NCBI GenBank assembly: GCA_021771755.1
Contig: JAETOL010000001.1
Location: forward strand, 62,001 to 126,000
Reading direction: 5' to 3'
Length of the DNA stretch: 64,000 nt
From: Lachnospiraceae bacterium
Lineage (GTDB): Bacteria; Bacillota; Clostridia; Lachnospirales; Lachnospiraceae
The translations under genes were made by a program, and so were the position numbers. Under the pieces are notes generated by a model, which was not told where the DNA came from, did not search any database, and was given only the letters and a program-made list of their open reading frames with translations. Positions 1 through 64,000 of this stretch are shown here, one piece after another (within the stretch, counting starts at the first letter, position 1; every line of letters starts with the position of its first letter).

Positions 1-1162
1 CGAAGATAATGGTATCATTTGTCGTATTTTCTGTTTCTGGTGTAATAACCTGTGTATCTTCCAATGCACCCAGTCCACTGACGATTTCTGCGATCTTATC
101 GCTGATATCCTGAACCGTACTGGATGGTACATATGCCTCATCTCCATAAAGGAATTTATGAAGCGCAACAACATTAGATACCAGATCTACATCAGAAGTT
201 CCCTCTGCGGTAGGAACGATAACACTTCCCTTTACATTTGAAAATTTAAACGCTGTGGGGAAACCTACGGTATCATTCATGCTGTATCCGATCATAGTAG
301 GAAGAAGCTGAAGGATTTCTGTCTTGTCCACAGATGTCTCTACCATAGGGAATACTTCGTCCATAATCTTAAAGATCGTCGGAAGTCCTGCTTTTTTCGC
401 TTTCTGAACGATCAGCTGGATTACTTTACGCTGTCTTTCTGTACGTCCCATATCCAGACTTGCAGTGTAACGGATACGGCAGTAAGCAGTAACCTGTACA
501 CCATTCAGATGATAACGGTAATCAATCTTTTCAATATCTTCCGGTCTCTCCGGCTTCTCGATAGGTGTGTAATCTTTGTCGATATCTGCAGATGTTTCCA
601 CACAATAGTTATTCATGTGTTCAATCTCTGCATAGGACATATCAATATCCAGACCGCCAAGAGCATCTACAATGGAAGCCAGAGCATTAAAGTTTACGGT
701 TGCATAGTCTGTAATATTCAAATCCAGGTTTCTGTTCAGCATATTAACTGCTTCCGCCGGACTCTTGGCATATGCAGCATTGGCTTTTGAATAGGTTTCT
801 CCATAAACATTAAGAAGTGTATCTCTGTATACAGAAGCCAGTTTTACTTCTTTGGTATCATTGTTGACACTTGCAATGATCATGGTATCGCTGTTCATTC
901 CGCCCACTGCACTTTTATCTCTGTGGTCAATTCCGAACAGCGCATAGGTTGTAAAACCGGTAAGTTTGGAAGTCTCCGCTTCAATAGATTCCTGTACTTC
1001 CTGATTCACCTGAATCTGGCTGGTATCTGCCGCCGGCTGCTGGATCTTATCCATCTTGGAATTCAGCTGTCCGTAAACATAAAGACCACCAATAAACAGG
1101 AGGAGTACAATAATCTCTACTGCAAACAGTATCTTCTTTGTCTTTGATCTTGGTTTTGCCAT
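1..1162 (-). CDS. LytR-CpsA-Psr (LCP) family protein, 3' end outside the window
   Basis: LCP proteins transfer polyprenyl-linked glycopolymers to peptidoglycan on the outer face of the membrane. I translated this from the reverse strand: ATG at 1162 behind an AAGGGGAAAG ribosome site, a short basic N-terminus (MAKPRSKTKK), one membrane segment at about residues 11-28, then the extracellular LCP domain. Conserved LCP features are visible, including a GIDHRD box near residue 70, MNSDTMIIASVN, a YRDTL-like motif and an arginine-rich stretch around TERQRKVIQ. It is open to the window edge, so about 387 codons are seen and the C-terminus is missing. It follows the initiating sugar transferase by 18 bases, which fits ligation of that polymer to the wall. 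Confidence 0.9.
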   Translation of the reverse strand, partial: MAKPRSKTKKILFAVEIIVLLLFIGGLYVYGQLNSKMDKIQQPAADTSQIQVNQEVQESIEAETSKLTGFTTYALFGIDHRDKSAVGGMNSDTMIIASVNNDTKEVKLASVYRDTLLNVYGETYSKANAAYAKSPAEAVNMLNRNLDLNITDYATVNFNALASIVDALGGLDIDMSYAEIEHMNNYCVETSADIDKDYTPIEKPERPEDIEKIDYRYHLNGVQVTAYCRIRYTASLDMGRTERQRKVIQLIVQKAKKAGLPTIFKIMDEVFPMVETSVDKTEILQLLPTMIGYSMNDTVGFPTAFKFSNVKGSVIVPTAEGTSDVDLVSNVVALHKFLYGDEAYVPSSTVQDISDKIAEIVSGLGALEDTQVITPETENTTNDTIIF

Positions 1163-1180
1163 CTTCTTTCCCCTTATCTT

Positions 1181-2581
1181 TTAATATGCGTTTTTATTTA
1201 TGAAACCTTTAAAAATTGTCAGGAACAGGATCTTGATGTCAAATCCAATGCTCCAGTTTTCAATATAATAAAGGTCACAGTCAATACGTTTTTTAATGGA
1301 TGTATCTCCACGATATCCATTTACCTGCGCCCATCCAGTCAGTCCCGGACGAACCTGATGTTTTACCATATATCTGGGAATCTCTTCCCTGAATTTTTCT
1401 ACAAAGAAAGGCCGTTCCGGTCTTGGACCTACCAGGCTCATATCTCCTCTGAGAATATTAAAAAGCTGTGGAAGCTCGTCAATGCTTGTTCTGCGCATGA
1501 ACTTGCCGATCCCTGTTACACGGGGGTCATTTTTTACCGTCCATGCCTTTTTTTCTTCTGCCTCCGGCTGAATCTCCATCGAACGGAATTTGTACATCCA
1601 GAAGGTCTTATTGTGAAGTCCCACACGTTCCTGCTTATAGATCAGCGGTCCCGGAGAAGTCGCCTTGATCAGGATACACATCAGGACCATCACCGGGGAA
1701 GAAACAATAATAGCGGCAATAGACCCGAAAATATCCATCAAGCGCTTTACCATGGCGTTAAATGTATTGTTCAAAGGAACATATCGTATATTGATCACCG
1801 GAAGCCCCAGGATATCCTCTGTGTATGGTTTCGTCGGAATGATCTTATTATAATCCGGGATAAATTTCGTATGCACACCGGATTTCTCGCACATGGCAAC
1901 AATTTCTTCCAGACGATAATATTCACTCAGCCCCAGCGTAATAGCAATCTCATCCAATCGGTTGGCCGGAAGGATCACCGTAAGATTGGCGATTCTGCCG
2001 ATCACCTTGATTCCTTTATACATTGTGCCCGCCGGCACATTGTCATCCAGGATTCCTCTGACTACATACCCCCACTGGGGATTCACCTGAATCCTGTCTA
2101 TATATTCCTCTGCCGCCCGGCTGTAGCCTACCAGTATCATCTGTCTCTGGTTAAGGCCTTTCTTGCGCATATTCTGAAGAAAAAGAAAGACTGCCATTCT
2201 GGCACTCCACTCCAGAACAATATTTACTCCGCAAAAAATATATACTGTTAATCGGGAATAATGCCCCTCTTTCATCATATACAAAAGAAATACAAAAGCC
2301 AGCATTCCCAGCACATTCGCCTTAATGATGTTTGCAAGCATAAGTCTGCGCCCCTGCATATGCAGCGGCTCATATAAGGTGAATGCCTGATAAAGAAGCA
2401 TATATCCCGGAACAATAAATACCAGCGCAAGCATATACTGGGAAAAACTCAGTCCTTTTTCTGCTGAATACGCAAATGGTCCCATAAAACGCAAATACCA
2501 TGCAATTATATAGGAAACCACCAAGACGAATATATCCATCAGCATCATGCGCCGGCTAAAGGTCTTCTGATTATCCTGCAT
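1181..2581 (-). CDS. Polyprenyl-phosphate sugar phosphotransferase (initiating transferase)
   Basis: It should move a sugar-1-phosphate from a nucleotide sugar to undecaprenyl phosphate, the first step of a lipid-linked surface polysaccharide. The 466-residue protein has four to five N-terminal membrane segments (about 12-130), a central Rossmann-like region with GYSRAAEEYI, and a C-terminal bacterial sugar transferase domain from about residue 270. That domain shows KRLMDIFGS, the SPGPLIYKQERVG box, KFRSM, DELPQLFNILRGDMSLVGPRP and VRPGLTGWAQVNG, all hallmarks of the WbaP/WcaJ/CpsE family. Which sugar is used cannot be read. It lies between a GT2 gene and the LCP gene on the same strand. Confidence 0.93.
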   Translation of the reverse strand: MQDNQKTFSRRMMLMDIFVLVVSYIIAWYLRFMGPFAYSAEKGLSFSQYMLALVFIVPGYMLLYQAFTLYEPLHMQGRRLMLANIIKANVLGMLAFVFLLYMMKEGHYSRLTVYIFCGVNIVLEWSARMAVFLFLQNMRKKGLNQRQMILVGYSRAAEEYIDRIQVNPQWGYVVRGILDDNVPAGTMYKGIKVIGRIANLTVILPANRLDEIAITLGLSEYYRLEEIVAMCEKSGVHTKFIPDYNKIIPTKPYTEDILGLPVINIRYVPLNNTFNAMVKRLMDIFGSIAAIIVSSPVMVLMCILIKATSPGPLIYKQERVGLHNKTFWMYKFRSMEIQPEAEEKKAWTVKNDPRVTGIGKFMRRTSIDELPQLFNILRGDMSLVGPRPERPFFVEKFREEIPRYMVKHQVRPGLTGWAQVNGYRGDTSIKKRIDCDLYYIENWSIGFDIKILFLTIFKGFINKNAY

Positions 2582-2643
2582 GAATCTATGACACCTCGAT
2601 CCGTTTCATTGTGTCTGTCTGTAATTTCTGAATAGTTATGTCT

Positions 2644-2672
2644 ATCTTATAATACTTGGTTTTCAAAATCAA
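2644..2672 (-). promoter_or_regulatory. Weak candidate promoter for the initiating transferase
   Basis: On the minus strand TTGATT (2667-2672) lies 17 bases before TAAGAT (2644-2649), about 60 bases upstream of the transferase start. The 145-base gap is AT-rich and holds no other recognisable signal. This is a pattern match only. Confidence 0.35.
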
Positions 2673-2726
2673 TGATTTCTTACAAATTATTTTATAATAA
2701 CAGCTTAAATCCCTGTAAGAACGACT

Positions 2727-3680
2727 TTACGCTGCCAGTCTGCGGAATATATTTATCCATAATTCCAGCTGGATTCTGCAGTAATTCGGCAGATTTTTGA
2801 AAGAAAACGGCACTTTTTTCCCTTTAAAACTGATAGAAAATCCGTTTTTGATACCTGCCAGATACTCTTTTCCCATTCCCTTGACAGCAAAGAACAAAAA
2901 TTTTATTCCAAATCCAAGGAGCAAAAAAGGCAGATTTAAAAGGATCTGCAGAAATGGCATATTTTTGTATATCAGATACACATTATTCCTGGAAGAATAT
3001 CTGGTTTTAAACTGGTTGTAGCGGGATCCGCTGGTTCCGCTTCCCACATGGTAGACGATTGCCTTTGGCGCATACCAGTTCTCATATCCGTAGATTCTTG
3101 CGCGATATCCAATATCCGTATCTTCCAGATAAGCAAAATGCTCTTCATCAAAATATCCAATTTTCTCAATGATCTTTTTTCTGTAAATAGCAGCGCCTCC
3201 GCAGGCAGCAAAGATCTTCTCTTCTTTTTCGTAAATGTGGATATCTTTGCCTTTTCCTCTTGCAAAGGACCAGCCCAGCGCACAGTAATAATTTCCGGCA
3301 TCATCGATTTTGTCTCTGTCATGGTACTGCACCATACGGGCCGCACAGGAAAAAGCATCCTTATGCCTTCGGATAGCGGCAAGCATCTGCTCTACAAAAT
3401 CTTCCGCAACCTCTGTATCGTTATTCAAAAGCAGTACGTATGGCGCTTTTGCCGCACGGATCCCTTCATTGACCGCTCTGCAGAAGCCAAAATTTTCTGT
3501 AAGCTCTATGATATGAACCCAGGGATAACTGCCTGCCACAAAAGAACAGCTTCCATCTGTAGAGCCATTATCCACAAAAATAACCTCAAAATTTCTTGCA
3601 GTCTGCCCTTCCAGACTTCCCAGCACACTGTCCAGAAAAGCAATCCCATTAAAATTCGGTATAATCACCGATACTTCCAT
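2727..3680 (-). CDS. Family 2 glycosyltransferase, rhamnosyltransferase-like
   Basis: A cytoplasmic, membrane-associated GT2 enzyme of 317 residues that should add one sugar to the lipid-linked chain. The GT-A core starts at once (SVIIPNFNG, residues 4-12). It continues with VDNGSTDGS near residue 38, the metal-binding LLLNNDTE box near residue 85 and a LEDTDIGYR catalytic-base motif near residue 185. The C-terminus has a hydrophobic stretch (about 240-270) typical of WsaE/RgpF-like rhamnosyltransferases that sit on the membrane. It starts 9 bases after the larger GT2 gene. Donor and linkage are unknown; rhamnose is a guess from the linked rfb genes. Confidence 0.85.
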   Translation of the reverse strand: MEVSVIIPNFNGIAFLDSVLGSLEGQTARNFEVIFVDNGSTDGSCSFVAGSYPWVHIIELTENFGFCRAVNEGIRAAKAPYVLLLNNDTEVAEDFVEQMLAAIRRHKDAFSCAARMVQYHDRDKIDDAGNYYCALGWSFARGKGKDIHIYEKEEKIFAACGGAAIYRKKIIEKIGYFDEEHFAYLEDTDIGYRARIYGYENWYAPKAIVYHVGSGTSGSRYNQFKTRYSSRNNVYLIYKNMPFLQILLNLPFLLLGFGIKFLFFAVKGMGKEYLAGIKNGFSISFKGKKVPFSFKNLPNYCRIQLELWINIFRRLAA

Positions 3681-3689
3681 ATATCCTCC

Positions 3690-5546
3690 TTATTGCTTCC
3701 TGCCCATTCCCGGAAGAGGCCGAAGCGAATAATTCCATTTTGTCAGAGACAGATTCTTATTATAATAAGGATCTCCTTTTTTCAGAATATCGATCCACTG
3801 GCAGCGCATATATTCAATCTCTTCCTGAAAGCGCCGTACCTTTTCTGTACTGTCTTCTGCTCCTCTTGTCTTTGACTCCATGTGATAAAGCTGCACATAG
3901 GGATCATAAACGATCAGTTTTTCATTTTTTCTGACCTTCAGGCAAAGATCAACGTCATTAAACGCAACAGAAAGCTTTTCTGTAAAACCTCCGGCTTCTT
4001 CAAATGCTGTTTTTTTCATCATCATACAGGCTGCCGTCACGGCACTCATATCCTGAAGAATGGATGCCTTGTGAAGATATCCGGTTCTGTTTGCCGGCAT
4101 GTCTACAAACATATGTCCTGCAATACCACCAATGCCGATCACACATCCAGCATGCTGGATCGTATTATCCGGATAGATCAGCTTCACACCTACCGCTCCC
4201 ACTTCCGGACGCTGGCAGACACCAAGCATTTCTTTGATCCACCCTGGTGTGATAACTTTCACATCATTATTCAAAAACAACAGGTATTCGCCTTTGGCAT
4301 GACTCACTCCATAATTGTTGATAGCTGAATAGTTAAATTCTTTTTTCCAGCGGAGCAGACGGATCCGCGGATCCTGCGACAGTTCCTTATAATATTGAAA
4401 GATTTCTTCTGTAGTACTGTTATTTTCTACTATGATGATCTCGTAATTATCGTATTCTGTCTTTTCTCGAATAGATTCAATACAAGTTTTTAAAGTTTCT
4501 TTTTCATCCTTATTCGGAATAATGATTGAAACAAGAGGACTTCCCTGAACCGGATACTTTACCCGGAAAAATCCCAGATCCGGTGTGTGGGTGACCACTC
4601 CCGCTGTACCCGTCCGTTCCAGATGAGCTTCAATCGCTCTTTTTCCGGCATCAAAAGCGTACATTTTGCTGGCAGGATTATCTGCTGTAGATGCCTTGTG
4701 CGTACGCCAGTGATACAGGATTTCTGGAATATGTCCCACTTTTCCGGCTGTTTCCACACATCGAAAGATAAAATCATGATCCTGGGCACCGTCAAATTCC
4801 TGCCGGAATCCTCCGGCTTTTTCCACCACAGAACATCTTACCACAAAAAAATGACAGATATAGTTGTTAGACCGCAAAAGATCCAGGTTAAAATCCGGTT
4901 TCAGATGTGGCTGAAAATGCTCGTCCAGCTCTGTAGTCACCTTATCTTCATCCGTATACACCGCATCCAGTGTTCTGTCAGAATCCAGTGCACGAGCCAC
5001 TTCATAAAGAGCATTGGGCGCAAGAAGATCGTCATGATCCAACAATCCTACAAATTCTCCTCTCGCCATTTCAAGAGCCGCATTTGTATTTCCGGCAATT
5101 CCTTTATTTTCAGAAAGTTCACTGACACGAATACGGGAATCTTTTTTCATATATTCGTCCAGGACACCTTTCATCACTGTGTCCTCCGGACTTCCATTCG
5201 CAATGCAAAGCTCCCAGTTGCCATATGTCTGATCCAGAAGAGACTCGATCATCTGTATCAGAAATGTCTCAGGAGTGCGAAAAGCCGGAACTGCCACACT
5301 GATCAGAGGCTCATAAGAAAAATGATGTTTTCTCTGTTTTTCCAGTTCTGCCTCGTCTGGTACATAAGCTTCATACCAGGGACCATAGGGAACTTCTTCC
5401 GGCTCAAATCTTTCATGAAGACGAATCCAGAACTCCTTCGGTCCATAGTGCTTCAGATAACGGAATCCTTTCTTTATTGTATATGGGTTTAATTTTTTCA
5501 GCATCCGGTTCCACTGGATCCGGCCTGCCTTTTCTTTTTTATTCAT
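3690..5546 (-). CDS. Tandem-domain GT2 glycosyltransferase
   Basis: Two complete GT2 modules lie in one polypeptide. The first, about residues 80-300, has SVAVPAFRTPE and the metal-binding DHDD. The second, about 340-590, has SIIIPNKDEKE, ENNST and LFLNNDV. The protein ends with the GDPYYNKNLSL tail shared with the two large GT2 proteins at 13.8-18.7 kb, so the three are paralogues. Tandem GT2 enzymes often add two different linkages of a repeat unit. I use ATG at 5546 because GAGG lies 7 bases before it; an in-frame TTG at 5552 is too close to that site. It heads the group with the next GT2, the initiating transferase and the LCP gene. Confidence 0.9.
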   Translation of the reverse strand: MNKKEKAGRIQWNRMLKKLNPYTIKKGFRYLKHYGPKEFWIRLHERFEPEEVPYGPWYEAYVPDEAELEKQRKHHFSYEPLISVAVPAFRTPETFLIQMIESLLDQTYGNWELCIANGSPEDTVMKGVLDEYMKKDSRIRVSELSENKGIAGNTNAALEMARGEFVGLLDHDDLLAPNALYEVARALDSDRTLDAVYTDEDKVTTELDEHFQPHLKPDFNLDLLRSNNYICHFFVVRCSVVEKAGGFRQEFDGAQDHDFIFRCVETAGKVGHIPEILYHWRTHKASTADNPASKMYAFDAGKRAIEAHLERTGTAGVVTHTPDLGFFRVKYPVQGSPLVSIIIPNKDEKETLKTCIESIREKTEYDNYEIIIVENNSTTEEIFQYYKELSQDPRIRLLRWKKEFNYSAINNYGVSHAKGEYLLFLNNDVKVITPGWIKEMLGVCQRPEVGAVGVKLIYPDNTIQHAGCVIGIGGIAGHMFVDMPANRTGYLHKASILQDMSAVTAACMMMKKTAFEEAGGFTEKLSVAFNDVDLCLKVRKNEKLIVYDPYVQLYHMESKTRGAEDSTEKVRRFQEEIEYMRCQWIDILKKGDPYYNKNLSLTKWNYSLRPLPGMGRKQ

Positions 5547-5603
5547 TGTCAAACCTCAGTTTATCGCCTGTTTTGCGTGTTTTTTTCCATAGAATCCGGG
5601 TTT

Positions 5604-5632
5604 ATTTTATCATTCTGTCCTGAGTTTTGCAA
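5604..5632 (-). promoter_or_regulatory. Promoter of the leftward GT2/transferase/LCP genes
   Basis: Minus strand: TTGCAA (5627-5632), 17 bases, TAAAAT (5604-5609), about 60 bases upstream of the GT2 start. Spacing and hexamers fit a vegetative sigma-A promoter. Confidence 0.6.
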
Positions 5633-5673
5633 GGCTGAACGTGTGTATCAGTAAAGCACCCCTTACAAAAGTA

Positions 5674-5702
5674 TTGAATTACCGTGTAAAATGGGATATG
5701 AT
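5674..5702 (+). promoter_or_regulatory. Promoter of the D,D-carboxypeptidase paralogue
   Basis: Plus strand: TTGAAT (5674-5679), 17 bases, TATGAT (5697-5702), about 48 bases before the ATG at 5750. Spacing is optimal for sigma-A. Confidence 0.65.
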
Positions 5703-5718
5703 AAGTTTTGTAAAACTT
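5703..5718. promoter_or_regulatory. Palindrome at the transcription start, possible operator
   Basis: AAGTTTT and AAAACTT are perfect 7-base arms separated by GT. The palindrome lies directly after the -10 box of the plus-strand promoter, where a bound repressor would block initiation. No regulator family is assigned. Confidence 0.4.
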
Positions 5719-5749
5719 TAAATATACATTCTTTACAGGAGTAAAATTT

Positions 5750-6985
5750 ATGAAAATAAAGAACTTATTCGTCGGGCTTCTGACTCTTGGCACAGTTTTT
5801 TCTCTGATTTTCCAGACACCTGTCCAGGCAGCTGAAGCAGCCTCCGGTATCACCACAAATTCCATTTCCGGCTGGCCTCAGGGAAATGATATCACCTCTA
5901 CGGCAGCCGTAGTCATGGAAGAATCCACAGATACCGTCATCTATGCCAAAAACATGGATCAGCAGCTTTTTCCCGGAAGTACGGTCAAAGTAATGACAAC
6001 TCTCCTTGCATTGGAAAACAGCCAGCTCACGGATCAGGTGACTATGACGGCCACCGGTGTTTCCGGTGTCACGGACGGCGGCGCCAATATTTCAGCACAG
6101 CTGGATGAAGTTTTTTCCATGGAGCAGTGCCTGTATGCCATTATGCTGGCCTCTGCCAATGACATTGCCCTTCAGGTAGCTGAACACCTGGGAGGTTCTG
6201 TAGATGGCTTTGTCCAGATGATGAATGCAAAAGCAGCGGAGCTTGGCTGTACCAATACGGTATTTACCAACCCAACCGGCCTTCCGGACGAAAATCAGCA
6301 TACCACAGCTCACGATATGACTCTGATCATGCAGGCTGCCATGGAAAATGAAACCTTCCGCACGATTTCCGGAACACTTTCCTATACGATCACTGCCACC
6401 AATGTTTCTGGCGGCGAACGTGTTCTGACAAACAAATTTGCCATGATTAACGCTGCAGATCCTGCCTATTATCAGTTTTGTATCGGAGGACGGGAAGGGT
6501 ATACCGAAGCTTCCGGAAGTACACTTGTCTGTGGCGCAGAAAAAAACGGAGTAACACTGATCGCGGTTGTCCTGCAGGGTGCTTCCGGCACTACAGCAGC
6601 CGAGGCAGGAGCGCTTTTAAACTATGGATTTGATAATTTTCAGATGCTTTCTCTGGGAGACACGGATTTCAACATGATCTCCGGCGGCAATGTCTATGTC
6701 CCTGTCGGGGCATCTATCGACAGCCTTACCACCAAAGATGGCTCCATGGAAAACGGACAGTATACCCGTCAGTATTTCTTTGGAGAATCTCCCGTAGGAA
6801 CCTCTGTTATGGCAGCTGTTCAGGAACAGGATACCACGCTGATCGATGAAAGTCAGAAAAATCTCCAGGCTGCACAGGATTTCTCTCAGGCTCACACGGA
6901 AATCCCCTATTATCTGATCGCAGGCGGCGGAGCTCTGGTTCTTTTGTTCCTGATCTTTATGATTGTAAAAATTGCAAAATCATAA
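5750..6985 (+). CDS. D-alanyl-D-alanine carboxypeptidase paralogue with altered KTG box
   Basis: A low-molecular-weight penicillin-binding protein of the PBP5/DacF type, expected to trim the terminal D-Ala of peptidoglycan stem peptides. The 411-residue protein has a signal peptide (cleavage likely after VQAAEA, about residue 28), the serine motif SXXK as STVK, the SXN motif as SAN and a C-terminal membrane segment at about 387-408. The third active-site motif, normally KTG, reads IGGREGYTEASG, so K and T are replaced by R and E. The paralogue at 24.4-25.7 kb keeps KTG. Activity may therefore be lost or changed. AGGAG lies 9 bases before the ATG, and the gene has its own promoter. Confidence 0.88.
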   Translation: MKIKNLFVGLLTLGTVFSLIFQTPVQAAEAASGITTNSISGWPQGNDITSTAAVVMEESTDTVIYAKNMDQQLFPGSTVKVMTTLLALENSQLTDQVTMTATGVSGVTDGGANISAQLDEVFSMEQCLYAIMLASANDIALQVAEHLGGSVDGFVQMMNAKAAELGCTNTVFTNPTGLPDENQHTTAHDMTLIMQAAMENETFRTISGTLSYTITATNVSGGERVLTNKFAMINAADPAYYQFCIGGREGYTEASGSTLVCGAEKNGVTLIAVVLQGASGTTAAEAGALLNYGFDNFQMLSLGDTDFNMISGGNVYVPVGASIDSLTTKDGSMENGQYTRQYFFGESPVGTSVMAAVQEQDTTLIDESQKNLQAAQDFSQAHTEIPYYLIAGGGALVLLFLIFMIVKIAKS

Positions 6986-7024
6986 AAAAGCATAAATTTT
7001 CTCTAAAACTTTTAAAAATAAATC

Positions 7025-7053
7025 TTGAAAACCACCTCCTCATACTGTACAAT
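7025..7053 (+). promoter_or_regulatory. Promoter of the riboswitch-oadB transcript
   Basis: TTGAAA (7025-7030), 17 bases, TACAAT (7048-7053). Transcription would start near 7060, exactly at the 5' edge of the structured leader. Confidence 0.7.
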
Positions 7054-7060
7054 ACACTTG

Positions 7061-7137
7061 ATATAGGGGAGTAGTCAGCACTGTCCGGTGCGATTAAGTC
7101 AACAGCATGAGCCTCTGGCTCTGGCTTAATCTATACC
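7061..7137 (+). ncRNA. Candidate cation-sensing riboswitch aptamer (yybP-ykoY-like)
   Basis: The leader folds into a compact junction. P1 pairs TATAG (7062-7066) with CTATA (7131-7135). A short hairpin forms from GCAC (7078-7081) and GTGC (7088-7091). A long arm pairs ATTAAG (7093-7098) with CTTAAT (7125-7130) and is tipped by GAGCC (7109-7113) and GGCTC (7117-7121). The loop sequences GGGGAGTAG (7066-7074) and GTCAACA (7098-7104) resemble the two conserved docking loops of the manganese yybP-ykoY class. A sodium- or other cation-sensing class is also possible, given the sodium-pump gene downstream. TATACC (7132-7137) can pair instead with GGTATA (7149-7154), giving a switch next to the terminator. 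Confidence 0.55.
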
Positions 7138-7158
7138 TTTTTGATTCTGGTATACGAC

Positions 7159-7198
7159 AAGACCTGTGTTCCTTTCTTGTGGAACACAGGTCTTTTTT
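7159..7198 (+). terminator. Intrinsic terminator between leader and oadB (attenuator)
   Basis: Two perfect 14-base arms (7159-7172 and 7181-7194), an 8-base loop and a T-rich tract ending at 7198. It lies upstream of the coding region and downstream of the structured leader, so it should act as the expression platform of the riboswitch. Confidence 0.85.
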
Positions 7199-7258
7199 AC
7201 TGGAAACCCACTGACAGTCAGACAGACCATCCCGTGAAAATAATTAGGAGGAATCTGT

Positions 7259-8395
7259 ATGGACTTTTTAATTTCCGGCATCACATCTATCACCCCCCAG
7301 CAGATCGTCATGTATGTGATCGGAGCCGTTCTTATCTGGCTCGCTATCAATAAAGATCTGGAACCGGTACTGCTCCTGCCGCTGGGATTCGGAGCGATCC
7401 TTGTAAACCTTCCCGCTTCCGGTGTACTGAACCAGACACTTGAAGGAATCGGAGAAACAAACGGTATCATCGAATGGCTTTTTAATGTAGGAATCGAAGC
7501 TTCCGAGGCAATGCCGCTTCTTCTGTTCATCGGAATCGGCGCAATGATCGACTTCGGACCTCTGCTTTCCAATCCAAAGCTGTTCCTGTTCGGAGCTGCC
7601 GCTCAGTTTGGTATCTTCGCAGCTATCGTTGTTGCATGCTGTCTTGGTTTCGACTTAAAAGACGCTGCTTCCATTGGTATCATCGGAGCTGCCGACGGCC
7701 CGACTTCCATTCTGGTATCTCAGGTTCTTGGCTCCAATTATATCGGGCCCATCGCGGTAGTCGCCTACTCGTACATGGCTCTGGTGCCGATCATCCAGCC
7801 TATGGTCATCAAGCTGCTCACAACCAAAAAAGAGCGCTGCATCCATATGGAATACAAACCGGCAACTGTTTCCAAAAAAGCGAAGATCATTTTCCCGATC
7901 GTGGTTACTTTCATCGCCGGACTGGTTGCGCCAATGTCCGTATCCCTGGTAGGCTTCCTGATGTTTGGTAACCTGCTTCGTGAATGCGGCGTACTGAATA
8001 ATCTGTCTGATGCAGCCCAGAACATTCTGTCCAACCTGGTTTCCCTTCTTCTGGGAATCACCATTGCATTCAGTATGAAAGCCGATACCTTTGTAAATAA
8101 GGAAACTCTTCTGATCATGCTTATTGGTCTCTGTGCATTTATCTTTGATACTGCTGCAGGTGTGCTTTTTGCAAAACTTATGAATCTTTTCTCCAAAGAA
8201 AAGATCAATCCTATGATCGGTGCTGCCGGAATCTCCGCATTCCCTATGGCTGCCCGTGTCGTACAGAAAATGGCACTTAAGGAAGATCCAAGCAATGTTC
8301 TCATCATGCAGGCAACAGGAACCAACGTTTCCGGTCAGATCGCATCTGTTGTTGCCGGCGGCGTTATCCTGAACGTTGTTGCAAGCATTCTCTAA
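7259..8395 (+). CDS. Sodium-translocating decarboxylase beta subunit (OadB/GcdB/MmdB family)
   Basis: The beta subunit is the membrane part of biotin-dependent decarboxylase pumps: it decarboxylates carboxybiotin and exports sodium. The 378 residues are almost entirely membrane-spanning. They carry the diagnostic GAADGPTSI box (about residues 140-148, with the essential Asp), NLLRECGVL, and near the C-terminus ATGTNVSGQIASVVAGG, which holds the Asn, Gly and Ser of the sodium path. The start follows AGGAGG by 7 bases. No carboxyltransferase (alpha) or biotin carrier gene is nearby, so the substrate acid cannot be named. It is preceded by a riboswitch-like leader and terminator, and followed by a tiny membrane gene. 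Confidence 0.92.
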   Translation: MDFLISGITSITPQQIVMYVIGAVLIWLAINKDLEPVLLLPLGFGAILVNLPASGVLNQTLEGIGETNGIIEWLFNVGIEASEAMPLLLFIGIGAMIDFGPLLSNPKLFLFGAAAQFGIFAAIVVACCLGFDLKDAASIGIIGAADGPTSILVSQVLGSNYIGPIAVVAYSYMALVPIIQPMVIKLLTTKKERCIHMEYKPATVSKKAKIIFPIVVTFIAGLVAPMSVSLVGFLMFGNLLRECGVLNNLSDAAQNILSNLVSLLLGITIAFSMKADTFVNKETLLIMLIGLCAFIFDTAAGVLFAKLMNLFSKEKINPMIGAAGISAFPMAARVVQKMALKEDPSNVLIMQATGTNVSGQIASVVAGGVILNVVASIL

Positions 8396-8413
8396 TGGAA
8401 GGGGGAAATCCGT

Positions 8414-8533
8414 ATGAATACAGAGCTTATCATGCAGGCACTTGAGGTTATGTGGAAAGGGATGCTGAGTATCTTTACTGTTATCGTCATCCTGACCCTT
8501 CTGGTGTACCTGATTAACAAATTTTTGAAATAA
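8414..8533 (+). CDS. 39-residue single-span membrane protein, OadG-like gamma partner
   Basis: A complete small gene 18 bases after the beta subunit. ATG at 8414 follows GGGGGAAA. The product begins MNTELIMQALEVMWKGML, then has one strongly hydrophobic helix (about residues 18-35) and ends LINKFLK. Gamma subunits of oxaloacetate and methylmalonyl-CoA decarboxylase pumps are small single-span proteins that anchor the complex, and the N-terminal GLxxMxxGM-type pattern agrees. It lacks the usual soluble C-terminal tail, so it would be a minimal gamma subunit. The assignment rests on size, topology and position. Confidence 0.7.
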   Translation: MNTELIMQALEVMWKGMLSIFTVIVILTLLVYLINKFLK

Positions 8534-8584
8534 ATATCTGTTTATGACAGACCACGGAATATGATTTTGTGTCTGTAAATGACA

Positions 8585-8627
8585 TGCAGGAGTGGATTCT
8601 TCTGAACCAGAAGAATCCACTCCTGCA
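8585..8627. terminator. Bidirectional terminator, 20-bp perfect stem
   Basis: Arms 8585-8604 and 8608-8627 are perfectly complementary around the 3-base loop AAC. It lies between the convergent oadB unit and the padR-HAAS unit. There is no long T-run on either side, only short T/A-rich flanks, so the long stem probably does most of the work. Confidence 0.7.
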
Positions 8628-8679
8628 TTATATTTTCCAGACAGCAAATTTATATTCCGCCCCACAAACTTGCTGTTTT

Positions 8680-9249
8680 TTATACGAAAATTCTCTTTGC
8701 TGTTCCGCTCACCTTTTTACAGTAGAAAACAAGAAGCCTCCACGCAGCAATTCCTGCAAGAAACAGCAGAACTCCGATGAGAAGGATAAGGATAAATTCC
8801 ACCAGGGGATTCAGTGTGAAAGATTCACTTACAAATATCCCAATATGATCTGCGAAGGGCAGTCCAAGATGGAAGATCTGATTGATCAGCTTGATCAGTC
8901 CCAGACACGGGCAGACAGCGCCGCAGACTATAAATGTAGGTGCAATCACTCCCAGACAGGGAATCACAACCATTCCCGAAAATCCTACCAGACTGCAAAA
9001 AGCGCAAATGATCAGGACTCTGTTCCAGCTGAATCCTTTTTCCCTGGATATCAGATCTCCAAGATACGCTTTTGCCAGGTCTTTGGGATTTCCCAGTCTT
9101 TCAATAATCATTTCATCAGAAACTCCATTGTTCTGCAATTCCTGCATTTCACTTTTTATCTCATTGATAATATCAATCCGTTCTGAAACAGGAACCGGTC
9201 TCAGACATTTTTCCATTTTTTCAAGATAATTATCTAATATTTTTTTCAT
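8680..9249 (-). CDS. HAAS/DUF1700-type membrane protein
   Basis: A 189-residue protein whose first 70 residues form the three-helix HAAS signalling domain (YLEKMEKCLRPVP, EIKSEMQEL, IERLGNPKDLAKAYL). Three to four membrane segments follow (about 78-100, 103-122, 150-175). Such proteins are nearly always encoded with a PadR regulator and are thought to act as its membrane partner. The start codon overlaps the padR stop codon by four bases (ATGA), so translation is coupled. What it senses is unknown. It ends about 50 bases before the shared terminator. Confidence 0.8.
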   Translation of the reverse strand: MKKILDNYLEKMEKCLRPVPVSERIDIINEIKSEMQELQNNGVSDEMIIERLGNPKDLAKAYLGDLISREKGFSWNRVLIICAFCSLVGFSGMVVIPCLGVIAPTFIVCGAVCPCLGLIKLINQIFHLGLPFADHIGIFVSESFTLNPLVEFILILLIGVLLFLAGIAAWRLLVFYCKKVSGTAKRIFV

Positions 9250-9584
9250 GCCTTTTCTCCTTTAATTTCGTTGATCGCATTCAGTAAATTGTCCCACTCC
9301 ACAGACATTGCGGCAATGTATTCTTCTCCTTTGGCTGTAAGTGAATAATACTTTCTTGGCGGCAATCCCTCTGTTCCCTCCTGCCAGCAGGAAGAAATAT
9401 ATTCCTCTTTCAACAATCGGCGCAGCAGCGGATAAATTGTATTTTCTTTCGCGGCAATGATGGGATACTGATCCAATGTGCTGATAATCTCATAACCATA
9501 AGACGGTTGTTTCTTTATCAAAAGCAAAATACAAAATTCAAGTGTTCCTCTTTTTACCTGTGATTTCCAGTCATCAATATTCAT
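9246..9584 (-). CDS. PadR-family transcriptional regulator
   Basis: A 112-residue winged-helix repressor. The helix-turn-helix covers about residues 14-75: RGTLEFCILLLIKKQPSYGYEI, then the wing with NTIYPLLRRLLKEEYI and GLPPRKYYSLTAKGEE, the PadR signature. A short dimerisation helix follows. Members bind small ligands or respond to membrane partners and usually repress their own promoter. A good promoter with an inverted repeat over its -10 box lies directly upstream. It forms a two-gene unit with the HAAS protein. Confidence 0.93.
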   Translation of the reverse strand: MNIDDWKSQVKRGTLEFCILLLIKKQPSYGYEIISTLDQYPIIAAKENTIYPLLRRLLKEEYISSCWQEGTEGLPPRKYYSLTAKGEEYIAAMSVEWDNLLNAINEIKGEKA

Positions 9585-9600
9585 CTACTATGCCTCCTTT

Positions 9601-9635
9601 ATATACAGTGTACTACACAGTATATCTAGTGTCAA
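9601..9635 (-). promoter_or_regulatory. padR promoter with overlapping operator
   Basis: Minus strand: TTGACA (9630-9635), 17 bases, TACACT (9613-9618). A 25-base near-perfect inverted repeat (9601-9625; arms ATATAC.GTGTA and TACAC.GTATAT) covers the -10 box. PadR proteins bind such dyads, so autorepression is likely. Confidence 0.7.
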
Positions 9636-9677
9636 CAATATATCATAAAAATATAATTTTATTTAGTAAATATAGTC

Positions 9678-9709
9678 AAAAAAAGAGAATGACCGGTCTT
9701 CAGTCATTC
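9678..9709 (-). terminator. Terminator after the P-loop kinase gene and the big operon
   Basis: On the minus strand GAATGAC (from 9709-9703) pairs with GTCATTC (9693-9687), followed by TCTTTTTTT (9686-9678). It lies about 95 bases downstream of the kinase stop codon. The rest of the gap up to 9803 shows nothing recognisable. Confidence 0.75.
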
Positions 9710-9803
9710 CCTCCCTGCTCATTCCGTAAATTGCATATCCATTATGCCAAAAACTTTCCTGCCTACTCAAATTTCATTCGTTCTGTAAAAACAGAATTTG
9801 CTA

Positions 9804-10316
9804 CTACAAATCAATCTCTATCTCGTACTTATCATCGATAAGCAGATATTTTACATTATGCTTTTTTGCAAGTTCCAAAACTTGTGCATTATCTTCTAAA
9901 ACGCTTTCCATAGTACACCATTCATCGTCTAAGCGACTTTCTATTACACTTGCATATTTCTTGATATTGTTGAAATGCTTTTTAATATAATTTTCGCTCA
10001 TTACAAGGCAAAAGTATCTGATATTATCAAGATATTCTTTTGCAAAGTCATTTGCCCAATCAAAAGGGATATAACACCCTTCAACAATGAGATTTTGTTT
10101 ATTCTCTATGGCGGTTTTAATTATTTCACGAACCATAGGCCACAGATACTCGGTGAGCTTATCGTCATCTTGGGGCGTGAGCTTAGTATAGCCGCTGCGA
10201 ATCAGACCCATTTTCAGATGGTCTATTGATAAATACGGATATTTATACTTTTCGAGCAGCTTTTGAGCAAGCACAGTCTTACCTGTGTGTGATGCACCTG
10301 TTATTAAAACAATCAT
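9804..10316 (-). CDS. Small P-loop kinase / AAA-type nucleotide-binding protein
   Basis: I take ATG at 10316, seven bases after GGAG, giving 170 residues beginning MIVLITGASHTGKT; upstream in-frame ATGs lack a ribosome site. The Walker A motif is GASHTGKT at residues 6-13. It is followed by SIDHLKMGLIRSGYT and a Walker-B-like NLIVEGCYIPFDW near residue 85. The overall shape is that of adenylylate- or small-molecule-kinase-like proteins with an unknown substrate. Codon use is more AT-rich than that of its neighbours, which suggests later acquisition. It is 72 bases downstream of the yfhO-like gene and ends at a terminator, so it may be the last gene of the polysaccharide operon or independent. 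Confidence 0.75.
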   Translation of the reverse strand: MIVLITGASHTGKTVLAQKLLEKYKYPYLSIDHLKMGLIRSGYTKLTPQDDDKLTEYLWPMVREIIKTAIENKQNLIVEGCYIPFDWANDFAKEYLDNIRYFCLVMSENYIKKHFNNIKKYASVIESRLDDEWCTMESVLEDNAQVLELAKKHNVKYLLIDDKYEIEIDL

Positions 10317-10388
10317 CTTTTTCTCCATTCTATTGCAGTTTCTCCGATAATGGAACACCCCATAGATAGCGAATCACCGATATCGGCA

Positions 10389-12959
10389 TTATTTCTGCTT
10401 TCTTTCCCAAAATCTGCCCGCCATTCTGGACACTCCGAACAAAATCCAAAACAAACAGCTGGCAAGTACTCCTGCCTTTAATCCCGGCGCCTGAAAATTC
10501 AGCTCCAGTGTGTGATCGCCTTCCGGGATCTCACAGGCCAGAAATCCAATGTCTCCGCGAAGGAGTTCTGTTTCTTTTCCATCAATGGTCAGACTCCATC
10601 CTTTTTCGTATGGAATCATAAACATTCCATATCCGTCTGTCTCTGCATGGATGGATCCGGTAATATGGGAATCTTTTTCCGGGCGATTCAGGATGATTTC
10701 TGAATCTTCCATGGCATTTTTGTCCTCCTGGCTGAGAAGCTGCGGAATCTCAGAGGCTGTCTGAAGTTCTTTCGGAGATGTTTCCCGGGAAATCTTCACT
10801 CCTGTTTCAGAATCCTCTTCTTCCGGCAGAGAGATCACATTCTGAAGAAACTCGTCTCTTGTGTCTTCTGTACACAATTCCTTTAAACTTTCCTCTGTTA
10901 CCGCATCGGTATAAAAGTGAGCCGTTCCGGTTTCCAGCTGATTTTCATGGACATACAGCCCTCCTACCTGATCCAGTACCTTCCAGCCTTCCTCCGGCAC
11001 CTTCTGACCGGAGATCAGATAACGGATTCCCAGAAAAGCTGCCAGCTGTTCATCTTCTACATTGTTCCAGAAGGTATAATGATTTTGATCTGCAAAAAAC
11101 AGCTCCGGACAGCAGGTCTCCACAAATTCCTTTATGTAGCCGTTCATAACAGAGTTATAGGAGGATATCCCGTTATATCCCTGAGCAGAGGCATCCATGG
11201 CTACTGTTCCGGAAATATAATCCTTTTCCACCCGGAAAAAGCTTCCGTCCTTTTCTTCCAGATAATCCAGCACCTGCGGAATATCCGCCCGATACATTTC
11301 CCTGAAAAAATCCTGAGGCTTATTCATTTCTGCCCGATATCTGACGGCTTTATTTTCGGAATGTCTGTCAGCCTCATACTGTTCCATTTCCTGTGCCATA
11401 AGCTCTGCCGGTGTATCTGTTTTTTTCAGGGTAACTCTGGCCTGGAAATTTGTACTTCCTTCTGACATCACCTGCACAGCCAGTGCCACAGTAAGAATTC
11501 CCATTACCAGATTTCGGATCTGCTGTTTTTTTACAAAATCCAGTGCGATCAGACAGATAACCGTAAGAATCCCCGTAGCTGTCAGGATCAGTATATTTCT
11601 TTTATATTCCGGAAATCCAGCCTGCTGCCAGCCTTCCAGATATGCCCGTCCCATAAATCCAGTCACAACAACGATCAGAAGGATACTGAGGCGACCGCCT
11701 TTTTTCAGGTAATCCCACATCCATGCCATAAGGAGAAGAAAAACCGGTATCAGTACAAAGGTATATCTCTGCGTGGGCTTTGTAAAGTAATTAAAAACCG
11801 TTCCTCCAACAGGAAGGAGCATACCTGCCAGAATCAGCGCCGCAGCGCTGTACAGGACTGTCTTTGCTCTTCGGGTCATCTCCGTCTTTCTCAGAATCAC
11901 AAGAAACTGGATATCCAGAAAAACAGCCAGCCCGGAGCAGAACAGAACAGGATCCTCATAATAATTCATTACATACTGCTGAGGTCCTTTTGCCATACCA
12001 AATCCATTCTGCAGATTGCTGGAAAACAGATGCTTCACCAGAGAATCATAAAATTTCCCGCTATAGGGTGTGAAGCACTGCTGCAGCCAGTCCATAAATC
12101 CCACCCCGCTGCTGTCCAGTCTGGAGGACACGTTCAGAAGCACCTCTGCCATAGGCAGAAAAACCGCCATACTCATTCCTATGCCAAGAAGCATTTCACC
12201 GCAGCCTGTAAAGAATCGCCGGATCCTCTGCGCAGGTGTAAGTCCGTCCAGCATCAGGATCCGGAACAAAAGGTAAAGTCCTGTTGCCGCAAGACACATA
12301 TAGGTAAAATACACGCTGTAGATCCCGCACAAAAAAACCATCACCGGGAAAAATCCCCGCCCTTTTTTCTTCTGCACATGTCTTTCGCAAAAAAGAAGAA
12401 GCAGGGGAAGATAAATCACTGCCGTACCAAACTGATAATGTTGTCCCCACACCAGGAGAAAACCACTGAATCCATACACATAGGAAGTCACCAGTTTTGC
12501 CTGACTGCTGAGAGAAAACTGGGATAAAAACAAATAAAACGCCAATCCCGCTGCCAGCATTTTCAGAATCTGAATCACATTGATATACAGAAGCATATGT
12601 GCAGGCCCCAGTATCACTCCCAGACCGTACAGGAGCATCAGAAAAGGATCAAACAGGTTGAAGTTAAACAGATTGACCCCAAATCCGTTGGAAAAATCCC
12701 ACAGGCTGAAGCTTCCATCCCGGATATCGTTGACAATCGCCGAATAATTCATAATATACTGCTGCCAGGTGTCACTTCCGATATCCTGAAAGATCATCAG
12801 CTGATCTCCAAAAAGATAATCATCGAACATAAAACAGGTACTGAGGAGCATCAATCCCAGTAAATATACGGCAAATCTGATATTTTCATTCTCTTTTCCA
12901 CACCATTTATGAAAAGCGGTGGGTTTATCCACCGCTTTTTTTGCTTTTTGTGTATTCAT
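10389..12959 (-). CDS. YfhO-family multi-spanning membrane glycosyltransferase
   Basis: An 856-residue protein with roughly a dozen membrane segments in the first 500 residues. An extracellular region and a C-terminal beta domain (WSLTIDGKETELL, EGDHTLELNF) follow, with a last membrane helix and a basic tail: the YfhO layout. The DDYLFGDQLMIFQDIGSDTW segment after helix 1 is the type of acidic loop that binds polyprenyl-phosphate sugars in GT-C enzymes. In Bacillus, YfhO works with the CsbB transferase to add a sugar to lipoteichoic acid outside the cell. An ArnC/CsbB-like transferase in the same operon (26.8 kb) is the likely partner. It starts 6 bases after rfbD. Confidence 0.85.
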   Translation of the reverse strand: MNTQKAKKAVDKPTAFHKWCGKENENIRFAVYLLGLMLLSTCFMFDDYLFGDQLMIFQDIGSDTWQQYIMNYSAIVNDIRDGSFSLWDFSNGFGVNLFNFNLFDPFLMLLYGLGVILGPAHMLLYINVIQILKMLAAGLAFYLFLSQFSLSSQAKLVTSYVYGFSGFLLVWGQHYQFGTAVIYLPLLLLFCERHVQKKKGRGFFPVMVFLCGIYSVYFTYMCLAATGLYLLFRILMLDGLTPAQRIRRFFTGCGEMLLGIGMSMAVFLPMAEVLLNVSSRLDSSGVGFMDWLQQCFTPYSGKFYDSLVKHLFSSNLQNGFGMAKGPQQYVMNYYEDPVLFCSGLAVFLDIQFLVILRKTEMTRRAKTVLYSAAALILAGMLLPVGGTVFNYFTKPTQRYTFVLIPVFLLLMAWMWDYLKKGGRLSILLIVVVTGFMGRAYLEGWQQAGFPEYKRNILILTATGILTVICLIALDFVKKQQIRNLVMGILTVALAVQVMSEGSTNFQARVTLKKTDTPAELMAQEMEQYEADRHSENKAVRYRAEMNKPQDFFREMYRADIPQVLDYLEEKDGSFFRVEKDYISGTVAMDASAQGYNGISSYNSVMNGYIKEFVETCCPELFFADQNHYTFWNNVEDEQLAAFLGIRYLISGQKVPEEGWKVLDQVGGLYVHENQLETGTAHFYTDAVTEESLKELCTEDTRDEFLQNVISLPEEEDSETGVKISRETSPKELQTASEIPQLLSQEDKNAMEDSEIILNRPEKDSHITGSIHAETDGYGMFMIPYEKGWSLTIDGKETELLRGDIGFLACEIPEGDHTLELNFQAPGLKAGVLASCLFWILFGVSRMAGRFWERKQK

Positions 12960-12965
12960 CTTCTC

Positions 12966-13814
12966 TTACATGATCTCCTTCAGATAACGGGAAAGGGCAT
13001 CCTGCCAGGAAGGCAGACGCTCAAATCCATGCTGAGTCAGCTTATTCTTTTCCATACGGCTGTTGGAAGGACGTTTTGCCTTTGCCGGATACTGATCTGA
13101 GCTTACCGGAGTTACTTTTACGTCCATCCCGGCCTGACGGAAGATTTCCTTTGCAAAATCACACCAGGAAATATAACCGCCTTCATTTGTCGCATGGTAT
13201 TTCCCATACTCTTCTTTTTCCAGCATATCCACAAGAAGTTTTGCAAGATCATAAGTATAGGTAGGCGTTCCGATCTGGTCATCTACCACAGTCAGGGTAT
13301 CATGAGTCTTTCCAAGATTCAGCATAGTCTTGATAAAGTTTTTGCCATTCACGCCAAATACCCAGGCAATACGGACAATATAATACTTATCCGTATATTT
13401 TTCTACTGCCAGTTCTCCTTCATACTTTGTCTGACCGTAAACATTCAGAGGCTTTACCACCGGATCGTCCGGCTCCCAGGGACGGGTGCCTTCTCCGTCA
13501 AACACATAATCGGTGCTGAGGTAGATCATGGGAATATCCAGTTCCCCGCACATTTTTGCAATGTTTTCTGTTCCCAGAGTATTGACCTTACGGCACATTT
13601 CCACCTGATCCTCTGCTGCATCCACTGCAGTCCAGGCTGCACAGTGCACCATTTTGTCCGGGCGGACTTCTTCCATGACTCTGCGCACTGCCGCTTCGTC
13701 TGTGATGTCCATTTCATCCACATCTACGCCAACACCTTCATAGCCCCGTTTCGCCAGCTCATTCATCACATCATGACCAAGCTGTCCCTTTACTCCTGTG
13801 ACTAATACCTTCAT
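12966..13814 (-). CDS. rfbD: dTDP-4-dehydrorhamnose reductase
   Basis: Last step of dTDP-L-rhamnose synthesis: NAD(P)H-dependent reduction of dTDP-4-keto-L-rhamnose. The 282-residue short-chain dehydrogenase has the nucleotide-binding GVKGQLG at residues 7-13, STDYVFDG near residue 103, the catalytic YGQTK (YxxxK) near residue 130 and VVDDQIGTPTYT near residue 180, all typical of RfbD/RmlD. rfbA and rfbC are in the same operon and rfbB lies upstream at 32 kb, so the whole rhamnose pathway is present. ATG at 13814 follows AAGGAGG. Confidence 0.96.
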   Translation of the reverse strand: MKVLVTGVKGQLGHDVMNELAKRGYEGVGVDVDEMDITDEAAVRRVMEEVRPDKMVHCAAWTAVDAAEDQVEMCRKVNTLGTENIAKMCGELDIPMIYLSTDYVFDGEGTRPWEPDDPVVKPLNVYGQTKYEGELAVEKYTDKYYIVRIAWVFGVNGKNFIKTMLNLGKTHDTLTVVDDQIGTPTYTYDLAKLLVDMLEKEEYGKYHATNEGGYISWCDFAKEIFRQAGMDVKVTPVSSDQYPAKAKRPSNSRMEKNKLTQHGFERLPSWQDALSRYLKEIM

Positions 13815-13828
13815 TGATTAAGTCCTCC

Positions 13829-16273
13829 TTATATCCTTTTCAGTGAAAAATCCTGGCTCTTCAAAGTCAGATTCGGATTATAATAGGGATCGCCATCCCT
13901 CATGATATCCGGCCAGCGTCTTTCAAAAATCTGAATTTCCTTATTGAATCTTGCAACCTTTTCCGGTGTATCTTCCAGACCTCTGGATTTGGATTCATAG
14001 TGATACAGTTCCGCATAAGGATTGTATACGATCAGATAGCCTGCGCTTCTCAGTTTCATGCAGAAATCAATGTCATTAAACGCAACTGCCAGTTCTTCTG
14101 TAAGGCCGCCCACCTCGTCAAAAGCGGAACGCTTCACCATCATGCAGGCTGCCGTCACTGCGCTGTAATCCTGCGCACAGATGATTCTGTGGCAGTAGCC
14201 TGTGGTTCCTCTTGGCTGCAGTACAAAGCAGTGACCTGCAATTCCTCCGAAACCGATCACAACACCTGCATGCTGGATGGTATCGTCCTCGTAGTACATT
14301 CTTGCGCCTACCGCTCCTACATCACTTCTCATACAATAGCCCAGAAGCTGCTCCAGACAGTCTTCATTGATGATCTCTGTATCGTTATTCAGAAGAAGGA
14401 TATATTCGCCCTTTGCAAAAGTGGCTCCATAATTATTGATCGCAGAATAGTTAAACTCTTTGTCCCAGTACACCACATGGGCCTTTGGATTTTCAGCCTC
14501 CAGTTTTTTGTAGAACCGGAAGGTTTCCTCTTCTGTACTGTTGTTTTCCACAATAATATACTCGTAATTCCGGTAGGTGGATTTCTGATCGATGGAATCC
14601 ATACACCGCTTCAGGTCCTCTGTGTGATCCTTATTGGGAATGATAATGGAAATCAGCGGATCATGATCCCGGATAAATCTGGTACGGTAAAGTCCAAGAA
14701 ACTCACCCTGGAGAACCTCCGCCTGGATCCCGGTTCTCTTATAATGCTCCTCAATGGCACGTTTTCCTGCCTCAAAAGCATATGTCTTACTTTCCGGATT
14801 TTCAGCTGTAGAATCCTCATGACAGCGCCAGTGATAAAGGATCTTTGGAATATGACAGATTTCTTCCGGCTTCACCGCCTCAATACAGCGGAAAATAAAA
14901 TCATAATCCTGCGCTCCGTCAAATTCACTGCGAAGCATTCCCACTTCCCGGATCACGTTTTTGTCCACCACAAAAAGGTGGCAGATATAATTGACCGTAC
15001 AAAGCAGATCCGGATTGTAGTCCGGCTTGAAATGCGGCTGGAAAAACTTGTGTCCGTCCATGGACATTTTGTCCTCGTCTGAATAAAGGATCCTTGTCTG
15101 CTTTTTCTCATTAAGAGCCTTCACGCACTCAAACAGAGCGTTTGGCGTCAGTTCATCGTCATGATCGGCAAAGGCGATATACTCCCCGGTTGCAGCCTGA
15201 ATTGCAGCATTGGTATTCTCTGAGATCTGCAGCTGTTTTTCATTATGGATCACCCGGATTCGTTCATCCGAAGCCTCCAGGCTTTCCAGAAGCTTCCGGA
15301 TAGGAGAATTTTCTCCGCTTCCGTCAGAAAGACAAAGCTCCCAGTTGGTATAGGTCTGAGCTTTTACCGTATCTACCAGTTGACGGAGATATTTTTCCGG
15401 TGTCTTATACAAAGGAATCACAATTGAGATCTTTGGCTGATAGTCAAAAACTGTTTTTCTCTGCTTTTCCAGTTCTTTATTCCCCGGCAGATGATGAAGA
15501 ATCCATTTCTGATAAGGAATCTCCCTGGTAGACGCTGTCTTGATCTTGGAAATGATCTTTCCTGCCATAGCCGCACTTCCCTGGCTCTTCCAGTAGCGCA
15601 GCCCTTTTTTTGCATATTTCTGGATTTTTTTACGGAATATCACAGCCGGATTCAGATGGGCAATGTGCACAGATTTTTTCTCCCCTGCATAAAATACCAC
15701 ATAGACCAGCTTTCCCGTAAGGTTGGTCAGCTCTGCAAAAAATCCCGTTTTATCCTCGTGATCCATTTCCTCATACATCTGTTCCACATCCACTCTCTGC
15801 GTACGAAGGATCTCGGCATGGAGCTTCTGTTTATTTTCATCAAAAATCTGGATCTGTACCGGCTCGTTGGCAACGGCCCAGCCACGAATCCGTAAGAATC
15901 CCTGCTGAACCTTTTCTTCCTCGATAAAAAACTGAGGCTTGCCACGGCGTTTTTCCAGTTCCTTTACAGAAACAGAAAACCAGCACATGGTTTTATCCGG
16001 CATATCTGCATAGACAGACAGCCTCTGATGCCCTTCCAGAGATTCCGGAAGCTGCACTGCGGCAGTGATCCTCTCTCCCCGCATCAGGTCCGGATCCTTA
16101 AAGCGTTCCAGGGCACTGACCACCTCCAGCTTCTGGATCTCCGACTTTATCTCAGAATCATCCAGACAGGCTCGCATCTTTGCTTCCTTAGGCCAGGTTC
16201 CCTGCAGGATATACTGACAGGGATCCTTCAGATGGAACCGGTCCTTTGTTACCTCAAAAATCTCTCTTGACAT
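13829..16273 (-). CDS. Tandem GT2 glycosyltransferase with N-terminal beta domain
   Basis: About 814 residues. The first 270 form a non-catalytic part with a beta-rich segment (FLRIRGWAVANEPVQI) seen also in the next gene. GT2 module A begins near residue 283 (SIVIPLYKTPE; DHDDELTPNALFE). Module B begins near residue 545 (SIIIPNKDH; ENNST; LLLNNDTE). The tail GDPYYNPNLTL is shared with two paralogues in this window. It should build two linkages of the backbone or side chain in the cytoplasm. I use ATG at 16273, six bases after GAGG; the in-frame TTG at 16279 touches that site. It lies 10 bases after its paralogue. Confidence 0.9.
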   Translation of the reverse strand: MSREIFEVTKDRFHLKDPCQYILQGTWPKEAKMRACLDDSEIKSEIQKLEVVSALERFKDPDLMRGERITAAVQLPESLEGHQRLSVYADMPDKTMCWFSVSVKELEKRRGKPQFFIEEEKVQQGFLRIRGWAVANEPVQIQIFDENKQKLHAEILRTQRVDVEQMYEEMDHEDKTGFFAELTNLTGKLVYVVFYAGEKKSVHIAHLNPAVIFRKKIQKYAKKGLRYWKSQGSAAMAGKIISKIKTASTREIPYQKWILHHLPGNKELEKQRKTVFDYQPKISIVIPLYKTPEKYLRQLVDTVKAQTYTNWELCLSDGSGENSPIRKLLESLEASDERIRVIHNEKQLQISENTNAAIQAATGEYIAFADHDDELTPNALFECVKALNEKKQTRILYSDEDKMSMDGHKFFQPHFKPDYNPDLLCTVNYICHLFVVDKNVIREVGMLRSEFDGAQDYDFIFRCIEAVKPEEICHIPKILYHWRCHEDSTAENPESKTYAFEAGKRAIEEHYKRTGIQAEVLQGEFLGLYRTRFIRDHDPLISIIIPNKDHTEDLKRCMDSIDQKSTYRNYEYIIVENNSTEEETFRFYKKLEAENPKAHVVYWDKEFNYSAINNYGATFAKGEYILLLNNDTEIINEDCLEQLLGYCMRSDVGAVGARMYYEDDTIQHAGVVIGFGGIAGHCFVLQPRGTTGYCHRIICAQDYSAVTAACMMVKRSAFDEVGGLTEELAVAFNDIDFCMKLRSAGYLIVYNPYAELYHYESKSRGLEDTPEKVARFNKEIQIFERRWPDIMRDGDPYYNPNLTLKSQDFSLKRI

Positions 16274-16288
16274 ATCCAACCTCGTTTC

Positions 16289-18706
16289 TCAGTTTTCTCT
16301 CAGGGAGCAGTCTCCTTCTGTTGCAGACAGATTGGGACTGTAATATGGATCGCCTTTTTTCAGCTGATCTCCCCATTTTTCCTGAAATCTTTTTATTTCC
16401 TTTTCAAAACGGAACTGTTTTTCCGGTGTGTCCTCCAGACCTCTGGATTTCGATTCATAATGATACAGTTCTGCATAAGGGGTAAACACCACTTTTTTGC
16501 CAAGGGCTCCTGCCTTCATGCAGAGATCGATATCGTTAAACGCAACCCGGAAGGTCTCGTCAAAGCCCTCCACCATCCGGAAATCTTCTGCTTTCATCAT
16601 CATGCAGGCTGCTGTCACTGCGCTGATCTCCTGCACACTGATCATTCTTCCAAAATATCCTGCATCCTCTCTGGACGCACGGCACATGATATGCCCGGCG
16701 ATCCCGCCCAGCCCCATGACAACGCCTGCATGCTGGATGGTATCATCCGGATAATAGAGCTTGGCTCCTACTATGGAAACCTCCTTCTGCTGACAGATCT
16801 GCAGCATTTCCTCCATCCAGTCAGGTGTCAGAATTTCCACATCATTATTCAGAAACAGCAGATACTCTCCTCCTGCCTGCTCTGCCGCAAAATTATTAAT
16901 AGAAGAATAATTGAATTCTTTTTCCCAGGTAAGGACTCTCACCTTCGGAAAACGCTGCGGAAGCTTTTCGTAATAGGCAAAGGTAGAAGGCTCCTCGCTG
17001 TTGTTTTCTACGATCAGAACCTCATAATTATCATAGGTGCTGCGTTCTGTCAGAGACGAAAGACAAAGCTCCAGATCGTCAATATGATCCTTATTGGGAA
17101 TGATCACAGAGATCATCGGTCTTCCCTGAAGTTCCACCCGGCTCCGGTACCAGCCCGGCCGACTGGTCATCTCCACCTTTGCAGGAATTCCCATTCTCCG
17201 GTAATGCTCCTCCACAGCTTTTCTCCCTGCCTCAAATGCATATGCCTTGCTTTCCGGATCCGCAGCTGTGGAATCCATATGGCAGCGCCAGTGATAAAGC
17301 ACTCTTGGAATATGGATGACTCCGGCGGCATTTTCACAGCAGCGGAAAATAAAGTCAAAGTCCTGCGCCCCGTCAAATTCCTTACGGAAGTATCCGGCTT
17401 TTTCCGCCACCTGCCTTTTTACTGCAAAAATATGGCAGATATAGTTGTTTTCTCTTAACCGGAACAGATTAAAGTCTGATTTAAAATGAGGATCAAAATA
17501 GTGTCGGCCATCCATGCTGACCTTATCCTCATCTGTATAGATCACATCTGCCTGTTCATGGTCATTGATCGCCTTTACGATTTCATAAAGTGCGTCCGGC
17601 TCCAGTGTATCGTCATGGTCACAGAGCATCAGGTATTCCCCTCTTGCAAGCTCTATGGCCTTATTGGTGTTCACGGAGATCCCTCCGTTTTCCTTTAGTT
17701 TTTTATAGCTGATCCGAACCTCATGCCTGTAATTTTTTTTCAGAAAATCATATACCTTATCATCCGGGCTTCCGTCAGCCAGACACAGCTGCCAGTTTCC
17801 GTAAGTCTGCTTTCTCACAGATTCGATCAGTTCTTTCAGATAGGGAAGCGGCGTATTGTATAACGGGATCACAATACTGATCAGAGGCTTTTTTTCAAAA
17901 TTCTCATGTTTCTGTTTCCACATCCGGGAACGGCTGACACTGTGGCGCTTCAGCCACTGCTCATAATCTCCTGTCTTTTCTTCGGAACGGTGGAAAAGAC
18001 GGTTCCATATGCCTTTTGGTTGCCCATCCTTCAGAAGCTTCTGCACATCGATCTCATGCTCTTTCCTGACAGAAGTTCCTGTAAACCGGAGAATCACTTT
18101 TTTCCCTGAGATCTCATCCAGCGTAGCAGAAATACGGAATCCGATCTCCCGGTTTTTATATTCTTCGTCAAGCCCTCTCCGTTCCACTACATCCGGTCTT
18201 CTTCCCCGGCTCATCCGGCAGGGGACCGGAGTTTCGTCCTCATTGAGAAGCTCTGCCAGTGCATCGCCTCTCTGATCCATCACCCAGCCCTGGATCTCCA
18301 GCATGGTATCATACAGAATCTCCACCCGGTCCATATGGTATTCCAGCAGACATTCTTTCAAAAAGACTCCCAGCTCTTCTCCGGATTTTTTCCAGACAGA
18401 ATGAATCTCTGCACCGTCAGTGAGGATCAGCTCCACTGTATGATATTTTTCTGCAAGTTTGTCCGCCTCCGGGATACATACTGTAAATCCCGGAAGAAAC
18501 TCTCCCAGATCACGTTCCAGAGCCTGAGCCACATCCGGTCTGGGATATCTTTCCGGAGATGGAACCGCGATCTCCTCCCCGTCTCCCAGAAGCCGGAATT
18601 CCGCAGCCTGTCCGTCTGCCGGCACATACCAGCCTGTAAGGCTCAGAACCTGCCCGTGCCTGTCATCATATTTTTCTTCGTCCACACTGAAGCGCAATTC
18701 TTCCAT
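16289..18706 (-). CDS. Tandem GT2 glycosyltransferase with two N-terminal beta domains
   Basis: 805 residues. Two GW-containing beta segments (LSLTGWYVPADG near residue 25 and LEIQGWVMDQRGD near residue 138) come before two GT2 modules. The first module starts near residue 273 (SIVIPLYNTPL; LCDHDDTLEPD) and the second near residue 535 (SVIIPNKDHIDD; ENNSEE; LFLNNDVE). It ends GDPYYSPNLSA. It is a close paralogue of the neighbour at 13.8-16.3 kb. The beta modules may bind the growing glycan, which is my inference. ATG at 18706 follows GAGG by 7 bases. Confidence 0.9.
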   Translation of the reverse strand: MEELRFSVDEEKYDDRHGQVLSLTGWYVPADGQAAEFRLLGDGEEIAVPSPERYPRPDVAQALERDLGEFLPGFTVCIPEADKLAEKYHTVELILTDGAEIHSVWKKSGEELGVFLKECLLEYHMDRVEILYDTMLEIQGWVMDQRGDALAELLNEDETPVPCRMSRGRRPDVVERRGLDEEYKNREIGFRISATLDEISGKKVILRFTGTSVRKEHEIDVQKLLKDGQPKGIWNRLFHRSEEKTGDYEQWLKRHSVSRSRMWKQKHENFEKKPLISIVIPLYNTPLPYLKELIESVRKQTYGNWQLCLADGSPDDKVYDFLKKNYRHEVRISYKKLKENGGISVNTNKAIELARGEYLMLCDHDDTLEPDALYEIVKAINDHEQADVIYTDEDKVSMDGRHYFDPHFKSDFNLFRLRENNYICHIFAVKRQVAEKAGYFRKEFDGAQDFDFIFRCCENAAGVIHIPRVLYHWRCHMDSTAADPESKAYAFEAGRKAVEEHYRRMGIPAKVEMTSRPGWYRSRVELQGRPMISVIIPNKDHIDDLELCLSSLTERSTYDNYEVLIVENNSEEPSTFAYYEKLPQRFPKVRVLTWEKEFNYSSINNFAAEQAGGEYLLFLNNDVEILTPDWMEEMLQICQQKEVSIVGAKLYYPDDTIQHAGVVMGLGGIAGHIMCRASREDAGYFGRMISVQEISAVTAACMMMKAEDFRMVEGFDETFRVAFNDIDLCMKAGALGKKVVFTPYAELYHYESKSRGLEDTPEKQFRFEKEIKRFQEKWGDQLKKGDPYYSPNLSATEGDCSLREN

Positions 18707-18719
18707 GTTTTACCTCATT

Positions 18720-20903
18720 CTACTTTTTCTTAATGCTTCTATATAATTTCCAGACCTTTGTATTTTCCATCTGGGTAATCTTTTCATTCAGTCTGCGGAT
18801 TTCCGCATCCTTTTCGGCAGATACTCTGGAAAAGTTCTTCCAGAAATCTTCTCGGGCATCCTGTTCTTTCATAGTCCGGATCCGGATGCACAGCTTTGTT
18901 TTCCCGGAAACATCTCCGGTTATAAACTGAGGATCGCCTCCGCCAAAGTAATATGCGCCTTCTCCCATAGGAAATCCATTGGCCGTAAAATCTGCCGGTG
19001 TTCCGTCCTCATAGGAAAGCTCTTTCAGGATCAGTCCTCCCGCCGCTTCTCCCGGATCCAGGCGCAGTCTGTGTACGCCTTCGGGAATTCTGATCTCCAG
19101 GTCCAGTCCTTCCCTGCTCATCGGATAAACGGCTGAATCCTCCTCACGGAAGCCTTCTCCCCGGTCAAAGAATACCTGAAGTCTTCTTTCTGCTCCTGCG
19201 ATCCGCATCTGTTCATAATACGGCAGGATCTCTACTTTACCCGGGGAAACCTCTTCATAAAGCTCCAGAAGAGGAACATGCTCTCCTTTCATGTAATTCT
19301 GGAAATTTCGTTCCATTTCCCCGTAGATCTCCAGATCCTTTGCGGTGATCCCGGCTTTTCCATAAAAATCCCGGTTCTTCAGAACATGGCGCTTGCCGTC
19401 GCTTTCCAGATAATAATGGATCATCCGGTACTGGATAAAATCCGCCGGGATCGGAAAACGGAAGGTCCATTCATAATCAATAACTACCTGTCTGTCCCTC
19501 TGGATCAGAAGGTTTGCCGGAACAAGATCAATATTGGACATGCCGGAAGCATCATATTCTCCTTCAAGAGGCGCGTCTCCAAATACCTGGATAAATTCCG
19601 GTGTCTTTCTGAATTTCTCCTTACAGTGAAGACTGCGGATCTTTTTCAGATAAAAGAAAAACAGCTCTTCCAGTTCCTGGAATTTTCCCTGCTCCAGAAG
19701 CATATCCAGTTTTTCCTCCAGAGTTACGCCTTCCAGATATTCCAGCTTTGCCGCCCCCTGCTCAAACCGGCAGTTATTCAGCTCAATGCCTTCTTTTTCG
19801 TAAATCGCATTCAGTTCTCTCTGGATCCGTTCCAGATTCTTTACATGCTCCTCTGCCTTTGGCACTACCGGAAGCTTCCGCACATATCTCTCATACCGTC
19901 CCGGCTCGCAGATATCAGTCCGAAGAGCAAACTTCTGATCTCTTTCATTGGAAAATTTGGAATAGACCACCTCCGGTCTGATTTCCTCTCTTCCGATCAG
20001 AAGAAGGAACGAATTGGAAAATTCCGGAAACATATTGTTATCCAGAAGGGAGTCGTATACGGAGGATTCCTGAAACAGCTGAAGTCTCAGTCTGTCAAAA
20101 TTGGTCTCCATCCGGTTCAGTTCTCCCTTCAGAGGAAGACGGCTGTCGGAATATATGGTCGTGGGAAGCTTGTAATCCGGGAATGGATAATACCAGCTTG
20201 CCTTGAGGTTTCCCGCTTTTTCCAGAATCGTCGTCAGTTCCTTTTTTGTAAAGGTCTTAACGCCTTTTGTGGAAGGATATCCTTCCAGTCCCTCAAATAG
20301 GGTGCCAAAATGATCCTCGGTACAGCCTGCCCAGTATTTCAGTCCGAAACGGTTTTCAATGGCAAGAATGATCTTTCCTTCCGGCTTCAGATGGCGGGCA
20401 ATGGTTCTGAGGAAATCCACATAAGGAGTTTCGCTCCGGATATAATTTTCCCCATACTCAAAAACGCCGATCAGAGTAATGTAGTCATACTTCTCCGTCA
20501 GCGCAGGCTCGATCTCCTGGAAATTACCCATAAGAATCGTCAGGTTCTCACAGTCTCTGTGTCTCCAGGCATTGATCTCACTTCTTTTTTTTGAAAGCTC
20601 GATACAGGTGACCTTTTTTGCTTTTTTGCAAAGGGCGCCTGTAATCGCTCCGCAGCCGGAACCAATCTCCAGCACACTTTCCTGTCCGGTAAAAGAAAGC
20701 CAGCTTAAAATATTTTCTCTTACATGAGAAAAATGGTAAAGGATAGGCCAGCTTTTCCGCTCAGCGATCACCCGGTTCCATTCCTCCTCCGGGTAGTTTC
20801 TGGCAATCTCCAGCATTTCATCCTCTACACTTCCGTCACTGTATAAATCTTGCCCTGGATAACAGGTATCATCCAGGGTCACCTGTCCGATCTTTTCTTT
20901 CAT
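18720..20903 (-). CDS. Methyltransferase-kinase fusion, WbdD-like chain-terminator candidate
   Basis: 727 residues. The N-terminal class I methyltransferase has motif I VLEIGSGCGAITG at 77-89 and CIELSKKR at 100-107. A second region at about 320-500 looks like a small-molecule kinase: a hinge EYLEGVTLEEKL (388-399), a catalytic-loop analogue with D459 and N464 (NIDLVPANLLI) and a second Asp at D476 (VVIDYEW). A beta-rich part follows, then a short coiled coil at the end (EIRRLNEKITQMENTKVW). WbdD of E. coli O9a has the same order (methyltransferase, kinase, coiled coil) and caps chains exported by Wzm/Wzt. Here the start overlaps the wzt stop by four bases (ATGA). The kinase call is from motifs only. 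Confidence 0.8.
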   Translation of the reverse strand: MKEKIGQVTLDDTCYPGQDLYSDGSVEDEMLEIARNYPEEEWNRVIAERKSWPILYHFSHVRENILSWLSFTGQESVLEIGSGCGAITGALCKKAKKVTCIELSKKRSEINAWRHRDCENLTILMGNFQEIEPALTEKYDYITLIGVFEYGENYIRSETPYVDFLRTIARHLKPEGKIILAIENRFGLKYWAGCTEDHFGTLFEGLEGYPSTKGVKTFTKKELTTILEKAGNLKASWYYPFPDYKLPTTIYSDSRLPLKGELNRMETNFDRLRLQLFQESSVYDSLLDNNMFPEFSNSFLLLIGREEIRPEVVYSKFSNERDQKFALRTDICEPGRYERYVRKLPVVPKAEEHVKNLERIQRELNAIYEKEGIELNNCRFEQGAAKLEYLEGVTLEEKLDMLLEQGKFQELEELFFFYLKKIRSLHCKEKFRKTPEFIQVFGDAPLEGEYDASGMSNIDLVPANLLIQRDRQVVIDYEWTFRFPIPADFIQYRMIHYYLESDGKRHVLKNRDFYGKAGITAKDLEIYGEMERNFQNYMKGEHVPLLELYEEVSPGKVEILPYYEQMRIAGAERRLQVFFDRGEGFREEDSAVYPMSREGLDLEIRIPEGVHRLRLDPGEAAGGLILKELSYEDGTPADFTANGFPMGEGAYYFGGGDPQFITGDVSGKTKLCIRIRTMKEQDAREDFWKNFSRVSAEKDAEIRRLNEKITQMENTKVWKLYRSIKKK

Positions 20904-22156
20904 ACTTTTTCTCCGTAGTGAATCTCTACTTTTGAGTTCATATCATAAAAACCAACGGTGTTTTTATTGGAAACCACCGTAATGTTACATGCATCATACA
21001 GTCTGTGGAAAACAGTAAACTCCCCGTCCTTATAACCGGTACATCCAAAAGAAAGAAGATATTCTCCTCCCTGAAGAAACATATCCTGCCGGAAGGTCAC
21101 TGTGCAGGTATCGCCTGCTTCGGAATGTTCCACAGCCATTTTTTCAAAAAGAGTGTTGGTTCCTGTAATTTCCGTTCCTTTAATATCCTTAAAGGTATAA
21201 GCCATGATCGGCTCCTGGATATTCTCATGAAAAACAACCTTCATTTTGATCTGGAAGGAGCTTCCTTTTTCAATGGTATTTGTACACAGCCCTTTCTCAT
21301 CCAGCACTGCAAAATCCACAATCTCTGCCAGTTTGCTGCCATATTCCAGCATATTGGGGTTCACCTGGAACTGTTCGCTCCAGTTTTCCTTCTGTGTTTC
21401 TTTATTTTCGTCTGCTTTTGCAGGATCCTGCCCCACCAGAAGCTGTTTGTACATATCCACCATCTGCTTGGGAGAACCTTCCTCCATTTTTACCCCTTTG
21501 TTAAGGAGGATGACCCTGTCGCAATAACGGGAAATGCTGCTGAGATCATGACTGACAAAAAGAATGGTACGTCCCATTTTTTTGAACTCCTCAAATTTAC
21601 GGTAGCATTTTGCCTGGAAAAATACGTCGCCTACAGACAGAGCCTCATCTACGATCAGAATCTCCGGATCAATGTTAATGGCTACCGCAAAAGCCAGACG
21701 GACAAACATACCGCTGGAATAGGATTTCACCGGCTGATAAACAAAGTCTCCGATATCCGCAAAATCCAGAATATCCTGAAGCCTTGCATCCACCTCTTCT
21801 CTGGAAAATCCCATCATTGTTCCGTTGAGATATACGTTTTCAATCCCGGTATATTCCATGTTAAAGCCGGCTCCCAGTTCCAAAAGGGCTGAGATCCTGC
21901 CGTTTACAGTCACTTCTCCGGCTGTGGGGTTCAGAACTCCGGTAATGATCTTTAAGATCGTGGATTTTCCGGAACCATTGGTTCCGATGATCCCTACCGT
22001 CTCTCCCCTCTCCACCTGAAAGTTTACATCCCTGAGGGCATAATGTTCCCTTACAGGCACCTTAAGCCCCAGGGTTTCCCGGAGCCTGTCTGAAGGTTTG
22101 TTATATAATTTATACATCTTATCCAGATGTTTTACCTGAATTGCAATTTCACTCAT
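20900..22156 (-). CDS. wzt: Polysaccharide ABC exporter ATPase with Wzt C-terminal domain
   Basis: The nucleotide-binding subunit of an O-antigen/teichoic-acid type exporter. The Walker A is GTNGSGKST near residue 50, the signature is SYSSGM and Walker B is ILIVDEALSVGD. After residue 270 comes an extra beta-sandwich of about 140 residues (EIVDFAVLDEKG to the end), matching the Wzt C-terminal domain that recognises the modified chain end before export. I use ATG at 22156, with GGAG seven bases upstream; the ATG at 22168 directly follows the permease stop without a ribosome site. The domain pairs logically with the WbdD-like capping enzyme downstream. Confidence 0.92.
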   Translation of the reverse strand: MSEIAIQVKHLDKMYKLYNKPSDRLRETLGLKVPVREHYALRDVNFQVERGETVGIIGTNGSGKSTILKIITGVLNPTAGEVTVNGRISALLELGAGFNMEYTGIENVYLNGTMMGFSREEVDARLQDILDFADIGDFVYQPVKSYSSGMFVRLAFAVAINIDPEILIVDEALSVGDVFFQAKCYRKFEEFKKMGRTILFVSHDLSSISRYCDRVILLNKGVKMEEGSPKQMVDMYKQLLVGQDPAKADENKETQKENWSEQFQVNPNMLEYGSKLAEIVDFAVLDEKGLCTNTIEKGSSFQIKMKVVFHENIQEPIMAYTFKDIKGTEITGTNTLFEKMAVEHSEAGDTCTVTFRQDMFLQGGEYLLSFGCTGYKDGEFTVFHRLYDACNITVVSNKNTVGFYDMNSKVEIHYGEKV

Positions 22157-22168
22157 CTTACTCTCCAT

Positions 22169-22975
22169 TTATATGACATCTGCAAAGTGTACCTGAAGTT
22201 TCTTAAACAGCCGCGTTCCCAGAACAAACAGCAAAATGGTCACTGCCCAGAAATACAGGGTCAGCCATGGATGCTGCCAGATTCCGATATGGTCGATCAG
22301 GGAATCACGGTATCCCTGCACCACATAAAACACAGGATTCAGTTTCAGGATTTTTGTCAGGATCCCCTCAAGACCAAGATCACCGAAATTCCACATGATC
22401 GGGGTCACCCACACGCCTACCTGCAGGCCAATGTTGATGATCTGGCTGAGATCCCGGAAGAATACCACCACCGCGCTGGAAAAATAAGTTACTGCAAGGA
22501 TCAGCATAAAAATACAGAAGCTGTAATAGATCAGCTGCAGCGCATACCAGGTGGGAGGATACCCCATACAGGTGTAGATCACAAGCACGATCAGCACAAA
22601 AAAGCAGTGTACAAAAGCGGCTGAGATCACTTTTACCACCGGAAGGATCCGGATATTAAAAACCACCTTTTTTACCAGATAATTGTACTCCAGAAGTGCG
22701 TTGGTGCCGCCTACCAGTCCGTCCTGAAAGAAAAACCAGGGTACCAGACCTGCCACCAGCCACAGCACAAAGGGAACGCCTCTGTCTGCTCCGCCTCTCA
22801 GGGCAAGTCCGAATACAAACCAGTAGACACAGATGGTCACAATGGGCTGGATAAATGCCCAGATGGTTCCGAAATAGGAACCTGCATATTTTGTTTTAAA
22901 GTCGTTTTTTGCCAGAGAGAATACTAACCTTCTGTTCCGGTAAAGCTCCCCTGGCAGCCAGGTTTCTTTTTTCAA
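22169..22975 (-). CDS. wzm: Polysaccharide ABC exporter permease
   Basis: An ABC-2 type permease with six membrane helices and the family N-terminus ELYRNRRLVFSLAKNDFKTKYAGSYFG. It moves the lipid-linked polysaccharide across the membrane together with the Wzt ATPase. I choose a TTG start at 22975: AGGAG lies about 9 bases upstream and TTG overlaps the rfbC stop as TTGA, giving 268 residues, a normal family length. An ATG at 23020 would add 15 residues and overlap rfbC by 49 bases. Topology and neighbours make the family assignment firm. Confidence 0.9.
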   Translation of the reverse strand: MKKETWLPGELYRNRRLVFSLAKNDFKTKYAGSYFGTIWAFIQPIVTICVYWFVFGLALRGGADRGVPFVLWLVAGLVPWFFFQDGLVGGTNALLEYNYLVKKVVFNIRILPVVKVISAAFVHCFFVLIVLVIYTCMGYPPTWYALQLIYYSFCIFMLILAVTYFSSAVVVFFRDLSQIINIGLQVGVWVTPIMWNFGDLGLEGILTKILKLNPVFYVVQGYRDSLIDHIGIWQHPWLTLYFWAVTILLFVLGTRLFKKLQVHFADVI

Positions 22976-23541
22976 TCCTTTTTGCTCCTGTTTGCGGAAT
23001 ATTCCTGAAAGCTTCCCCACTTCTGATCTTTTTCAGACATGATCAGCTCCATTCCCTCAGGGATCGGCCACTCAACTGCAATGTCCGGATCATTGTATGC
23101 CAGACCGCCCTCATCATTCGGATGATAGAAGTCTGTACATTTATAGGCAAATTCTGCGGAATCAGAAAGCACCAGAAAACCATGTGCAAAGTTCTTCGGA
23201 ATAAAGAACTGTTTTTTATTCTCTGCAGAAAGCAGAACGCCATACCACTGTCCATAAGTCGGAGAGCCCTCTCTCAGATCCACAGCAACATCAAACACCT
23301 CGCCGCTGACTACACGGACCAGCTTATCCTGCGGATAATTAATCTGGAAGTGAAGCCCTCTTAAAACTCCTTTTCTGGAGCTGGACTGATTGTCCTGGAC
23401 AAACTCCTGATCGATTCCTGCCGCTTTATAGTCATTATAATTATAAGTCTCCATAAAGTATCCGCGCTCGTCTCCGAATACTGCAGGTGTAATCACCTTC
23501 AGTCCTTCAATATGACAGGTTTCTACTGTGATTTTTCCCAT
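22972..23541 (-). CDS. rfbC: dTDP-4-dehydrorhamnose 3,5-epimerase
   Basis: It epimerises C3 and C5 of dTDP-4-keto-6-deoxyglucose. The 189-residue cupin shows the RmlC hallmarks: FGDERGYFMETYN near residue 22, DNQSSSRKGVLRGLHFQ (with the catalytic His of GLHFQ) near residue 50, VDLREGSPTYGQW, FAHGFLVLSD and YNDPDIAVEWP. It begins one base after the rfbA stop and ends overlapping the permease start, so the genes are coupled. Confidence 0.96.
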   Translation of the reverse strand: MGKITVETCHIEGLKVITPAVFGDERGYFMETYNYNDYKAAGIDQEFVQDNQSSSRKGVLRGLHFQINYPQDKLVRVVSGEVFDVAVDLREGSPTYGQWYGVLLSAENKKQFFIPKNFAHGFLVLSDSAEFAYKCTDFYHPNDEGGLAYNDPDIAVEWPIPEGMELIMSEKDQKWGSFQEYSANRSKKD

Positions 23542-23542
23542 T

Positions 23543-24421
23543 TTATAATCCCTCCGCTACTTCGATCATATATTTTCCATAAGCAGTTTTCAGAAGGGGC
23601 TGTGCCAGTTCCACAAGCTGCTCTTTTGTGATAAATCCACGTTTGTACGCAATTTCCTCGATACAGGAAATATAAAGTCCCTGACGTTTCTGGAAGGCAG
23701 AAACAAAGTCAGCCGCATCAAGAAGAGAATCATGATTTCCGGTGTCAAGCCATGCAAAGCCTCTTCCCAGAGTTTCTACCTTAAGGGTACCTCTGTTCAG
23801 GTATTCGTTATTGATGCTGGTGATCTCGATCTCGCCTCTTGCAGACGGTTTTACATTTTTTGCGATCTCCACTACATCATTGTCATAGAAATAAAGTCCC
23901 GGAACTGCGTAATTGGACTTCGGATGCTCCGGTTTTTCTTCGATGGAAAGAGCTTTTCCGTTTTCGTCAAACTCCACCACTCCATACTCTCTCGGGTCTC
24001 TTACATAGTAGCCAAAAATGGTAGCTCCCTTCTCTTCCTCTGTTCTCTGATATGCATTCTGGAGAACTCTGGAAAAGCTCTGTCCATAAAAGATATTATC
24101 GCCAAGAACAAGCGCTACTGCATCTTTTCCAATAAATTCTTCTCCGATGATAAAAGCATCTGCCAGTCCTCTCGGCTGCTCCTGCACCGCATACTCAAAT
24201 CTCATTCCCAGCTGTTTTCCGCCTCCAAGAAGCTCCTGGAATACCGGAAGATCTCTTGGTGTGGAAATGATCAGAATCTCACGGATTCCTGCCAGCATCA
24301 GGGTGGAAAGCGGATAATAAATCATAGGTTTATCATATACCGGCATGATCTGCTTGGAGATTGCCTTTGTCAATGGATATAATCTGGTTCCTGAACCGCC
24401 TGCTAAAATAATTCCCTTCAT
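23543..24421 (-). CDS. rfbA: Glucose-1-phosphate thymidylyltransferase
   Basis: Makes dTDP-glucose from glucose-1-phosphate and dTTP, the first step of both the rhamnose and the 4-amino-4,6-dideoxyhexose routes proposed here. The 292-residue protein starts [17 protein letters not shown], the nucleotidyl-transferase signature, followed by [26 protein letters not shown] and [20 protein letters not shown]. Length and motifs are standard for RmlA. It lies 12 bases after the carboxypeptidase gene, with an AGGAGG site. Confidence 0.97.
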
Positions 24422-24433
24422 ATTTTCTCCTCC

Positions 24434-25699
24434 TTATCGTCTGGATCTGTACATTTTTTTCTCTTTAAAGTGAAGTGCTGTCATTAAGATCACCAGGATC
24501 ACCGCCATGACCGCCATAATCCCCAGCAAAAATTTTGAAGTACTTGATAAGTTACTCTCATCCTCGGAAAGAACGTCTGCCGCTGATACGTTTCCTGACT
24601 GGGCAGCATCCTCTGCGGACGCAGGCTGTGTCACCTGCGGAGTAGGGGAAAACTTAGGCGTCATTACATAACCGACAAATTGGTTGCTGTAATAAAACTG
24701 ATTCATGATCTGGCCATTTTTTTCTTTTGTTTTTACTGACAGATCATCCAGCGTTACTCCCTTTGGCACTGTCATATTTTTTCCATTTAATGTTAATGTA
24801 TCAAAATTATTGAATGCATAATCAAAAAGAGCAATCGTATCTGTGCAGTTAGCGCCAAGATCCGGTGCGCGAAGCGTTACCGCAATATAAGTCCGTCCAT
24901 TTCTTTCTGCCGCCGCTACCAGTGTATGTCCGGCGTCATTTGTATTTCCGGTCTTACCTCCGATACAGCCCTCATAATAAAGATTGGATTCCTTTGCCAT
25001 CAATGGCATATGCGTATGCATGCCTCTTGGCTCACTGAGATTGGTTGCCGGAATCGTATAGCTTACTTTGCTGAGCACCTGACGGAATCTGTGATTCCTA
25101 AGACCTGCCCGCATAATCTTTGCCAGGTCATGGGCTGTCGTATAGTGTTCTGCATCCGGAAGTCCGCTGGCATTCGCAAAATGCGTATTTCTGCATCCGA
25201 TCTCCTTTGCCTTCTGATTCATCATTTCGATGAATTGTGCTTCTGTACCGCCGACATACTCTGCCATCTGGGCACAGACTTCATTGGCCGACTGAATGAT
25301 AGCTGCAAACCAGCAGTCTTTCATGGTCATTGTTTCTCCCAGTTTCATTCCAATATTGGAACTGTCCCAGGTCACATCCCTGACTCCGGTTTCTGTAAAT
25401 GTAACGACATCTCTTGGAGAACTGTTTTCAATGGCCGTAAGCACCGTCATGATCTTTGTCGTGCTGGCAGGATATCTGTATTCGTCCATTCCCTTATCAT
25501 AGAGCACGGCGCCTGTGTCTGCATCAATAAGCACCGCTGTCTCAGAAACCGTATCCGGTCCTTTTGGCCATCCCTGGATATTATCTGTTGCTACCGCTGC
25601 CGGTGTTCCAAAGTTTACAGTTACTGCCTGTACTGTCGATGCCGGCAGGATCAGGGATATCAGTCCCAAGGCTACCGCACCAGCAAAATTTTTTCTCAT
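24434..25699 (-). CDS. D-alanyl-D-alanine carboxypeptidase (intact active site)
   Basis: 421 residues from ATG 25699, five to six bases after GGAGGAG; the upstream TTG at 25717 lacks a site. It has a signal peptide (ends STVQA), the SXXK motif as STTK in PASTTKIMT, SXN as SAN, KTG as GGKTGNTNDAG, the C-terminal PBP5 domain and a final membrane helix (about residues 388-410). It should remove terminal D-Ala from peptidoglycan stems outside the cell. The plus-strand paralogue at 5750 shares the N-terminal layout (GWPxGxD...) but has lost KTG. A carboxypeptidase inside a polysaccharide operon may tune the attachment or cross-linking of the wall that receives the polymer. Confidence 0.93.
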   Translation of the reverse strand: MRKNFAGAVALGLISLILPASTVQAVTVNFGTPAAVATDNIQGWPKGPDTVSETAVLIDADTGAVLYDKGMDEYRYPASTTKIMTVLTAIENSSPRDVVTFTETGVRDVTWDSSNIGMKLGETMTMKDCWFAAIIQSANEVCAQMAEYVGGTEAQFIEMMNQKAKEIGCRNTHFANASGLPDAEHYTTAHDLAKIMRAGLRNHRFRQVLSKVSYTIPATNLSEPRGMHTHMPLMAKESNLYYEGCIGGKTGNTNDAGHTLVAAAERNGRTYIAVTLRAPDLGANCTDTIALFDYAFNNFDTLTLNGKNMTVPKGVTLDDLSVKTKEKNGQIMNQFYYSNQFVGYVMTPKFSPTPQVTQPASAEDAAQSGNVSAADVLSEDESNLSSTSKFLLGIMAVMAVILVILMTALHFKEKKMYRSRR

Positions 25700-25713
25700 T
25701 CTTCTCTCCTCCG

Positions 25714-26841
25714 TCAAAACTCAAACGCAAGTATCTTGTCTGTAATATATTCCACATCAGACATAGACAGATTATAAAACATAGGCAGGCGAAGAAGACG
25801 TTCGCTCTCTTTTGTAGTATAAACATCTTCTCCAAAAAACCTTCCAAATTTCTCTCCTGCCGGTGAACTGTGCAGCGGTACATAATGAAAAGCTGTACAG
25901 ATTCCGTTTTCTTTCAGGTAGGAGATCAGCCGGCTTCTTGTTTCAAGATCTTTTACCTTGATGTAATACATATGTGCATTATGCCTGCATCCATCCGGCA
26001 CAACAGGTCTCTGGATTTTTTCCTGTTCCTCCAGAACCTTCAGTCCTTCATTATAATAATCATAAATCTGATGACGCTTACCATTGATTTTCTCTGCCTC
26101 TTCCAGCTGGGCATACAGATAGGCCGCATTCATTTCACTTGGAAGATAAGAAGAACCATAGTCGATCCATCGGTATTTATCTACCTGTCCTCGGAAAAAT
26201 TTACTCCTGTCCGTTCCCTTTTCTCTGAGAATCTCTGCCTTTTCCTGATATTCATTTTTCTGGAATACAAGAGCGCCGCCCTCTCCCATAGTATAATTCT
26301 TTGTTTCATGGAAACTGTAGCATCCAAAATCTCCAATTGTTCCCAGCGCTTTTCCGTGGTAATAAGCCTCCACACCTTGCGCAGCATCTTCAACTACTTT
26401 CAGATTATATTTTTTTGCCAGTTCCATGATCTTGTCCATTTCACAGGATACCCCTGCATAGTGGACCGGTACCACAGCCTTTGTTTTCTCTGTAATAGCC
26501 CCTTCGATCAGTTTTTCATCTATATTCATAGTATCCGGCCGGATATCTACAAACACGATCCTTGCCCCCCGGAGTACAAAAGCATCAGCCGTAGATACAA
26601 AGGTATAGGAAGGCATGATCACCTCATCTCCCGGCTGAATATCACAAAGGAAAGCCGCCATCTCCAGTGCATGTGTACAGGATGTTGTCAGAAACACCTG
26701 AGAAGCCTGAAATCTGTCCTTCATCCACTGAGAGCAGAGTTTTGTATATTTACCGTCTCCACAGAGCATTCCCTGGTCTACGGCATCTTTGATATAGTTC
26801 AGTTCTTTCCCTACAAGAGCAGGTCTGTTAAAATCTATCAT
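25714..26841 (-). CDS. wecE: dTDP-4-keto-6-deoxyhexose 4-aminotransferase (WecE/RffA-like, DegT family)
   Basis: A PLP-dependent sugar aminotransferase. Against dTDP-4-keto-6-deoxyglucose the WecE family makes dTDP-4-amino-4,6-dideoxygalactose (dTDP-Fuc4N). Seen in the 375 residues: DFNRPALVGKELNYI and MLCGDGKYTK near the N-terminus, TTSCTHALEMAA, PSYTFVSTADAFVLRGA, VVEDAAQGVEAYY and the PLP lysine in SFHETKNYTMGEGGAL (about residue 182). Its substrate is the RfbA/RfbB product. It overlaps the upstream GT2 gene by four bases (ATGA), linking the amino sugar to that transferase. The related VioA/ArnB specificities cannot be excluded by eye. Confidence 0.9.
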   Translation of the reverse strand: MIDFNRPALVGKELNYIKDAVDQGMLCGDGKYTKLCSQWMKDRFQASQVFLTTSCTHALEMAAFLCDIQPGDEVIMPSYTFVSTADAFVLRGARIVFVDIRPDTMNIDEKLIEGAITEKTKAVVPVHYAGVSCEMDKIMELAKKYNLKVVEDAAQGVEAYYHGKALGTIGDFGCYSFHETKNYTMGEGGALVFQKNEYQEKAEILREKGTDRSKFFRGQVDKYRWIDYGSSYLPSEMNAAYLYAQLEEAEKINGKRHQIYDYYNEGLKVLEEQEKIQRPVVPDGCRHNAHMYYIKVKDLETRSRLISYLKENGICTAFHYVPLHSSPAGEKFGRFFGEDVYTTKESERLLRLPMFYNLSMSDVEYITDKILAFEF

Positions 26842-27806
26842 TCTTTATTTCCCTGTTTTTCTTCTTCCTTATTATCAGCGGTTTCAGAAACATTCTCCTT
26901 GTCCCGTATCACATACTGGGGTGTTTTGTTCACATTCAGCATCAGCTTGCCCAGATATTCTCCGACAATTCCCAGCATCAGAAAACAGATGCCAAACAAT
27001 ACCAGCATCGCACACATCAGGGAAGACCAGCCAATGGTCACAGACGGATTCAAAAGTTTACGGATAAAAACAACCACCGCGCCAATGAAACCCGCTGCGG
27101 AAAACAACGTTCCAAAAAATGTCGCAAGTCGAAGAGGAATCACTGTAAAGTTCAGACAGGACATAAAGAGCTTCAGTCCTCTTCTGAAATTATAATTGGA
27201 GGTTCCCACTTCTCGTTCAAAATGCTCGATCTCTATGTTTGCGATATTATGTGTGGTACGGAAAAACAGTACCTGGAGAAAGGTATTGTAACCGTCATAT
27301 TTTACAACTTCATCTCTTACATATTTCCTGCAGCACCAGAAACTGCTCATCTGAATATCCTTTGGACGATCCAGAAGATGCCACAAAAGAAAACGGCTCA
27401 CTGCGCCTGTCAGGTTTTTAAACCAGGAAAATTTCCTTTGCTTAAACACACCGAACACAATGTCATAGCCTTCTTCCATTTTATCCAGAAACTGCGGAAT
27501 CTGGGAAGGATGATTCTGCATATCGTCATCCATTCCCAGGATCAGATCTCCCTCAGCATAGTTCATTCCTGCCATAATGGCATTATGCTGCCCAAAATTT
27601 TTCGCAAGATTAATTCCTTTTACATTCGGATATTTCCCGGCCAGTGCATGAATAGACTTCCAGGTATCATCTCTGGAATAGTCGTTTACAAGCACAAACT
27701 CACACTCATAATCTTTCAGTTTCTCAAATTCTTCTATTGCAAGCTCTACCACCTTTCCGATGGTGTGCTCTGAATTGTAGCACGGTATGACAATCGATAC
27801 CAGCAT
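26838..27806 (-). CDS. Polyprenyl-phosphate glycosyltransferase, ArnC/CsbB/DPM1-like
   Basis: A GT2 enzyme that should load one sugar onto undecaprenyl phosphate at the inner face of the membrane. From ATG 27806 (GAGGGAG just upstream) it has 322 residues: SIVIPCYNSEHTIGKVV at the start, VNDYSRDDTW, LGMDDDMQNHPSQIP (the ArnC/DPM1 metal box), RKFSWFKNLTGAVSRFLLW and two C-terminal membrane helices (about 225-250 and 258-285). It sits between the aminotransferase and a pair of small flippase-like genes, the same set of functions as ArnB-ArnC-ArnE/F. A longer start would overlap the upstream gene. Confidence 0.88.
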   Translation of the reverse strand: MLVSIVIPCYNSEHTIGKVVELAIEEFEKLKDYECEFVLVNDYSRDDTWKSIHALAGKYPNVKGINLAKNFGQHNAIMAGMNYAEGDLILGMDDDMQNHPSQIPQFLDKMEEGYDIVFGVFKQRKFSWFKNLTGAVSRFLLWHLLDRPKDIQMSSFWCCRKYVRDEVVKYDGYNTFLQVLFFRTTHNIANIEIEHFEREVGTSNYNFRRGLKLFMSCLNFTVIPLRLATFFGTLFSAAGFIGAVVVFIRKLLNPSVTIGWSSLMCAMLVLFGICFLMLGIVGEYLGKLMLNVNKTPQYVIRDKENVSETADNKEEEKQGNKE

Positions 27807-27822
27807 CTTTTCTCCCTCGTTT

Positions 27823-28167
27823 CTATAGGTTAAATATAAAGATTCCTGCAAGGATCAGGGCAAATCCCATAAGTTTCCTTTTGCTGAATCTTTCTTTCAA
27901 AAAGAAATATCCCATTACCGAAACAAAAATATATCCTGTAGATTCCAGAATCGGCGACATAGAAAGCGGCAGATTCCGCAGTGCCAGCATAGTAAGGATC
28001 ACAGAGCAGAAAAAAAGGCCGTAGGCTCCGATCACCATGGGATTCAGATACTCCTTCAGCGGACTGTCATATATTTTGTTTGCTGCTTTTTTCAGAATGA
28101 TCTGGGAAACGGATGAGATAAATACAGATAAAAGCATAATACATACCGATATCTGAAAACTGCTCAA
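27823..28167 (-). CDS. Half-size EamA/SMR transporter, flippase subunit candidate
   Basis: 114 residues with four membrane helices. It ends with the EamA pattern LPLSMSPILESTGYIFVSVMGYFFLKERFS followed by KLMGFALILAGIFIF. Starts with TTG overlapping the previous stop (TTGA), with GGTGAG upstream. Single four-helix members work as pairs; ArnE and ArnF form such a pair that flips undecaprenyl-phosphate aminoarabinose. Position between the ATP-grasp genes and the ArnC-like transferase supports the same role for the sugar made here. Not proven from sequence alone. Confidence 0.8.
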   Translation of the reverse strand: MSSFQISVCIMLLSVFISSVSQIILKKAANKIYDSPLKEYLNPMVIGAYGLFFCSVILTMLALRNLPLSMSPILESTGYIFVSVMGYFFLKERFSKRKLMGFALILAGIFIFNL

Positions 28168-28547
28168 TGCTTCTCACCGCCCTTCTCAAAATTTTCTGAT
28201 GTTACCAGACAGATTCCGGCAAAGATAACCACTGCTCCGGCAATCATATTCCAGGTAATCTTTTCACCAAAGATCAGCGCTCCCCAGATGATCCCCCATA
28301 TCAGCGTCACAGGACGGTTCGCATATGCCACTGTCAAAGGCATGCGTTTCAGGATTTGCTGCCAGATCACTGCATAACCGAACATGATCACAAATACCAG
28401 TCCAAACCAGAAAATAAACTGCAGTGAAAAAATATGATCTGCATATCCGGAGGCCAGCTTGGAACAGACGCCGCTTAAAGAACTGAACAAAAGGCTGATA
28501 TGAAGCAGCAGATATGTACTTTTTTTTGAGTCATGGTCATTTCTCAT
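28164..28547 (-). CDS. Half-size EamA/SMR transporter, second subunit
   Basis: 127 residues, four membrane helices after a polar N-terminus (MRNDHDSKKST). The motif KRMPLTVAYANRPVTLIWGIIWGALIFGEKITWNMIAGAVVIFAGI matches the EamA/SMR family. It probably forms a heterodimer with the overlapping next gene. In Gram-negatives the paired ArnE/ArnF genes have the same size and topology. It follows the ATP-grasp gene by 15 bases. Confidence 0.8.
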   Translation of the reverse strand: MRNDHDSKKSTYLLLHISLLFSSLSGVCSKLASGYADHIFSLQFIFWFGLVFVIMFGYAVIWQQILKRMPLTVAYANRPVTLIWGIIWGALIFGEKITWNMIAGAVVIFAGICLVTSENFEKGGEKH

Positions 28548-28562
28548 GTTATTCTCTCACAA

Positions 28563-29756
28563 TCATACTGTAAATTCAATGTTAATTTTCGACAAAATAT
28601 CGCCCAGACGCGTTTCGCAGGCATCCAGATCTTTTCCGGTCAGGATCACCTGACCAATTCGGTCTCTTCCATTTTCGTAACGGTTCACCTGATCTCCCGG
28701 CTGAATATTAAAAGAGAGATCCACAATATCCTCTGCAGGCACATTTGTATTATGGATTTCTTTTACAATACCGCTTCTGTCTGAGGTCAGTATCTTGGAA
28801 AGGCTGGACTGACGCGGGATATGACCTTCAAACAGCTTTTCCGGTTCCATATCCATGGCAAGCCGCACAATCGCCTCATAATAATTGATGCCGTAATACA
28901 AGCCAACAGTTTCCGGCAAACAGGTCGCACCTGCCCTTCCGGTGATTTCAATCACATAAATCTTTCCATCTTTTTCAATCAGGTCACAGTTCACTGCACA
29001 ATTATCAAGCCCTACCGCCTGAATGGCAAGCATCACCTGATGCTTCACCTTCTCTCCCAGCATCTCCTGTTTTCTGTAAGGAACAGAATGTCCTACCGGT
29101 GTCGGCACATAACTTTGGAAAGCATCAATGTTATTAGGAAGGCAGTAAAGAAGCTTCCCGTTGGAGATCATAGCCTCACAGCCAAGGGTTTCTCCTTCAA
29201 TAAATTCTTCTGCCAGACAGTAATCTTTTCCGGTAGCTTTCATCGTGTCTTCATACCGCTCAAATGCTTCTTCCTTTGTATCGCACCGAAAAATCCCTCG
29301 GCTTCCCATCAGGTCTACTGCCTTAAGGACTACAGGAAATTCCAGACATTCCAGAGCCTCAGCAAGCTCTTTCCTGTTTCGGATACAGATATGACGGGCG
29401 CAGTTTACTCCGCCTGCCATAAAAGCTTCCTTCATCTTAAACTTATTGCTGCTGATTTCTGCCGCTTCCGCGCTCAGTCCTTTCAGTCCGAGCTGCTCAC
29501 ATGCATAACCCAGAGCTCTTACTCCGGTATCCAGACAGCAGGTAGCGATACCATCTACATGGAACTTTTCTGCCGCCTCATATACAGCCGCAGGATCTGA
29601 TATATCCGTGTACGTATATTCGTCTGCCGCCTGAAATCCCGGCCAGTCTCCCGGAATGCTGGCAGCTACTGTAGAAATACCCAGTTTTTTTGCTTCCTGA
29701 TAAAGAGGAAGCTGAGAATAACTGGCGCCAAGAATCATTAATTTTTTCATAGTCAA
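28563..29756 (-). CDS. ATP-grasp ligase (carboxylate-amine ligase type)
   Basis: 397 residues in three ATP-grasp subdomains. A Rossmann-like N-terminus (KLMILGASYSQLPLYQEAKKLG) comes first, then the ATP-binding lid (FPVVLKAVDLMGSRGIF near residue 140, AEEFIEGETLG near 190) and the metal site (AVNCDLIEKDGKIYVIEITGRAGATCLPE near 265). Such enzymes activate a carboxylate as acyl-phosphate and join it to an amine. It starts at TTG 29756 overlapping the fusion gene stop (TTGA), with GGAGGAG in place. The substrate is unknown; with an amino-sugar transaminase in the operon, an amino acid joined to a 4-amino sugar is the leading idea. Confidence 0.85.
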   Translation of the reverse strand: MTMKKLMILGASYSQLPLYQEAKKLGISTVAASIPGDWPGFQAADEYTYTDISDPAAVYEAAEKFHVDGIATCCLDTGVRALGYACEQLGLKGLSAEAAEISSNKFKMKEAFMAGGVNCARHICIRNRKELAEALECLEFPVVLKAVDLMGSRGIFRCDTKEEAFERYEDTMKATGKDYCLAEEFIEGETLGCEAMISNGKLLYCLPNNIDAFQSYVPTPVGHSVPYRKQEMLGEKVKHQVMLAIQAVGLDNCAVNCDLIEKDGKIYVIEITGRAGATCLPETVGLYYGINYYEAIVRLAMDMEPEKLFEGHIPRQSSLSKILTSDRSGIVKEIHNTNVPAEDIVDLSFNIQPGDQVNRYENGRDRIGQVILTGKDLDACETRLGDILSKINIEFTV

Positions 29757-31921
29757 AGATCATTCTCCTCCAGGAAATCAAAAAATAAAGGGGTTCCTCC
29801 TGTATGGAGAAACAGAATATTTTTATCATGAATCTGGTGTTCTTCCAGATATCTTACCATACCATAAAAAGCCTTTCCTGTATAGGTCATATCAAGAGGT
29901 ATTCCCTCTTCGCCGTATATTTTCCTGATGATATCCGCTGTTTTAGAAGAATAGCGTCCATATCCGTCTCCCAGATATTCATCTGTAAAATAAATATGAT
30001 CTTCCAGAGCTTCCGGGAAACTATGTCCAAATTTATCCGCATACACCTTAAGATCAGAGGCAATGACCTCTTTTCCTCTTTTTTCATTTCTGGAAACAGA
30101 GATACCGATGATCTTTCTGTTATCTCCTGCTTTCAGGCTTCCTGCAAGCAGTCCGGCCTGAGTCGCATTGGTGCTGGATGCCAGAAATATATAATCAAAA
30201 TGAAGCCCCTTTTTTTCTTCCTGACGGCAGATTTCCTCGTATGCCTCCGCATAAGCCTCCATGGGAACCCATTCCCGTCCCTGGCCTTTTGTATTTCCAT
30301 AAATATAATAAGGGCGATATCCTTTTTCTGTCAGCTCATCCATCGCCAGCTGCACAGCATTCGCAATTCCGGTTTTTCCACAGGGAATCTCTCTTACTCC
30401 CATGGCCCGGATCACCCGGCTGTTCTGAGTCTCTTTGTGCTCTTTTATATCTTCTGTATTATGGACCATATAGCAAGGCATTCCCAGTTCATGACAGAGA
30501 GTTGCCAATATCCGGCAAAGATTGGAATGATAATTTCCATAAATGATCATACTGTCACAAAGCTCTCTTTTCATATCTTCCAGAAATTTCTGAGCAAAGC
30601 GAACTTTATTTCCACCAAAAGAAAATGGCAGGAGATCGTCTCTCTTCATATAAAAATGATTGCAGGGGATATGTGCTGATGATATCTGCCAGCCCGGAAT
30701 CTCCGGTGCCTTCCAGCTGATTTCTCCTCCGGAAAATCTCAGTTTCTGTACCGGTGTTTCCGGAAGTTCTTTCAGAGGATTTTCCCATGGTCCATGATGG
30801 AGAAGCTCTTCCATTTCTTCGTGGGAATCTGCCTGCAGGATAAAGAATCCCGGTCGGCTTCCACTGTCCACAATGTTTGCTTTTTTTACTGTGCCTTCTA
30901 TCACCACTTTGCGCAGCTTATCCGGATGTTTTTCCTGCAGTTCAGCAAGCAGCTTCTGATCGTTCTCATTCATAAGAAAACGAATAGCCGCCACATGTCT
31001 GTCTGGCGCTTTTAATACCGGTGGTTTTCCAGATGCCGTATCTACTACCATTCCTACAAAATCCTGCCCGGTAGAAAGAGGGACCAGATCAGAACCAATA
31101 CAGTCTCCTCCCATACGGGAGCCAATTTCAATAATACGGATTTCTCCTGTTTTGCTGATCCGCAGTTCGCTGTGACCGGCTCCATATGCGATTCCCAGTG
31201 CATCCAGTGCTTTAAAGACGGTTTCTTTTACTCTGCATTCCACAGCTTCTGTCAAAGGCGCTGGTTGTATATGCGCCACTTCTATATAATGAGGGCTTCC
31301 TGTGGTGAATTTTTTGGTAATCGCCAGACAAGTATGATGCCCTTCATAGCTTATGGTCTCTACACTATACTCTGCGCCTTCTATATATTCTTCTACAATT
31401 GCCTTTTTTTCAAAAGACTGACTTACAGCACTAAAAACAGCGCCCGGCAGATCTTCCTCTTTATATACCTTGGTAATCGCTCTGCTTCCGGAACGATCTG
31501 TAGGCTTCACAATCACAGGGTATGACTGGGGATGAGCAGACTCGCCCTCTCCCACCGTTTCAAAAAATGGTACCGGAATGCCGGCTTTCTGAAAAGCAAG
31601 ACGCATAGAAGCTTTATTCGTAGAATTCTGAATGCATTCGCTGCTGTTTCCAGGAAGTCCTAATTTTTCTGACAGATACTGCACTGTAATATTTGCAAGA
31701 TCTGATCCGATCGTTGCCACTGCATCCGGCTGGATCTTTCTGCAGACATCCAGGATCTGATCTTTTTCTGTGATACTGATCTCATAAAAGAAATCTGCAT
31801 CTTCTGCGCCTGTGGCTCCTTCTCTCCAGGCAAACACATGCGTTTCATATCCCATTTCTTTCGCTTTTTGTATTAAAGGTCTCTGAAAATCATTTGCCCC
31901 GATGATCACAATCTTCTTCAT
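29753..31921 (-). CDS. ATP-grasp ligase fused to a PLP enzyme of the ACC deaminase/D-cysteine desulfhydrase family
   Basis: About 722 residues in two enzymes. The N-terminal ATP-grasp (to about residue 380) has KIVIIGANDFQRPLIQKA, VIVKPTDRSGSRAI, EEYIEGAEYSVE, HSELRISKTGEIRIIEIGSRMGGDCI. The C-terminal fold-type-II PLP domain (about 405-722) has KRDDLLPFSFGGNKVRFA, where the Lys of GGNK (near residue 440) binds PLP, plus YGNYHSNLCRILATLC, SSTNATQAGLLAGS and FLHTGGTPLFFDF, all hallmarks of the ACC deaminase/DcyD family. Family members act on D-cysteine, ACC or related amino acids. The fusion implies that one enzyme makes or removes an amino acid the other ligates. I use ATG 31921, with GAGGGTG upstream. 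It is the first gene of the large operon. Confidence 0.85.
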   Translation of the reverse strand: MKKIVIIGANDFQRPLIQKAKEMGYETHVFAWREGATGAEDADFFYEISITEKDQILDVCRKIQPDAVATIGSDLANITVQYLSEKLGLPGNSSECIQNSTNKASMRLAFQKAGIPVPFFETVGEGESAHPQSYPVIVKPTDRSGSRAITKVYKEEDLPGAVFSAVSQSFEKKAIVEEYIEGAEYSVETISYEGHHTCLAITKKFTTGSPHYIEVAHIQPAPLTEAVECRVKETVFKALDALGIAYGAGHSELRISKTGEIRIIEIGSRMGGDCIGSDLVPLSTGQDFVGMVVDTASGKPPVLKAPDRHVAAIRFLMNENDQKLLAELQEKHPDKLRKVVIEGTVKKANIVDSGSRPGFFILQADSHEEMEELLHHGPWENPLKELPETPVQKLRFSGGEISWKAPEIPGWQISSAHIPCNHFYMKRDDLLPFSFGGNKVRFAQKFLEDMKRELCDSMIIYGNYHSNLCRILATLCHELGMPCYMVHNTEDIKEHKETQNSRVIRAMGVREIPCGKTGIANAVQLAMDELTEKGYRPYYIYGNTKGQGREWVPMEAYAEAYEEICRQEEKKGLHFDYIFLASSTNATQAGLLAGSLKAGDNRKIIGISVSRNEKRGKEVIASDLKVYADKFGHSFPEALEDHIYFTDEYLGDGYGRYSSKTADIIRKIYGEEGIPLDMTYTGKAFYGMVRYLEEHQIHDKNILFLHTGGTPLFFDFLEENDL

Positions 31922-32083
31922 TCTTAACACCCTCATTTCTGTTCTGTCTTATATTTTATCATTTTATTGTCGGGCTTTCCATAAGTTTTTACAGTCTGTC
32001 TGACCTGATCCGGCATGCATCTGAGCACATCCTCGCGAAACATTTCTTTATCAGGAAAATTTGTACAAAATGTACTCTTTCCC
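31922..32083 (-). other. Leader of the large operon with a short open frame, promoter not found
   Basis: Between the rfbB terminator and the fusion gene there is no convincing sigma-A promoter. A minus-strand frame with no stop runs to 31933 (from ATG 32043, 36 codons, ending MIKYKTEQK) and touches an in-frame ATG of the next gene as ATGA. The frame can extend upstream through the terminator to 32160. It could be a leader peptide, a gene remnant or chance. No family is recognised. Confidence 0.3.
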
Positions 32084-32129
32084 AAAAAACAATGCTGCAG
32101 TCCCGGAGTCACCTCACGAACTGCAGCAT
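32084..32129 (-). terminator. Terminator after rfbB
   Basis: Minus strand: ATGCTGCAGT (32129-32120) and its complement (32101-32092) form a 10-bp stem around an 18-base loop. It is followed by TGTTTTTT (T-run 32089-32084). It separates rfbB from the large downstream operon. Confidence 0.75.
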
Positions 32130-32182
32130 ATAACTTTCTGGAAGAATTTCCAGAATTCACCTGACAATCTCTTTCGGAAAAA

Positions 32183-33265
32183 TCATTTTGTTTTATACAT
32201 ATCCTCGTAATATTTCTGATAGTCCCCGCTTGTCACGTTTTTCATCCAATCCTCATTTTCGAAAAACCATTTGATCGTCAGACGGATTCCATCTTCAAAA
32301 CAAGTTTCCGGATACCAGCCAACCTCTTCTTTGATCTTATCAGGAGCAATGGCATATCGGCGGTCATGTCCCTTACGATCTTCTACATAAGTGATCAGAT
32401 TCTCACTGACAAGTTCTCTTCTGGGATCTCCTTCCGGAAGCATTTCCTGAAGAGTATCCAGAATAATATGGATAATCTGGATGTTCTGTTTTTCATTATG
32501 TCCGCCAATATTGTAAGTTTCAAAAAGGCGTCCCTTTTCCTGAACCATATCAATTCCCTTGGCATGATCCATAACATACAGCCAGTCACGAACATTCTTT
32601 CCATCTCCGTATACCGGAAGCTTCTTACCCTGAAGTGCATTATTGATAATCAGCGGAATGAGCTTCTCCGGGAACTGATATGGTCCATAGTTATTGCTGC
32701 AGTTTGTAATATTTGCCGGGAATTTGTAAGTATCCATATAAGATTTTACCAGCATATCAGAAGAGGCCTTACTTGCAGAATACGGACTATGCGGATCATA
32801 AGGGGTAGTCTCATAGAAAAAGCCACCCTCATCCTCAAGAGATCCATATACCTCATCCGTAGAAACATGAAGGAATTTTTTATCTGGTTTAAAGGTTCCG
32901 TCAGGAAGTTCCCATGCAGCTTTTGCTGCATTGAGCATAACCAGTGTTCCCAGCACGTTTGTTTTTACAAACACTTCCGGATTGCGAATACTTCTGTCCA
33001 CATGACTCTCTGCTGCAAAATGAACAACACGATCAATGTCATTTTCATCAAAAATCTTCATGATAGCTTCGCTGTCACAGATATCCGCCTTTACAAAGGT
33101 ATAGTTGTCTCTGTTTTCAATATCCTTCAGGTTTTCCAGATTTCCTGCATAGGTCAGCTTATCCACATTGATGATGCGGATCTCATTGTCATATTTCTGA
33201 AACATGTAGTGGATATAGTTGGATCCTATAAATCCTGCTCCGCCTGTTACCAGATATGTTCTCAT
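32183..33265 (-). CDS. rfbB: dTDP-glucose 4,6-dehydratase
   Basis: Makes dTDP-4-keto-6-deoxyglucose, the branch point between rhamnose (RfbC, RfbD) and the 4-amino sugar (WecE-like). The 360-residue extended SDR shows VTGGAGFIGSNYIHY at residues 6-20, FAAESHVDRSIRNP near 80, HVSTDEVYGSL near 130, the catalytic YSASKASSD near 160, and NNYGPYQFPEKLIP. Standard for RmlB. It has its own terminator and is separated from rfbA, rfbC and rfbD by seven genes or more. AGGAGG lies 9-10 bases before the ATG, right beside an inverted repeat. Confidence 0.97.
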   Translation of the reverse strand: MRTYLVTGGAGFIGSNYIHYMFQKYDNEIRIINVDKLTYAGNLENLKDIENRDNYTFVKADICDSEAIMKIFDENDIDRVVHFAAESHVDRSIRNPEVFVKTNVLGTLVMLNAAKAAWELPDGTFKPDKKFLHVSTDEVYGSLEDEGGFFYETTPYDPHSPYSASKASSDMLVKSYMDTYKFPANITNCSNNYGPYQFPEKLIPLIINNALQGKKLPVYGDGKNVRDWLYVMDHAKGIDMVQEKGRLFETYNIGGHNEKQNIQIIHIILDTLQEMLPEGDPRRELVSENLITYVEDRKGHDRRYAIAPDKIKEEVGWYPETCFEDGIRLTIKWFFENEDWMKNVTSGDYQKYYEDMYKTK

Positions 33266-33286
33266 ATTATTTTTTCCTCCTAAGAA

Positions 33287-33366
33287 GAGGCTGTCACTCT
33301 TCCTGTCCCTTCCGATCGATATAAATTTTCTCTCTTCGGAACAGTTCTGTAACAGCCTCCTTTTTT
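33287..33366. repeat. Imperfect inverted repeat between the L,D-transpeptidase and rfbB genes
   Basis: The outer arms GAGGCTGTCAC (33287-33297) and GTAACAGCCTC (33349-33359) enclose inner arms TTCCGA (33310-33315) and TCGGAA (33336-33341). In minus-strand RNA the outer stem is fully paired with one G-U. The run of six T lies on the plus side (33361-33366), where no gene ends, so it is not a textbook terminator for the leftward transcript. It could be an attenuator or a small dispersed element. Confidence 0.5.
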
Positions 33367-33370
33367 ATCA

Positions 33371-35908
33371 TTACTTATATTCCGGATCTGTAGGATCGAA
33401 GGTTCCGCTTCCTCTCAGTGGTGTCAGCGGATTTCTTCCAAGAGGTCCCTTAAAGGTTTCATTGGCATTATACTTTCCGTCAAAGACTGTGATCTTAGAT
33501 CCATTACAGTTTTCCCAGATCCATTTTGCATCTGCAACACAGCAGCGGATACATCCGTGGGAAGCTGGATTTCCAAGTTTCAGATATTCTCCTGCCGGAA
33601 GATTATTTCCATGTCTCTGTCCACTTGCCACAGAATGGATATAAATTCCTCCTCTTACATGAGTTCCATACTGTCCCCAGGATGGTCCCATCAAAAGCTG
33701 CCAGCGGTCTGCACGGTCAATACGCTCATTTGTCATCAGTGGTGTCGCAGTGCCTGGAAGTCCGACAGATACACGAACGGTCTTAATCGGAACATTCTTC
33801 TTGGAATTTGTGTAAATAGTCATAACACCATTGACTCGATCACATTCCAGATAATAGGAACTCTGTCTGAACTCACTTGTTCTGTCATTGACACGGTTAC
33901 CGTATTTATCAAAACGATAATTTACGCCATTGATTGTCTTTGTAGTGTTCTTTAATACACGTCCTGTAGTTGGGTCCATATAGCGAGCGCGGTTTTTGGC
34001 ATCATCCATAATGATCCATTCTGTTGCATATCTTCCGCGTGAATCCAGCCATCCCCATTTACCTGTGGATGGATCTTTCATTGTTCTATTTGTCACTGCG
34101 GTACAGTTCTCGAAGTAATATCTTCCGCCTTTGATGGTTCTCCATCCATTGGCTGCCAGAACACCGTTGCTTGCTGCATAATAATATTTATTATTGTACT
34201 TGATCCAGGTTCCTTTATATCTGTTTCCGCGATATTTTGTAGTAGAGGAACGTTCAAAGAAGTAATAATTCTTTCCAACCTTTGTTACACCGCTGGCCAT
34301 ACGTCCGTCAGGAAGGAAATATCTGTCCTTAGACCAGTAGTTCTGAACATTGTTTCCTCCGGAGGTGAACAGGAACCAGCCTACAAATTTACCATTAACT
34401 GTAACTTTCTGGATACCTTTTTTCTCCTGGACACGTCCTGGAACACTTCCAAAATAATAATAACGGTTGTTGGTGTTTGCGCCCAGACGTACCCAACAGT
34501 TTTTCCATGTTGCACGCTTTCCACTGGAAGTGAAATAATATCTGTAGCCGCCTCTCTTGATCAGTTTATCTGTATAAACCTGACCGTATTTATTGGAATA
34601 ATAGTAGTAACCATCCGCTGCTTTTACCAGTTTCCCTTTCAAAAGGGCACCGTATTGGTTCAGCAGATAAAGAGCGTCTTTGTCTTCGAATATTTTATAC
34701 GCGCCTGTCTTTTTTGCCTGATAGCGGCCCTTTGCTCCATAATAACGGTATCTTGCATTTTCATGCATACCATAGCAAACCCAAAATTCTTTTTGCATTT
34801 GTCCAACTTCAGAGTTGTATGGAGTAAGTTTATTACCAGCCGGAGTATTTGGATTGGTTACTTTTGCCTTATAAGATTCAAGGAAATAATACTCTCCATC
34901 ACTGTAGGCTCCGTCACAGCGCTGTGCGTAACCATCCATTTCTTTACTAAGTTTTACCCTGCCTCGTACCATATATCCATATTTATTAAAGAAGTAGGTT
35001 CCCTTAGAAAGCTGCTGTCCCTTACTATCTACCGTTGTGATCTCTACCAGAGTATTTTTATAATATTCTACAGTCGCACCAACCTGCTCTGTCTGTGTTT
35101 CCTCTGTCTGAACTTCCTGCTGTACCTCTGTCTCAGGAATTGTCACTGGCGTTTCTGCTGCTTCATCAGAAATATCCATGGTCTCTACATCCGGGACCTG
35201 GGAAGATGTCTCTGTTTCCATTGTCTTGGAAACAACAGCCTCTTCTGCTGCTTCGTCAGCAACATCAACAATTGCCTCTTCCGGCTCCACGGTCTCTGTA
35301 TCCAGAGTCGGCTGCTCAACAGTTCCTGCGTTTTCTACAGGAGTTTCCTGTACTGCTTTTTCTTTTGGAAGTTTTCTTAACTTCCAGCCCTTTTCCTGAA
35401 AATCCTCCCAACGGGTATACAAAAGAGTTGCCGTATGAGCTGCTTCATCTGCGGACTCAAAAGAAGCTGCAACAGCATCTGTATTTTCCTCTTCCAGAAT
35501 CGGAGCCTGCTGTTCTGTTTCCGTCATATTTTCTCCGGAACTAAACAGTCCGTCCAATTCCACTTCCGGATCCTCAAAATCTGTCTGAGGAGTCTCTGTA
35601 TCCGGAGTTACGACTGTGTTGTTATCTGTAATTCCACCGTCTGCATGATCAGAATTCCCATCATCAGGAACTTCTCCTGCATTTGGATCCTCAATTGTTA
35701 TACTGCCTCCATCTGTTCCCTCAGGCTCTTCTGTCTGTACCTCACCGTTCCCATTCTGATCATCTGTAATTTCTGATGCTTCATCTGAAAATACATCCTC
35801 AGATACCACTGCTGCAGAAGGCTCTGCGATTGCCGCAGCTCCGGTTTCTGCAACCATTGCTGAACACATTGTCAGGCTTAACAAAACTGCCACTACTCGT
35901 TTTTTCAA
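33371..35908 (-). CDS. L,D-transpeptidase with cell-wall-binding repeats
   Basis: 845 residues, exported. A signal peptide (residues 1-28) is followed by a long acidic, Thr/Glu-rich linker to about residue 310. Then come aromatic YYF/GW-type wall-binding repeats (about 330-680) and a C-terminal YkuD domain. The catalytic motif is NPASHGCIRCCV with Cys near residue 786, preceded by a His in IYIHSVASG. It should form 3-3 cross-links or attach proteins or polymers to peptidoglycan. The start codon is TTG at 35908 with AAGGAGG seven bases upstream. It follows the HPr gene by 45 bases. The repeats resemble choline-binding modules, but the ligand is unknown. Confidence 0.93.
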   Translation of the reverse strand: MKKRVVAVLLSLTMCSAMVAETGAAAIAEPSAAVVSEDVFSDEASEITDDQNGNGEVQTEEPEGTDGGSITIEDPNAGEVPDDGNSDHADGGITDNNTVVTPDTETPQTDFEDPEVELDGLFSSGENMTETEQQAPILEEENTDAVAASFESADEAAHTATLLYTRWEDFQEKGWKLRKLPKEKAVQETPVENAGTVEQPTLDTETVEPEEAIVDVADEAAEEAVVSKTMETETSSQVPDVETMDISDEAAETPVTIPETEVQQEVQTEETQTEQVGATVEYYKNTLVEITTVDSKGQQLSKGTYFFNKYGYMVRGRVKLSKEMDGYAQRCDGAYSDGEYYFLESYKAKVTNPNTPAGNKLTPYNSEVGQMQKEFWVCYGMHENARYRYYGAKGRYQAKKTGAYKIFEDKDALYLLNQYGALLKGKLVKAADGYYYYSNKYGQVYTDKLIKRGGYRYYFTSSGKRATWKNCWVRLGANTNNRYYYFGSVPGRVQEKKGIQKVTVNGKFVGWFLFTSGGNNVQNYWSKDRYFLPDGRMASGVTKVGKNYYFFERSSTTKYRGNRYKGTWIKYNNKYYYAASNGVLAANGWRTIKGGRYYFENCTAVTNRTMKDPSTGKWGWLDSRGRYATEWIIMDDAKNRARYMDPTTGRVLKNTTKTINGVNYRFDKYGNRVNDRTSEFRQSSYYLECDRVNGVMTIYTNSKKNVPIKTVRVSVGLPGTATPLMTNERIDRADRWQLLMGPSWGQYGTHVRGGIYIHSVASGQRHGNNLPAGEYLKLGNPASHGCIRCCVADAKWIWENCNGSKITVFDGKYNANETFKGPLGRNPLTPLRGSGTFDPTDPEYK

Positions 35909-35953
35909 CGTACTTCCTCCTTATTTCTTTTCCACACCACTTGTTGCTTTTAT

Positions 35954-36217
35954 TTATTCACCAAGACCGCTGTTGATAGCAGCAATCATAGCTTTCATTG
36001 CTTCTGCCTCATCTGTACCTTCACAGACAAGTTCGATCTCGTCTCCGCATTTCACACATGCACCGAGCACACTGAGAACACTTTTGGCATTCGCAGTCCC
36101 TCCATCATATGAAAAAGTAATCAGAGACTGGTATTTAATTGCTATATTACACAAAGTACCGGCAGGACGCAAGTGCAATCCTGACGGATTGTTGATCGTA
36201 ATCTTCTGACTGACCAT
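35954..36217 (-). CDS. HPr-family phosphocarrier protein
   Basis: 87 residues. The PTS phosphorylation site SGLHLRPAG holds the active His at about residue 15, and NAKSVLSVLGACV holds a Ser near residue 46, the HPr-kinase site of Gram-positive HPr. So it can carry both modifications and may serve transport and carbon-catabolite control. No ptsI is adjacent; instead it follows cdaR. Whether it is the main HPr or a second, Crh-like regulator is not decidable here, although the retained His argues against Crh. Confidence 0.92.
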   Translation of the reverse strand: MVSQKITINNPSGLHLRPAGTLCNIAIKYQSLITFSYDGGTANAKSVLSVLGACVKCGDEIELVCEGTDEAEAMKAMIAAINSGLGE

Positions 36218-36231
36218 ATTTTTTCTCCTGT

Positions 36232-37515
36232 TTAACTGTTTTCTTCCGCTTTCGAAATTTTGGAAACCTCAATATCTGCCGTAACCTCATCTACCAGTTC
36301 ATAACCATTCGGAATACTGATATCTACAGGAATCTCATAAACACCCTCTTCTGTATCTTTCAGATTGATGGATGCTTTGATTTCTTTTTCATTCAGATTC
36401 TCCAGATCTTCTTCTGTTTTCTTTACGCGTACTTCTATCTGTGCAGCATCAAATGTCACCTGCATTCCATCCGGCATATCCTCAACCTTGATATTCTTCG
36501 TAGGAATTTCACATACCGTGCTTCCTTCAGGAAGGATGTTCACATGTACAAATACATCTGCACTGGAGTCGTTTATCAGTTTCAATCCTTCTGGCAGATA
36601 ATCAGAAATCTTCACCTTTTCCTCATAATCCTTGGATTTCCCTGAAATGTCAATAACCTCAGCTGGTATGGAAACAATGTTTCCCTGCTCTGCCAAAGCA
36701 GCCAGAGCTTCATCACTGCCCGATACACTGATCACATTCGGAGTCGTGGTAACACTTTCCACCTGGTAACCATCTGCCGGTGTTCCAGAACACTCTGCAC
36801 TGATCTTGACATCGGTGCGCACCTTCCACAGGCGTGCTGTCACATAAACCTTTGAAACATTCAGATAACTCATATCCTGAGCACTGAATTCTTCTCCGTT
36901 TTTATCTATGACTGTTACTTCTCTTTCCTTCACCACGTCAGAAGTTGCCCCATTCACATCAATAGATGCTGTTACCTTATCTATTTTATTAATCAGAGAA
37001 GTCGGTCCTGTAATCCTGATTTTCTCAGGGCTTGATTCCAGGGTTCCGATCTCATACCCTTTTTCCGGTTTCGAATCATTTCCGACCGCTACATTGACTA
37101 CAAACTCCTGGGTTTCTTTATCTTCTATATGAAGACTGAGATTCTGAGGATTGACCTGGATATTCTCTGATGGAATCCTGCCTATTGTAACCGAAATAGG
37201 CACCATCACCGGATTTGTATCCAGACTGACGGCCTGCTGCAGATCTGCCACAGCCCGTATATCCATCACAGACAGGTCATCCAGAACCTTCCTCTGGGCT
37301 TTTACTGTTACCCGGATAGGTTCCTGTTCATCATCTCTCATACACATCTTGCCGTCTGCATCAATATACGCTTCATTCAGGAGCTGAACATCTGTAACAA
37401 CAAAAGATCGTGTCACGATAGGATTATCTACGTTAATGACCAAAAGCCATACAAGAATTGCCACGATCAGAGAGAGAATCTTCAGAGAGAGATTATTTGT
37501 CAGTTTTTCCTTCAT
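36232..37515 (-). CDS. cdaR: YbbR-domain protein CdaR, regulator of diadenylate cyclase
   Basis: 427 residues with a single N-terminal membrane helix (LKILSLIVAILVWLLVINV) and four tandem YbbR beta domains outside the membrane. Each has the ...V.V.l.... pattern (for example VTVKAQRKVLDDL, IRITGPTSLINKID, VISVSGSDEALAAL). CdaR binds CdaA in the membrane and tunes c-di-AMP synthesis. The start overlaps the end of cdaA by 23 bases. Normally glmM follows; here an HPr gene does. Confidence 0.93.
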   Translation of the reverse strand: MKEKLTNNLSLKILSLIVAILVWLLVINVDNPIVTRSFVVTDVQLLNEAYIDADGKMCMRDDEQEPIRVTVKAQRKVLDDLSVMDIRAVADLQQAVSLDTNPVMVPISVTIGRIPSENIQVNPQNLSLHIEDKETQEFVVNVAVGNDSKPEKGYEIGTLESSPEKIRITGPTSLINKIDKVTASIDVNGATSDVVKEREVTVIDKNGEEFSAQDMSYLNVSKVYVTARLWKVRTDVKISAECSGTPADGYQVESVTTTPNVISVSGSDEALAALAEQGNIVSIPAEVIDISGKSKDYEEKVKISDYLPEGLKLINDSSADVFVHVNILPEGSTVCEIPTKNIKVEDMPDGMQVTFDAAQIEVRVKKTEEDLENLNEKEIKASINLKDTEEGVYEIPVDISIPNGYELVDEVTADIEVSKISKAEENS

Positions 37516-38380
37516 GCTTTGACCTCCCCTTAAAAAACTGTCTCAGTCGATTATTGTCAATAATAGTTTTATTCTGCGCTTTCTTAAGAATTTCTTTTAA
37601 CTGGGAAGAAGTAATATCCCTCACCAGTATTCCATCCTGTGCCACAGAAACCTGTCCGGTCTCTTCTGAAACAATAATCGTCACAGAATCTGAAACTTCA
37701 CTGATTCCCACACCTGCGCGATGTCTGGTCCCCAGCTGCTTGCTCAATTCCATGTTGTCTGACAGAGGCAGGTAGCAAGTCGCTGCAACGATGCGGTTTC
37801 CTCTCATCACTACCGCTCCGTCATGAAGCGGTGTATTATGTTCAAAAATATTGATCAGAAGCTGACTGGAAAGAACTGCGTCTACAGTAATTCCTGTACG
37901 CACATATTCATCCAGATGATTGGTCTGTTCGATTACGATCAAAGCTCCAGTCTTTGCTTCTCCCATATCATAACAGGCCTTGATCAGCTCATTGATCGTC
38001 CTGTCGTTAAAACGTTCCTGCACTTCTTTCCCTACGTCAAAAGGAATGATCGAAGCCATTATCCGTTTTTGTCCAAGCTGTTCCACCACCTTGCGAAGTT
38101 CAGGCTGGAAAATGACGATAACTGCTGTGATCAAGGCACTGGCCAGTTTCGATACGATCCACAGGATCGTATTCATCTTAAAAATATAGGCAATCAGCAG
38201 AAAAGCGCCAATAACCAGAAGACCCTTCAGAAGAGTATAGGCACGGGTATATTTAATCCACACCATAAACTGGTATACAAAGACAGAGATCAAGAGAATC
38301 TCTATTACATCAATGATATTGACACTTGGCATATTGATACGGGAAAGATGGCCGTTCAATATGCTTACGATGTTCTGCAT
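37493..38380 (-). CDS. cdaA: Diadenylate cyclase
   Basis: Makes c-di-AMP from two ATP at the membrane, controlling potassium and osmolyte homeostasis and wall integrity. The 295 residues have three N-terminal membrane helices (about 20-85) and a DAC/DisA_N domain with the conserved DGA (PLHDGAVV near residue 185) and RHR (LGTRHRAGVG near residue 216) motifs. A basic tail follows. Adjacent cdaR confirms the identity. Confidence 0.97.
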   Translation of the reverse strand: MQNIVSILNGHLSRINMPSVNIIDVIEILLISVFVYQFMVWIKYTRAYTLLKGLLVIGAFLLIAYIFKMNTILWIVSKLASALITAVIVIFQPELRKVVEQLGQKRIMASIIPFDVGKEVQERFNDRTINELIKACYDMGEAKTGALIVIEQTNHLDEYVRTGITVDAVLSSQLLINIFEHNTPLHDGAVVMRGNRIVAATCYLPLSDNMELSKQLGTRHRAGVGISEVSDSVTIIVSEETGQVSVAQDGILVRDITSSQLKEILKKAQNKTIIDNNRLRQFFKGRSKHEGKTDK

Positions 38381-38430
38381 AGCCGCTCCTTTCTATCCGA
38401 TGCGTCCTCAGACTGCAGTTGACTCCTGCA

Positions 38431-39543
38431 TTACAGATCTTTCAGTGATTCCTCCAGTTTTTTCTCAAAATCCACATCATCTACGATAGGTTTCCGGATC
38501 ACTGTTTCTTCCATCTGTACCGGACTTTCTTTTTTTCTTTTTCTGGGAGGCTCTTCTCCCTGGAAAAGTGGCTCATTATATTTCACCACGCGTTCATTCT
38601 GTTTTCTGTCTTCCCTTGCCGGTTCTGCGTTGATCTTTTTGATACTTCTTTCAGAGGTTGTCACCAGAGCCTTGGGAACTGCCTTCACATAATAATAATA
38701 CTCATCGTCTTCATATTCAAGTCTTTCTGTACGGGTATAATCTCCACCGTAAGCAAAAAACTCCAACACAAGTCCGAGCAGTACTGCTACAACAGCAAAA
38801 ATGATCATCGGAACAACTGAAATGGAAATTCCCATCATACTGCTTCCGGCAAGCATAAGTACAACATAGATCACGCCGCCTGCTACAATGGCTGTATGCC
38901 ATGCATAATCAAAAGTTCTTGTTCTGATCAGATTCACTGCCAGGATAACTACCACAAAGGCAACCAGAGTCAGCCACATTTCTCCGTTTTTCATCAGACC
39001 GTCTGCCAGAATAGTAATCCTGTCAAGGATCTGCGCATCTGAATTCTGAAGGATCTGTGACTGCGTTCTGATAAATCTTATAAAATAATAAATAATCACT
39101 CCGCCTGCTGCCGGAAGTGCAGAAAGTGCACTGCCCAGAAGTCCGCACCCTATAGGAAGGAGTACCGGAAGGTCAAATGCACATGCCAGAGGTGTCAGCA
39201 CCATTACGATATTCTGCCCTGAGCTGAATCTGAGAAACATGATCAGCATAAACAGGATCAGCACCAGCATAAAAGCTGCCACATCAATCCCCAGCACATA
39301 ACTGTGAGCAGTCATCAGTACATACCCGGTAAAAAGCATCATTCCCGACGGAAGTATGGAACATATCAGGGACAGGATCAGAACAACAAAAATATTGTCG
39401 AGAGCTGTCATATATCCCATATTGGAGTTGATCCAGATAAAATATACAAGCGCCAAAACAAATTTTATCAGCGGCTGCAGATACATTTCATATTTTGAAT
39501 ACAGACTTTTGACCTTCTGTTTAAATTCCAATAATGCTGTCAT
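38431..39543 (-). CDS. Unknown polytopic membrane protein next to cdaA
   Basis: 370 residues with about eight to nine membrane helices up to residue 265. A charged cytoplasmic tail follows, containing EYEDDEYYYYVKAVPK and several Lys/Arg-rich stretches. No enzymatic motif is recognised. The next gene upstream overlaps by four bases (ATGA) and is also a membrane protein, so the two are co-translated and may form one complex. Position just upstream of cdaA-cdaR suggests envelope or c-di-AMP related work. The call is conserved hypothetical. Confidence 0.8.
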   Translation of the reverse strand: MTALLEFKQKVKSLYSKYEMYLQPLIKFVLALVYFIWINSNMGYMTALDNIFVVLILSLICSILPSGMMLFTGYVLMTAHSYVLGIDVAAFMLVLILFMLIMFLRFSSGQNIVMVLTPLACAFDLPVLLPIGCGLLGSALSALPAAGGVIIYYFIRFIRTQSQILQNSDAQILDRITILADGLMKNGEMWLTLVAFVVVILAVNLIRTRTFDYAWHTAIVAGGVIYVVLMLAGSSMMGISISVVPMIIFAVVAVLLGLVLEFFAYGGDYTRTERLEYEDDEYYYYVKAVPKALVTTSERSIKKINAEPAREDRKQNERVVKYNEPLFQGEEPPRKRKKESPVQMEETVIRKPIVDDVDFEKKLEESLKDL

Positions 39544-39974
39544 TTACGATTCCCTCCTGCTGTTCCTCTGCCAGCGCTTCTTTTTTCTTCCCGTGTATAT
39601 ATTTTACTCAGTTCTGTAAGCTGCGTATAATATTCTTTCACACTTTTTTTCGCTTTAAAATATTTCACAGAATACTGTATATATGTCAGAATAGAATATC
39701 CTACAAGTGCAGCCACATATCCGATGATTATGTAGATCCCCAAAGAGACAAGATCCATTTTGTGAAGATTCTCCATCAGATATTCGCCAAAATAAACCGC
39801 CACAGCTGCAATGGCCATGATATACCCAATGGTTACAAGAAAGAAGTTCTTGATCAGTGCAAGCCCAATGTAATCACTTCTGTAATATTTGCTGACCGGA
39901 AGGTATTTCCTGCCCTTGCCCTGCTCATACATGGCAATTTTTGTCATTATCTTTACCTTTTCTTCGTTGATCAT
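39540..39974 (-). CDS. Unknown small membrane protein with two helices
   Basis: 144 residues from ATG 39974, six bases after GAGGAG; an ATG 27 codons further upstream has no ribosome site. An N-terminal amphipathic helical part (MINEEKVKIMTKIAMYEQG) is followed by KYYRSDYIGLALIKNFFLVTIGYIMAIAAVAVY, a second membrane helix (about residues 80-105) and a basic tail rich in Lys and Arg. No family is recognised. It is translationally coupled to the following polytopic protein gene. Confidence 0.75.
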   Translation of the reverse strand: MINEEKVKIMTKIAMYEQGKGRKYLPVSKYYRSDYIGLALIKNFFLVTIGYIMAIAAVAVYFGEYLMENLHKMDLVSLGIYIIIGYVAALVGYSILTYIQYSVKYFKAKKSVKEYYTQLTELSKIYTREEKRSAGRGTAGGNRK

Positions 39975-40121
39975 AATCTGCTCCTCAATCAAACATACAT
40001 TTCCAGACAATCTGTCTGAAATCTCTGCTGTGATTCTTTTCTCATAAACAGACACAAGTATTCACAGTACTTTAATTGTATCATATATCACTATGCATGA
40101 AAAGTATTTTTATGGTTTTTC

Positions 40122-40829
40122 TCATCCTTGTCCGGTACACAAAGTGATACAGTAGACCTTTTCTGCGCCTGCCGCTTTCAGGCATAAAGCTGCAGCTTCC
40201 ATTGTGCTTCCGGTTGTATATACATCATCGATCACAAGCACCGTGTATCCATGGAGATCTTCTTTTACACAAAAAGCGTTTCTCAAATTCTGTTTTCTCT
40301 GTGCTGCATTCAGTTTTTTCTGTGATCTGGTCTCATGGATCTTTTTTAAAAGATCGTGAGACACCGGTATTTCAAGTTTTGTGCCAATCCGTTCCGCCAT
40401 GTATCCTGCCTGATTAAACCCTCTCATTCGCTGCTTTGCAACAGTAAGAGGTATCGGGATCAGCACATCCGGATCCCATCTGCGGATTTCATCACCAATA
40501 AATCTGCAGACGGATTCTGCATAAAAATCCCCGTATTCCCTGGCTCCATAATATTTGTATCTTACCAATGACTGTCGGAGTTTTCCATCATAAAGAAACA
40601 CCGATCTGTTTCTGTCAAAGGCCCGCTTATGTCCACGACATGCCGCGCAGTATTCTTCCTGGGCTTTTACCGGTTTGCCACATTTCAGACAATAATGGCT
40701 GCCTACTCTGTTAAAACCATTCTCACATTCCGGACAGACAAGACTTTCCTGATCTTTCAGGATTCCGTGACATACCGGGCAATGCCTGGGATACAAAATA
40801 TTTAAAAATATGCGGATGATTTTTTTCAT
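40122..40829 (-). CDS. comFC: ComF-family phosphoribosyltransferase-like protein
   Basis: 235 residues. Two N-terminal zinc knuckles (CPVCHGIL...CPEC and CLKCGKPV...CAAC) are followed by a PRTase fold with the PRPP-site motif VLVIDDVYTTGSTMEAAA near residue 200. ComFC is needed for late DNA uptake steps or ssDNA handling in naturally competent relatives, and is widely kept in non-competent bacteria. It starts 32 bases after recD2, so DNA metabolism is a shared theme. Confidence 0.92.
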   Translation of the reverse strand: MKKIIRIFLNILYPRHCPVCHGILKDQESLVCPECENGFNRVGSHYCLKCGKPVKAQEEYCAACRGHKRAFDRNRSVFLYDGKLRQSLVRYKYYGAREYGDFYAESVCRFIGDEIRRWDPDVLIPIPLTVAKQRMRGFNQAGYMAERIGTKLEIPVSHDLLKKIHETRSQKKLNAAQRKQNLRNAFCVKEDLHGYTVLVIDDVYTTGSTMEAAALCLKAAGAEKVYCITLCTGQG

Positions 40830-40861
40830 CCCTCATCCTTTCTCCCCGATGAAAAAGGATC

Positions 40862-43090
40862 CTACAGTTCTTCTTTCAGGCGCACGTCAAGAGAACTATA
40901 GCGTCTCTGCTGCTTTTCATTATTGATCATTTCACGAAATGTCTCCTCGCTTCCTACCAGAGTCACACATTTCCGCGCCCTGGTAACCGCGGTATAAAGC
41001 AGATTTCTGTTCAGAAGCATCCTTGGTCCTGACAAAAGCGGAATCACCACTGCCGGATATTCCGAACCCTGGGATTTATGTATGGTCACTGCATAGGCAA
41101 GTTCCAGTTCTTCCAGTTGCTTAAAAGAATACTCCGCACAGCGTCCATCTTCAAACTCCACTTCTGCCGTCTCTGAAAAGTCATTGATCGATTTCAAAAT
41201 CCCGGTATCTCCATTAAAGACACCAACGCCTTTATCAACAGGTATTCCATATCTGCCTCGGATTTCCCATTCCAGCTGATAGTTGTTCCGGATCTGCATC
41301 ACCTTGTCTCCCTCACGGAAAAGTCCCTGTCCCAGTTCTTTTTCCTTTTTAGAGGAATCCGGAGGGTTCAGATACCGCTGCAGGATCTGATTCAGACGTT
41401 CCACCCCCAGAAGTCCCTTCCTCATAGGAGTCAGCACCTGGATATCAAACGGTTTTGCCTCCACATATCTGGGCAGTTTTTCCTGGATCAGAGCAATCAC
41501 CACCCGGATGATGATATCCGCATCCTGTCTTTTCAGGAAAAAGAAATCTCTGCTTTTATTACTGAGAGTAACCTGTTCTCCTCTGTTGATCTTATGGGCA
41601 TTGACTACAATATCACTTTCTGATGCCTGGCGAAAAATCTTCTTTAATTCAACCACCGAAAATTCTCCGCTTCGGATAATATCACGAAGAACATTCCCCG
41701 GCCCTACACTGGGCAGCTGATTTTCGTCTCCTACAAGGATCAGTCGTGTGCCAGCAGTTACTGCGAGGAGAAGCGAATGCATTAAATGAATATCTACCAT
41801 AGACATTTCATCTATAATGATCACATCTGCATCAAGAGGATTTTCTGCATTTCTTTCAAAATGAACTGCCTGTCCTTCTCTTTCTTCCTCCGGAAGTCCA
41901 TTCAGTTCCAAAAGCCGATGAATCGTCTGCGCTTCATAACCGGTAGTTTCTGTCATTCGCTTAGCCGCGCGACCTGTAGGCGCCGCCAGGCGAAGTTCCA
42001 CGCCCTCTCCTTCAAAAAAACGAATAATCGCATTGATCGTCGTCGTCTTTCCGGTTCCCGGACCTCCCGTTAAAATAAACAGACCGTGGCTGGCGGCCTC
42101 GGTCACTGCCTTTTTCTGCATTTCATCCAGGATCGTCCCTGTTTCCTTTTCGATCTGGCTGATCCGCCGCTGAACAAATCCTTCATCCTCCGGGCAGAGG
42201 ATATTCAATTCTTTCAGCATCCTGGCTGTATTCAGTTCCAGATAATAAAAACGGCTGGGATATACCAGTACAGATTCTCCATCTTCTTTCAGGACAACCT
42301 TTCTTTCCATTGCAAGATCCATCAGGTGCTTTTCCATATACGAAGGGTCTACTCCCAGAAGCACCGATGCCCGTCCAAACAATTCTTCCTGCGGAAGATA
42401 TACATGTCCTTCTCCTGATGCCTGTAAAAGAGTATACATCATCCCGCTTCGGATTCTGTAATCCGAATCTGTATGGATACCGATTCTTCCTGCGATTTCA
42501 TCTGCGATCTTAAATCCCACTCCACTGATATCGTCTGCCAGACGATAAGGATTTTCCTGCAGGACACTATATACAGAATCCCCATACTTCTGGTATATTT
42601 TCGCTCCCAGATTTAACGAAATCCCATACTTCTGCAGAAACATCATTGCTTTACGCATGTCTGCCTTTTCGGCTGTCTGCGCAGCGATCTCCCGGGCTTT
42701 TTTTTCACTGATCCCTTTTACCTCTGCCAGACGTTCCGGTTCTTCCTCTACAACTCTCAGTGTATCCTCTCCAAAATGACGGACGATTCTTGCCGCAAGA
42801 GCTGCTCCAATGCCTTTGATAGCGCCGGAGCCAAGATATCTCTCCATCGCCAGCGCATCCTCCGGCATTTTTTCTGCAAAAGAAGTAATCTGGAACTGCT
42901 TCCCATATACATGATGGTTGATATAACTTCCCGATGCTTCTATGGTAGCCCCCTGACTGATCACAGGAAAATTCCCCACACAGGTCAGTTCCTCTTCTCC
43001 TTTTACCCCTTTCATCACAAAGACCGTATATCCATTGTCCTCATTTCTGAAGATAATATGGTCAATGTATCCGGTCACGCATTCACTCAT
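40862..43090 (-). CDS. recD2: SF1B helicase RecD2
   Basis: 742 residues from ATG 43090, which lies just behind the stop codon of the preceding mreB gene; earlier in-frame ATGs lie inside that gene. An OB-fold-like N-terminus (SECVTGYIDHIIFRNEDNGYTVF), helix-hairpin-helix region (GIGAALAARIVRHFG), then the helicase core: Walker A GGPGTGKTTT near 345, IIDEMSMVD, GDENQLPSVGPG, and the C-terminal TIHKSQGSEYPAV motif. RecD2 unwinds DNA 5' to 3' and works in repair, without RecB/RecC. Shine-Dalgarno support is weak (GGATGA). Confidence 0.95.
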   Translation of the reverse strand: MSECVTGYIDHIIFRNEDNGYTVFVMKGVKGEEELTCVGNFPVISQGATIEASGSYINHHVYGKQFQITSFAEKMPEDALAMERYLGSGAIKGIGAALAARIVRHFGEDTLRVVEEEPERLAEVKGISEKKAREIAAQTAEKADMRKAMMFLQKYGISLNLGAKIYQKYGDSVYSVLQENPYRLADDISGVGFKIADEIAGRIGIHTDSDYRIRSGMMYTLLQASGEGHVYLPQEELFGRASVLLGVDPSYMEKHLMDLAMERKVVLKEDGESVLVYPSRFYYLELNTARMLKELNILCPEDEGFVQRRISQIEKETGTILDEMQKKAVTEAASHGLFILTGGPGTGKTTTINAIIRFFEGEGVELRLAAPTGRAAKRMTETTGYEAQTIHRLLELNGLPEEEREGQAVHFERNAENPLDADVIIIDEMSMVDIHLMHSLLLAVTAGTRLILVGDENQLPSVGPGNVLRDIIRSGEFSVVELKKIFRQASESDIVVNAHKINRGEQVTLSNKSRDFFFLKRQDADIIIRVVIALIQEKLPRYVEAKPFDIQVLTPMRKGLLGVERLNQILQRYLNPPDSSKKEKELGQGLFREGDKVMQIRNNYQLEWEIRGRYGIPVDKGVGVFNGDTGILKSINDFSETAEVEFEDGRCAEYSFKQLEELELAYAVTIHKSQGSEYPAVVIPLLSGPRMLLNRNLLYTAVTRARKCVTLVGSEETFREMINNEKQQRRYSSLDVRLKEEL

Positions 43091-43094
43091 ATCA

Positions 43095-44084
43095 CTACTC
43101 ATCCATTCTTGCCATGATCTCGGCATATTTTCCCGTCCCCACTGCAACCACATTCATGGCATTCTGTACGGTCAGTGTATTTACGCCTGTCTTCTGTTCT
43201 ATCAACACGTCCATACCTCTTAGAAGAGCCCCTCCTCCGGTCAGGACGATTCCCCGATCCACAATATCAGCTGCCAGCTCCGGAGGAGTTTTTTCCAGAA
43301 CTCCATGTACCGTTTCCACAATCTGTCCGGTGGCATCTCTAAGAGCTGCCCGCACCTCCTCAGAAGTCAGTTTTACCTGCTTGGGAAGTCCGGTCATAAT
43401 ATTCCTGCCTTTTACCTCCAGCACCTGAGGGTTGGCCTCCTCCACAGCTGTTCCGATCTTGATCTTAATCTCTTCCGCCATATCCTCACCGATAAAAAGA
43501 CTATGTGTCTTTCGGACATACTCCAGGATTGCCTGGTCAAAAGCATCTCCTGCAACTTTTACGGAAGCAGAAACAACCACTCCTCCAAGAGAGATCACCG
43601 CAACATCCGTTGTACCGCCTCCAATATCCACGATCAGATTTCCAAAAGGCTTTGTCACATCTACACCAGAACCGATAGCTCCCGCAATAGGCTCATCTAC
43701 CAGAAATACCTGACGGGCACCTGCCTGATACGTAACCTCTTCTACTGCTTTTCTCTCAATTTCCGTAATCCCGCTCGGGACACAGATGCTGATACGCGGT
43801 TTGCGAAAAGCTCTGCTTCCCATCGCCTTAGTGATAAAATATTTCAGCATTTTTTCTGTTACATTAAAATCAACGATCACACCCTGTCGAATCGGACGAA
43901 TCACTTCCATATTGGAAGTCACATGACCAGCCATCTGACGGGCCTCTTCACCTATGGCTCTGATCTTTTCTGTATCTTTATCGTATATCACTATAGAAGG
44001 TTCCTGGAGCACAAGTCCTTTCCCGGTTGAATAAACCAGACAATTTTTTGTTCCCAGATCGATACCAATGTCACTTACAGGCAT
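43095..44084 (-). CDS. mreB: MreB/Mbl-family cell-shape protein
   Basis: An actin-like ATPase that polymerises on the membrane and directs lateral wall synthesis. 329 residues with SDIGIDLGTKNCLVYSTGKG at the start (phosphate 1), NLIVDIGGGTTDVAVISLGG near 160 (phosphate 2), and GIVLTGGGALLRGMDVLIE near 285 (adenosine). The family is certain; whether it is MreB, Mbl or MreBH cannot be separated by eye. It is not next to mreC/mreD, which suggests the Mbl-like type. Confidence 0.93.
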   Translation of the reverse strand: MPVSDIGIDLGTKNCLVYSTGKGLVLQEPSIVIYDKDTEKIRAIGEEARQMAGHVTSNMEVIRPIRQGVIVDFNVTEKMLKYFITKAMGSRAFRKPRISICVPSGITEIERKAVEEVTYQAGARQVFLVDEPIAGAIGSGVDVTKPFGNLIVDIGGGTTDVAVISLGGVVVSASVKVAGDAFDQAILEYVRKTHSLFIGEDMAEEIKIKIGTAVEEANPQVLEVKGRNIMTGLPKQVKLTSEEVRAALRDATGQIVETVHGVLEKTPPELAADIVDRGIVLTGGGALLRGMDVLIEQKTGVNTLTVQNAMNVVAVGTGKYAEIMARMDE

Positions 44085-44154
44085 AATGCCCTCCTTTCTG
44101 ACCGTCTTCTGCCATCCTGATTCTGCAGAAAAATCTATTTTCCTGTTCTTTGTC

Positions 44155-46995
44155 TTAATTCAGATATTTTGCCACATACTGACCGGTATAGGATTCCGGT
44201 ACCTTTGCAATCTCTTCCGGTGTTCCTCTGGCGATGACAGTACCTCCTCTGTCTCCTCCTTCCGGCCCCATATCTATGATGTAATCCGCCGTTTTTATCA
44301 CGTCAAGATTGTGTTCGATCACAACCACCGTATTGCCGCCCTCTGCCAGTCTTTTCAAAATATCCACCAGCTTATGGACGTCTGCAAAATGAAGACCGGT
44401 TGTGGGTTCGTCCAGAATATAAATCGTCTTTCCGGTACTTCTCCGGCTCAGTTCTGAGGCGAGCTTGATACGCTGTGCTTCTCCGCCGGAAAGCTCTGTG
44501 GAAGGCTGTCCCAGACGGATATAGGAAAGTCCTACATCGTAAAGCGTCTGGATCTTTCTGCGGATAGAAGGAATGTTTTCAAAAAATGTAAGCGCTTCTT
44601 CCACTGTCATATTCAGCACATCATAAATATTCTTATCTTTATATTTTACCTCAAGCGTTTCACGATTATATCGTTTTCCCTTACATACTTCGCACGGAAC
44701 ATAAACGTCTGATAAAAAATGCATTTCGATCTTGATGATTCCGTCGCCGCTGCAGGCCTCACATCGTCCGCCTTTTACATTAAAACTGAACCGGCCTTTT
44801 TTATATCCTCGTGCCTTTGCATCTGCAGTAGAGGCAAAAAGATCTCGTATCTGATCGAAAACACCGGTATATGTGGCAGGATTGGATCTGGGCGTTCTGC
44901 CTATTGGCGACTGATCAATACTGATCACTTTATCAAGCGCATCCATTCCAAGTATCTCTTTATGCTTTCCCGGAATGATCCTTGCACGATTCAGATCCCT
45001 TGCCAGCGTTTTATAAAGAACTTCATTGATCAGGGAGCTTTTTCCCGATCCGCTGACACCTGTAATACAAGTCATGATCCCCAGCGGAATATCCACATTT
45101 ACATTCTTCAGATTGTTTTCCGAAGCACCGCGGATCTTCAGCCATCCCGAAGGCTTCTTTCTCTCAGATGGTACAGGAATGCTGTATTTGCCGCTAAGAT
45201 AAGCACCTGTAATGGAACTTTCATTTTTCATCAGATCCTCTGCGGTTCCCATGGCAACCAGTTTTCCACCATGTTCTCCGGCTCCCGGCCCGATATCCAC
45301 CACACAGTCTGCCGCACGCATGGTATCTTCATCATGTTCCACAACAATCAGGCTGTTTCCAAGATCTCTCAGGCGCATCAGCGCCTTCAGCAGTTTGTCA
45401 TTGTCTCTCTGATGCAGTCCAATACTTGGCTCGTCCAGGATATAGGCTACTCCTACCAGACCAGAACCTATCTGCGTGGCAAGACGGATTCTCTGCGCTT
45501 CTCCACCGGAAAGCGTAGAGGTTGCTCTTCCAAGAGAAAGGTAATCCAATCCTACCTCTGCAAGAAATCCTACTCTTGCACGAATTTCTTTCAGAATCTG
45601 CCTGCCGATCAGTTCCTGCTGTTCTGTCAGCTTCAATTCTTCAAGAAATTTTTTCAGATTTTCTATAGAAAGGGCTGTCAGCTCATAAATATTTTTATCC
45701 CCTACGGTAACAGCCAGCGCTTCCTTTTTCAAACGCTGTCCTTTACATGTTTTACACGGTGTGATCCGCATAAAAGATTCATATTCCTGTTTCATGGCAT
45801 CTGATCCAGTTTCCCGGTATCTCTGTTCCACATTTTTGATCAGTCCAGGAAACGCCACGTCATAGACACCCTCGCCTCTCTGTCCTTTATAATACACCTT
45901 TACAGAATGACCGTCTGTTCCATGAAGCAGCACATCCTTAACCTTCTGCGGATAATCCTGAAAAGGCGTGTCCAGACTAAACTGATATTCTTTTGCAAGC
46001 GCATCCAGAATCGCTCTGGTAAAACTCCCTTTATCTGTACAGGACTGCCATCCGATTACCGCAATAGCGCCCTGCTGGATACTCAAAGATTTGTCTGGTA
46101 TCATCAGATCCTCATCAAATTCCATTTTATACCCCAGACCAAAACAATCCGGGCAGGCGCCAAAGGGATTATTAAAAGAAAAGCTTCGCGGTTCAATCTC
46201 ATCAATACTAATCTGACAATCCGGACAGGAAAAACTCTGGCTGAAGGTCAGAACATTTCCGTCCATTGTATCAACCATCAAAAGACCGTCTGCAAGATCA
46301 AGGACCGTCTCAATAGAATCCGCCAGCCTCTTCTCGATCCCCGGCTTTACCACCAGACGGTCAACAATGATTTCGATATTATGTTTGATGTTTTTGTCCA
46401 GTTTGATTTCTTCAGATAATTCATACAAACTTCCGTCTATCTGCACACGAACATAGCCGCTTCTTTTTGCATGGTCAAGAAGCTTCGCATGCGTTCCCTT
46501 ACGTCCTCTGACCACAGGCGCCAGCAGCTGTATCCTTGTACGTTCCGGGAGAGACATGATATGGTCCACCATTTGATCTACGGTCTGCTTTTTAATCTCC
46601 TTGCCGCATTTCGGACAATGTGGAATTCCGATCCGGGCATACAGCAAACGCATATAATCATAAATTTCTGTTACCGTACCTACGGTGGAGCGAGGATTTC
46701 GATTGGTAGATTTCTGATCAATAGAAATTGCAGGAGGAAGTCCTTCGATCATCTCCACATCCGGTTTTTCCATCTGACCAAGGAACTGTCTCGCATAAGA
46801 AGAAAGGGATTCCATATAACGTCTCTGTCCCTCTGCATAGATTGTATCAAATGCCAGAGAAGATTTACCTGATCCGCTGACACCTGTAAGAACTACAAAC
46901 TCATCTCTTGGAATATCTACACTCAGGTTTTTCAGATTATTTACATTTGCTCCACGGATTTTGATAAACTTTTTTCCGGTGTTATGTTCAGCCAT
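44155..46995 (-). CDS. uvrA: Excinuclease ABC subunit UvrA
   Basis: The damage-recognition ATPase of nucleotide excision repair. 946 residues with two ABC modules: Walker [15 protein letters not shown] near residue 40 and [14 protein letters not shown] near 645, [12 protein letters not shown] and [12 protein letters not shown] signatures, and zinc-binding CPDC/CPDCFG and CEACSGDG...CEVCKGKRY clusters. Length is normal. It stands 70 bases upstream of mreB and 27 downstream of hemW. The uvrB partner is not in the window. Confidence 0.98.
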
Positions 46996-47022
46996 TTATT
47001 CCTCCATTTTCTTTCCTGTATA

Positions 47023-48180
47023 TCAATCCTGCAGAAAATCTGCCAGAATCTGGTTGCTCACATGGATGCCCTGACGGGTAAAGCGCCAGAAATCCTTATT
47101 TTTTTCCATAAATCCCATGGATCTGTATTTTTCCAGTACTTCTCCATAGACCTCACCCATAGAAGCCGCAAAGTTTTTATAAAATCCGGCTTCTGATACG
47201 CCTTCCGTCATCCGAAGTCCCAGGAACATAAATTCCTCCTCCTGTTCCTTCACAGACAACATCGTTTCATTTTTCCGTATTTTTTCCGGACAGCCGCTCC
47301 ACTGCAGATATTCCTGCATATTCTCCGTATTATGAAACCGAAATCCGGCTCTGCAGTCTTTCCAGGGCATCAACGAAGCTGCACCCAGCCCCAGTCCCAG
47401 ATATTCTGTCCGCTTCCAATATCCGGAATTATGTCTGCATGCATATCCGTCCCTGGCATAATTCGATATCTCATACTGGCTGTATCCATACTCTTTTAAA
47501 ATCCTGGAGGTATCCTCATACATTTCATATTCTGTGTCCTCATCCGGAAGATCCAGCTCTTTTTCTGCAAAGGGAGTTCCTTCTTCTATAATCAGACTAT
47601 AAGCAGAAATATGCTCCGGTTTCAGTTCCGCCACTGTTCTGAGATTATACTCCCAGCCTTTTCTGGTCTGGCCCGGAACTGCAAATATAAGATCCACATT
47701 GATATTATCAAAACCTGCTTTGCGGGCAAATTCATAGCTCTCCAGAAATTCCTCAAACGTATGGATTCGTCCCAGCATACGGAGTTCCTCATTATCTGCA
47801 GACTGAAGTCCCAGGCTCAGTCTGTTGATTCCGGATTCTCTGTAAGACTTCAGCTTCTGCAGAGTCAGAGTTCCCGGATTTGCTTCGATCGTAACCTCCG
47901 CATCATCCGAAAAAACGAATTTTTCTTTCAGTTCCTTCATGATATCACTGATATCTGATGCATCCAGCAGCGAAGGGGTTCCGCCTCCAATAAATACCGA
48001 AACAACTTCCCGGTCAGAAGCATCCCCGCTTCCCTGTATTTCTTTCAAAAGAGCCTGCACATACGATTTCTGTGTTTCCTTCCCTGCCGGTCCGGAAAGA
48101 AAATCGCAGTATTCACATTTTCTCACACAGAAAGGGATATGGACATATAGTTCCAAAGGGATTCTTTTTTTATTCCTCAT
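47023..48180 (-). CDS. hemW: HemW, radical-SAM heme chaperone
   Basis: 385 residues. The iron-sulfur cluster motif is CVRKCEYCDF at about residues 18-27, followed by the family signature FIGGGTPSLLDA, EANPGTLT, NRLSLGLQSADNEELRMLGRIH and AYSLIIEEGTPF. The HemW C-terminus includes FMFLGLRMTEGVS. It resembles coproporphyrinogen oxidase HemN, but the CX3CX2C motif and size are HemW-type. HemW genes next to lepA are common in Firmicutes, and lepA lies just upstream here with a lipoprotein gene between. Confidence 0.93.
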   Translation of the reverse strand: MRNKKRIPLELYVHIPFCVRKCEYCDFLSGPAGKETQKSYVQALLKEIQGSGDASDREVVSVFIGGGTPSLLDASDISDIMKELKEKFVFSDDAEVTIEANPGTLTLQKLKSYRESGINRLSLGLQSADNEELRMLGRIHTFEEFLESYEFARKAGFDNINVDLIFAVPGQTRKGWEYNLRTVAELKPEHISAYSLIIEEGTPFAEKELDLPDEDTEYEMYEDTSRILKEYGYSQYEISNYARDGYACRHNSGYWKRTEYLGLGLGAASLMPWKDCRAGFRFHNTENMQEYLQWSGCPEKIRKNETMLSVKEQEEEFMFLGLRMTEGVSEAGFYKNFAASMGEVYGEVLEKYRSMGFMEKNKDFWRFTRQGIHVSNQILADFLQD

Positions 48181-48421
48181 TTGAACTTCCCTGCTTTGTC
48201 AGATATTCATTTACCATCGTGATATTTCCATTTGTCACTACAGCATCCTGGTTTACTTCTTCCGGCTTTGGGGTAGGAGAAGGCTCTGGTGTGATACTGA
48301 TCTTCAAAACCTGCTCTGCTGCCGGATCTTTTTTCTTCTTTCCACAGCCACAGCCGGACAAAAAAGCACAAAACATCAGAACGGAAAGGACTGTTATTTT
48401 TTTTGCTGTAATTTTTTTCAT
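48170..48421 (-). CDS. Small lipoprotein of unknown function
   Basis: 83 residues. A basic start (MKKITAKKIT), hydrophobic core and lipobox LSGC put an acylated Cys at about residue 24, followed by GCGKKKKD and a Pro/Glu-rich tail (TPEPSPTPKPEEV). It overlaps hemW by 11 bases and follows lepA by 33. No domain is recognised. The CGCGKKK pattern after the lipobox is typical of short Lachnospiraceae lipoproteins, though this is an impression and not a family assignment. Confidence 0.75.
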   Translation of the reverse strand: MKKITAKKITVLSVLMFCAFLSGCGCGKKKKDPAAEQVLKISITPEPSPTPKPEEVNQDAVVTNGNITMVNEYLTKQGSSNEE

Positions 48422-48454
48422 TTTTTAATACCCTCTTTATCCATCAGGGACTGC

Positions 48455-50263
48455 TTACTTTTCATCAAGTTTAAGAACACTCATAAACGCTTTCTGCGGA
48501 ATCTCTACGTTTCCTACCTGACGCATACGTTTTTTACCTTCCTTCTGTTTTTCAAGAAGTTTCTTCTTACGGCTGATATCACCGCCATAGCACTTAGCAA
48601 GCACATCCTTACGCATAGCTCTGACAGTCTCTCTGGCAATGATCTTGCTTCCGACTGCTGCCTGAATGGGAATTTCAAAAAGCTGTCTGGGGATTTCCTC
48701 TTTCAGCTTCTCACACATTTTCCTTCCTCTTTCATAGGCTGTTTCCGCATGTACAATAAAGGAAAGAGCATCCACTTCTTCCTTATTTACAAGGATATCC
48801 AATTTCACAAGCTCACTGCGTTCATAGCCGCAAAGATCATAATCCAGTGAAGCATAACCCCTGGAGCGTGATTTAAGAGCATCAAAAAAGTCATAAATAA
48901 TCTCATTAAGCGGAAGCTTATATTTCAGAAGAGCACGAGTTTCTTCCATATAATCCATACCAATATACTGTCCGCGGCGTTCCTGACAGAGATCCATAAT
49001 AGCGCCGATAAATTCTGTGGTCACCATAATCTCGGCATTGACCATAGGCTCTTCCATATATTCAATTTCCGAAGGATCCGGCAGATTGGAAGGATTCGTA
49101 AGCTCGATCATATCTCCGTTGGTCTTATATACTTTATAAATAACACCCGGCGCCGTGGTTACAAGATCAAGGTTATATTCTCTCTCCAGTCTTTCCTGAA
49201 TGATCTCCAGATGGAGAAGCCCCAGAAATCCACAGCGGAAACCAAATCCAAGAGCTACTGATGTCTCCGGTTCATAGAAAAGGGAAGCATCGTTCAGCTG
49301 AAGCTTCTCCAGAGCATCACGAAGATCTCCATATTTCGCTCCGTCTGCCGGATAAAGTCCACAATAAACCATGGGCTGTACTTTCTTATAACCCGGAAGG
49401 GCTTCTGCACACGAATTTGCCACATCCGTCACCGTATCACCCACACGAGTATCACTGACATTTTTAATACTTGCGGTAAAGTATCCTACCATACCTGCGC
49501 TCAACTCGTCACAGGGAATAAAACGTCCCGCTCCAAAGTATCCTACTTCTACTACTTCTGCAGTAAAACCAGTTGCCATCATCTTAACGGTCGTTCCTTT
49601 TGTTACCCTTCCGTCCATCAGCCTGCAGAATACAATCACTCCTTTATAGGAGTCATAAACGGAGTCAAAGATCAGAGCCTTCAGCGGGGCATCCGGATCC
49701 CCGTGCGGAGCCGGGATCTTTTCCACGATCTGTTCCAGTACATCCTCAATGTTCAAGCCTGTCTTAGCAGAGATCTGTGGGGCATCCTGTGCTTCCAGTC
49801 CAATCACATCCTCGATCTCATTAATTACACGATCCGGCTCTGCACTTGGGAGATCAATCTTATTGATCACAGGAAGTACATCAAGATTATGCTCCAACGC
49901 CAGATATACATTTGCCAGAGTCTGTGCTTCAATACCCTGTGCCGCATCTACAACAAGGATTGCACCGTCACAGGCAGCAAGGCTTCTGGATACCTCGTAG
50001 TTAAAATCCACATGTCCCGGGGTATCGATCAGATTAAAAATATATTCTTCCCCATCTTTTGCTCTATATACAATACGAACCGCCTGAGACTTGATCGTGA
50101 TCCCACGCTCACGCTCCAGATCCATATTATCCAGAATCTGGGACTGCATCTCCCTCTGGGTCAGAAGCCCTGTTTTTTCAATAATACGGTCAGCCAGTGT
50201 AGACTTCCCGTGGTCGATATGTGCAATAATGCAGAAATTTCGAATCTTGCTCTGATCTGTCAT
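48455..50263 (-). CDS. lepA: Elongation factor 4 (LepA), back-translocating GTPase
   Basis: 602 residues, the standard length. The G domain has [14 protein letters not shown] (residues 14-27), DTPGHVDF and NKIDLP, then EF-G-like domains II, III and V, and the LepA-specific C-terminus ([53 protein letters not shown]). It acts on ribosomes under ionic stress. An extended -10 promoter lies about 90 bases upstream. Confidence 0.98.
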
Positions 50264-50351
50264 TCCGCAGTCTTCCTCCTCTTATTTACTGTATGTTTTG
50301 CTGCTGTTCCCTCCGTCACAGCAGCCATGTTTTCGTGGCATTCGTGCCTCA

Positions 50352-50360
50352 TTATAGCAT
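50352..50360 (-). promoter_or_regulatory. Extended -10 promoter upstream of lepA
   Basis: Minus strand: TGCTATAAT (TG at 50360-50359, TATAAT at 50357-50352), about 90 bases before lepA. No good -35 box is seen at 17 bases, which suits an extended -10 type. The 348-base gap 50264-50611 otherwise holds only the terminator at 50529-50581. Confidence 0.55.
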
Positions 50361-50528
50361 AGGTATCTGTCTTAAGTCCATACATCCTATCGGGTTTCCC
50401 TATGTCCCAGCACTGTTTTCAAAATGTTTTTCCTATCTGTTTTCATTATACAAACGTATGTTCCAGCTTTCAAGCCCGTTTTTTTATTTTATCCAAAAAA
50501 CTTTCGACAAACTCCTGTCTGCTGTGGA

Positions 50529-50581
50529 CAAAAAAGGAGACAAACTCCCAAAGGCACAGTGCCTCTGACCTGTCTGTCTCC
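50529..50581 (-). terminator. Terminator of the sugar-uptake operon
   Basis: Minus strand: GGAGACA (50581-50575) pairs with TGTCTCC (50542-50536), with an inner AGAGGCAC/GTGCCT-type stem, followed by a T-run (50535-50531). It lies about 30 bases after the ROK kinase stop codon and ends the ~11-kb operon. Confidence 0.75.
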
Positions 50582-50611
50582 TGTCATTGTAGATAAACCT
50601 TTTGTTTTATC

Positions 50612-51568
50612 TTATTCCATATCTTTGTTTTTTTCCTGATAGATTAGTCTTGCTCCACCATAAATCCCTGCCTCACTTCCCAATGAAGCCAGCCTGAATT
50701 CTATATTTTCACATGGAGGATAGGCATATTTATGGTAATACTTTTCAACATAATCCAAAATAATATTTCCTGCCATTGATACCCCTCCACCAATAACGAT
50801 TCGCTCAGGATTTATAATACAGGCACTTGCCGCCAAAGCCTTTCCAAGATAGTATCCAAACTTTTCCACAATCTGAACTGCCAGAGAATCCTGTTTACGG
50901 ACTGCATCAAATACAATGCGTGCAGACATTTCCTGTCCTCGTAGAATAGAATCTTCTGCAGACTCTTCCAGCGCCCGTTGTCCCATCCAGCAAATACCCG
51001 TAGCTGAGGCAAACTGTTCCAGGCATCCGTATTTTCCACAATTGCACTGTTTTGTCATATGGTCTTCCACATGCATATGGCCTATCTCTCCTGCCGCACC
51101 TGATACCCCAGAAAGTATTTTATCATTGATCACTATACCGCATCCAATTCCTGTTCCTAATGTAACAAAAAGCATGCTGTGACAATTTTTCCCACTTCCC
51201 TTCCATATTTCTCCCAAAGCAGCCAGATTGGCATCGTTTTCTACTTTTACCTGGATCCCAGTAAGATTTTTCATTTCTCTGGCAACCGCTTTCCTGCCCC
51301 ATCCCAGATTTTCTGCATGCAAAACAGTTCCATCTTCTATTACCAGACCTGGCACACCTATTCCCGCTCCAACAATCTGTTCGCGTCCAAGTCCCCATAT
51401 CGTAAAATTCTTTTCCAGAGAAACGGCAATGTCTTTCAGAATATTTTTTCCTTTTTCCTGTATTCGTGTTGGAATACTCCACTTTTTCAGAAGTATTCCT
51501 TCCATGTCAAATAATCCAAATTTTACTGAGGTGCCTCCTATATCAATTCCCAAACACCAGTTTTTCAT
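50612..51568 (-). CDS. ROK-family sugar kinase (glucokinase-like)
   Basis: 318 residues from ATG 51568 with GAGGGGG just upstream. The phosphate loop is LGIDIGGTSVKFGLF. VENDANLAALGE, TLGTGIGCGI, GEIGHMHVED and the ROK zinc motif CNCGKYGCLEQFAS follow, so the ATP and metal sites are intact. It should phosphorylate the free sugar released by the operon's enzymes, most likely glucose or a near relative. It is the last gene of the operon, after the permease. Confidence 0.9.
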   Translation of the reverse strand: MKNWCLGIDIGGTSVKFGLFDMEGILLKKWSIPTRIQEKGKNILKDIAVSLEKNFTIWGLGREQIVGAGIGVPGLVIEDGTVLHAENLGWGRKAVAREMKNLTGIQVKVENDANLAALGEIWKGSGKNCHSMLFVTLGTGIGCGIVINDKILSGVSGAAGEIGHMHVEDHMTKQCNCGKYGCLEQFASATGICWMGQRALEESAEDSILRGQEMSARIVFDAVRKQDSLAVQIVEKFGYYLGKALAASACIINPERIVIGGGVSMAGNIILDYVEKYYHKYAYPPCENIEFRLASLGSEAGIYGGARLIYQEKNKDME

Positions 51569-51597
51569 TACGCACCCCCTCTGCATACTGATTCTGA

Positions 51598-52641
51598 TCA
51601 GGCTTTTTCTTTTTTCTGAAGCAAAACTGCTATGATAATGATTGCTCCTTTGAATGCCTCACGTAAAAACGGCGGAACCCCCCATAGATTCAAAAGATTA
51701 TTCATGATTGCGATAGTCATAACACCCATGACTGTTCCCTGAATACTTCCTTTTCCTCCGGAAAAACTTGTACCTCCAACTACTACAGATGCAATGGCAT
51801 CCAATTCGTATCCCGCACCTGCATTGGCATAATCCATAGAACCGATACGAGCGATTGTAAGAGTTGCTGTCAAAGCCACAAGAAATCCCATAAGGATATA
51901 AACTTTGCATTTCACTTTATTTACATTCACACCAGAAAGTTTCGCTGTACGTTCATTACTTCCAACTGCGTATACCTGACGTCCAAATACTGTTTTCTGT
52001 GCTACAATGTAAAGAATAACTGCTGTAATGATCCAGTATATGATAGGAAGTATCATATAACCTCCTATCTCTGCATTTGCAAGCTTGCAGAATGGTGCAG
52101 GAACTTTTGGATTCACACTCTGCATAAAATGCTGGGTAACAGAACGAAAGATTTTCTGAGTTCCTAGTGTAACAATAAATGGTGGAATCATCCCCCACGA
52201 TACAAGCGATCCTGTAAATCCTCCCAGAACAAGTCCAACAAGAATTCCTGCTACGATTGCAATTAGATATGCTGGTACTCCGGTAATGCCAAATCTTGAA
52301 AGCGTTCCAATGGTATTTGCATCCATAATCACCATCATAACCGCACCAACTGCTACAAGTGTAGATCCCACAGCAAGATCAATACCTCCAGAAATAATAA
52401 CAAATGTCATGCCAAGAGAAATGATTCCAATACCTGCATTATTTCTCAACACATTCGTAAAATTTCTGATCCAGAGTTCTACACATTCACCAAAACTTTC
52501 ACAGGCAGAATAATTTAATGCCAAAGTCTGAAGAATGACCATAAAAAGCAATACCAGTCCAATGCTGAATAAGGAATTATTTTTCCACTGACTCACCAGC
52601 CAGCTCAGGACATTTTTGTTTTGTTTTTCTTTACCGTTCAT
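51598..52641 (-). CDS. Ribose-type sugar ABC transporter permease
   Basis: 347 residues with about nine to ten helices, RbsC/XylH family. Signatures seen: GIGIISLGMTFVIISGGIDLAVGS near residue 75, GGFTGSLVSWGMIPPFIVTLGT near 140 and a later GYELDAIASVVVGGTSFSGGKGSIQGTVMG near 285. Works with the two-domain ATPase encoded 15 bases upstream and the binding protein beyond. The substrate is not known. Confidence 0.93.
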   Translation of the reverse strand: MNGKEKQNKNVLSWLVSQWKNNSLFSIGLVLLFMVILQTLALNYSACESFGECVELWIRNFTNVLRNNAGIGIISLGMTFVIISGGIDLAVGSTLVAVGAVMMVIMDANTIGTLSRFGITGVPAYLIAIVAGILVGLVLGGFTGSLVSWGMIPPFIVTLGTQKIFRSVTQHFMQSVNPKVPAPFCKLANAEIGGYMILPIIYWIITAVILYIVAQKTVFGRQVYAVGSNERTAKLSGVNVNKVKCKVYILMGFLVALTATLTIARIGSMDYANAGAGYELDAIASVVVGGTSFSGGKGSIQGTVMGVMTIAIMNNLLNLWGVPPFLREAFKGAIIIIAVLLQKKEKA

Positions 52642-52656
52642 TACTTTCCCTCCTGA

Positions 52657-54141
52657 TTATTTGTGCCCGCCGGTTGCAAGCCTCATAATGGTTTCTTCTT
52701 TCATCTCATCTCCATGAAGCTCGTCCTGAATCGTACCGTGATACATAACCACTGCTCTGTTGCAGATTCGGATAATCTCCTGCGCCTCACTGGAGAGAAT
52801 TACAACTGCAATCCCTTGTTTTGCAAGCTCCAATATAATATTGTAGATATCTTCTTTTGCCCCTACATCCACTCCCTGAGTAGGATTATCCAGAATCAAT
52901 ACCTTAGGATTTGCCATCAGCCATTTCGCCAGTACTACTTTTTGCTGATTTCCTCCAGAAAGACTTCCGATTAAATCTGTACTTTTTCTTAACTTAATTC
53001 TAAGACTTTCTACAAACCCGTTAAATTCTTTCTTTTGCCTGATCTTGTCTATAATTCCATAACGCGTCATTTTAGGAAGTACTGCAATCGACGCGTTTTC
53101 CATAATATTCATATCCTTTATAATTCCATTTTCTTTACGGTCTCTGGGAACATATCCAATTCCCTGATTCATAGCCTGCTGCACACTGGAAATTTTACAT
53201 TCCTGTCCTTCCACAAATATCCGTCCACTGTATTCCGGCATACACCCAAATACTGTTTGGAACACTTCTGTTCTTCCGTCACCCAGAAGTCCCGTCACAC
53301 CAAGGATTTCCCCTTTGTGTACTGCCAAAGAAATATTTTTAAATTTCTTATCCAGCGACAGATTTTCCAGTCTTAATATCTCTTCTCCATATTCTCGTTG
53401 CTGACGAAGAGATTCTGTTCTTACTTCATGACCTACCATAAACTTTGCCAGTTCATTAATACTGGTATCACACACATTTCCATGAGCCACCATCTGACCG
53501 TCCCGCAGAACAGTATAACGATCACAAAATTCCATAACCTCACGTAATTTATGTGAGATGAACACAATCCCTACTCCTTGTTTTTTCAGAGTCCGCATCA
53601 TAGTAAACACATGCTCAATCTCTGGCTCTGTCAGTGATGTAGTCGGTTCATCCATAATGATCAGCCTGGCATTCATCATCAGTGCACGTGCAATTTCTAC
53701 AATCTGTTTATAAGATGCATCCAAATCTCTGACCATTGTTTTCGGATCAATATCTACTTCTATTCGTTCAAATACTTTTTTCGTCTCCTCACACATTGCA
53801 TCAATGTCCAGAAGACCATTTTTCTTTTTAATTTCTCTGCTGATAAACATATTTTCGTATACAGCAAGATCATTGATCAGGTTCAGTTCCTGATGAATAA
53901 ATCCAACACCTGCATTCAAGGAATCCAGCGGAGTCGCAAATTCAACCAGCCTGTCATCAATGGAAATCGTTCCCTGATCCGCCTGCAGAACACCACCAAG
54001 TATATTCATAAGTGTGGATTTTCCTGCTCCATTTTCACCTAACAGCGCGCAGATCTCACCACCGGAAAGCGAAAAATCAATTCCCTGCAGTACATTGTTT
54101 GCGCCAAAAGATTTTGTAATCCCTTTCATCTTCAGATTCAT
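52657..54141 (-). CDS. Ribose-type sugar ABC transporter, two-domain ATPase
   Basis: 494 residues with two ABC domains, RbsA/MglA style. The first has Walker A GENGAGKSTLMNILGG near residue 35 and Walker B LIIMDEPTTSLTEPE. The second is degenerate, as usual for the family: the normal Walker A position reads GLLGDGRTEVFQTVFG, while LSGGNQQKVVLAKWL and VLILDNPTQGVDVGAK remain. It energises uptake through the next permease. A perfect palindrome lies between it and the binding-protein gene. Confidence 0.94.
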   Translation of the reverse strand: MNLKMKGITKSFGANNVLQGIDFSLSGGEICALLGENGAGKSTLMNILGGVLQADQGTISIDDRLVEFATPLDSLNAGVGFIHQELNLINDLAVYENMFISREIKKKNGLLDIDAMCEETKKVFERIEVDIDPKTMVRDLDASYKQIVEIARALMMNARLIIMDEPTTSLTEPEIEHVFTMMRTLKKQGVGIVFISHKLREVMEFCDRYTVLRDGQMVAHGNVCDTSINELAKFMVGHEVRTESLRQQREYGEEILRLENLSLDKKFKNISLAVHKGEILGVTGLLGDGRTEVFQTVFGCMPEYSGRIFVEGQECKISSVQQAMNQGIGYVPRDRKENGIIKDMNIMENASIAVLPKMTRYGIIDKIRQKKEFNGFVESLRIKLRKSTDLIGSLSGGNQQKVVLAKWLMANPKVLILDNPTQGVDVGAKEDIYNIILELAKQGIAVVILSSEAQEIIRICNRAVVMYHGTIQDELHGDEMKEETIMRLATGGHK

Positions 54142-54170
54142 ATCTGACCTCCAGCTTTCCTTTCAAACAA

Positions 54171-54192
54171 GGCTGCCGTATATACGGCAGCC
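54171..54192. promoter_or_regulatory. Perfect palindromic stem after the binding-protein gene
   Basis: GGCTGCCGTAT and its exact complement give a 22-base palindrome in the 73-base gap between the solute-binding and ATPase genes. The next bases on the minus strand are TTGTTTG, a weak T-tract. Such intercistronic stems often stabilise the binding-protein mRNA and thin out downstream transcription. Confidence 0.6.
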
Positions 54193-54214
54193 CTTCCAAA
54201 TTTCATCATACTTA

Positions 54215-55177
54215 TCAGTATGGAGAAGATGGATCAAGAAATTCTTCATAATTTTCTTTATCTACAATTGTTGTCGGGATGATCAATTTCTCTTCTACTG
54301 TTTCACCATTCAGAAGCTGAACTGCTTCATCTACAGCAGTTTCAACCATTGCAGGAGAATAAGTAGCAGAAGCCACATTAATATTCTCATATTCCGGCAT
54401 CATATTAAAATATTCCTGGCATCCGCCACCGCCTGTGATAACTTTAATATCATCTCTTCCAGCTTCCTGAATCGCCTGCAGAACACCAATGGATGTCTCA
54501 TCGTCAAGGGAGTATACTGCATCAATTTCCGGATTATTAACAAGAACATCTGCAAAATCAGCAAGACCAGCTTCACGAGTAAACTCTGTTGCATACTCGA
54601 TCACTTCCCAGTTCTGGTCAATTTTTTCCATCTGCTCATAAAATCCTTCCATACGAAGATCGTTTACAGATCCTGCTGTCGGCACTGTCAAAGCGATAAC
54701 TGTTCCATCCGGGCCGATCTTATCAAGGATATAATTTGCTCCCTGTACACCCATATCCTTATTATCGCCAGTTACCAGATAATAACCTTCAAGATCGAAT
54801 TCAAGGTCAAAGCATACCAATGGAATATCTGCATCAAGAATTTTCTGAAGCGGAGCTTCCATGCCGTCCCACTGCGGATATGCAACAATTGCATCTACAT
54901 TCTGGGTAAGAAGGTCATCAAGGTCTGCTGTCATATCTTCTGCGTTTCCACTTGTTGCAATAATAAAATCTTTGATTTTTCCTTCTTCTTTTAATTCCTC
55001 ACAGCGTTTTTCTGCATGATATGCTACTGCTGCAACCCATCCATGGGTTACTTCTGGTGCCAGTACACCAATCACGTACTCACTGGTCTCTTCTGCTGCT
55101 GAAACAGTTACGGCTGTGCCAGAAAGAGATCCTGCTGCTAACCCCAGTGCCAATACCATTGCCAATCTTTTTTTCAT
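54215..55177 (-). CDS. Ribose-type sugar ABC transporter, solute-binding protein
   Basis: 320 residues. Signal peptide (MKKRLAMVLALGLAAGSLSG...VSA-AEE) followed by a type I periplasmic fold: YVIGVLAPEVTHGWVAAVAYHAEKRCEE, VDAIVAYPQWDGMEAPLQKILDADIPLVCFDLEF, DLDDLLTQNVDA, YSLDDETSIGVLQAI. Unlike most Gram-positive binding proteins it has no lipobox Cys; cleavage looks like signal peptidase I (VSA). How it is kept near the membrane is unclear. It is the first transporter gene of the operon. Confidence 0.9.
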   Translation of the reverse strand: MKKRLAMVLALGLAAGSLSGTAVTVSAAEETSEYVIGVLAPEVTHGWVAAVAYHAEKRCEELKEEGKIKDFIIATSGNAEDMTADLDDLLTQNVDAIVAYPQWDGMEAPLQKILDADIPLVCFDLEFDLEGYYLVTGDNKDMGVQGANYILDKIGPDGTVIALTVPTAGSVNDLRMEGFYEQMEKIDQNWEVIEYATEFTREAGLADFADVLVNNPEIDAVYSLDDETSIGVLQAIQEAGRDDIKVITGGGGCQEYFNMMPEYENINVASATYSPAMVETAVDEAVQLLNGETVEEKLIIPTTIVDKENYEEFLDPSSPY

Positions 55178-55224
55178 GTTAATTCTCCTTTCACATGTAC
55201 GTTTTATAACTAAAGCATCCTCGC

Positions 55225-56196
55225 TTATAGTTTCTCGTTTACTTTCTCCAGGTATTCCAAGACCCCTAATACCTGTTCATGTCTGATCATATCCGAATCT
55301 TTATCTTTTTGAAAACATCTTATAAAATGTTCCAGTTCTTCAAGATAAACTCCAGTTGGAGGAATATTGATGCCTGTTGGAATTTTACGCTTTTCTGATG
55401 TATCTAACACCTTAGGATCCGTTCCCTCCTGATAAAGAGTTGCTTTTCCCTCTCTGGCTTCCAGAACGCCATGCTCAAAGCATACACGGTAGCCTGCAGA
55501 CCATGGATATTCTCCATTAAACCATGCAGCTTCTGCGCAAATGTTAATTTTCTGTCCATTATGATCAAATTCATAGAAAAATCGATATTGCTGTGCCATA
55601 CCATCTTTTTCTGACCAGGCGCTGGTACAACGTTGATTTTCAGGAAGTCCCAAAATACTGACCAGAAAATCCAGATCATGAATATGAAGATCAAATGGAA
55701 GAAGCCCACTTTTTGTTTTATCTGTCAGCCATCCTCCGCTTGTCCATTTTGGTTTTGCAGACAATCTCCAAAAATAGCCGTCCAGCATTTTCCCACAAGC
55801 CTGTTCTTCAATGACCTGTTTTAACACTTTATATTCTGGAAAAAACCGAAGTACCTGTCCCACATACAAATGATGACCATATTTTTTTGCAGTATGGAAC
55901 AGTTCTTCTCCCTCTGCTCTGGTAAGAGCCAAAGGTTTTTCACAGATCACACTGCAGTATTTCAATGCCTCTTTTGCCTGTGTATAGTGAAGAAATGTAG
56001 GAGTACAGATATCTACAAGATCCAGGCATTCACTTTGTATCATTTCTGTAAGATCGGAATAACCAGTCACTCCCCATTTTTCAGCTTTTTCACTATTTCC
56101 ACAGACTGCTGCAACCTGGCATTCTTCTATATATTGATAATTTGTATAATGCACAGTGCCCATACCGCCTGTACCGACAATTCCCACACGTATCAT
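55225..56196 (-). CDS. Gfo/Idh/MocA-family oxidoreductase
   Basis: 323 residues. Rossmann start IRVGIVGTGGMGTVHYTNY, the EKP motif in VICEKPLALTRAE (Lys near residue 93) that binds substrate and cofactor, then the alpha/beta domain with GYFWRLSAKPKWTSGGWLTDKTKSGLLPFDLHIHDLDFL. NAD(P)-dependent oxidation or reduction of a sugar hydroxyl is expected. It lies 47 bases upstream of the binding-protein gene and 10 bases downstream of an isomerase-type TIM barrel. The specific substrate cannot be read. Confidence 0.9.
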   Translation of the reverse strand: MIRVGIVGTGGMGTVHYTNYQYIEECQVAAVCGNSEKAEKWGVTGYSDLTEMIQSECLDLVDICTPTFLHYTQAKEALKYCSVICEKPLALTRAEGEELFHTAKKYGHHLYVGQVLRFFPEYKVLKQVIEEQACGKMLDGYFWRLSAKPKWTSGGWLTDKTKSGLLPFDLHIHDLDFLVSILGLPENQRCTSAWSEKDGMAQQYRFFYEFDHNGQKINICAEAAWFNGEYPWSAGYRVCFEHGVLEAREGKATLYQEGTDPKVLDTSEKRKIPTGINIPPTGVYLEELEHFIRCFQKDKDSDMIRHEQVLGVLEYLEKVNEKL

Positions 56197-56206
56197 AGCC
56201 CACCAC

Positions 56207-57115
56207 CTACATCAAAGTGTGAAGATATCTATATGCTATGGCTATTCCTGCAAGGGTATCTTCTATAGACCCCTCAAATGCACGATCTTCACATTCCAGA
56301 CAAGCGGAGCCTCTATATCCAATTTCGTGCAGCCGAGTAATCAGCTTTGAAAAATCCACATCTCCATAACCAGGAAGCTTTGGAGTATGCCAAAGTCCAG
56401 GATAAGAAAATCTTCCGTATTCCTCCACTTTTTCCTGATCGATCTGAAGATCTTTAAAGTGAATATGAAAAATACGATCTGCAAAATCCACCACAGGCTT
56501 CCATACATTCATTCCCTGCAGAATCATATGGGACGGATCAAAACATAAACCAATATTCGATCCCATAGCAAACATTCTGCGCCATACCTGCGGACTAACG
56601 GCCAGATTATTGCCTCCCGGCCACTCATCCTTTGTAAAATACATCGGACAGTTTTCAATGGCTATCCTCACACCTTGTTCGTGTGCATATTGAAGAATGG
56701 GCGGCCATACTTCTTCCATCAGATTCAGATTTTCTTCTACTGTTTTTGTTTTATCTTTTCCGATAAATGTAGTAACCAGATTTACCTTCATCAGCGCCGC
56801 AGCTTCAATAACCTTTTTCAAATGCTCTCTGGACTTCTCTGCTGTCTCTGCATCATCTGACAGTGGATTTGGAAAATAAGCCAGCGCTGCTATCTCAATT
56901 CCCTTTTCTTCAGCATAATCCAGATATTTCTTTGCGCTCTCCTCTGTCATTCCATCTACATCGATGTGCGATACTCCTGCATATCTACGAGATGCCTTTT
57001 CTCTGGGCCAACAGCATACTTCAAGAGACTGAAATCCTGTCTCGGCCGCAAAGTCCACCACCTGCTCAAATGTATAATCAGCAAGAATTGCTGTATGTAA
57101 ACCAAGCTTCATCAT
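56207..57115 (-). CDS. Sugar phosphate isomerase/epimerase-type TIM barrel
   Basis: 302 residues from ATG 57115, seven bases after GAGGGGAC; further upstream ATGs overlap the previous gene. AP-endonuclease-2-like TIM barrel with metal ligands in IAIENCPMYFT (Glu), GLCFDPSHMILQG (Asp/His), IFHIHFKDLQID (His) and ACLECEDRAFEG (Glu). Family members include xylose isomerase-like epimerases, inosose dehydratase IolE and the catalytic subunits of glycoside-cleaving enzymes that use 3-keto intermediates. It is placed between two Gfo/Idh/MocA genes. Confidence 0.85.
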   Translation of the reverse strand: MMKLGLHTAILADYTFEQVVDFAAETGFQSLEVCCWPREKASRRYAGVSHIDVDGMTEESAKKYLDYAEEKGIEIAALAYFPNPLSDDAETAEKSREHLKKVIEAAALMKVNLVTTFIGKDKTKTVEENLNLMEEVWPPILQYAHEQGVRIAIENCPMYFTKDEWPGGNNLAVSPQVWRRMFAMGSNIGLCFDPSHMILQGMNVWKPVVDFADRIFHIHFKDLQIDQEKVEEYGRFSYPGLWHTPKLPGYGDVDFSKLITRLHEIGYRGSACLECEDRAFEGSIEDTLAGIAIAYRYLHTLM

Positions 57116-57135
57116 AGTTTTCGTCCCCTCTTTAT

Positions 57136-58275
57136 TCAGATTTTTACCCAAACACGTTTCTGTGCAGATTCATAAACTTTTTCATTTAGAATCATCTCTC
57201 TCAGACCATCCTCAAATCCGGCAAAATCTTTTTTTGACGTATCCTTATTTATCACTGCATGATAAAATTTATCAAACTGAGCTTTAAATGTATCTGGAAA
57301 TCCCTCTACATGACCTCCTGGGTATCCAATTACACCACATGCTTCCTTTGATAAAATAGAAGGATCTTTCGGTGCCTTCTGATTAAATGTTTCCCGTCGT
57401 CCGATCCAGAGTTCCTGAGAATCTTCGCTGTCCCAATGAAGAGCACATTTACTTCCGCTGATAGAAATGATCTGCTGGTTCTTACGCCCTGCTGTTACCT
57501 GGCTGACATTCACACTTCCAATTGCTCCATTTTCAAAACGGAACAGAATACTGCACCAGTCCTCCGTTTCAATCGGAACGTCCTCATAATCTTCTGGGCG
57601 AAGAGCCATTCCGGAAAAAGTTGCAACCTCTTTCAAGGGTTTCTTTCTGGTCTTATGCATAATTTCGAATTCAGCAAGAAGCTCCACAGCTCTCTGACCT
57701 GTTATATCCTCAACCATATCAATCCAGTGCGTGCCTATATCAGAAAATGCTCTTGTCTTTCCTGACATTTTTGGATCCAGTCTCCAGCTCCAGTCGCTCT
57801 CCAGAAACAACCAATCCTGCAGATAGCTGCCTGTTACTGCGTAAATATCTCCAACTTCTCCACTTCTTACCATAGCCTTCATCTGCTGGACCTGTGGATT
57901 CATACGTAAAGAATGATTAACACCTGTAACAATATGATGTTCTCTTGCATATGAACACAATTTCTCTGCTTCTTCCACTGTCATAGTGAATGGCTTTTCT
58001 AACATAACGCTTAGTCCATGTTCCATCGCATACATTGCCATTTCAAAATGAGTATGGTTTGGTGTACAAATATGAACTGCATCCAGATTCTCTTTCTGAA
58101 TCATCTCCCGATAATCATCATATCCATGCTCCACATAAAGAGTCTCTGCTTTTGCAGCTCCGCCTCCTGCATCTGCCACAGCAACAACATCTATATACCC
58201 CAGTCTTCGTAGTGCTTCTACATGTGCAGTTCCAATAAAACCGATTCCTACAACCCCAACTCTTAACTTCTTCAT
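57136..58275 (-). CDS. Gfo/Idh/MocA-family oxidoreductase
   Basis: 379 residues, the longest of the three family members here. It starts LRVGVVGIGFIGTAHVEALRRLG, has the EKP motif in LSVMLEKPFTMTVEEAE near residue 97 and a C-terminal domain with GSYLQDWLFLESDWSWRLDPKMSGKTRAFSDIGTHWIDMVEDI. The longer C-terminus resembles members acting on intact glycosides or disaccharides, a weak hint. It sits 30 bases after the other TIM barrel gene. Confidence 0.9.
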   Translation of the reverse strand: MKKLRVGVVGIGFIGTAHVEALRRLGYIDVVAVADAGGGAAKAETLYVEHGYDDYREMIQKENLDAVHICTPNHTHFEMAMYAMEHGLSVMLEKPFTMTVEEAEKLCSYAREHHIVTGVNHSLRMNPQVQQMKAMVRSGEVGDIYAVTGSYLQDWLFLESDWSWRLDPKMSGKTRAFSDIGTHWIDMVEDITGQRAVELLAEFEIMHKTRKKPLKEVATFSGMALRPEDYEDVPIETEDWCSILFRFENGAIGSVNVSQVTAGRKNQQIISISGSKCALHWDSEDSQELWIGRRETFNQKAPKDPSILSKEACGVIGYPGGHVEGFPDTFKAQFDKFYHAVINKDTSKKDFAGFEDGLREMILNEKVYESAQKRVWVKI

Positions 58276-58305
58276 TTCCTTCTCCTTTTTATACGAACTT
58301 TCTTT

Positions 58306-59124
58306 TTACAATTCGAACCCTGCTTTCTGAAGATAAAGTGCAGATTTCTTCACTGCTTCATCAATCTCTTTCAGATCTTTCGGTCCTTTTTCTGTAAATT
58401 CGATTTCTACAGAAAAAGGACATATATTTTCAGTTTCCTTAAGAATTCCAAAAATCTCTGAAAAGTCAATCTCTCCCTCTCCCAGAGCCGGAAAATTCCA
58501 TTCCTTCTGCTGCCCGGCTTTATCCTTCAGATGCATATATGCCACCTGATCTGCACAATTTTTCAAATCGTCTGCAACATGAACCCCACCATAAAAAATT
58601 GCATTAGCCGTATCATAATTGATCTTTACTCTTGGATGTCCTACAAGATTTACAATTTCTTTCAAAACATTTCCATTTCCGTGTTCCCCATGTACCTCCA
58701 AAACAAGAGTCATATCATACTCCTCTAAATAGGGAATAAAATCAGAAATATGTTTTGCAACCGTCTCATTGGAAGCTACTGCCTGATCTTTCAGATGAGC
58801 TTCTCCTATAGAGGAAACAATATAGTCACATCCAAAAAAAGCGGCCAACTTGATATTTTCAATAAAATCCTCCATCCGTTCTCTATCCATAAGATTGCAG
58901 TGTCCACTCATGGCAAATGGAATCATATTATACTCTTTCAGAAGTTTTTTCACCTCCAAAAGTCTGTGAAACGACTGATCCGGAAATACATGCTCTGTCC
59001 AGCCTTTGGTAGCTGTCAGTTCTATATAATGAAATCCTGCCGCTGCAGCACCTCTGACTGCTTCCTCAATGGAATATCCATGATAGCAGTTAGAATTTAC
59101 TCCTATGATTCTTTTCATCTTCAT
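58306..59124 (-). CDS. Sugar phosphate isomerase/epimerase-type TIM barrel
   Basis: 272 residues. It begins KRIIGVNSNCYHGYSIEEAVRGAAAAGFHYIELTATKG. Metal ligands are visible in TLVLEVHGEHGNGN (Glu), VKINYDTANAIFYGG (Asp), VAYMHLKDKAG (His) and FSVEIEFTEKG (Glu). Same superfamily as the neighbour at 56.2 kb but shorter and only distantly alike. It might be an epimerase or the lyase component acting on a keto-sugar. It follows the ROK repressor gene by 11 bases. Confidence 0.85.
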   Translation of the reverse strand: MKMKRIIGVNSNCYHGYSIEEAVRGAAAAGFHYIELTATKGWTEHVFPDQSFHRLLEVKKLLKEYNMIPFAMSGHCNLMDRERMEDFIENIKLAAFFGCDYIVSSIGEAHLKDQAVASNETVAKHISDFIPYLEEYDMTLVLEVHGEHGNGNVLKEIVNLVGHPRVKINYDTANAIFYGGVHVADDLKNCADQVAYMHLKDKAGQQKEWNFPALGEGEIDFSEIFGILKETENICPFSVEIEFTEKGPKDLKEIDEAVKKSALYLQKAGFEL

Positions 59125-59135
59125 GATCCCCCATT

Positions 59136-60251
59136 TCAGTCATCTGGATTTATCCGTATCGTCACATTTCCCAGTTTTGCACTTTTTTCAATAGAGTGCC
59201 TTACGCACTCCTGTATCATTCCCTGAGCACAGCAGGTACTGTCTGTATTGATCTGCAGTCTGGGAAGTACATCCTTTGGAAAATATGGACGAATCCTTTC
59301 TTCTATTATTTCAAGAGCCTCTTTATCAATATATTTTCCCTGGATCACTACAATCTCAGGAGCTGTAATACAGCCTACACTAACAATACCTTTTGCAATA
59401 AGATCATAATAATCTTCCAACAATTTCTTATTGCCAGGCTTTCTCTGGATTTCCTGCTGAAGTTCCATTACACAGTTTTCAAAGTCTCCACGGCCATTTA
59501 CTGGTTCATGACTGCTGTTCAGATCATCATGAAAAATCAAAAATCCAAGCTCTCCGGCAAAACTTTCTTTCCCTCTGTGAAGTCTTCCATCTATAATAAT
59601 GCCGGCACTTAACGCATCCTCCGCATAAATATATACCATGTCCGAATACTGTCCCTGAAGTCTGCTTTCATAATATCCAAGAGTCATCATTCTGGTGTCG
59701 TTTTCCACCAGCACATCAATTCCAAACCGTTTCTGCAATTCTTCCTGGAGATTATATTTTTCCCACTCCGGAATCTCTGGAATATGTTTAATAAGTCCAC
59801 TGCTTCTCACTACACCTGGAACTGTAATACCAATAGAAAGGACAGTGCCTTCTACCTTTTCAATCAACTCTCCTATACATGCACATAGAAAATCCAAATG
59901 GTTTTGTTCACATTCTTTCTGATAGACGTATCTTTTTTCATACCGGATCTCCCCTGTAAGATCCACAAGAGCCGCTGAAAAACCCCCTGATTCATATAAA
60001 AGCAAAATCGTGTTATGAGAACGATCCGCCTCATATTTTACTGCTTTACGTCCTACACCCTCACCGCTTCTTCCGGTTTCCCTGATCCATCCTTCTTTCA
60101 AAAGGATATTGACCCGTTTCGTAACGGTTGGAAGACTTAGAGCTGTCTGTTCTGCAATTTCGGGTTTTGAAATGGGTCCTGATCTATAAATTAAATCCCG
60201 CACAATGTCCGTATTTAAATTTTTTAGCAATCTTGGCTGCCCTAATAACAT
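59136..60251 (-). CDS. ROK-family transcriptional regulator (NagC/XylR type)
   Basis: 371 residues. N-terminal winged helix (GPISKPEIAEQTALSLPTVTKRVNILLKEGWIRETGRSGEGVGRK, about residues 30-75) followed by the ROK sugar-binding domain (SIGITVPGVVRSSGLIKHIPEIPEW, VENDTRMMTLGYYES, GELGFLIFHDDL). The CXCGXXGC zinc motif of ROK kinases is missing, usual in regulators that only bind sugar. It probably represses the operon it sits in, with a sugar as inducer. Confidence 0.9.
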   Translation of the reverse strand: MLLGQPRLLKNLNTDIVRDLIYRSGPISKPEIAEQTALSLPTVTKRVNILLKEGWIRETGRSGEGVGRKAVKYEADRSHNTILLLYESGGFSAALVDLTGEIRYEKRYVYQKECEQNHLDFLCACIGELIEKVEGTVLSIGITVPGVVRSSGLIKHIPEIPEWEKYNLQEELQKRFGIDVLVENDTRMMTLGYYESRLQGQYSDMVYIYAEDALSAGIIIDGRLHRGKESFAGELGFLIFHDDLNSSHEPVNGRGDFENCVMELQQEIQRKPGNKKLLEDYYDLIAKGIVSVGCITAPEIVVIQGKYIDKEALEIIEERIRPYFPKDVLPRLQINTDSTCCAQGMIQECVRHSIEKSAKLGNVTIRINPDD

Positions 60252-60299
60252 CTATACCCTATCTCCATTTTATATTTTTAGCCAAATCTCCATATTCCC

Positions 60300-61388
60300 T
60301 TATTCTCCTAAAAGAAGCTGGATGGGATATTTTACCTTCGGCGGATTCTCCAGTGGAAGCTTTATTTTTTTACCTGTTCCGGCAGATATATAAGCTGCAT
60401 ATATCATTTCAAGTACCGCTCGCCCATCCTCGCCAGTAACCAGAGGTGTTTTGTCTTCTCTGACACACTCTATAAAATGAGCAAGCTCCTGAGGATATCC
60501 TTGATTAAAGGCTTCCTCAAAAATAGTAAACGTCCAGCCCTGAGTAGAACCAGCCTTTTCCATTGCATATCCATAACCATCTTTACTATATGTCAATGCA
60601 GAATTTCCTCTGAACAAATCCGCATAGGAGACGCCTTTGTTTCCATACACTTCTATCCTGTCATCCATTCCGCCAGGTTTTGCCCAACTGTCTTCTGCCA
60701 TTCCTACAACACCATTATCAAACTCTACGATAGTAAGTGTATTGTCATCACAGTCTGTTATCTCTTTATGAAATACCGTTTTCATATCTGAATACACACT
60801 GACTGCATCAGCTTTTCCAGTCATCCATCGAAACCATGCCAGTGCATGACATCCCATATCCATCATCACACCGCCACCGGAGGTTTCTTTGTTATAAAAC
60901 CAGGGACTGTGAGGACCATCATGTTTTTCTGCCTGCTTTAACATATACAGATCTCCCACCGCTCCTGCATTTATCATTTCACGAACCCTCTCGTATTTAG
61001 GAGCAAAACATAATTCTTCCGCATACATAAGTTTTCGTCCGCGGTTTTTGCATACCTGAATCATTTCATCCGCTTGCTCCAAGGTCATCGCAAGAGGCTT
61101 CTCAACAATTACATGTTTCATGGAAAGTGCTGCTTTTAAACACATTTCATGGTGCAAATAATTGGGGAGACAAATGTCCACAACTTCTGCGTCTTCTTTT
61201 TCCAAAAGCTCATCTACATTATTATAAGCTGCTGGAATTTTATATTGGCGTGCAAATTCTCTGGCTTTTTCCAAATCTCTTCCATAAACAGCCACAATCT
61301 CTGCCTCATGAACAAAACGCAAGTAGCTTTCCATATGAATATGAGCAATAAATCCTGTTCCAAGTAATATAACTCTTGTTTTTTTCAT
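60300..61388 (-). CDS. Gfo/Idh/MocA-family oxidoreductase
   Basis: 362 residues, first gene of the catabolic operon. Start TRVILLGTGFIAHIHMESYLRF, EKP motif in MKHVIVEKPLAMTLEQAD near residue 97, then LCFAPKYERVREMINAGAVGDLYMLKQAEKHDGPHSPWFYNKETSGGGVMMDMGCHALAWFRWMTG, a pattern seen in members that oxidise sugars or cyclitols. Three divergent members in one operon suggest sequential or reversible oxidations at different positions. AGGAGGG lies 7 bases before the ATG. Confidence 0.9.
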   Translation of the reverse strand: MKKTRVILLGTGFIAHIHMESYLRFVHEAEIVAVYGRDLEKAREFARQYKIPAAYNNVDELLEKEDAEVVDICLPNYLHHEMCLKAALSMKHVIVEKPLAMTLEQADEMIQVCKNRGRKLMYAEELCFAPKYERVREMINAGAVGDLYMLKQAEKHDGPHSPWFYNKETSGGGVMMDMGCHALAWFRWMTGKADAVSVYSDMKTVFHKEITDCDDNTLTIVEFDNGVVGMAEDSWAKPGGMDDRIEVYGNKGVSYADLFRGNSALTYSKDGYGYAMEKAGSTQGWTFTIFEEAFNQGYPQELAHFIECVREDKTPLVTGEDGRAVLEMIYAAYISAGTGKKIKLPLENPPKVKYPIQLLLGE

Positions 61389-61412
61389 TTGTTCCCTCCT
61401 TGCACATTAATT

Positions 61413-61425
61413 AATAAACTTTATT
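61413..61425. promoter_or_regulatory. AT-rich palindrome, possible ROK operator
   Basis: AATAAA-C-TTTATT, centred about 22 bases downstream of the -10 box of the catabolic-operon promoter. NagC/XylR-type regulators recognise AT-rich TTTATT-like dyads, and a ROK regulator gene is second in this operon. The site is short and in AT-rich DNA, so it may be chance. Confidence 0.4.
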
Positions 61426-61438
61426 TATTATTTATCTA

Positions 61439-61467
61439 AAAATACCATTTTTTCTATTGTTTGTCAA
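61439..61467 (-). promoter_or_regulatory. Promoter of the sugar-uptake/oxidation operon
   Basis: Minus strand: TTGACA (61467-61462), 17 bases, TATTTT (61444-61439), about 50 bases before the first oxidoreductase ATG. Confidence 0.65.
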
Positions 61468-61537
61468 TATTTTTTGTGTACTTTGTCTCATCTTTTGCAT
61501 TTTCCTGATTTATAAATTTTGTGATATCATTTTTTCA

Positions 61538-62845
61538 CTACCGCCCTCCTCTCAATACCCAATCCAGTATATCTGCAAAAGGTTCCATTGCATTTTTTAC
61601 CTCCTGCACTGTATTTGTCTGAGCTCCTGCTTCCAAAAGGACTGCTCTTTTTTTTAAATGCAGATTGTATCTCAGCCCGGACAGATAGATGCCTCTGTAA
61701 AAATCCGGATAATATTGTGCCGCCTGATATTCCATCTGAAAAGAAAACGCAAGGTTATCTTCTATGTAGGGATTCGGCAGATAATCGACATTGCCTTTGG
61801 AGCGTGTATAGCTAAGTCCATTATAAAACATGATCTGGGCAGTCGGTTTTCCATTGATTGTAGTTACCAGATGGCGATCCTCCGGAACACCATCTCTGTG
61901 AAGATCAATAACTACTTCTATGGAAGGATTTTCTGCAAGAACCTGCTCTATATAAGGACGCGCGTAATCATAAGCCGCACTGCGGTCAAGCGTTCCTCCC
62001 GCCATGTCAAACGGCTCTGTTATATGAATCACCTGGTAGCCATAAGTATCGGTAAGGATTTTTTCCAGATAGTCGCCTACTCCAACAATGGTATCTGTGA
62101 TTTCTCCTTCTCTGGAATCTACAAACGCTTCCTGCGTATGACTGTGATAAATGAGAATCTGAGGATGAGCAGAATCCTTTGCTATGGTAAGATCCTTTGC
62201 CAAAAATTTTTCTGCATTCAGCTGTTCTGCGTTTGTGGCAGTACTCTCATCTACAATAAAAAAATGATTCAAAAGATAATCATAATCCGCAAGAATCTCC
62301 GGTGACAGATCGATCACCGGAGCCGGCTGGATCTGAGCCAGCGCCGCTGCGGCTTCTTCCGGTACTGCTGAAATTGCAGGCGCTTTTGTAATCTCAGGAG
62401 CTTCTGTAATCTCAGGCGTTTCTGTAATCTCAGGTGCTTTTGTAATCTCAGGCGTTTCTGTAATCTCAGGTGCTTTTGTGATTTCAGGTGCTTTTGTGAT
62501 TGAAGGAATTGCCGTGGTTTCCGGTTTCCCTGTACTTTCCGCCGGAGAAACGGTATCTTCTTGTTCCTGTAATAGCCTGTCCTGATTTTCTGCCACGATA
62601 TCCAGGTTCCTGTTTTCTTTCTCCATCTGTTTTGCCAGATATGCAGCATTCCCTTCCATCAGTTTCTCATAGGTTTCCGGATCTTCTCTCTCTGGAACAC
62701 TTCTGGCTTTTTTCTCCAGAAAACAATAAAGAGGAAACTGCCTGTATGCATTTCCTCTCATAAAAAAGGGGCCTGGCATTACAGCCAGAACTGCCCAAAA
62801 ACATAAACTCATAATAATACAGCATGCTTTCTGGAGCTTTGTCAT
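61538..62845 (-). CDS. spoIIP: Stage II sporulation protein P (peptidoglycan hydrolase)
   Basis: SpoIIP is an amidase/endopeptidase that, with SpoIID and SpoIIM, thins septal peptidoglycan to drive engulfment. 435 residues: one N-terminal membrane helix, a spacer, a Pro/Glu/Thr repeat linker (about residues 113-155; seven copies of a six-residue unit) and the catalytic domain with ILIYHSHTQEAF near residue 225, GTLDRSAAYDYARPYIEQVL and VVIDLHRDGVPE. Neighbour gpr upstream matches the usual gpr-spoIIP order. The ATG lies inside an 11-bp inverted repeat. Confidence 0.95.
   Translation of the reverse strand: MTKLQKACCIIMSLCFWAVLAVMPGPFFMRGNAYRQFPLYCFLEKKARSVPEREDPETYEKLMEGNAAYLAKQMEKENRNLDIVAENQDRLLQEQEDTVSPAESTGKPETTAIPSITKAPEITKAPEITETPEITKAPEITETPEITEAPEITKAPAISAVPEEAAAALAQIQPAPVIDLSPEILADYDYLLNHFFIVDESTATNAEQLNAEKFLAKDLTIAKDSAHPQILIYHSHTQEAFVDSREGEITDTIVGVGDYLEKILTDTYGYQVIHITEPFDMAGGTLDRSAAYDYARPYIEQVLAENPSIEVVIDLHRDGVPEDRHLVTTINGKPTAQIMFYNGLSYTRSKGNVDYLPNPYIEDNLAFSFQMEYQAAQYYPDFYRGIYLSGLRYNLHLKKRAVLLEAGAQTNTVQEVKNAMEPFADILDWVLRGGR
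62382..62507. repeat. 18-bp tandem repeat, seven copies, inside spoIIP
   Basis: Seven units of 18 bases (consensus GCTTTTGTAATCTCAGGT on the plus strand, with T/C and G/A variants) run without gaps. They encode APEITK/TPEITE-type hexapeptides. Each unit is in frame, so copy number could vary between strains without breaking the gene. Confidence 0.9.
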
Positions 62846-62895
62846 AGGATCACCTCTTTCAAAGTATCCTATGACACAAGAACAATGATTATGAC
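62841..62895 (-). promoter_or_regulatory. Candidate sigma-E promoter and start-codon hairpin of spoIIP
   Basis: Minus strand: TCATAAT (62895-62889), 14 bases, CATAGGAT (62874-62867), close to the sporulation sigma-E pattern. In addition TGTCATAGGAT (62877-62867) and its exact complement (62851-62841) are 11-bp arms. The loop carries the AGAGGTG ribosome site and one arm contains the ATG. Confidence 0.5.
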
Positions 62896-62901
62896 CATCC
62901 T

Positions 62902-63804
62902 TTAGGAAAATGCTATATTCAGCCCTTCTGATATGGTAAAGCTCAGGTATTTCACTGTCTCGTCCACATCTTTCGGCGTAACAAACATGCTGTACAGATT
63001 CGGCGATATCATTTCCTCCAGAAATTCTTTCTGTTCCTGTTCTTCCAGGGCGTCCAAAAGGTGAGCCATGGAATCATGAACGATCGTTGCCGCATCCACT
63101 ACTGTAGGAACTCCTATACCGATTACCTTTACCTGAAGATTCTCTTCTGTAAGTCCGTTTCTGTGATTTCCCACGCCGGAACCGGGATGAATCCCTGTAT
63201 CTGTGATCTGAACCGTCCGGTTCAGCCTTCGGACACTGCGGGCAGCCAGAGCATCTACTGCAATGACTACATCCGGTTTTGTTTCTGCCGTCACTCCCTG
63301 GATAATCTCTGAAGTTTCCATTCCTGTCTGTGCCATTACCCCGGGTATGATCCCGCTGACCCGGTGCAGAATTTCCTTCCCACTGCTTTTCAGCCCATAT
63401 TCCCGAATGATATGCCGCGTCATACGAAGATTATCGATCACAAGGGGGCCCAGTGAATCGGCGGTGATTCCCTGGTTCCCCAGTCCCACTACAAGAACCG
63501 AAGTCTCCCGATCCAGATCAATCAGCCGATGGAGGTGCTTTGCGATTTCCTCTGATATTTCCCTGTGATAATCTTCATCGGAAGCTGACAGATCAGGTGC
63601 TTCTATGGTAATATAATTTCCCTGAGGACGTCCCATGGCCTTCGCTCCATTTTCTGTGGTGATTTTTACTATCGTTGTACGGATGTCCTTTTCTTCGTTA
63701 TAATCTTCCTGAATCTCCACACCTCGAAGCTCCGTGTCCCGTTCTGCAAAGCTTTCTGTAGCTTCCAGTGCCAGGTCCGTTCTGATTCTGCTGTTACCCA
63801 ACAT
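62902..63804 (-). CDS. gpr: Germination protease GPR
   Basis: GPR degrades small acid-soluble proteins when spores germinate. 300 residues, beginning RIRTDLALEATESFAERDTELRGVEIQE, where the propeptide is cut within the first part. Further landmarks are VLVVGLGNQGITADSLGPLVIDNLRMTRH, GIIPGVMAQTGMETSEIIQGV, VIAVDALAARSVRRLNRTVQITDTGIHPGSGVGNHR (carrying the active-site Asp residues) and GIGVPTVVDAATI. A clean marker for a spore former. It starts behind GGAGGAG and runs into spoIIP, 56 bases apart. Confidence 0.97.
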   Translation of the reverse strand: MLGNSRIRTDLALEATESFAERDTELRGVEIQEDYNEEKDIRTTIVKITTENGAKAMGRPQGNYITIEAPDLSASDEDYHREISEEIAKHLHRLIDLDRETSVLVVGLGNQGITADSLGPLVIDNLRMTRHIIREYGLKSSGKEILHRVSGIIPGVMAQTGMETSEIIQGVTAETKPDVVIAVDALAARSVRRLNRTVQITDTGIHPGSGVGNHRNGLTEENLQVKVIGIGVPTVVDAATIVHDSMAHLLDALEEQEQKEFLEEMISPNLYSMFVTPKDVDETVKYLSFTISEGLNIAFS

Positions 63805-63864
63805 TCTTTTCTCCTCCGGATTGTCTTTTTATGTAGGATTTGTCTTTTTTATAGGAATTATGTA

Positions 63865-63893
63865 TTGACATTCAAAGATATGTGTAATAAAAT
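63865..63893 (+). promoter_or_regulatory. rpsT promoter
   Basis: TTGACA (63865-63870), 17 bases, TAAAAT (63888-63893): close to the sigma-A consensus. The leader of about 70 bases has a 6-bp hairpin (63923-63928 with 63934-63939). Confidence 0.75.
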
Positions 63894-63971
63894 ATATAAG
63901 CATGTTCACAGAAGCGCCCGTGTCTGTTTCTGGAACAGATCATCAAAAACTCGAAATGGAGGTGTATCACA

Positions 63972-64000
63972 TTGGCTAACATTAAATCCGCAAAGAAAAG
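63972..64000 (+). CDS. rpsT: 30S ribosomal protein S20, 5' end only
   Basis: Only nine codons and part of a tenth are in the window, but (M)ANIKSAKKR is the invariant N-terminus of S20. The start codon is TTG at 63972, with GGAGG about nine bases upstream. S20 binds 16S rRNA early in 30S assembly. It is divergent from gpr. E. coli rpsT also starts with UUG and is autoregulated at that site. Confidence 0.85.

What the first reader, a model, noticed from the sequence alone, without database searches (positions are those of the whole stretch)
25714..31921. Arn-like lipid-linked amino-sugar pathway with ATP-grasp ligases
Six adjacent, mostly overlapping genes encode a 4-aminotransferase (ArnB-like role), a polyprenyl-phosphate transferase (ArnC-like), two half-size EamA transporters (ArnE/F-like), and two ATP-grasp ligases, one fused to a PLP enzyme. 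Together with YfhO at the operon end, they would make a 4-amino-4,6-dideoxyhexose, load it on lipid, flip it and add it to the exported polymer. The ligases could attach an amino acid to the 4-amino group, giving a charged surface decoration. I know of no described pathway with this set.
Basis: inference. Interest (0 to 1): 0.75.

Follow-up and report, generated by a model that had tools for sequence, protein, structure and literature searches.

The report
Swappable aminoacyl-sugar wall-decoration gene cassette
A gut bacterium (Blautia) carries a compact gene set that probably makes an amino sugar, hangs an amino acid on it, flips it across the membrane and fixes it to a rhamnose-rich wall polymer, and close relatives carry different versions of this set at the same place.

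Summary
The six genes are real, intact and where stated (minus strand, 31921 to 25714), inside an rmlABCD/Wzm-Wzt/YfhO polysaccharide cluster of a Blautia-like genome. The aminotransferase passes the curated WecE cut-off (product dTDP-Fuc4N). The other parts resemble ArnC, ArnE/F and L-amino-acid ligases but fail the Arn cut-offs. Comparative genomics ties the ATP-grasp ligases to this sugar: in a 299-genome family sample (298 genera) all 25 LIG2-positive genomes have WecE (96 of 299 do; P=4e-14), though in 10 of the 25 the genes are on other contigs or over 20 kb apart. At 47 Blautia WecE loci the ligase and the ArnC-like transferase come and go together (37/37 against 1/10). The PLP domain is fused to LIG1, fused to LIG2, free-standing or absent. 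Between close relatives ligase, ArnC and EamA are replaced (ArnC about 30% identical) while YbbR, RmlC and WecE stay 84-99% identical, suggesting that transferase and flippase are matched to the ligase's product. [quoted passage not shown] The acyl group, its linkage and the PLP reaction are not shown. A dlt-replacement idea was tested and did not hold up.

The parts
29753..31921 (-). LIG1-PLP: ATP-grasp ligase (about aa 1-400 of the 727-aa ORF that opens at 31936) fused to a D-cysteine-desulfhydrase-like PLP domain (about aa 420-727)
   Evidence: PF13535 79 bits, PF00291 97 bits, both over cut-off; solved relatives 3vot (L-amino acid ligase), 1rqx, 4d8t
28563..29750 (-). LIG2: ATP-grasp ligase with LAL_C2 domain
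   Evidence: PF18603 47.8 over 29.4; closest solved chain 4dim, E 8e-106, no tested function known to me
28164..28547 (-). EamA half transporter 1 (ArnE-like)
   Evidence: PF00892 33.5 over 28.2; ArnE model 32.7 under 92
27823..28167 (-). EamA half transporter 2 (ArnF-like)
   Evidence: PF00892 41.6 over 28.2; ArnF model 29.5 under 99
26838..27806 (-). ArnC/PgfS-like GT2 with two C-terminal hydrophobic segments (ORF opens at 27851)
   Evidence: PF00535; solved ArnC E 5e-45; hydropathy
25714..26841 (-). WecE-like dTDP-4-keto-6-deoxyglucose 4-aminotransferase
   Evidence: NF008687 632 over 375, TIGR02379 620 over 435; 4piw E 5e-159
32183..33265 (-). RmlB, makes the shared dTDP-4-keto-6-deoxyglucose
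   Evidence: TIGR01181 482 over 365
24434..25717 (-). D,D-carboxypeptidase (Peptidase_S11), neighbour; role in the pathway not assumed
   Evidence: PF00768
22972..24421 (-). RmlA (23543-24421) and RmlC (22972-23541)
   Evidence: named from sequence by me; conserved in relatives; no family search run on these two
20900..23020 (-). Wzm (22169-23020) and Wzt (20900-22168) ABC exporter
   Evidence: PF01061; PF00005 with PF14524 Wzt_C
13829..20903 (-). methyltransferase-domain protein and two double-GT2 proteins of the polymer
   Evidence: Pfam
12966..13814 (-). RmlD
   Evidence: PF04321 340 bits
10389..12959 (-). YfhO, candidate GT-C that takes the lipid-linked sugar
   Evidence: PF09586 211 over 28.5

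Best explanation
RmlA/RmlB and WecE make dTDP-Fuc4N (shown only by family assignment). LIG2, an ATP-grasp ligase, joins the carboxyl group of an amino acid (or related acid) to the 4-amino group; LIG1, found only where LIG2 is present, adds or pre-assembles a second residue, and its fused PLP domain makes or converts the amino acid used (inferred). The ArnC-like transferase moves the acylated sugar to undecaprenyl phosphate, the EamA pair flips it, and YfhO puts it on the Wzm/Wzt-exported rhamnose-containing polymer (inferred from named relatives and gene order). LIG2 would take the place of WecD's acetylation and of ArnA's formylation. Ligase, ArnC and EamA form a module that is exchanged at a fixed chromosomal place while WecE stays.
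For: WecE cut-off passed; WecD over cut-off in 0 of 64 genus genomes. LIG2 implies WecE: 25/25 in 299 family genomes, P=4e-14, 10 of 25 unlinked; 33/33 in 64 genus genomes. ArnC-like gene within 3 kb of LIG2 in 32/33 genus and 19/20 other loci. Ligase and ArnC co-vary at WecE loci, 37/37 against 1/10. LIG1 always with LIG2: 23 of 23 distinct loci. PLP fused to either ligase, alone or absent. ArnC and EamA change with the ligase while WecE does not. Catalytic residues kept. No hydrophobic segment in either ligase or WecE, so they should be cytoplasmic.
Against: No biochemistry. Five uncut WecE loci of the genus have neither ligase nor ArnC, so WecE's sugar has another use there. EamA genes are within 3 kb of LIG2 in only 8 of 20 loci outside the genus and WecE in 7 of 20. 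ATP-grasp enzymes use many acids and amines. AlphaFold models were too poor to test the pockets. WecE product stereochemistry rests on the family model.
Confidence: 0.7

Rival explanations
1. The ligases make a free dipeptide or other small molecule (bacilysin- or dapdiamide-like) and sit in the cluster without acting on its sugar.
For: Closest characterised relatives by name are L-amino-acid ligases that make free dipeptides (3vot, BacD; their products recalled).
Against: LIG2 implies WecE in 25/25 genomes even where unlinked, and ligase and ArnC vanish together; a free-standing metabolite would need neither.
Confidence: 0.12
2. The ATP-grasp enzymes acylate Fuc4N or its lipid with a non-amino acid (hydroxy acid, malonate-like) or carbamoylate it; the PLP domain is for a separate step.
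For: In four LIG2 loci outside the genus (L090, L094, L096, L098) a 428-431-aa gene is near LIG2; in the two sequences looked at I see an adenylate-forming-like TTSGS motif by eye, but L090's had no Pfam hit. In Gram-negative antigens 4-amino sugars carry hydroxybutyryl and other acyl groups (recalled).
Against: LAL_C2 in LIG2, L-amino-acid-ligase relatives, and repeated association with an amino-acid PLP enzyme.
Confidence: 0.14
3. A Van-like peptidoglycan change: ligase plus amino-acid enzyme plus D,D-carboxypeptidase remodel the D-Ala-D-Ala end.
For: A D,D-carboxypeptidase gene follows WecE, and a PLP enzyme is fused to a ligase.
Against: Both ligases are far below the Ddl cut-off (49 and 42 against 245.65 bits) and a proper Ddl (288 bits) lies elsewhere in the genome. 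The carboxypeptidase is not next to WecE in type II loci and in the two type III loci that hold WecE.
Confidence: 0.02

Closest known systems
Multi-component (three-component) transmembrane glycosylation systems, e.g. CsbB/GtcA/YfhO (PMC8035078, passages read)
   Same: Membrane-linked GT-A that loads undecaprenyl phosphate, small flippase, GT-C (YfhO or PMT_2 type) decorating a secondary wall polymer.
   Different: Known flippases in that review are GtrA or Wzx type (the passages and a term count of 0 for EamA); here an EamA pair. Cytoplasmic ligases are added and the sugar is Fuc4N.
Arn pathway (lipid A Ara4N)
   Same: 4-aminotransferase, ArnC-like GT2, two half EamA proteins; N-acylation before lipid transfer (formylation by ArnA, recalled).
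   Different: dTDP-hexose not UDP-pentose; ligase instead of formyltransferase; no ArnD or ArnT seen in the cluster; all Arn model cut-offs failed.
Enterobacterial common antigen Fuc4NAc branch (WecE-WecD-WecF)
   Same: WecE and its substrate.
   Different: No WecD over cut-off in 64 genus genomes; sugar goes to a monophosphate lipid carrier, not onto lipid II (inferred).
L-amino-acid ligases (BacD, BL00235, DdaF)
   Same: ATP-grasp fold and catalytic residues; LAL_C2 in LIG2.
   Different: Bound to a sugar pathway; LIG1 or LIG2 fused to a PLP domain.
Sugar-transfer associated ATP-grasp (PF14397)
   Same: Name implies a like role; weak hits by the third ligase of L084 and L042 (24.0 and 24.7 under 31.4).
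   Different: Not hit by LIG1 or LIG2 at E<=0.001.

Membership tests
WecE | Score over curated equivalog cut-off NF008687 (375 bits) | tested here: met
   632 bits
Arn pathway | ArnB, ArnC, ArnE, ArnF model cut-offs (631, 529, 92, 99 bits) | tested here: not met
   205, 167, 32.7 and 29.5 bits
Arn pathway | ArnA formyltransferase/dehydrogenase and ArnD deformylase | not tested
   None seen among the genes examined in the cluster; no genome-wide search run
ECA Fuc4NAc branch | WecD N-acetyltransferase (TIGR02382) | tested here: not met
   0 of 64 genus genomes over cut-off (21 weak hits); of 14 control genomes one is over, E. coli being among those that ring
Multi-component transmembrane glycosylation | GT-A glycosyltransferase with membrane segments | tested here: met
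   PF00535, two C-terminal hydrophobic segments
Multi-component transmembrane glycosylation | GtrA- or Wzx-type flippase | tested here: not met
   EamA pair in its place; GtrA genes elsewhere in the genome not searched
Multi-component transmembrane glycosylation | GT-C protein | tested here: met
   YfhO over cut-off; YfhO in 14 of 23 downstream stretches
L-amino-acid ligases | ATP-grasp domain with conserved catalytic residues, LAL C-terminal domain | tested here: met
   (LIG2 K145, D258, E270, R274 in 54/54; LIG1 K144, E257, E270, R274 in 22/22); LAL_C2 in LIG2 only
L-amino-acid ligases | Ligation of an amino acid | not testable with these tools
   needs enzymes
D-Ala-D-Ala ligase/Van | TIGR01205 cut-off 245.65 bits | tested here: not met
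   49.3 and 42.2 bits; Ddl elsewhere 288.1
ACC deaminase / D-cysteine desulfhydrase | Curated cut-offs TIGR01275 (289.4), TIGR01274 (392) | tested here: not met
   137 and 121 bits; residue pattern Thr/Thr as in D-cysteine desulfhydrase

The most novel reading that the evidence does not exclude
A serotype-like switch: Blautia and other Lachnospiraceae keep one rhamnose polymer and one amino sugar but exchange whole modules (ligases, amino-acid-making PLP enzyme, lipid transferase, flippase pair, to some extent the GT-C) that put different aminoacyl or dipeptidyl groups on that sugar; transferase and flippase read the acyl group, and the fused PLP domain makes a non-proteinogenic or D-amino acid on the spot for the ligase.
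Probability: 0.35. Interest if true: 0.82.

Novelty: new variant of a known kind. Interest (0 to 1): 0.62.

Why it matters
If true, it adds an aminoacylated, lipid-linked 4-amino sugar and an EamA-type flippase to the side-chain glycosylation machinery of Gram-positive walls, in a common gut genus (recalled). It gives a testable function to a group of unassigned ATP-grasp enzymes (including the relative solved as PDB 4dim, filed as phosphoribosylglycinamide synthetase), and names a variable locus that may set how phages, antibodies and antimicrobial peptides see Blautia.

Tried and rejected
AlphaFold models of the fusion and of LIG2 from 7- and 6-row alignments were too poor (mean pLDDT 52.9 and 60.1) and were not used for fold searches.

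Stand-in for teichoic-acid D-alanylation: in the genus DltD is in 2 of 43 genomes with a ligase cassette against 12 of 21 without (P=6e-6). Not accepted as evidence: on a YbbR tree the five DltD-positive rows that could be placed form one clade (100/98; nine further DltD-positive genomes were not placed), and in the 299-genome family sample DltD is rare (13/299 over cut-off) and not lower among LIG2-positive genomes (2/25).

Van-type reading: rejected. Rfam at gathering thresholds: no hit in the window. Promoter/terminator scan: 33 and 15 sites against 24.6 and 11.3 in shuffles, not used. Phylum sample: LIG2 at E<=1e-60 in 1 of 398 genomes, the own one, so the group looks largely confined to this family at that depth; the tool scored only a few first-look candidates per genome.

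Rows dropped: five loci fetched twice (L045, L048, L050, L052, L054 repeat L004, L002, L005, L003, L006) were left out of the trees. My gene picking missed a LIG1-PLP fusion in L086 (another genus) because it overlaps a long YfhO ORF; found on recheck, added to the PLP tree (place among the fused clade unresolved), but not to the ATP-grasp tree or to the residue counts. The YbbR trees hold 34 rows, those with a YbbR ORF of 300 aa or more.

Literature: ten searches (open-licence PMC only) listed no paper that I could recognise as describing ATP-grasp ligases in WecE/ArnC-like cassettes. I saw passages of PMC12413058, PMC13317340, PMC8035078 and PMC2824669; all others are listings only. Subscription papers were not covered, so this is no proof of absence. 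PMC2824669 shows that ATP-grasp ligases acting on surface polymers have been proposed before (in animals).
Full report
1. What is there. The window is part of a Blautia-like genome (G000 contig C148, 62001-126000). The nearest named record fetched is L005, a Blautia MAG, 91-100% identical over the genes from RmlB to the methyltransferase. From 31921 down to 25714 on the minus strand lie a protein with an ATP-grasp and a PLP (PALP) domain, an ATP-grasp ligase (LIG2), two EamA halves, a GT2 and a DegT-type aminotransferase. RmlB precedes; a D,D-carboxypeptidase, RmlA, RmlC, Wzm, Wzt, a methyltransferase, two double GT2 proteins, RmlD and YfhO follow.

2. The sugar. The aminotransferase scores 632 bits against a cut-off of 375 for the WecE equivalog and 620 against 435 for TIGR02379; the ArnB model gives 205 against 631. 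With RmlA/RmlB this predicts dTDP-Fuc4N. The usual next enzyme, WecD, is over its cut-off in 0 of 64 genus genomes (weak hits in 21).

3. The lipid route. The GT2 is closest to solved ArnC and scores alike with ArnC and PgfS models (167 and 168 bits), under both cut-offs (529 and 500); it has two C-terminal hydrophobic segments. The EamA halves match ArnE/ArnF models weakly. YfhO is over its Pfam cut-off. So the set works like Arn and like CsbB/GtcA/YfhO, and is a strict member of neither.

4. The ligases belong to the sugar. In a family sample of 299 genomes (298 genera), LIG2 at E<=1e-60 is in 25 and WecE at E<=1e-100 in 96; all 25 LIG2 genomes have WecE (hypergeometric P=4e-14). In 10 of the 25 the two are on different contigs or over 20 kb apart (drafts, so some may be linked in truth). 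In the genus (64 genomes) it is 33 of 33, with WecE in 51 of 64 (P=2e-5, relatedness not corrected). I fetched stretches around LIG2 for all 33 genus genomes and for 20 of the 23 LIG2-positive genomes outside it (G180, G227, G241 not fetched). Within 3 kb: ArnC-like gene 32/33 and 19/20; EamA 33/33 and 8/20; WecE 27/33 and 7/20; PLP 27/33 and 8/20; YfhO 0/33 and 6/20. The two ArnC exceptions are a contig end (L001) and L085. The own genome has 11 ArnC-like places at E<=0.001 in 3.7 Mb, so a chance neighbour within 3 kb is a matter of a few percent.

5. Seven layouts (type names are mine). Among the 33 LIG2-positive genus genomes: I, LIG1-PLP + LIG2 (19, two split by contig ends); II, LIG1 without PLP + LIG2 (3: L028, L029, L043); III, LIG2 alone (3: L037, L039, L057); IV, PLP fused to LIG2 (2: L030, L055; also L084, L085, L087, L089, L093 outside), with a third ligase next to it in L055 and L084 and on the same stretch in L093; V, PLP as its own gene (6: L031, L032, L033, L046, L047, L056; also L100, L101). 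VI, in 10 further genus genomes: a distant ATP-grasp with a 320-346-aa protein (no Pfam or NCBIfam hit for the one tried from this type), ArnC and EamA near WecE. VII: WecE without ligase. At 47 of the 51 WecE-positive genus genomes (stretches at the WecE of G011, G014, G078 and G085 not fetched) 37 have an ATP-grasp gene on the stretch, and all 37 have ArnC; 10 have none, and one of these has ArnC (P=7e-9). Of the 10, G064 and G065 carry LIG2 with ArnC at another place (L046, L047), and L066, L069, L071, L077 are cut short by contig ends; without those four it is 37/37 against 0/6 (P=2e-7).

6. Domain shuffling. In a tree of 34 PLP domains the fused ones group together (24 rows, 100/99), split into those fused to LIG1 (17 rows, 100/98) and to LIG2 (7 rows, 98/96); free PLPs lie outside. 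With the overlooked L086 fusion added, fused rows still group (25 rows, 100/99), LIG2-fused (7, 99/98) and Blautia LIG1-fused (17, 99/98) stay, and L086, from another genus, is unresolved between them. In the ATP-grasp tree (95 rows, long branches warned of) LIG1 (22 rows, 100/99) and LIG2 (54 rows, 100/99) are separate clades. LIG1 genes occur in 28 fetched loci, 23 after removing repeats, and every one also holds LIG2; 30 loci hold LIG2 without LIG1, two of them cut by contig ends. I infer that LIG2 acts first and LIG1 adds to it, and that the PLP domain serves whichever ligase needs its product.

7. The PLP domain. Lys444, Ser471, Asn472, Tyr685 and Thr712 are in 34 of 34, Thr686 in 31 of 34, His470 in 26 of 34. 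Two positions that are Glu and Leu in solved ACC deaminase are Thr and Thr here, as in D-cysteine desulfhydrase (that these positions set specificity is recalled). It is under the cut-off of every NCBIfam subfamily listed (best 25 of 52 shown), so the reaction is open.

8. Cassette exchange. G005 (type I) and G015 (type VI) are 91% identical in YbbR, 91% in RmlC and 90% in WecE, but 33% in ArnC, 36-39% in EamA and 23% in the best LIG2-profile gene; Wzm and Wzt are also lower there (69% and 65%). G087 (I) and G086 (VI) are 87% in YbbR, 98% in RmlC, 96% and 88% in Wzm and Wzt, 85% in WecE, and 30% in ArnC. Over 253 pairs of 23 genomes ArnC identity tracks EamA (Spearman 0.76, 0.66) more than YbbR (0.28), Wzt (0.34), YfhO (0.32), WecE (0.11), RmlC (0.11) or Wzm (0.11) (pairs are not independent). 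Types change at least 14 times on a 34-row YbbR tree with seven states. As the sugar enzyme stays while transferase and flippase change with the ligase, the simplest reading is that the ligase acts before lipid transfer and the later steps recognise its product; shared descent of a block would look alike, so this is inference. YfhO is downstream in 14 of 16 genomes of types I, II, III and V and in 0 of 7 of type VI (P=1e-4). In eight of the nine YfhO-less stretches (six type VI, two type I; G067 not printed) a 477-489-aa multi-TM protein holds the slot; of four run against Pfam two pass DUF2142, one PMT_2, one neither. The type I exceptions G012 and G080 show that the GT-C is not strictly tied to type.

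9. What is not shown. No activity, no polysaccharide structure, no identity of the acyl group. A charge role was tested through DltD and did not survive control for relatedness.

10. Verdict. Real, intact, conserved, and a new variant of multi-component transmembrane glycosylation with a dedicated, exchangeable acyl-ligase module; aminoacylated Fuc4N at about 0.7.

Noticed in passing
window 10389-12959; same slot in L103, L105, L106, L110, L112, L113, L119, L121: The YfhO slot before a D,D-carboxypeptidase gene is held in some relatives by a 477-489-aa DUF2142/PMT_2-like membrane protein, so the GT-C is exchangeable too.
   Followed up: partly
L034:2328-5211, L035:9573-11843: Distant PLP relatives sit next to short ATP-grasp proteins (PylC-like N-domain in L034's) and sugar-phosphate transferase genes in other polysaccharide clusters; L034 also has a FemAB-like gene. 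G013 (L035) has no WecE, so another sugar is likely.
   Followed up: partly
L036:3006-9544, L041:1302-9510: A further variant: ATP-grasp, ArnC-like, EamA pair, a 637-646-aa membrane-like protein and a 326-331-aa protein; the two tried from L036 had no Pfam hit.
   Followed up: no
L090, L094, L096, L098: A 428-431-aa gene lies beside or near LIG2 in other genera; the two sequences read show an adenylate-forming-like motif by eye, L090's has no Pfam hit.
   Followed up: no
window 33371-35908 and counterparts in relatives: An L,D-transpeptidase with choline-binding-like repeats precedes RmlB and the cassette; relatives often have one or two more proteins that match parts of it there.
   Followed up: no
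genus-wide: DltD is over cut-off in 14 of 64 genus genomes, and the five that could be placed form one clade that also holds three WecE loci without ligase and ArnC.
   Followed up: yes
PDB 4dim: Filed as phosphoribosylglycinamide synthetase, it is by far the closest solved relative of LIG2 (E 8e-106; next 4e-14), so the label may be wrong.
   Followed up: no
window 9804-10358: Small P-loop protein with a weak Zeta_toxin match (28.7 over 22.3 bits) after YfhO; likely a kinase-like NTPase.
   Followed up: no
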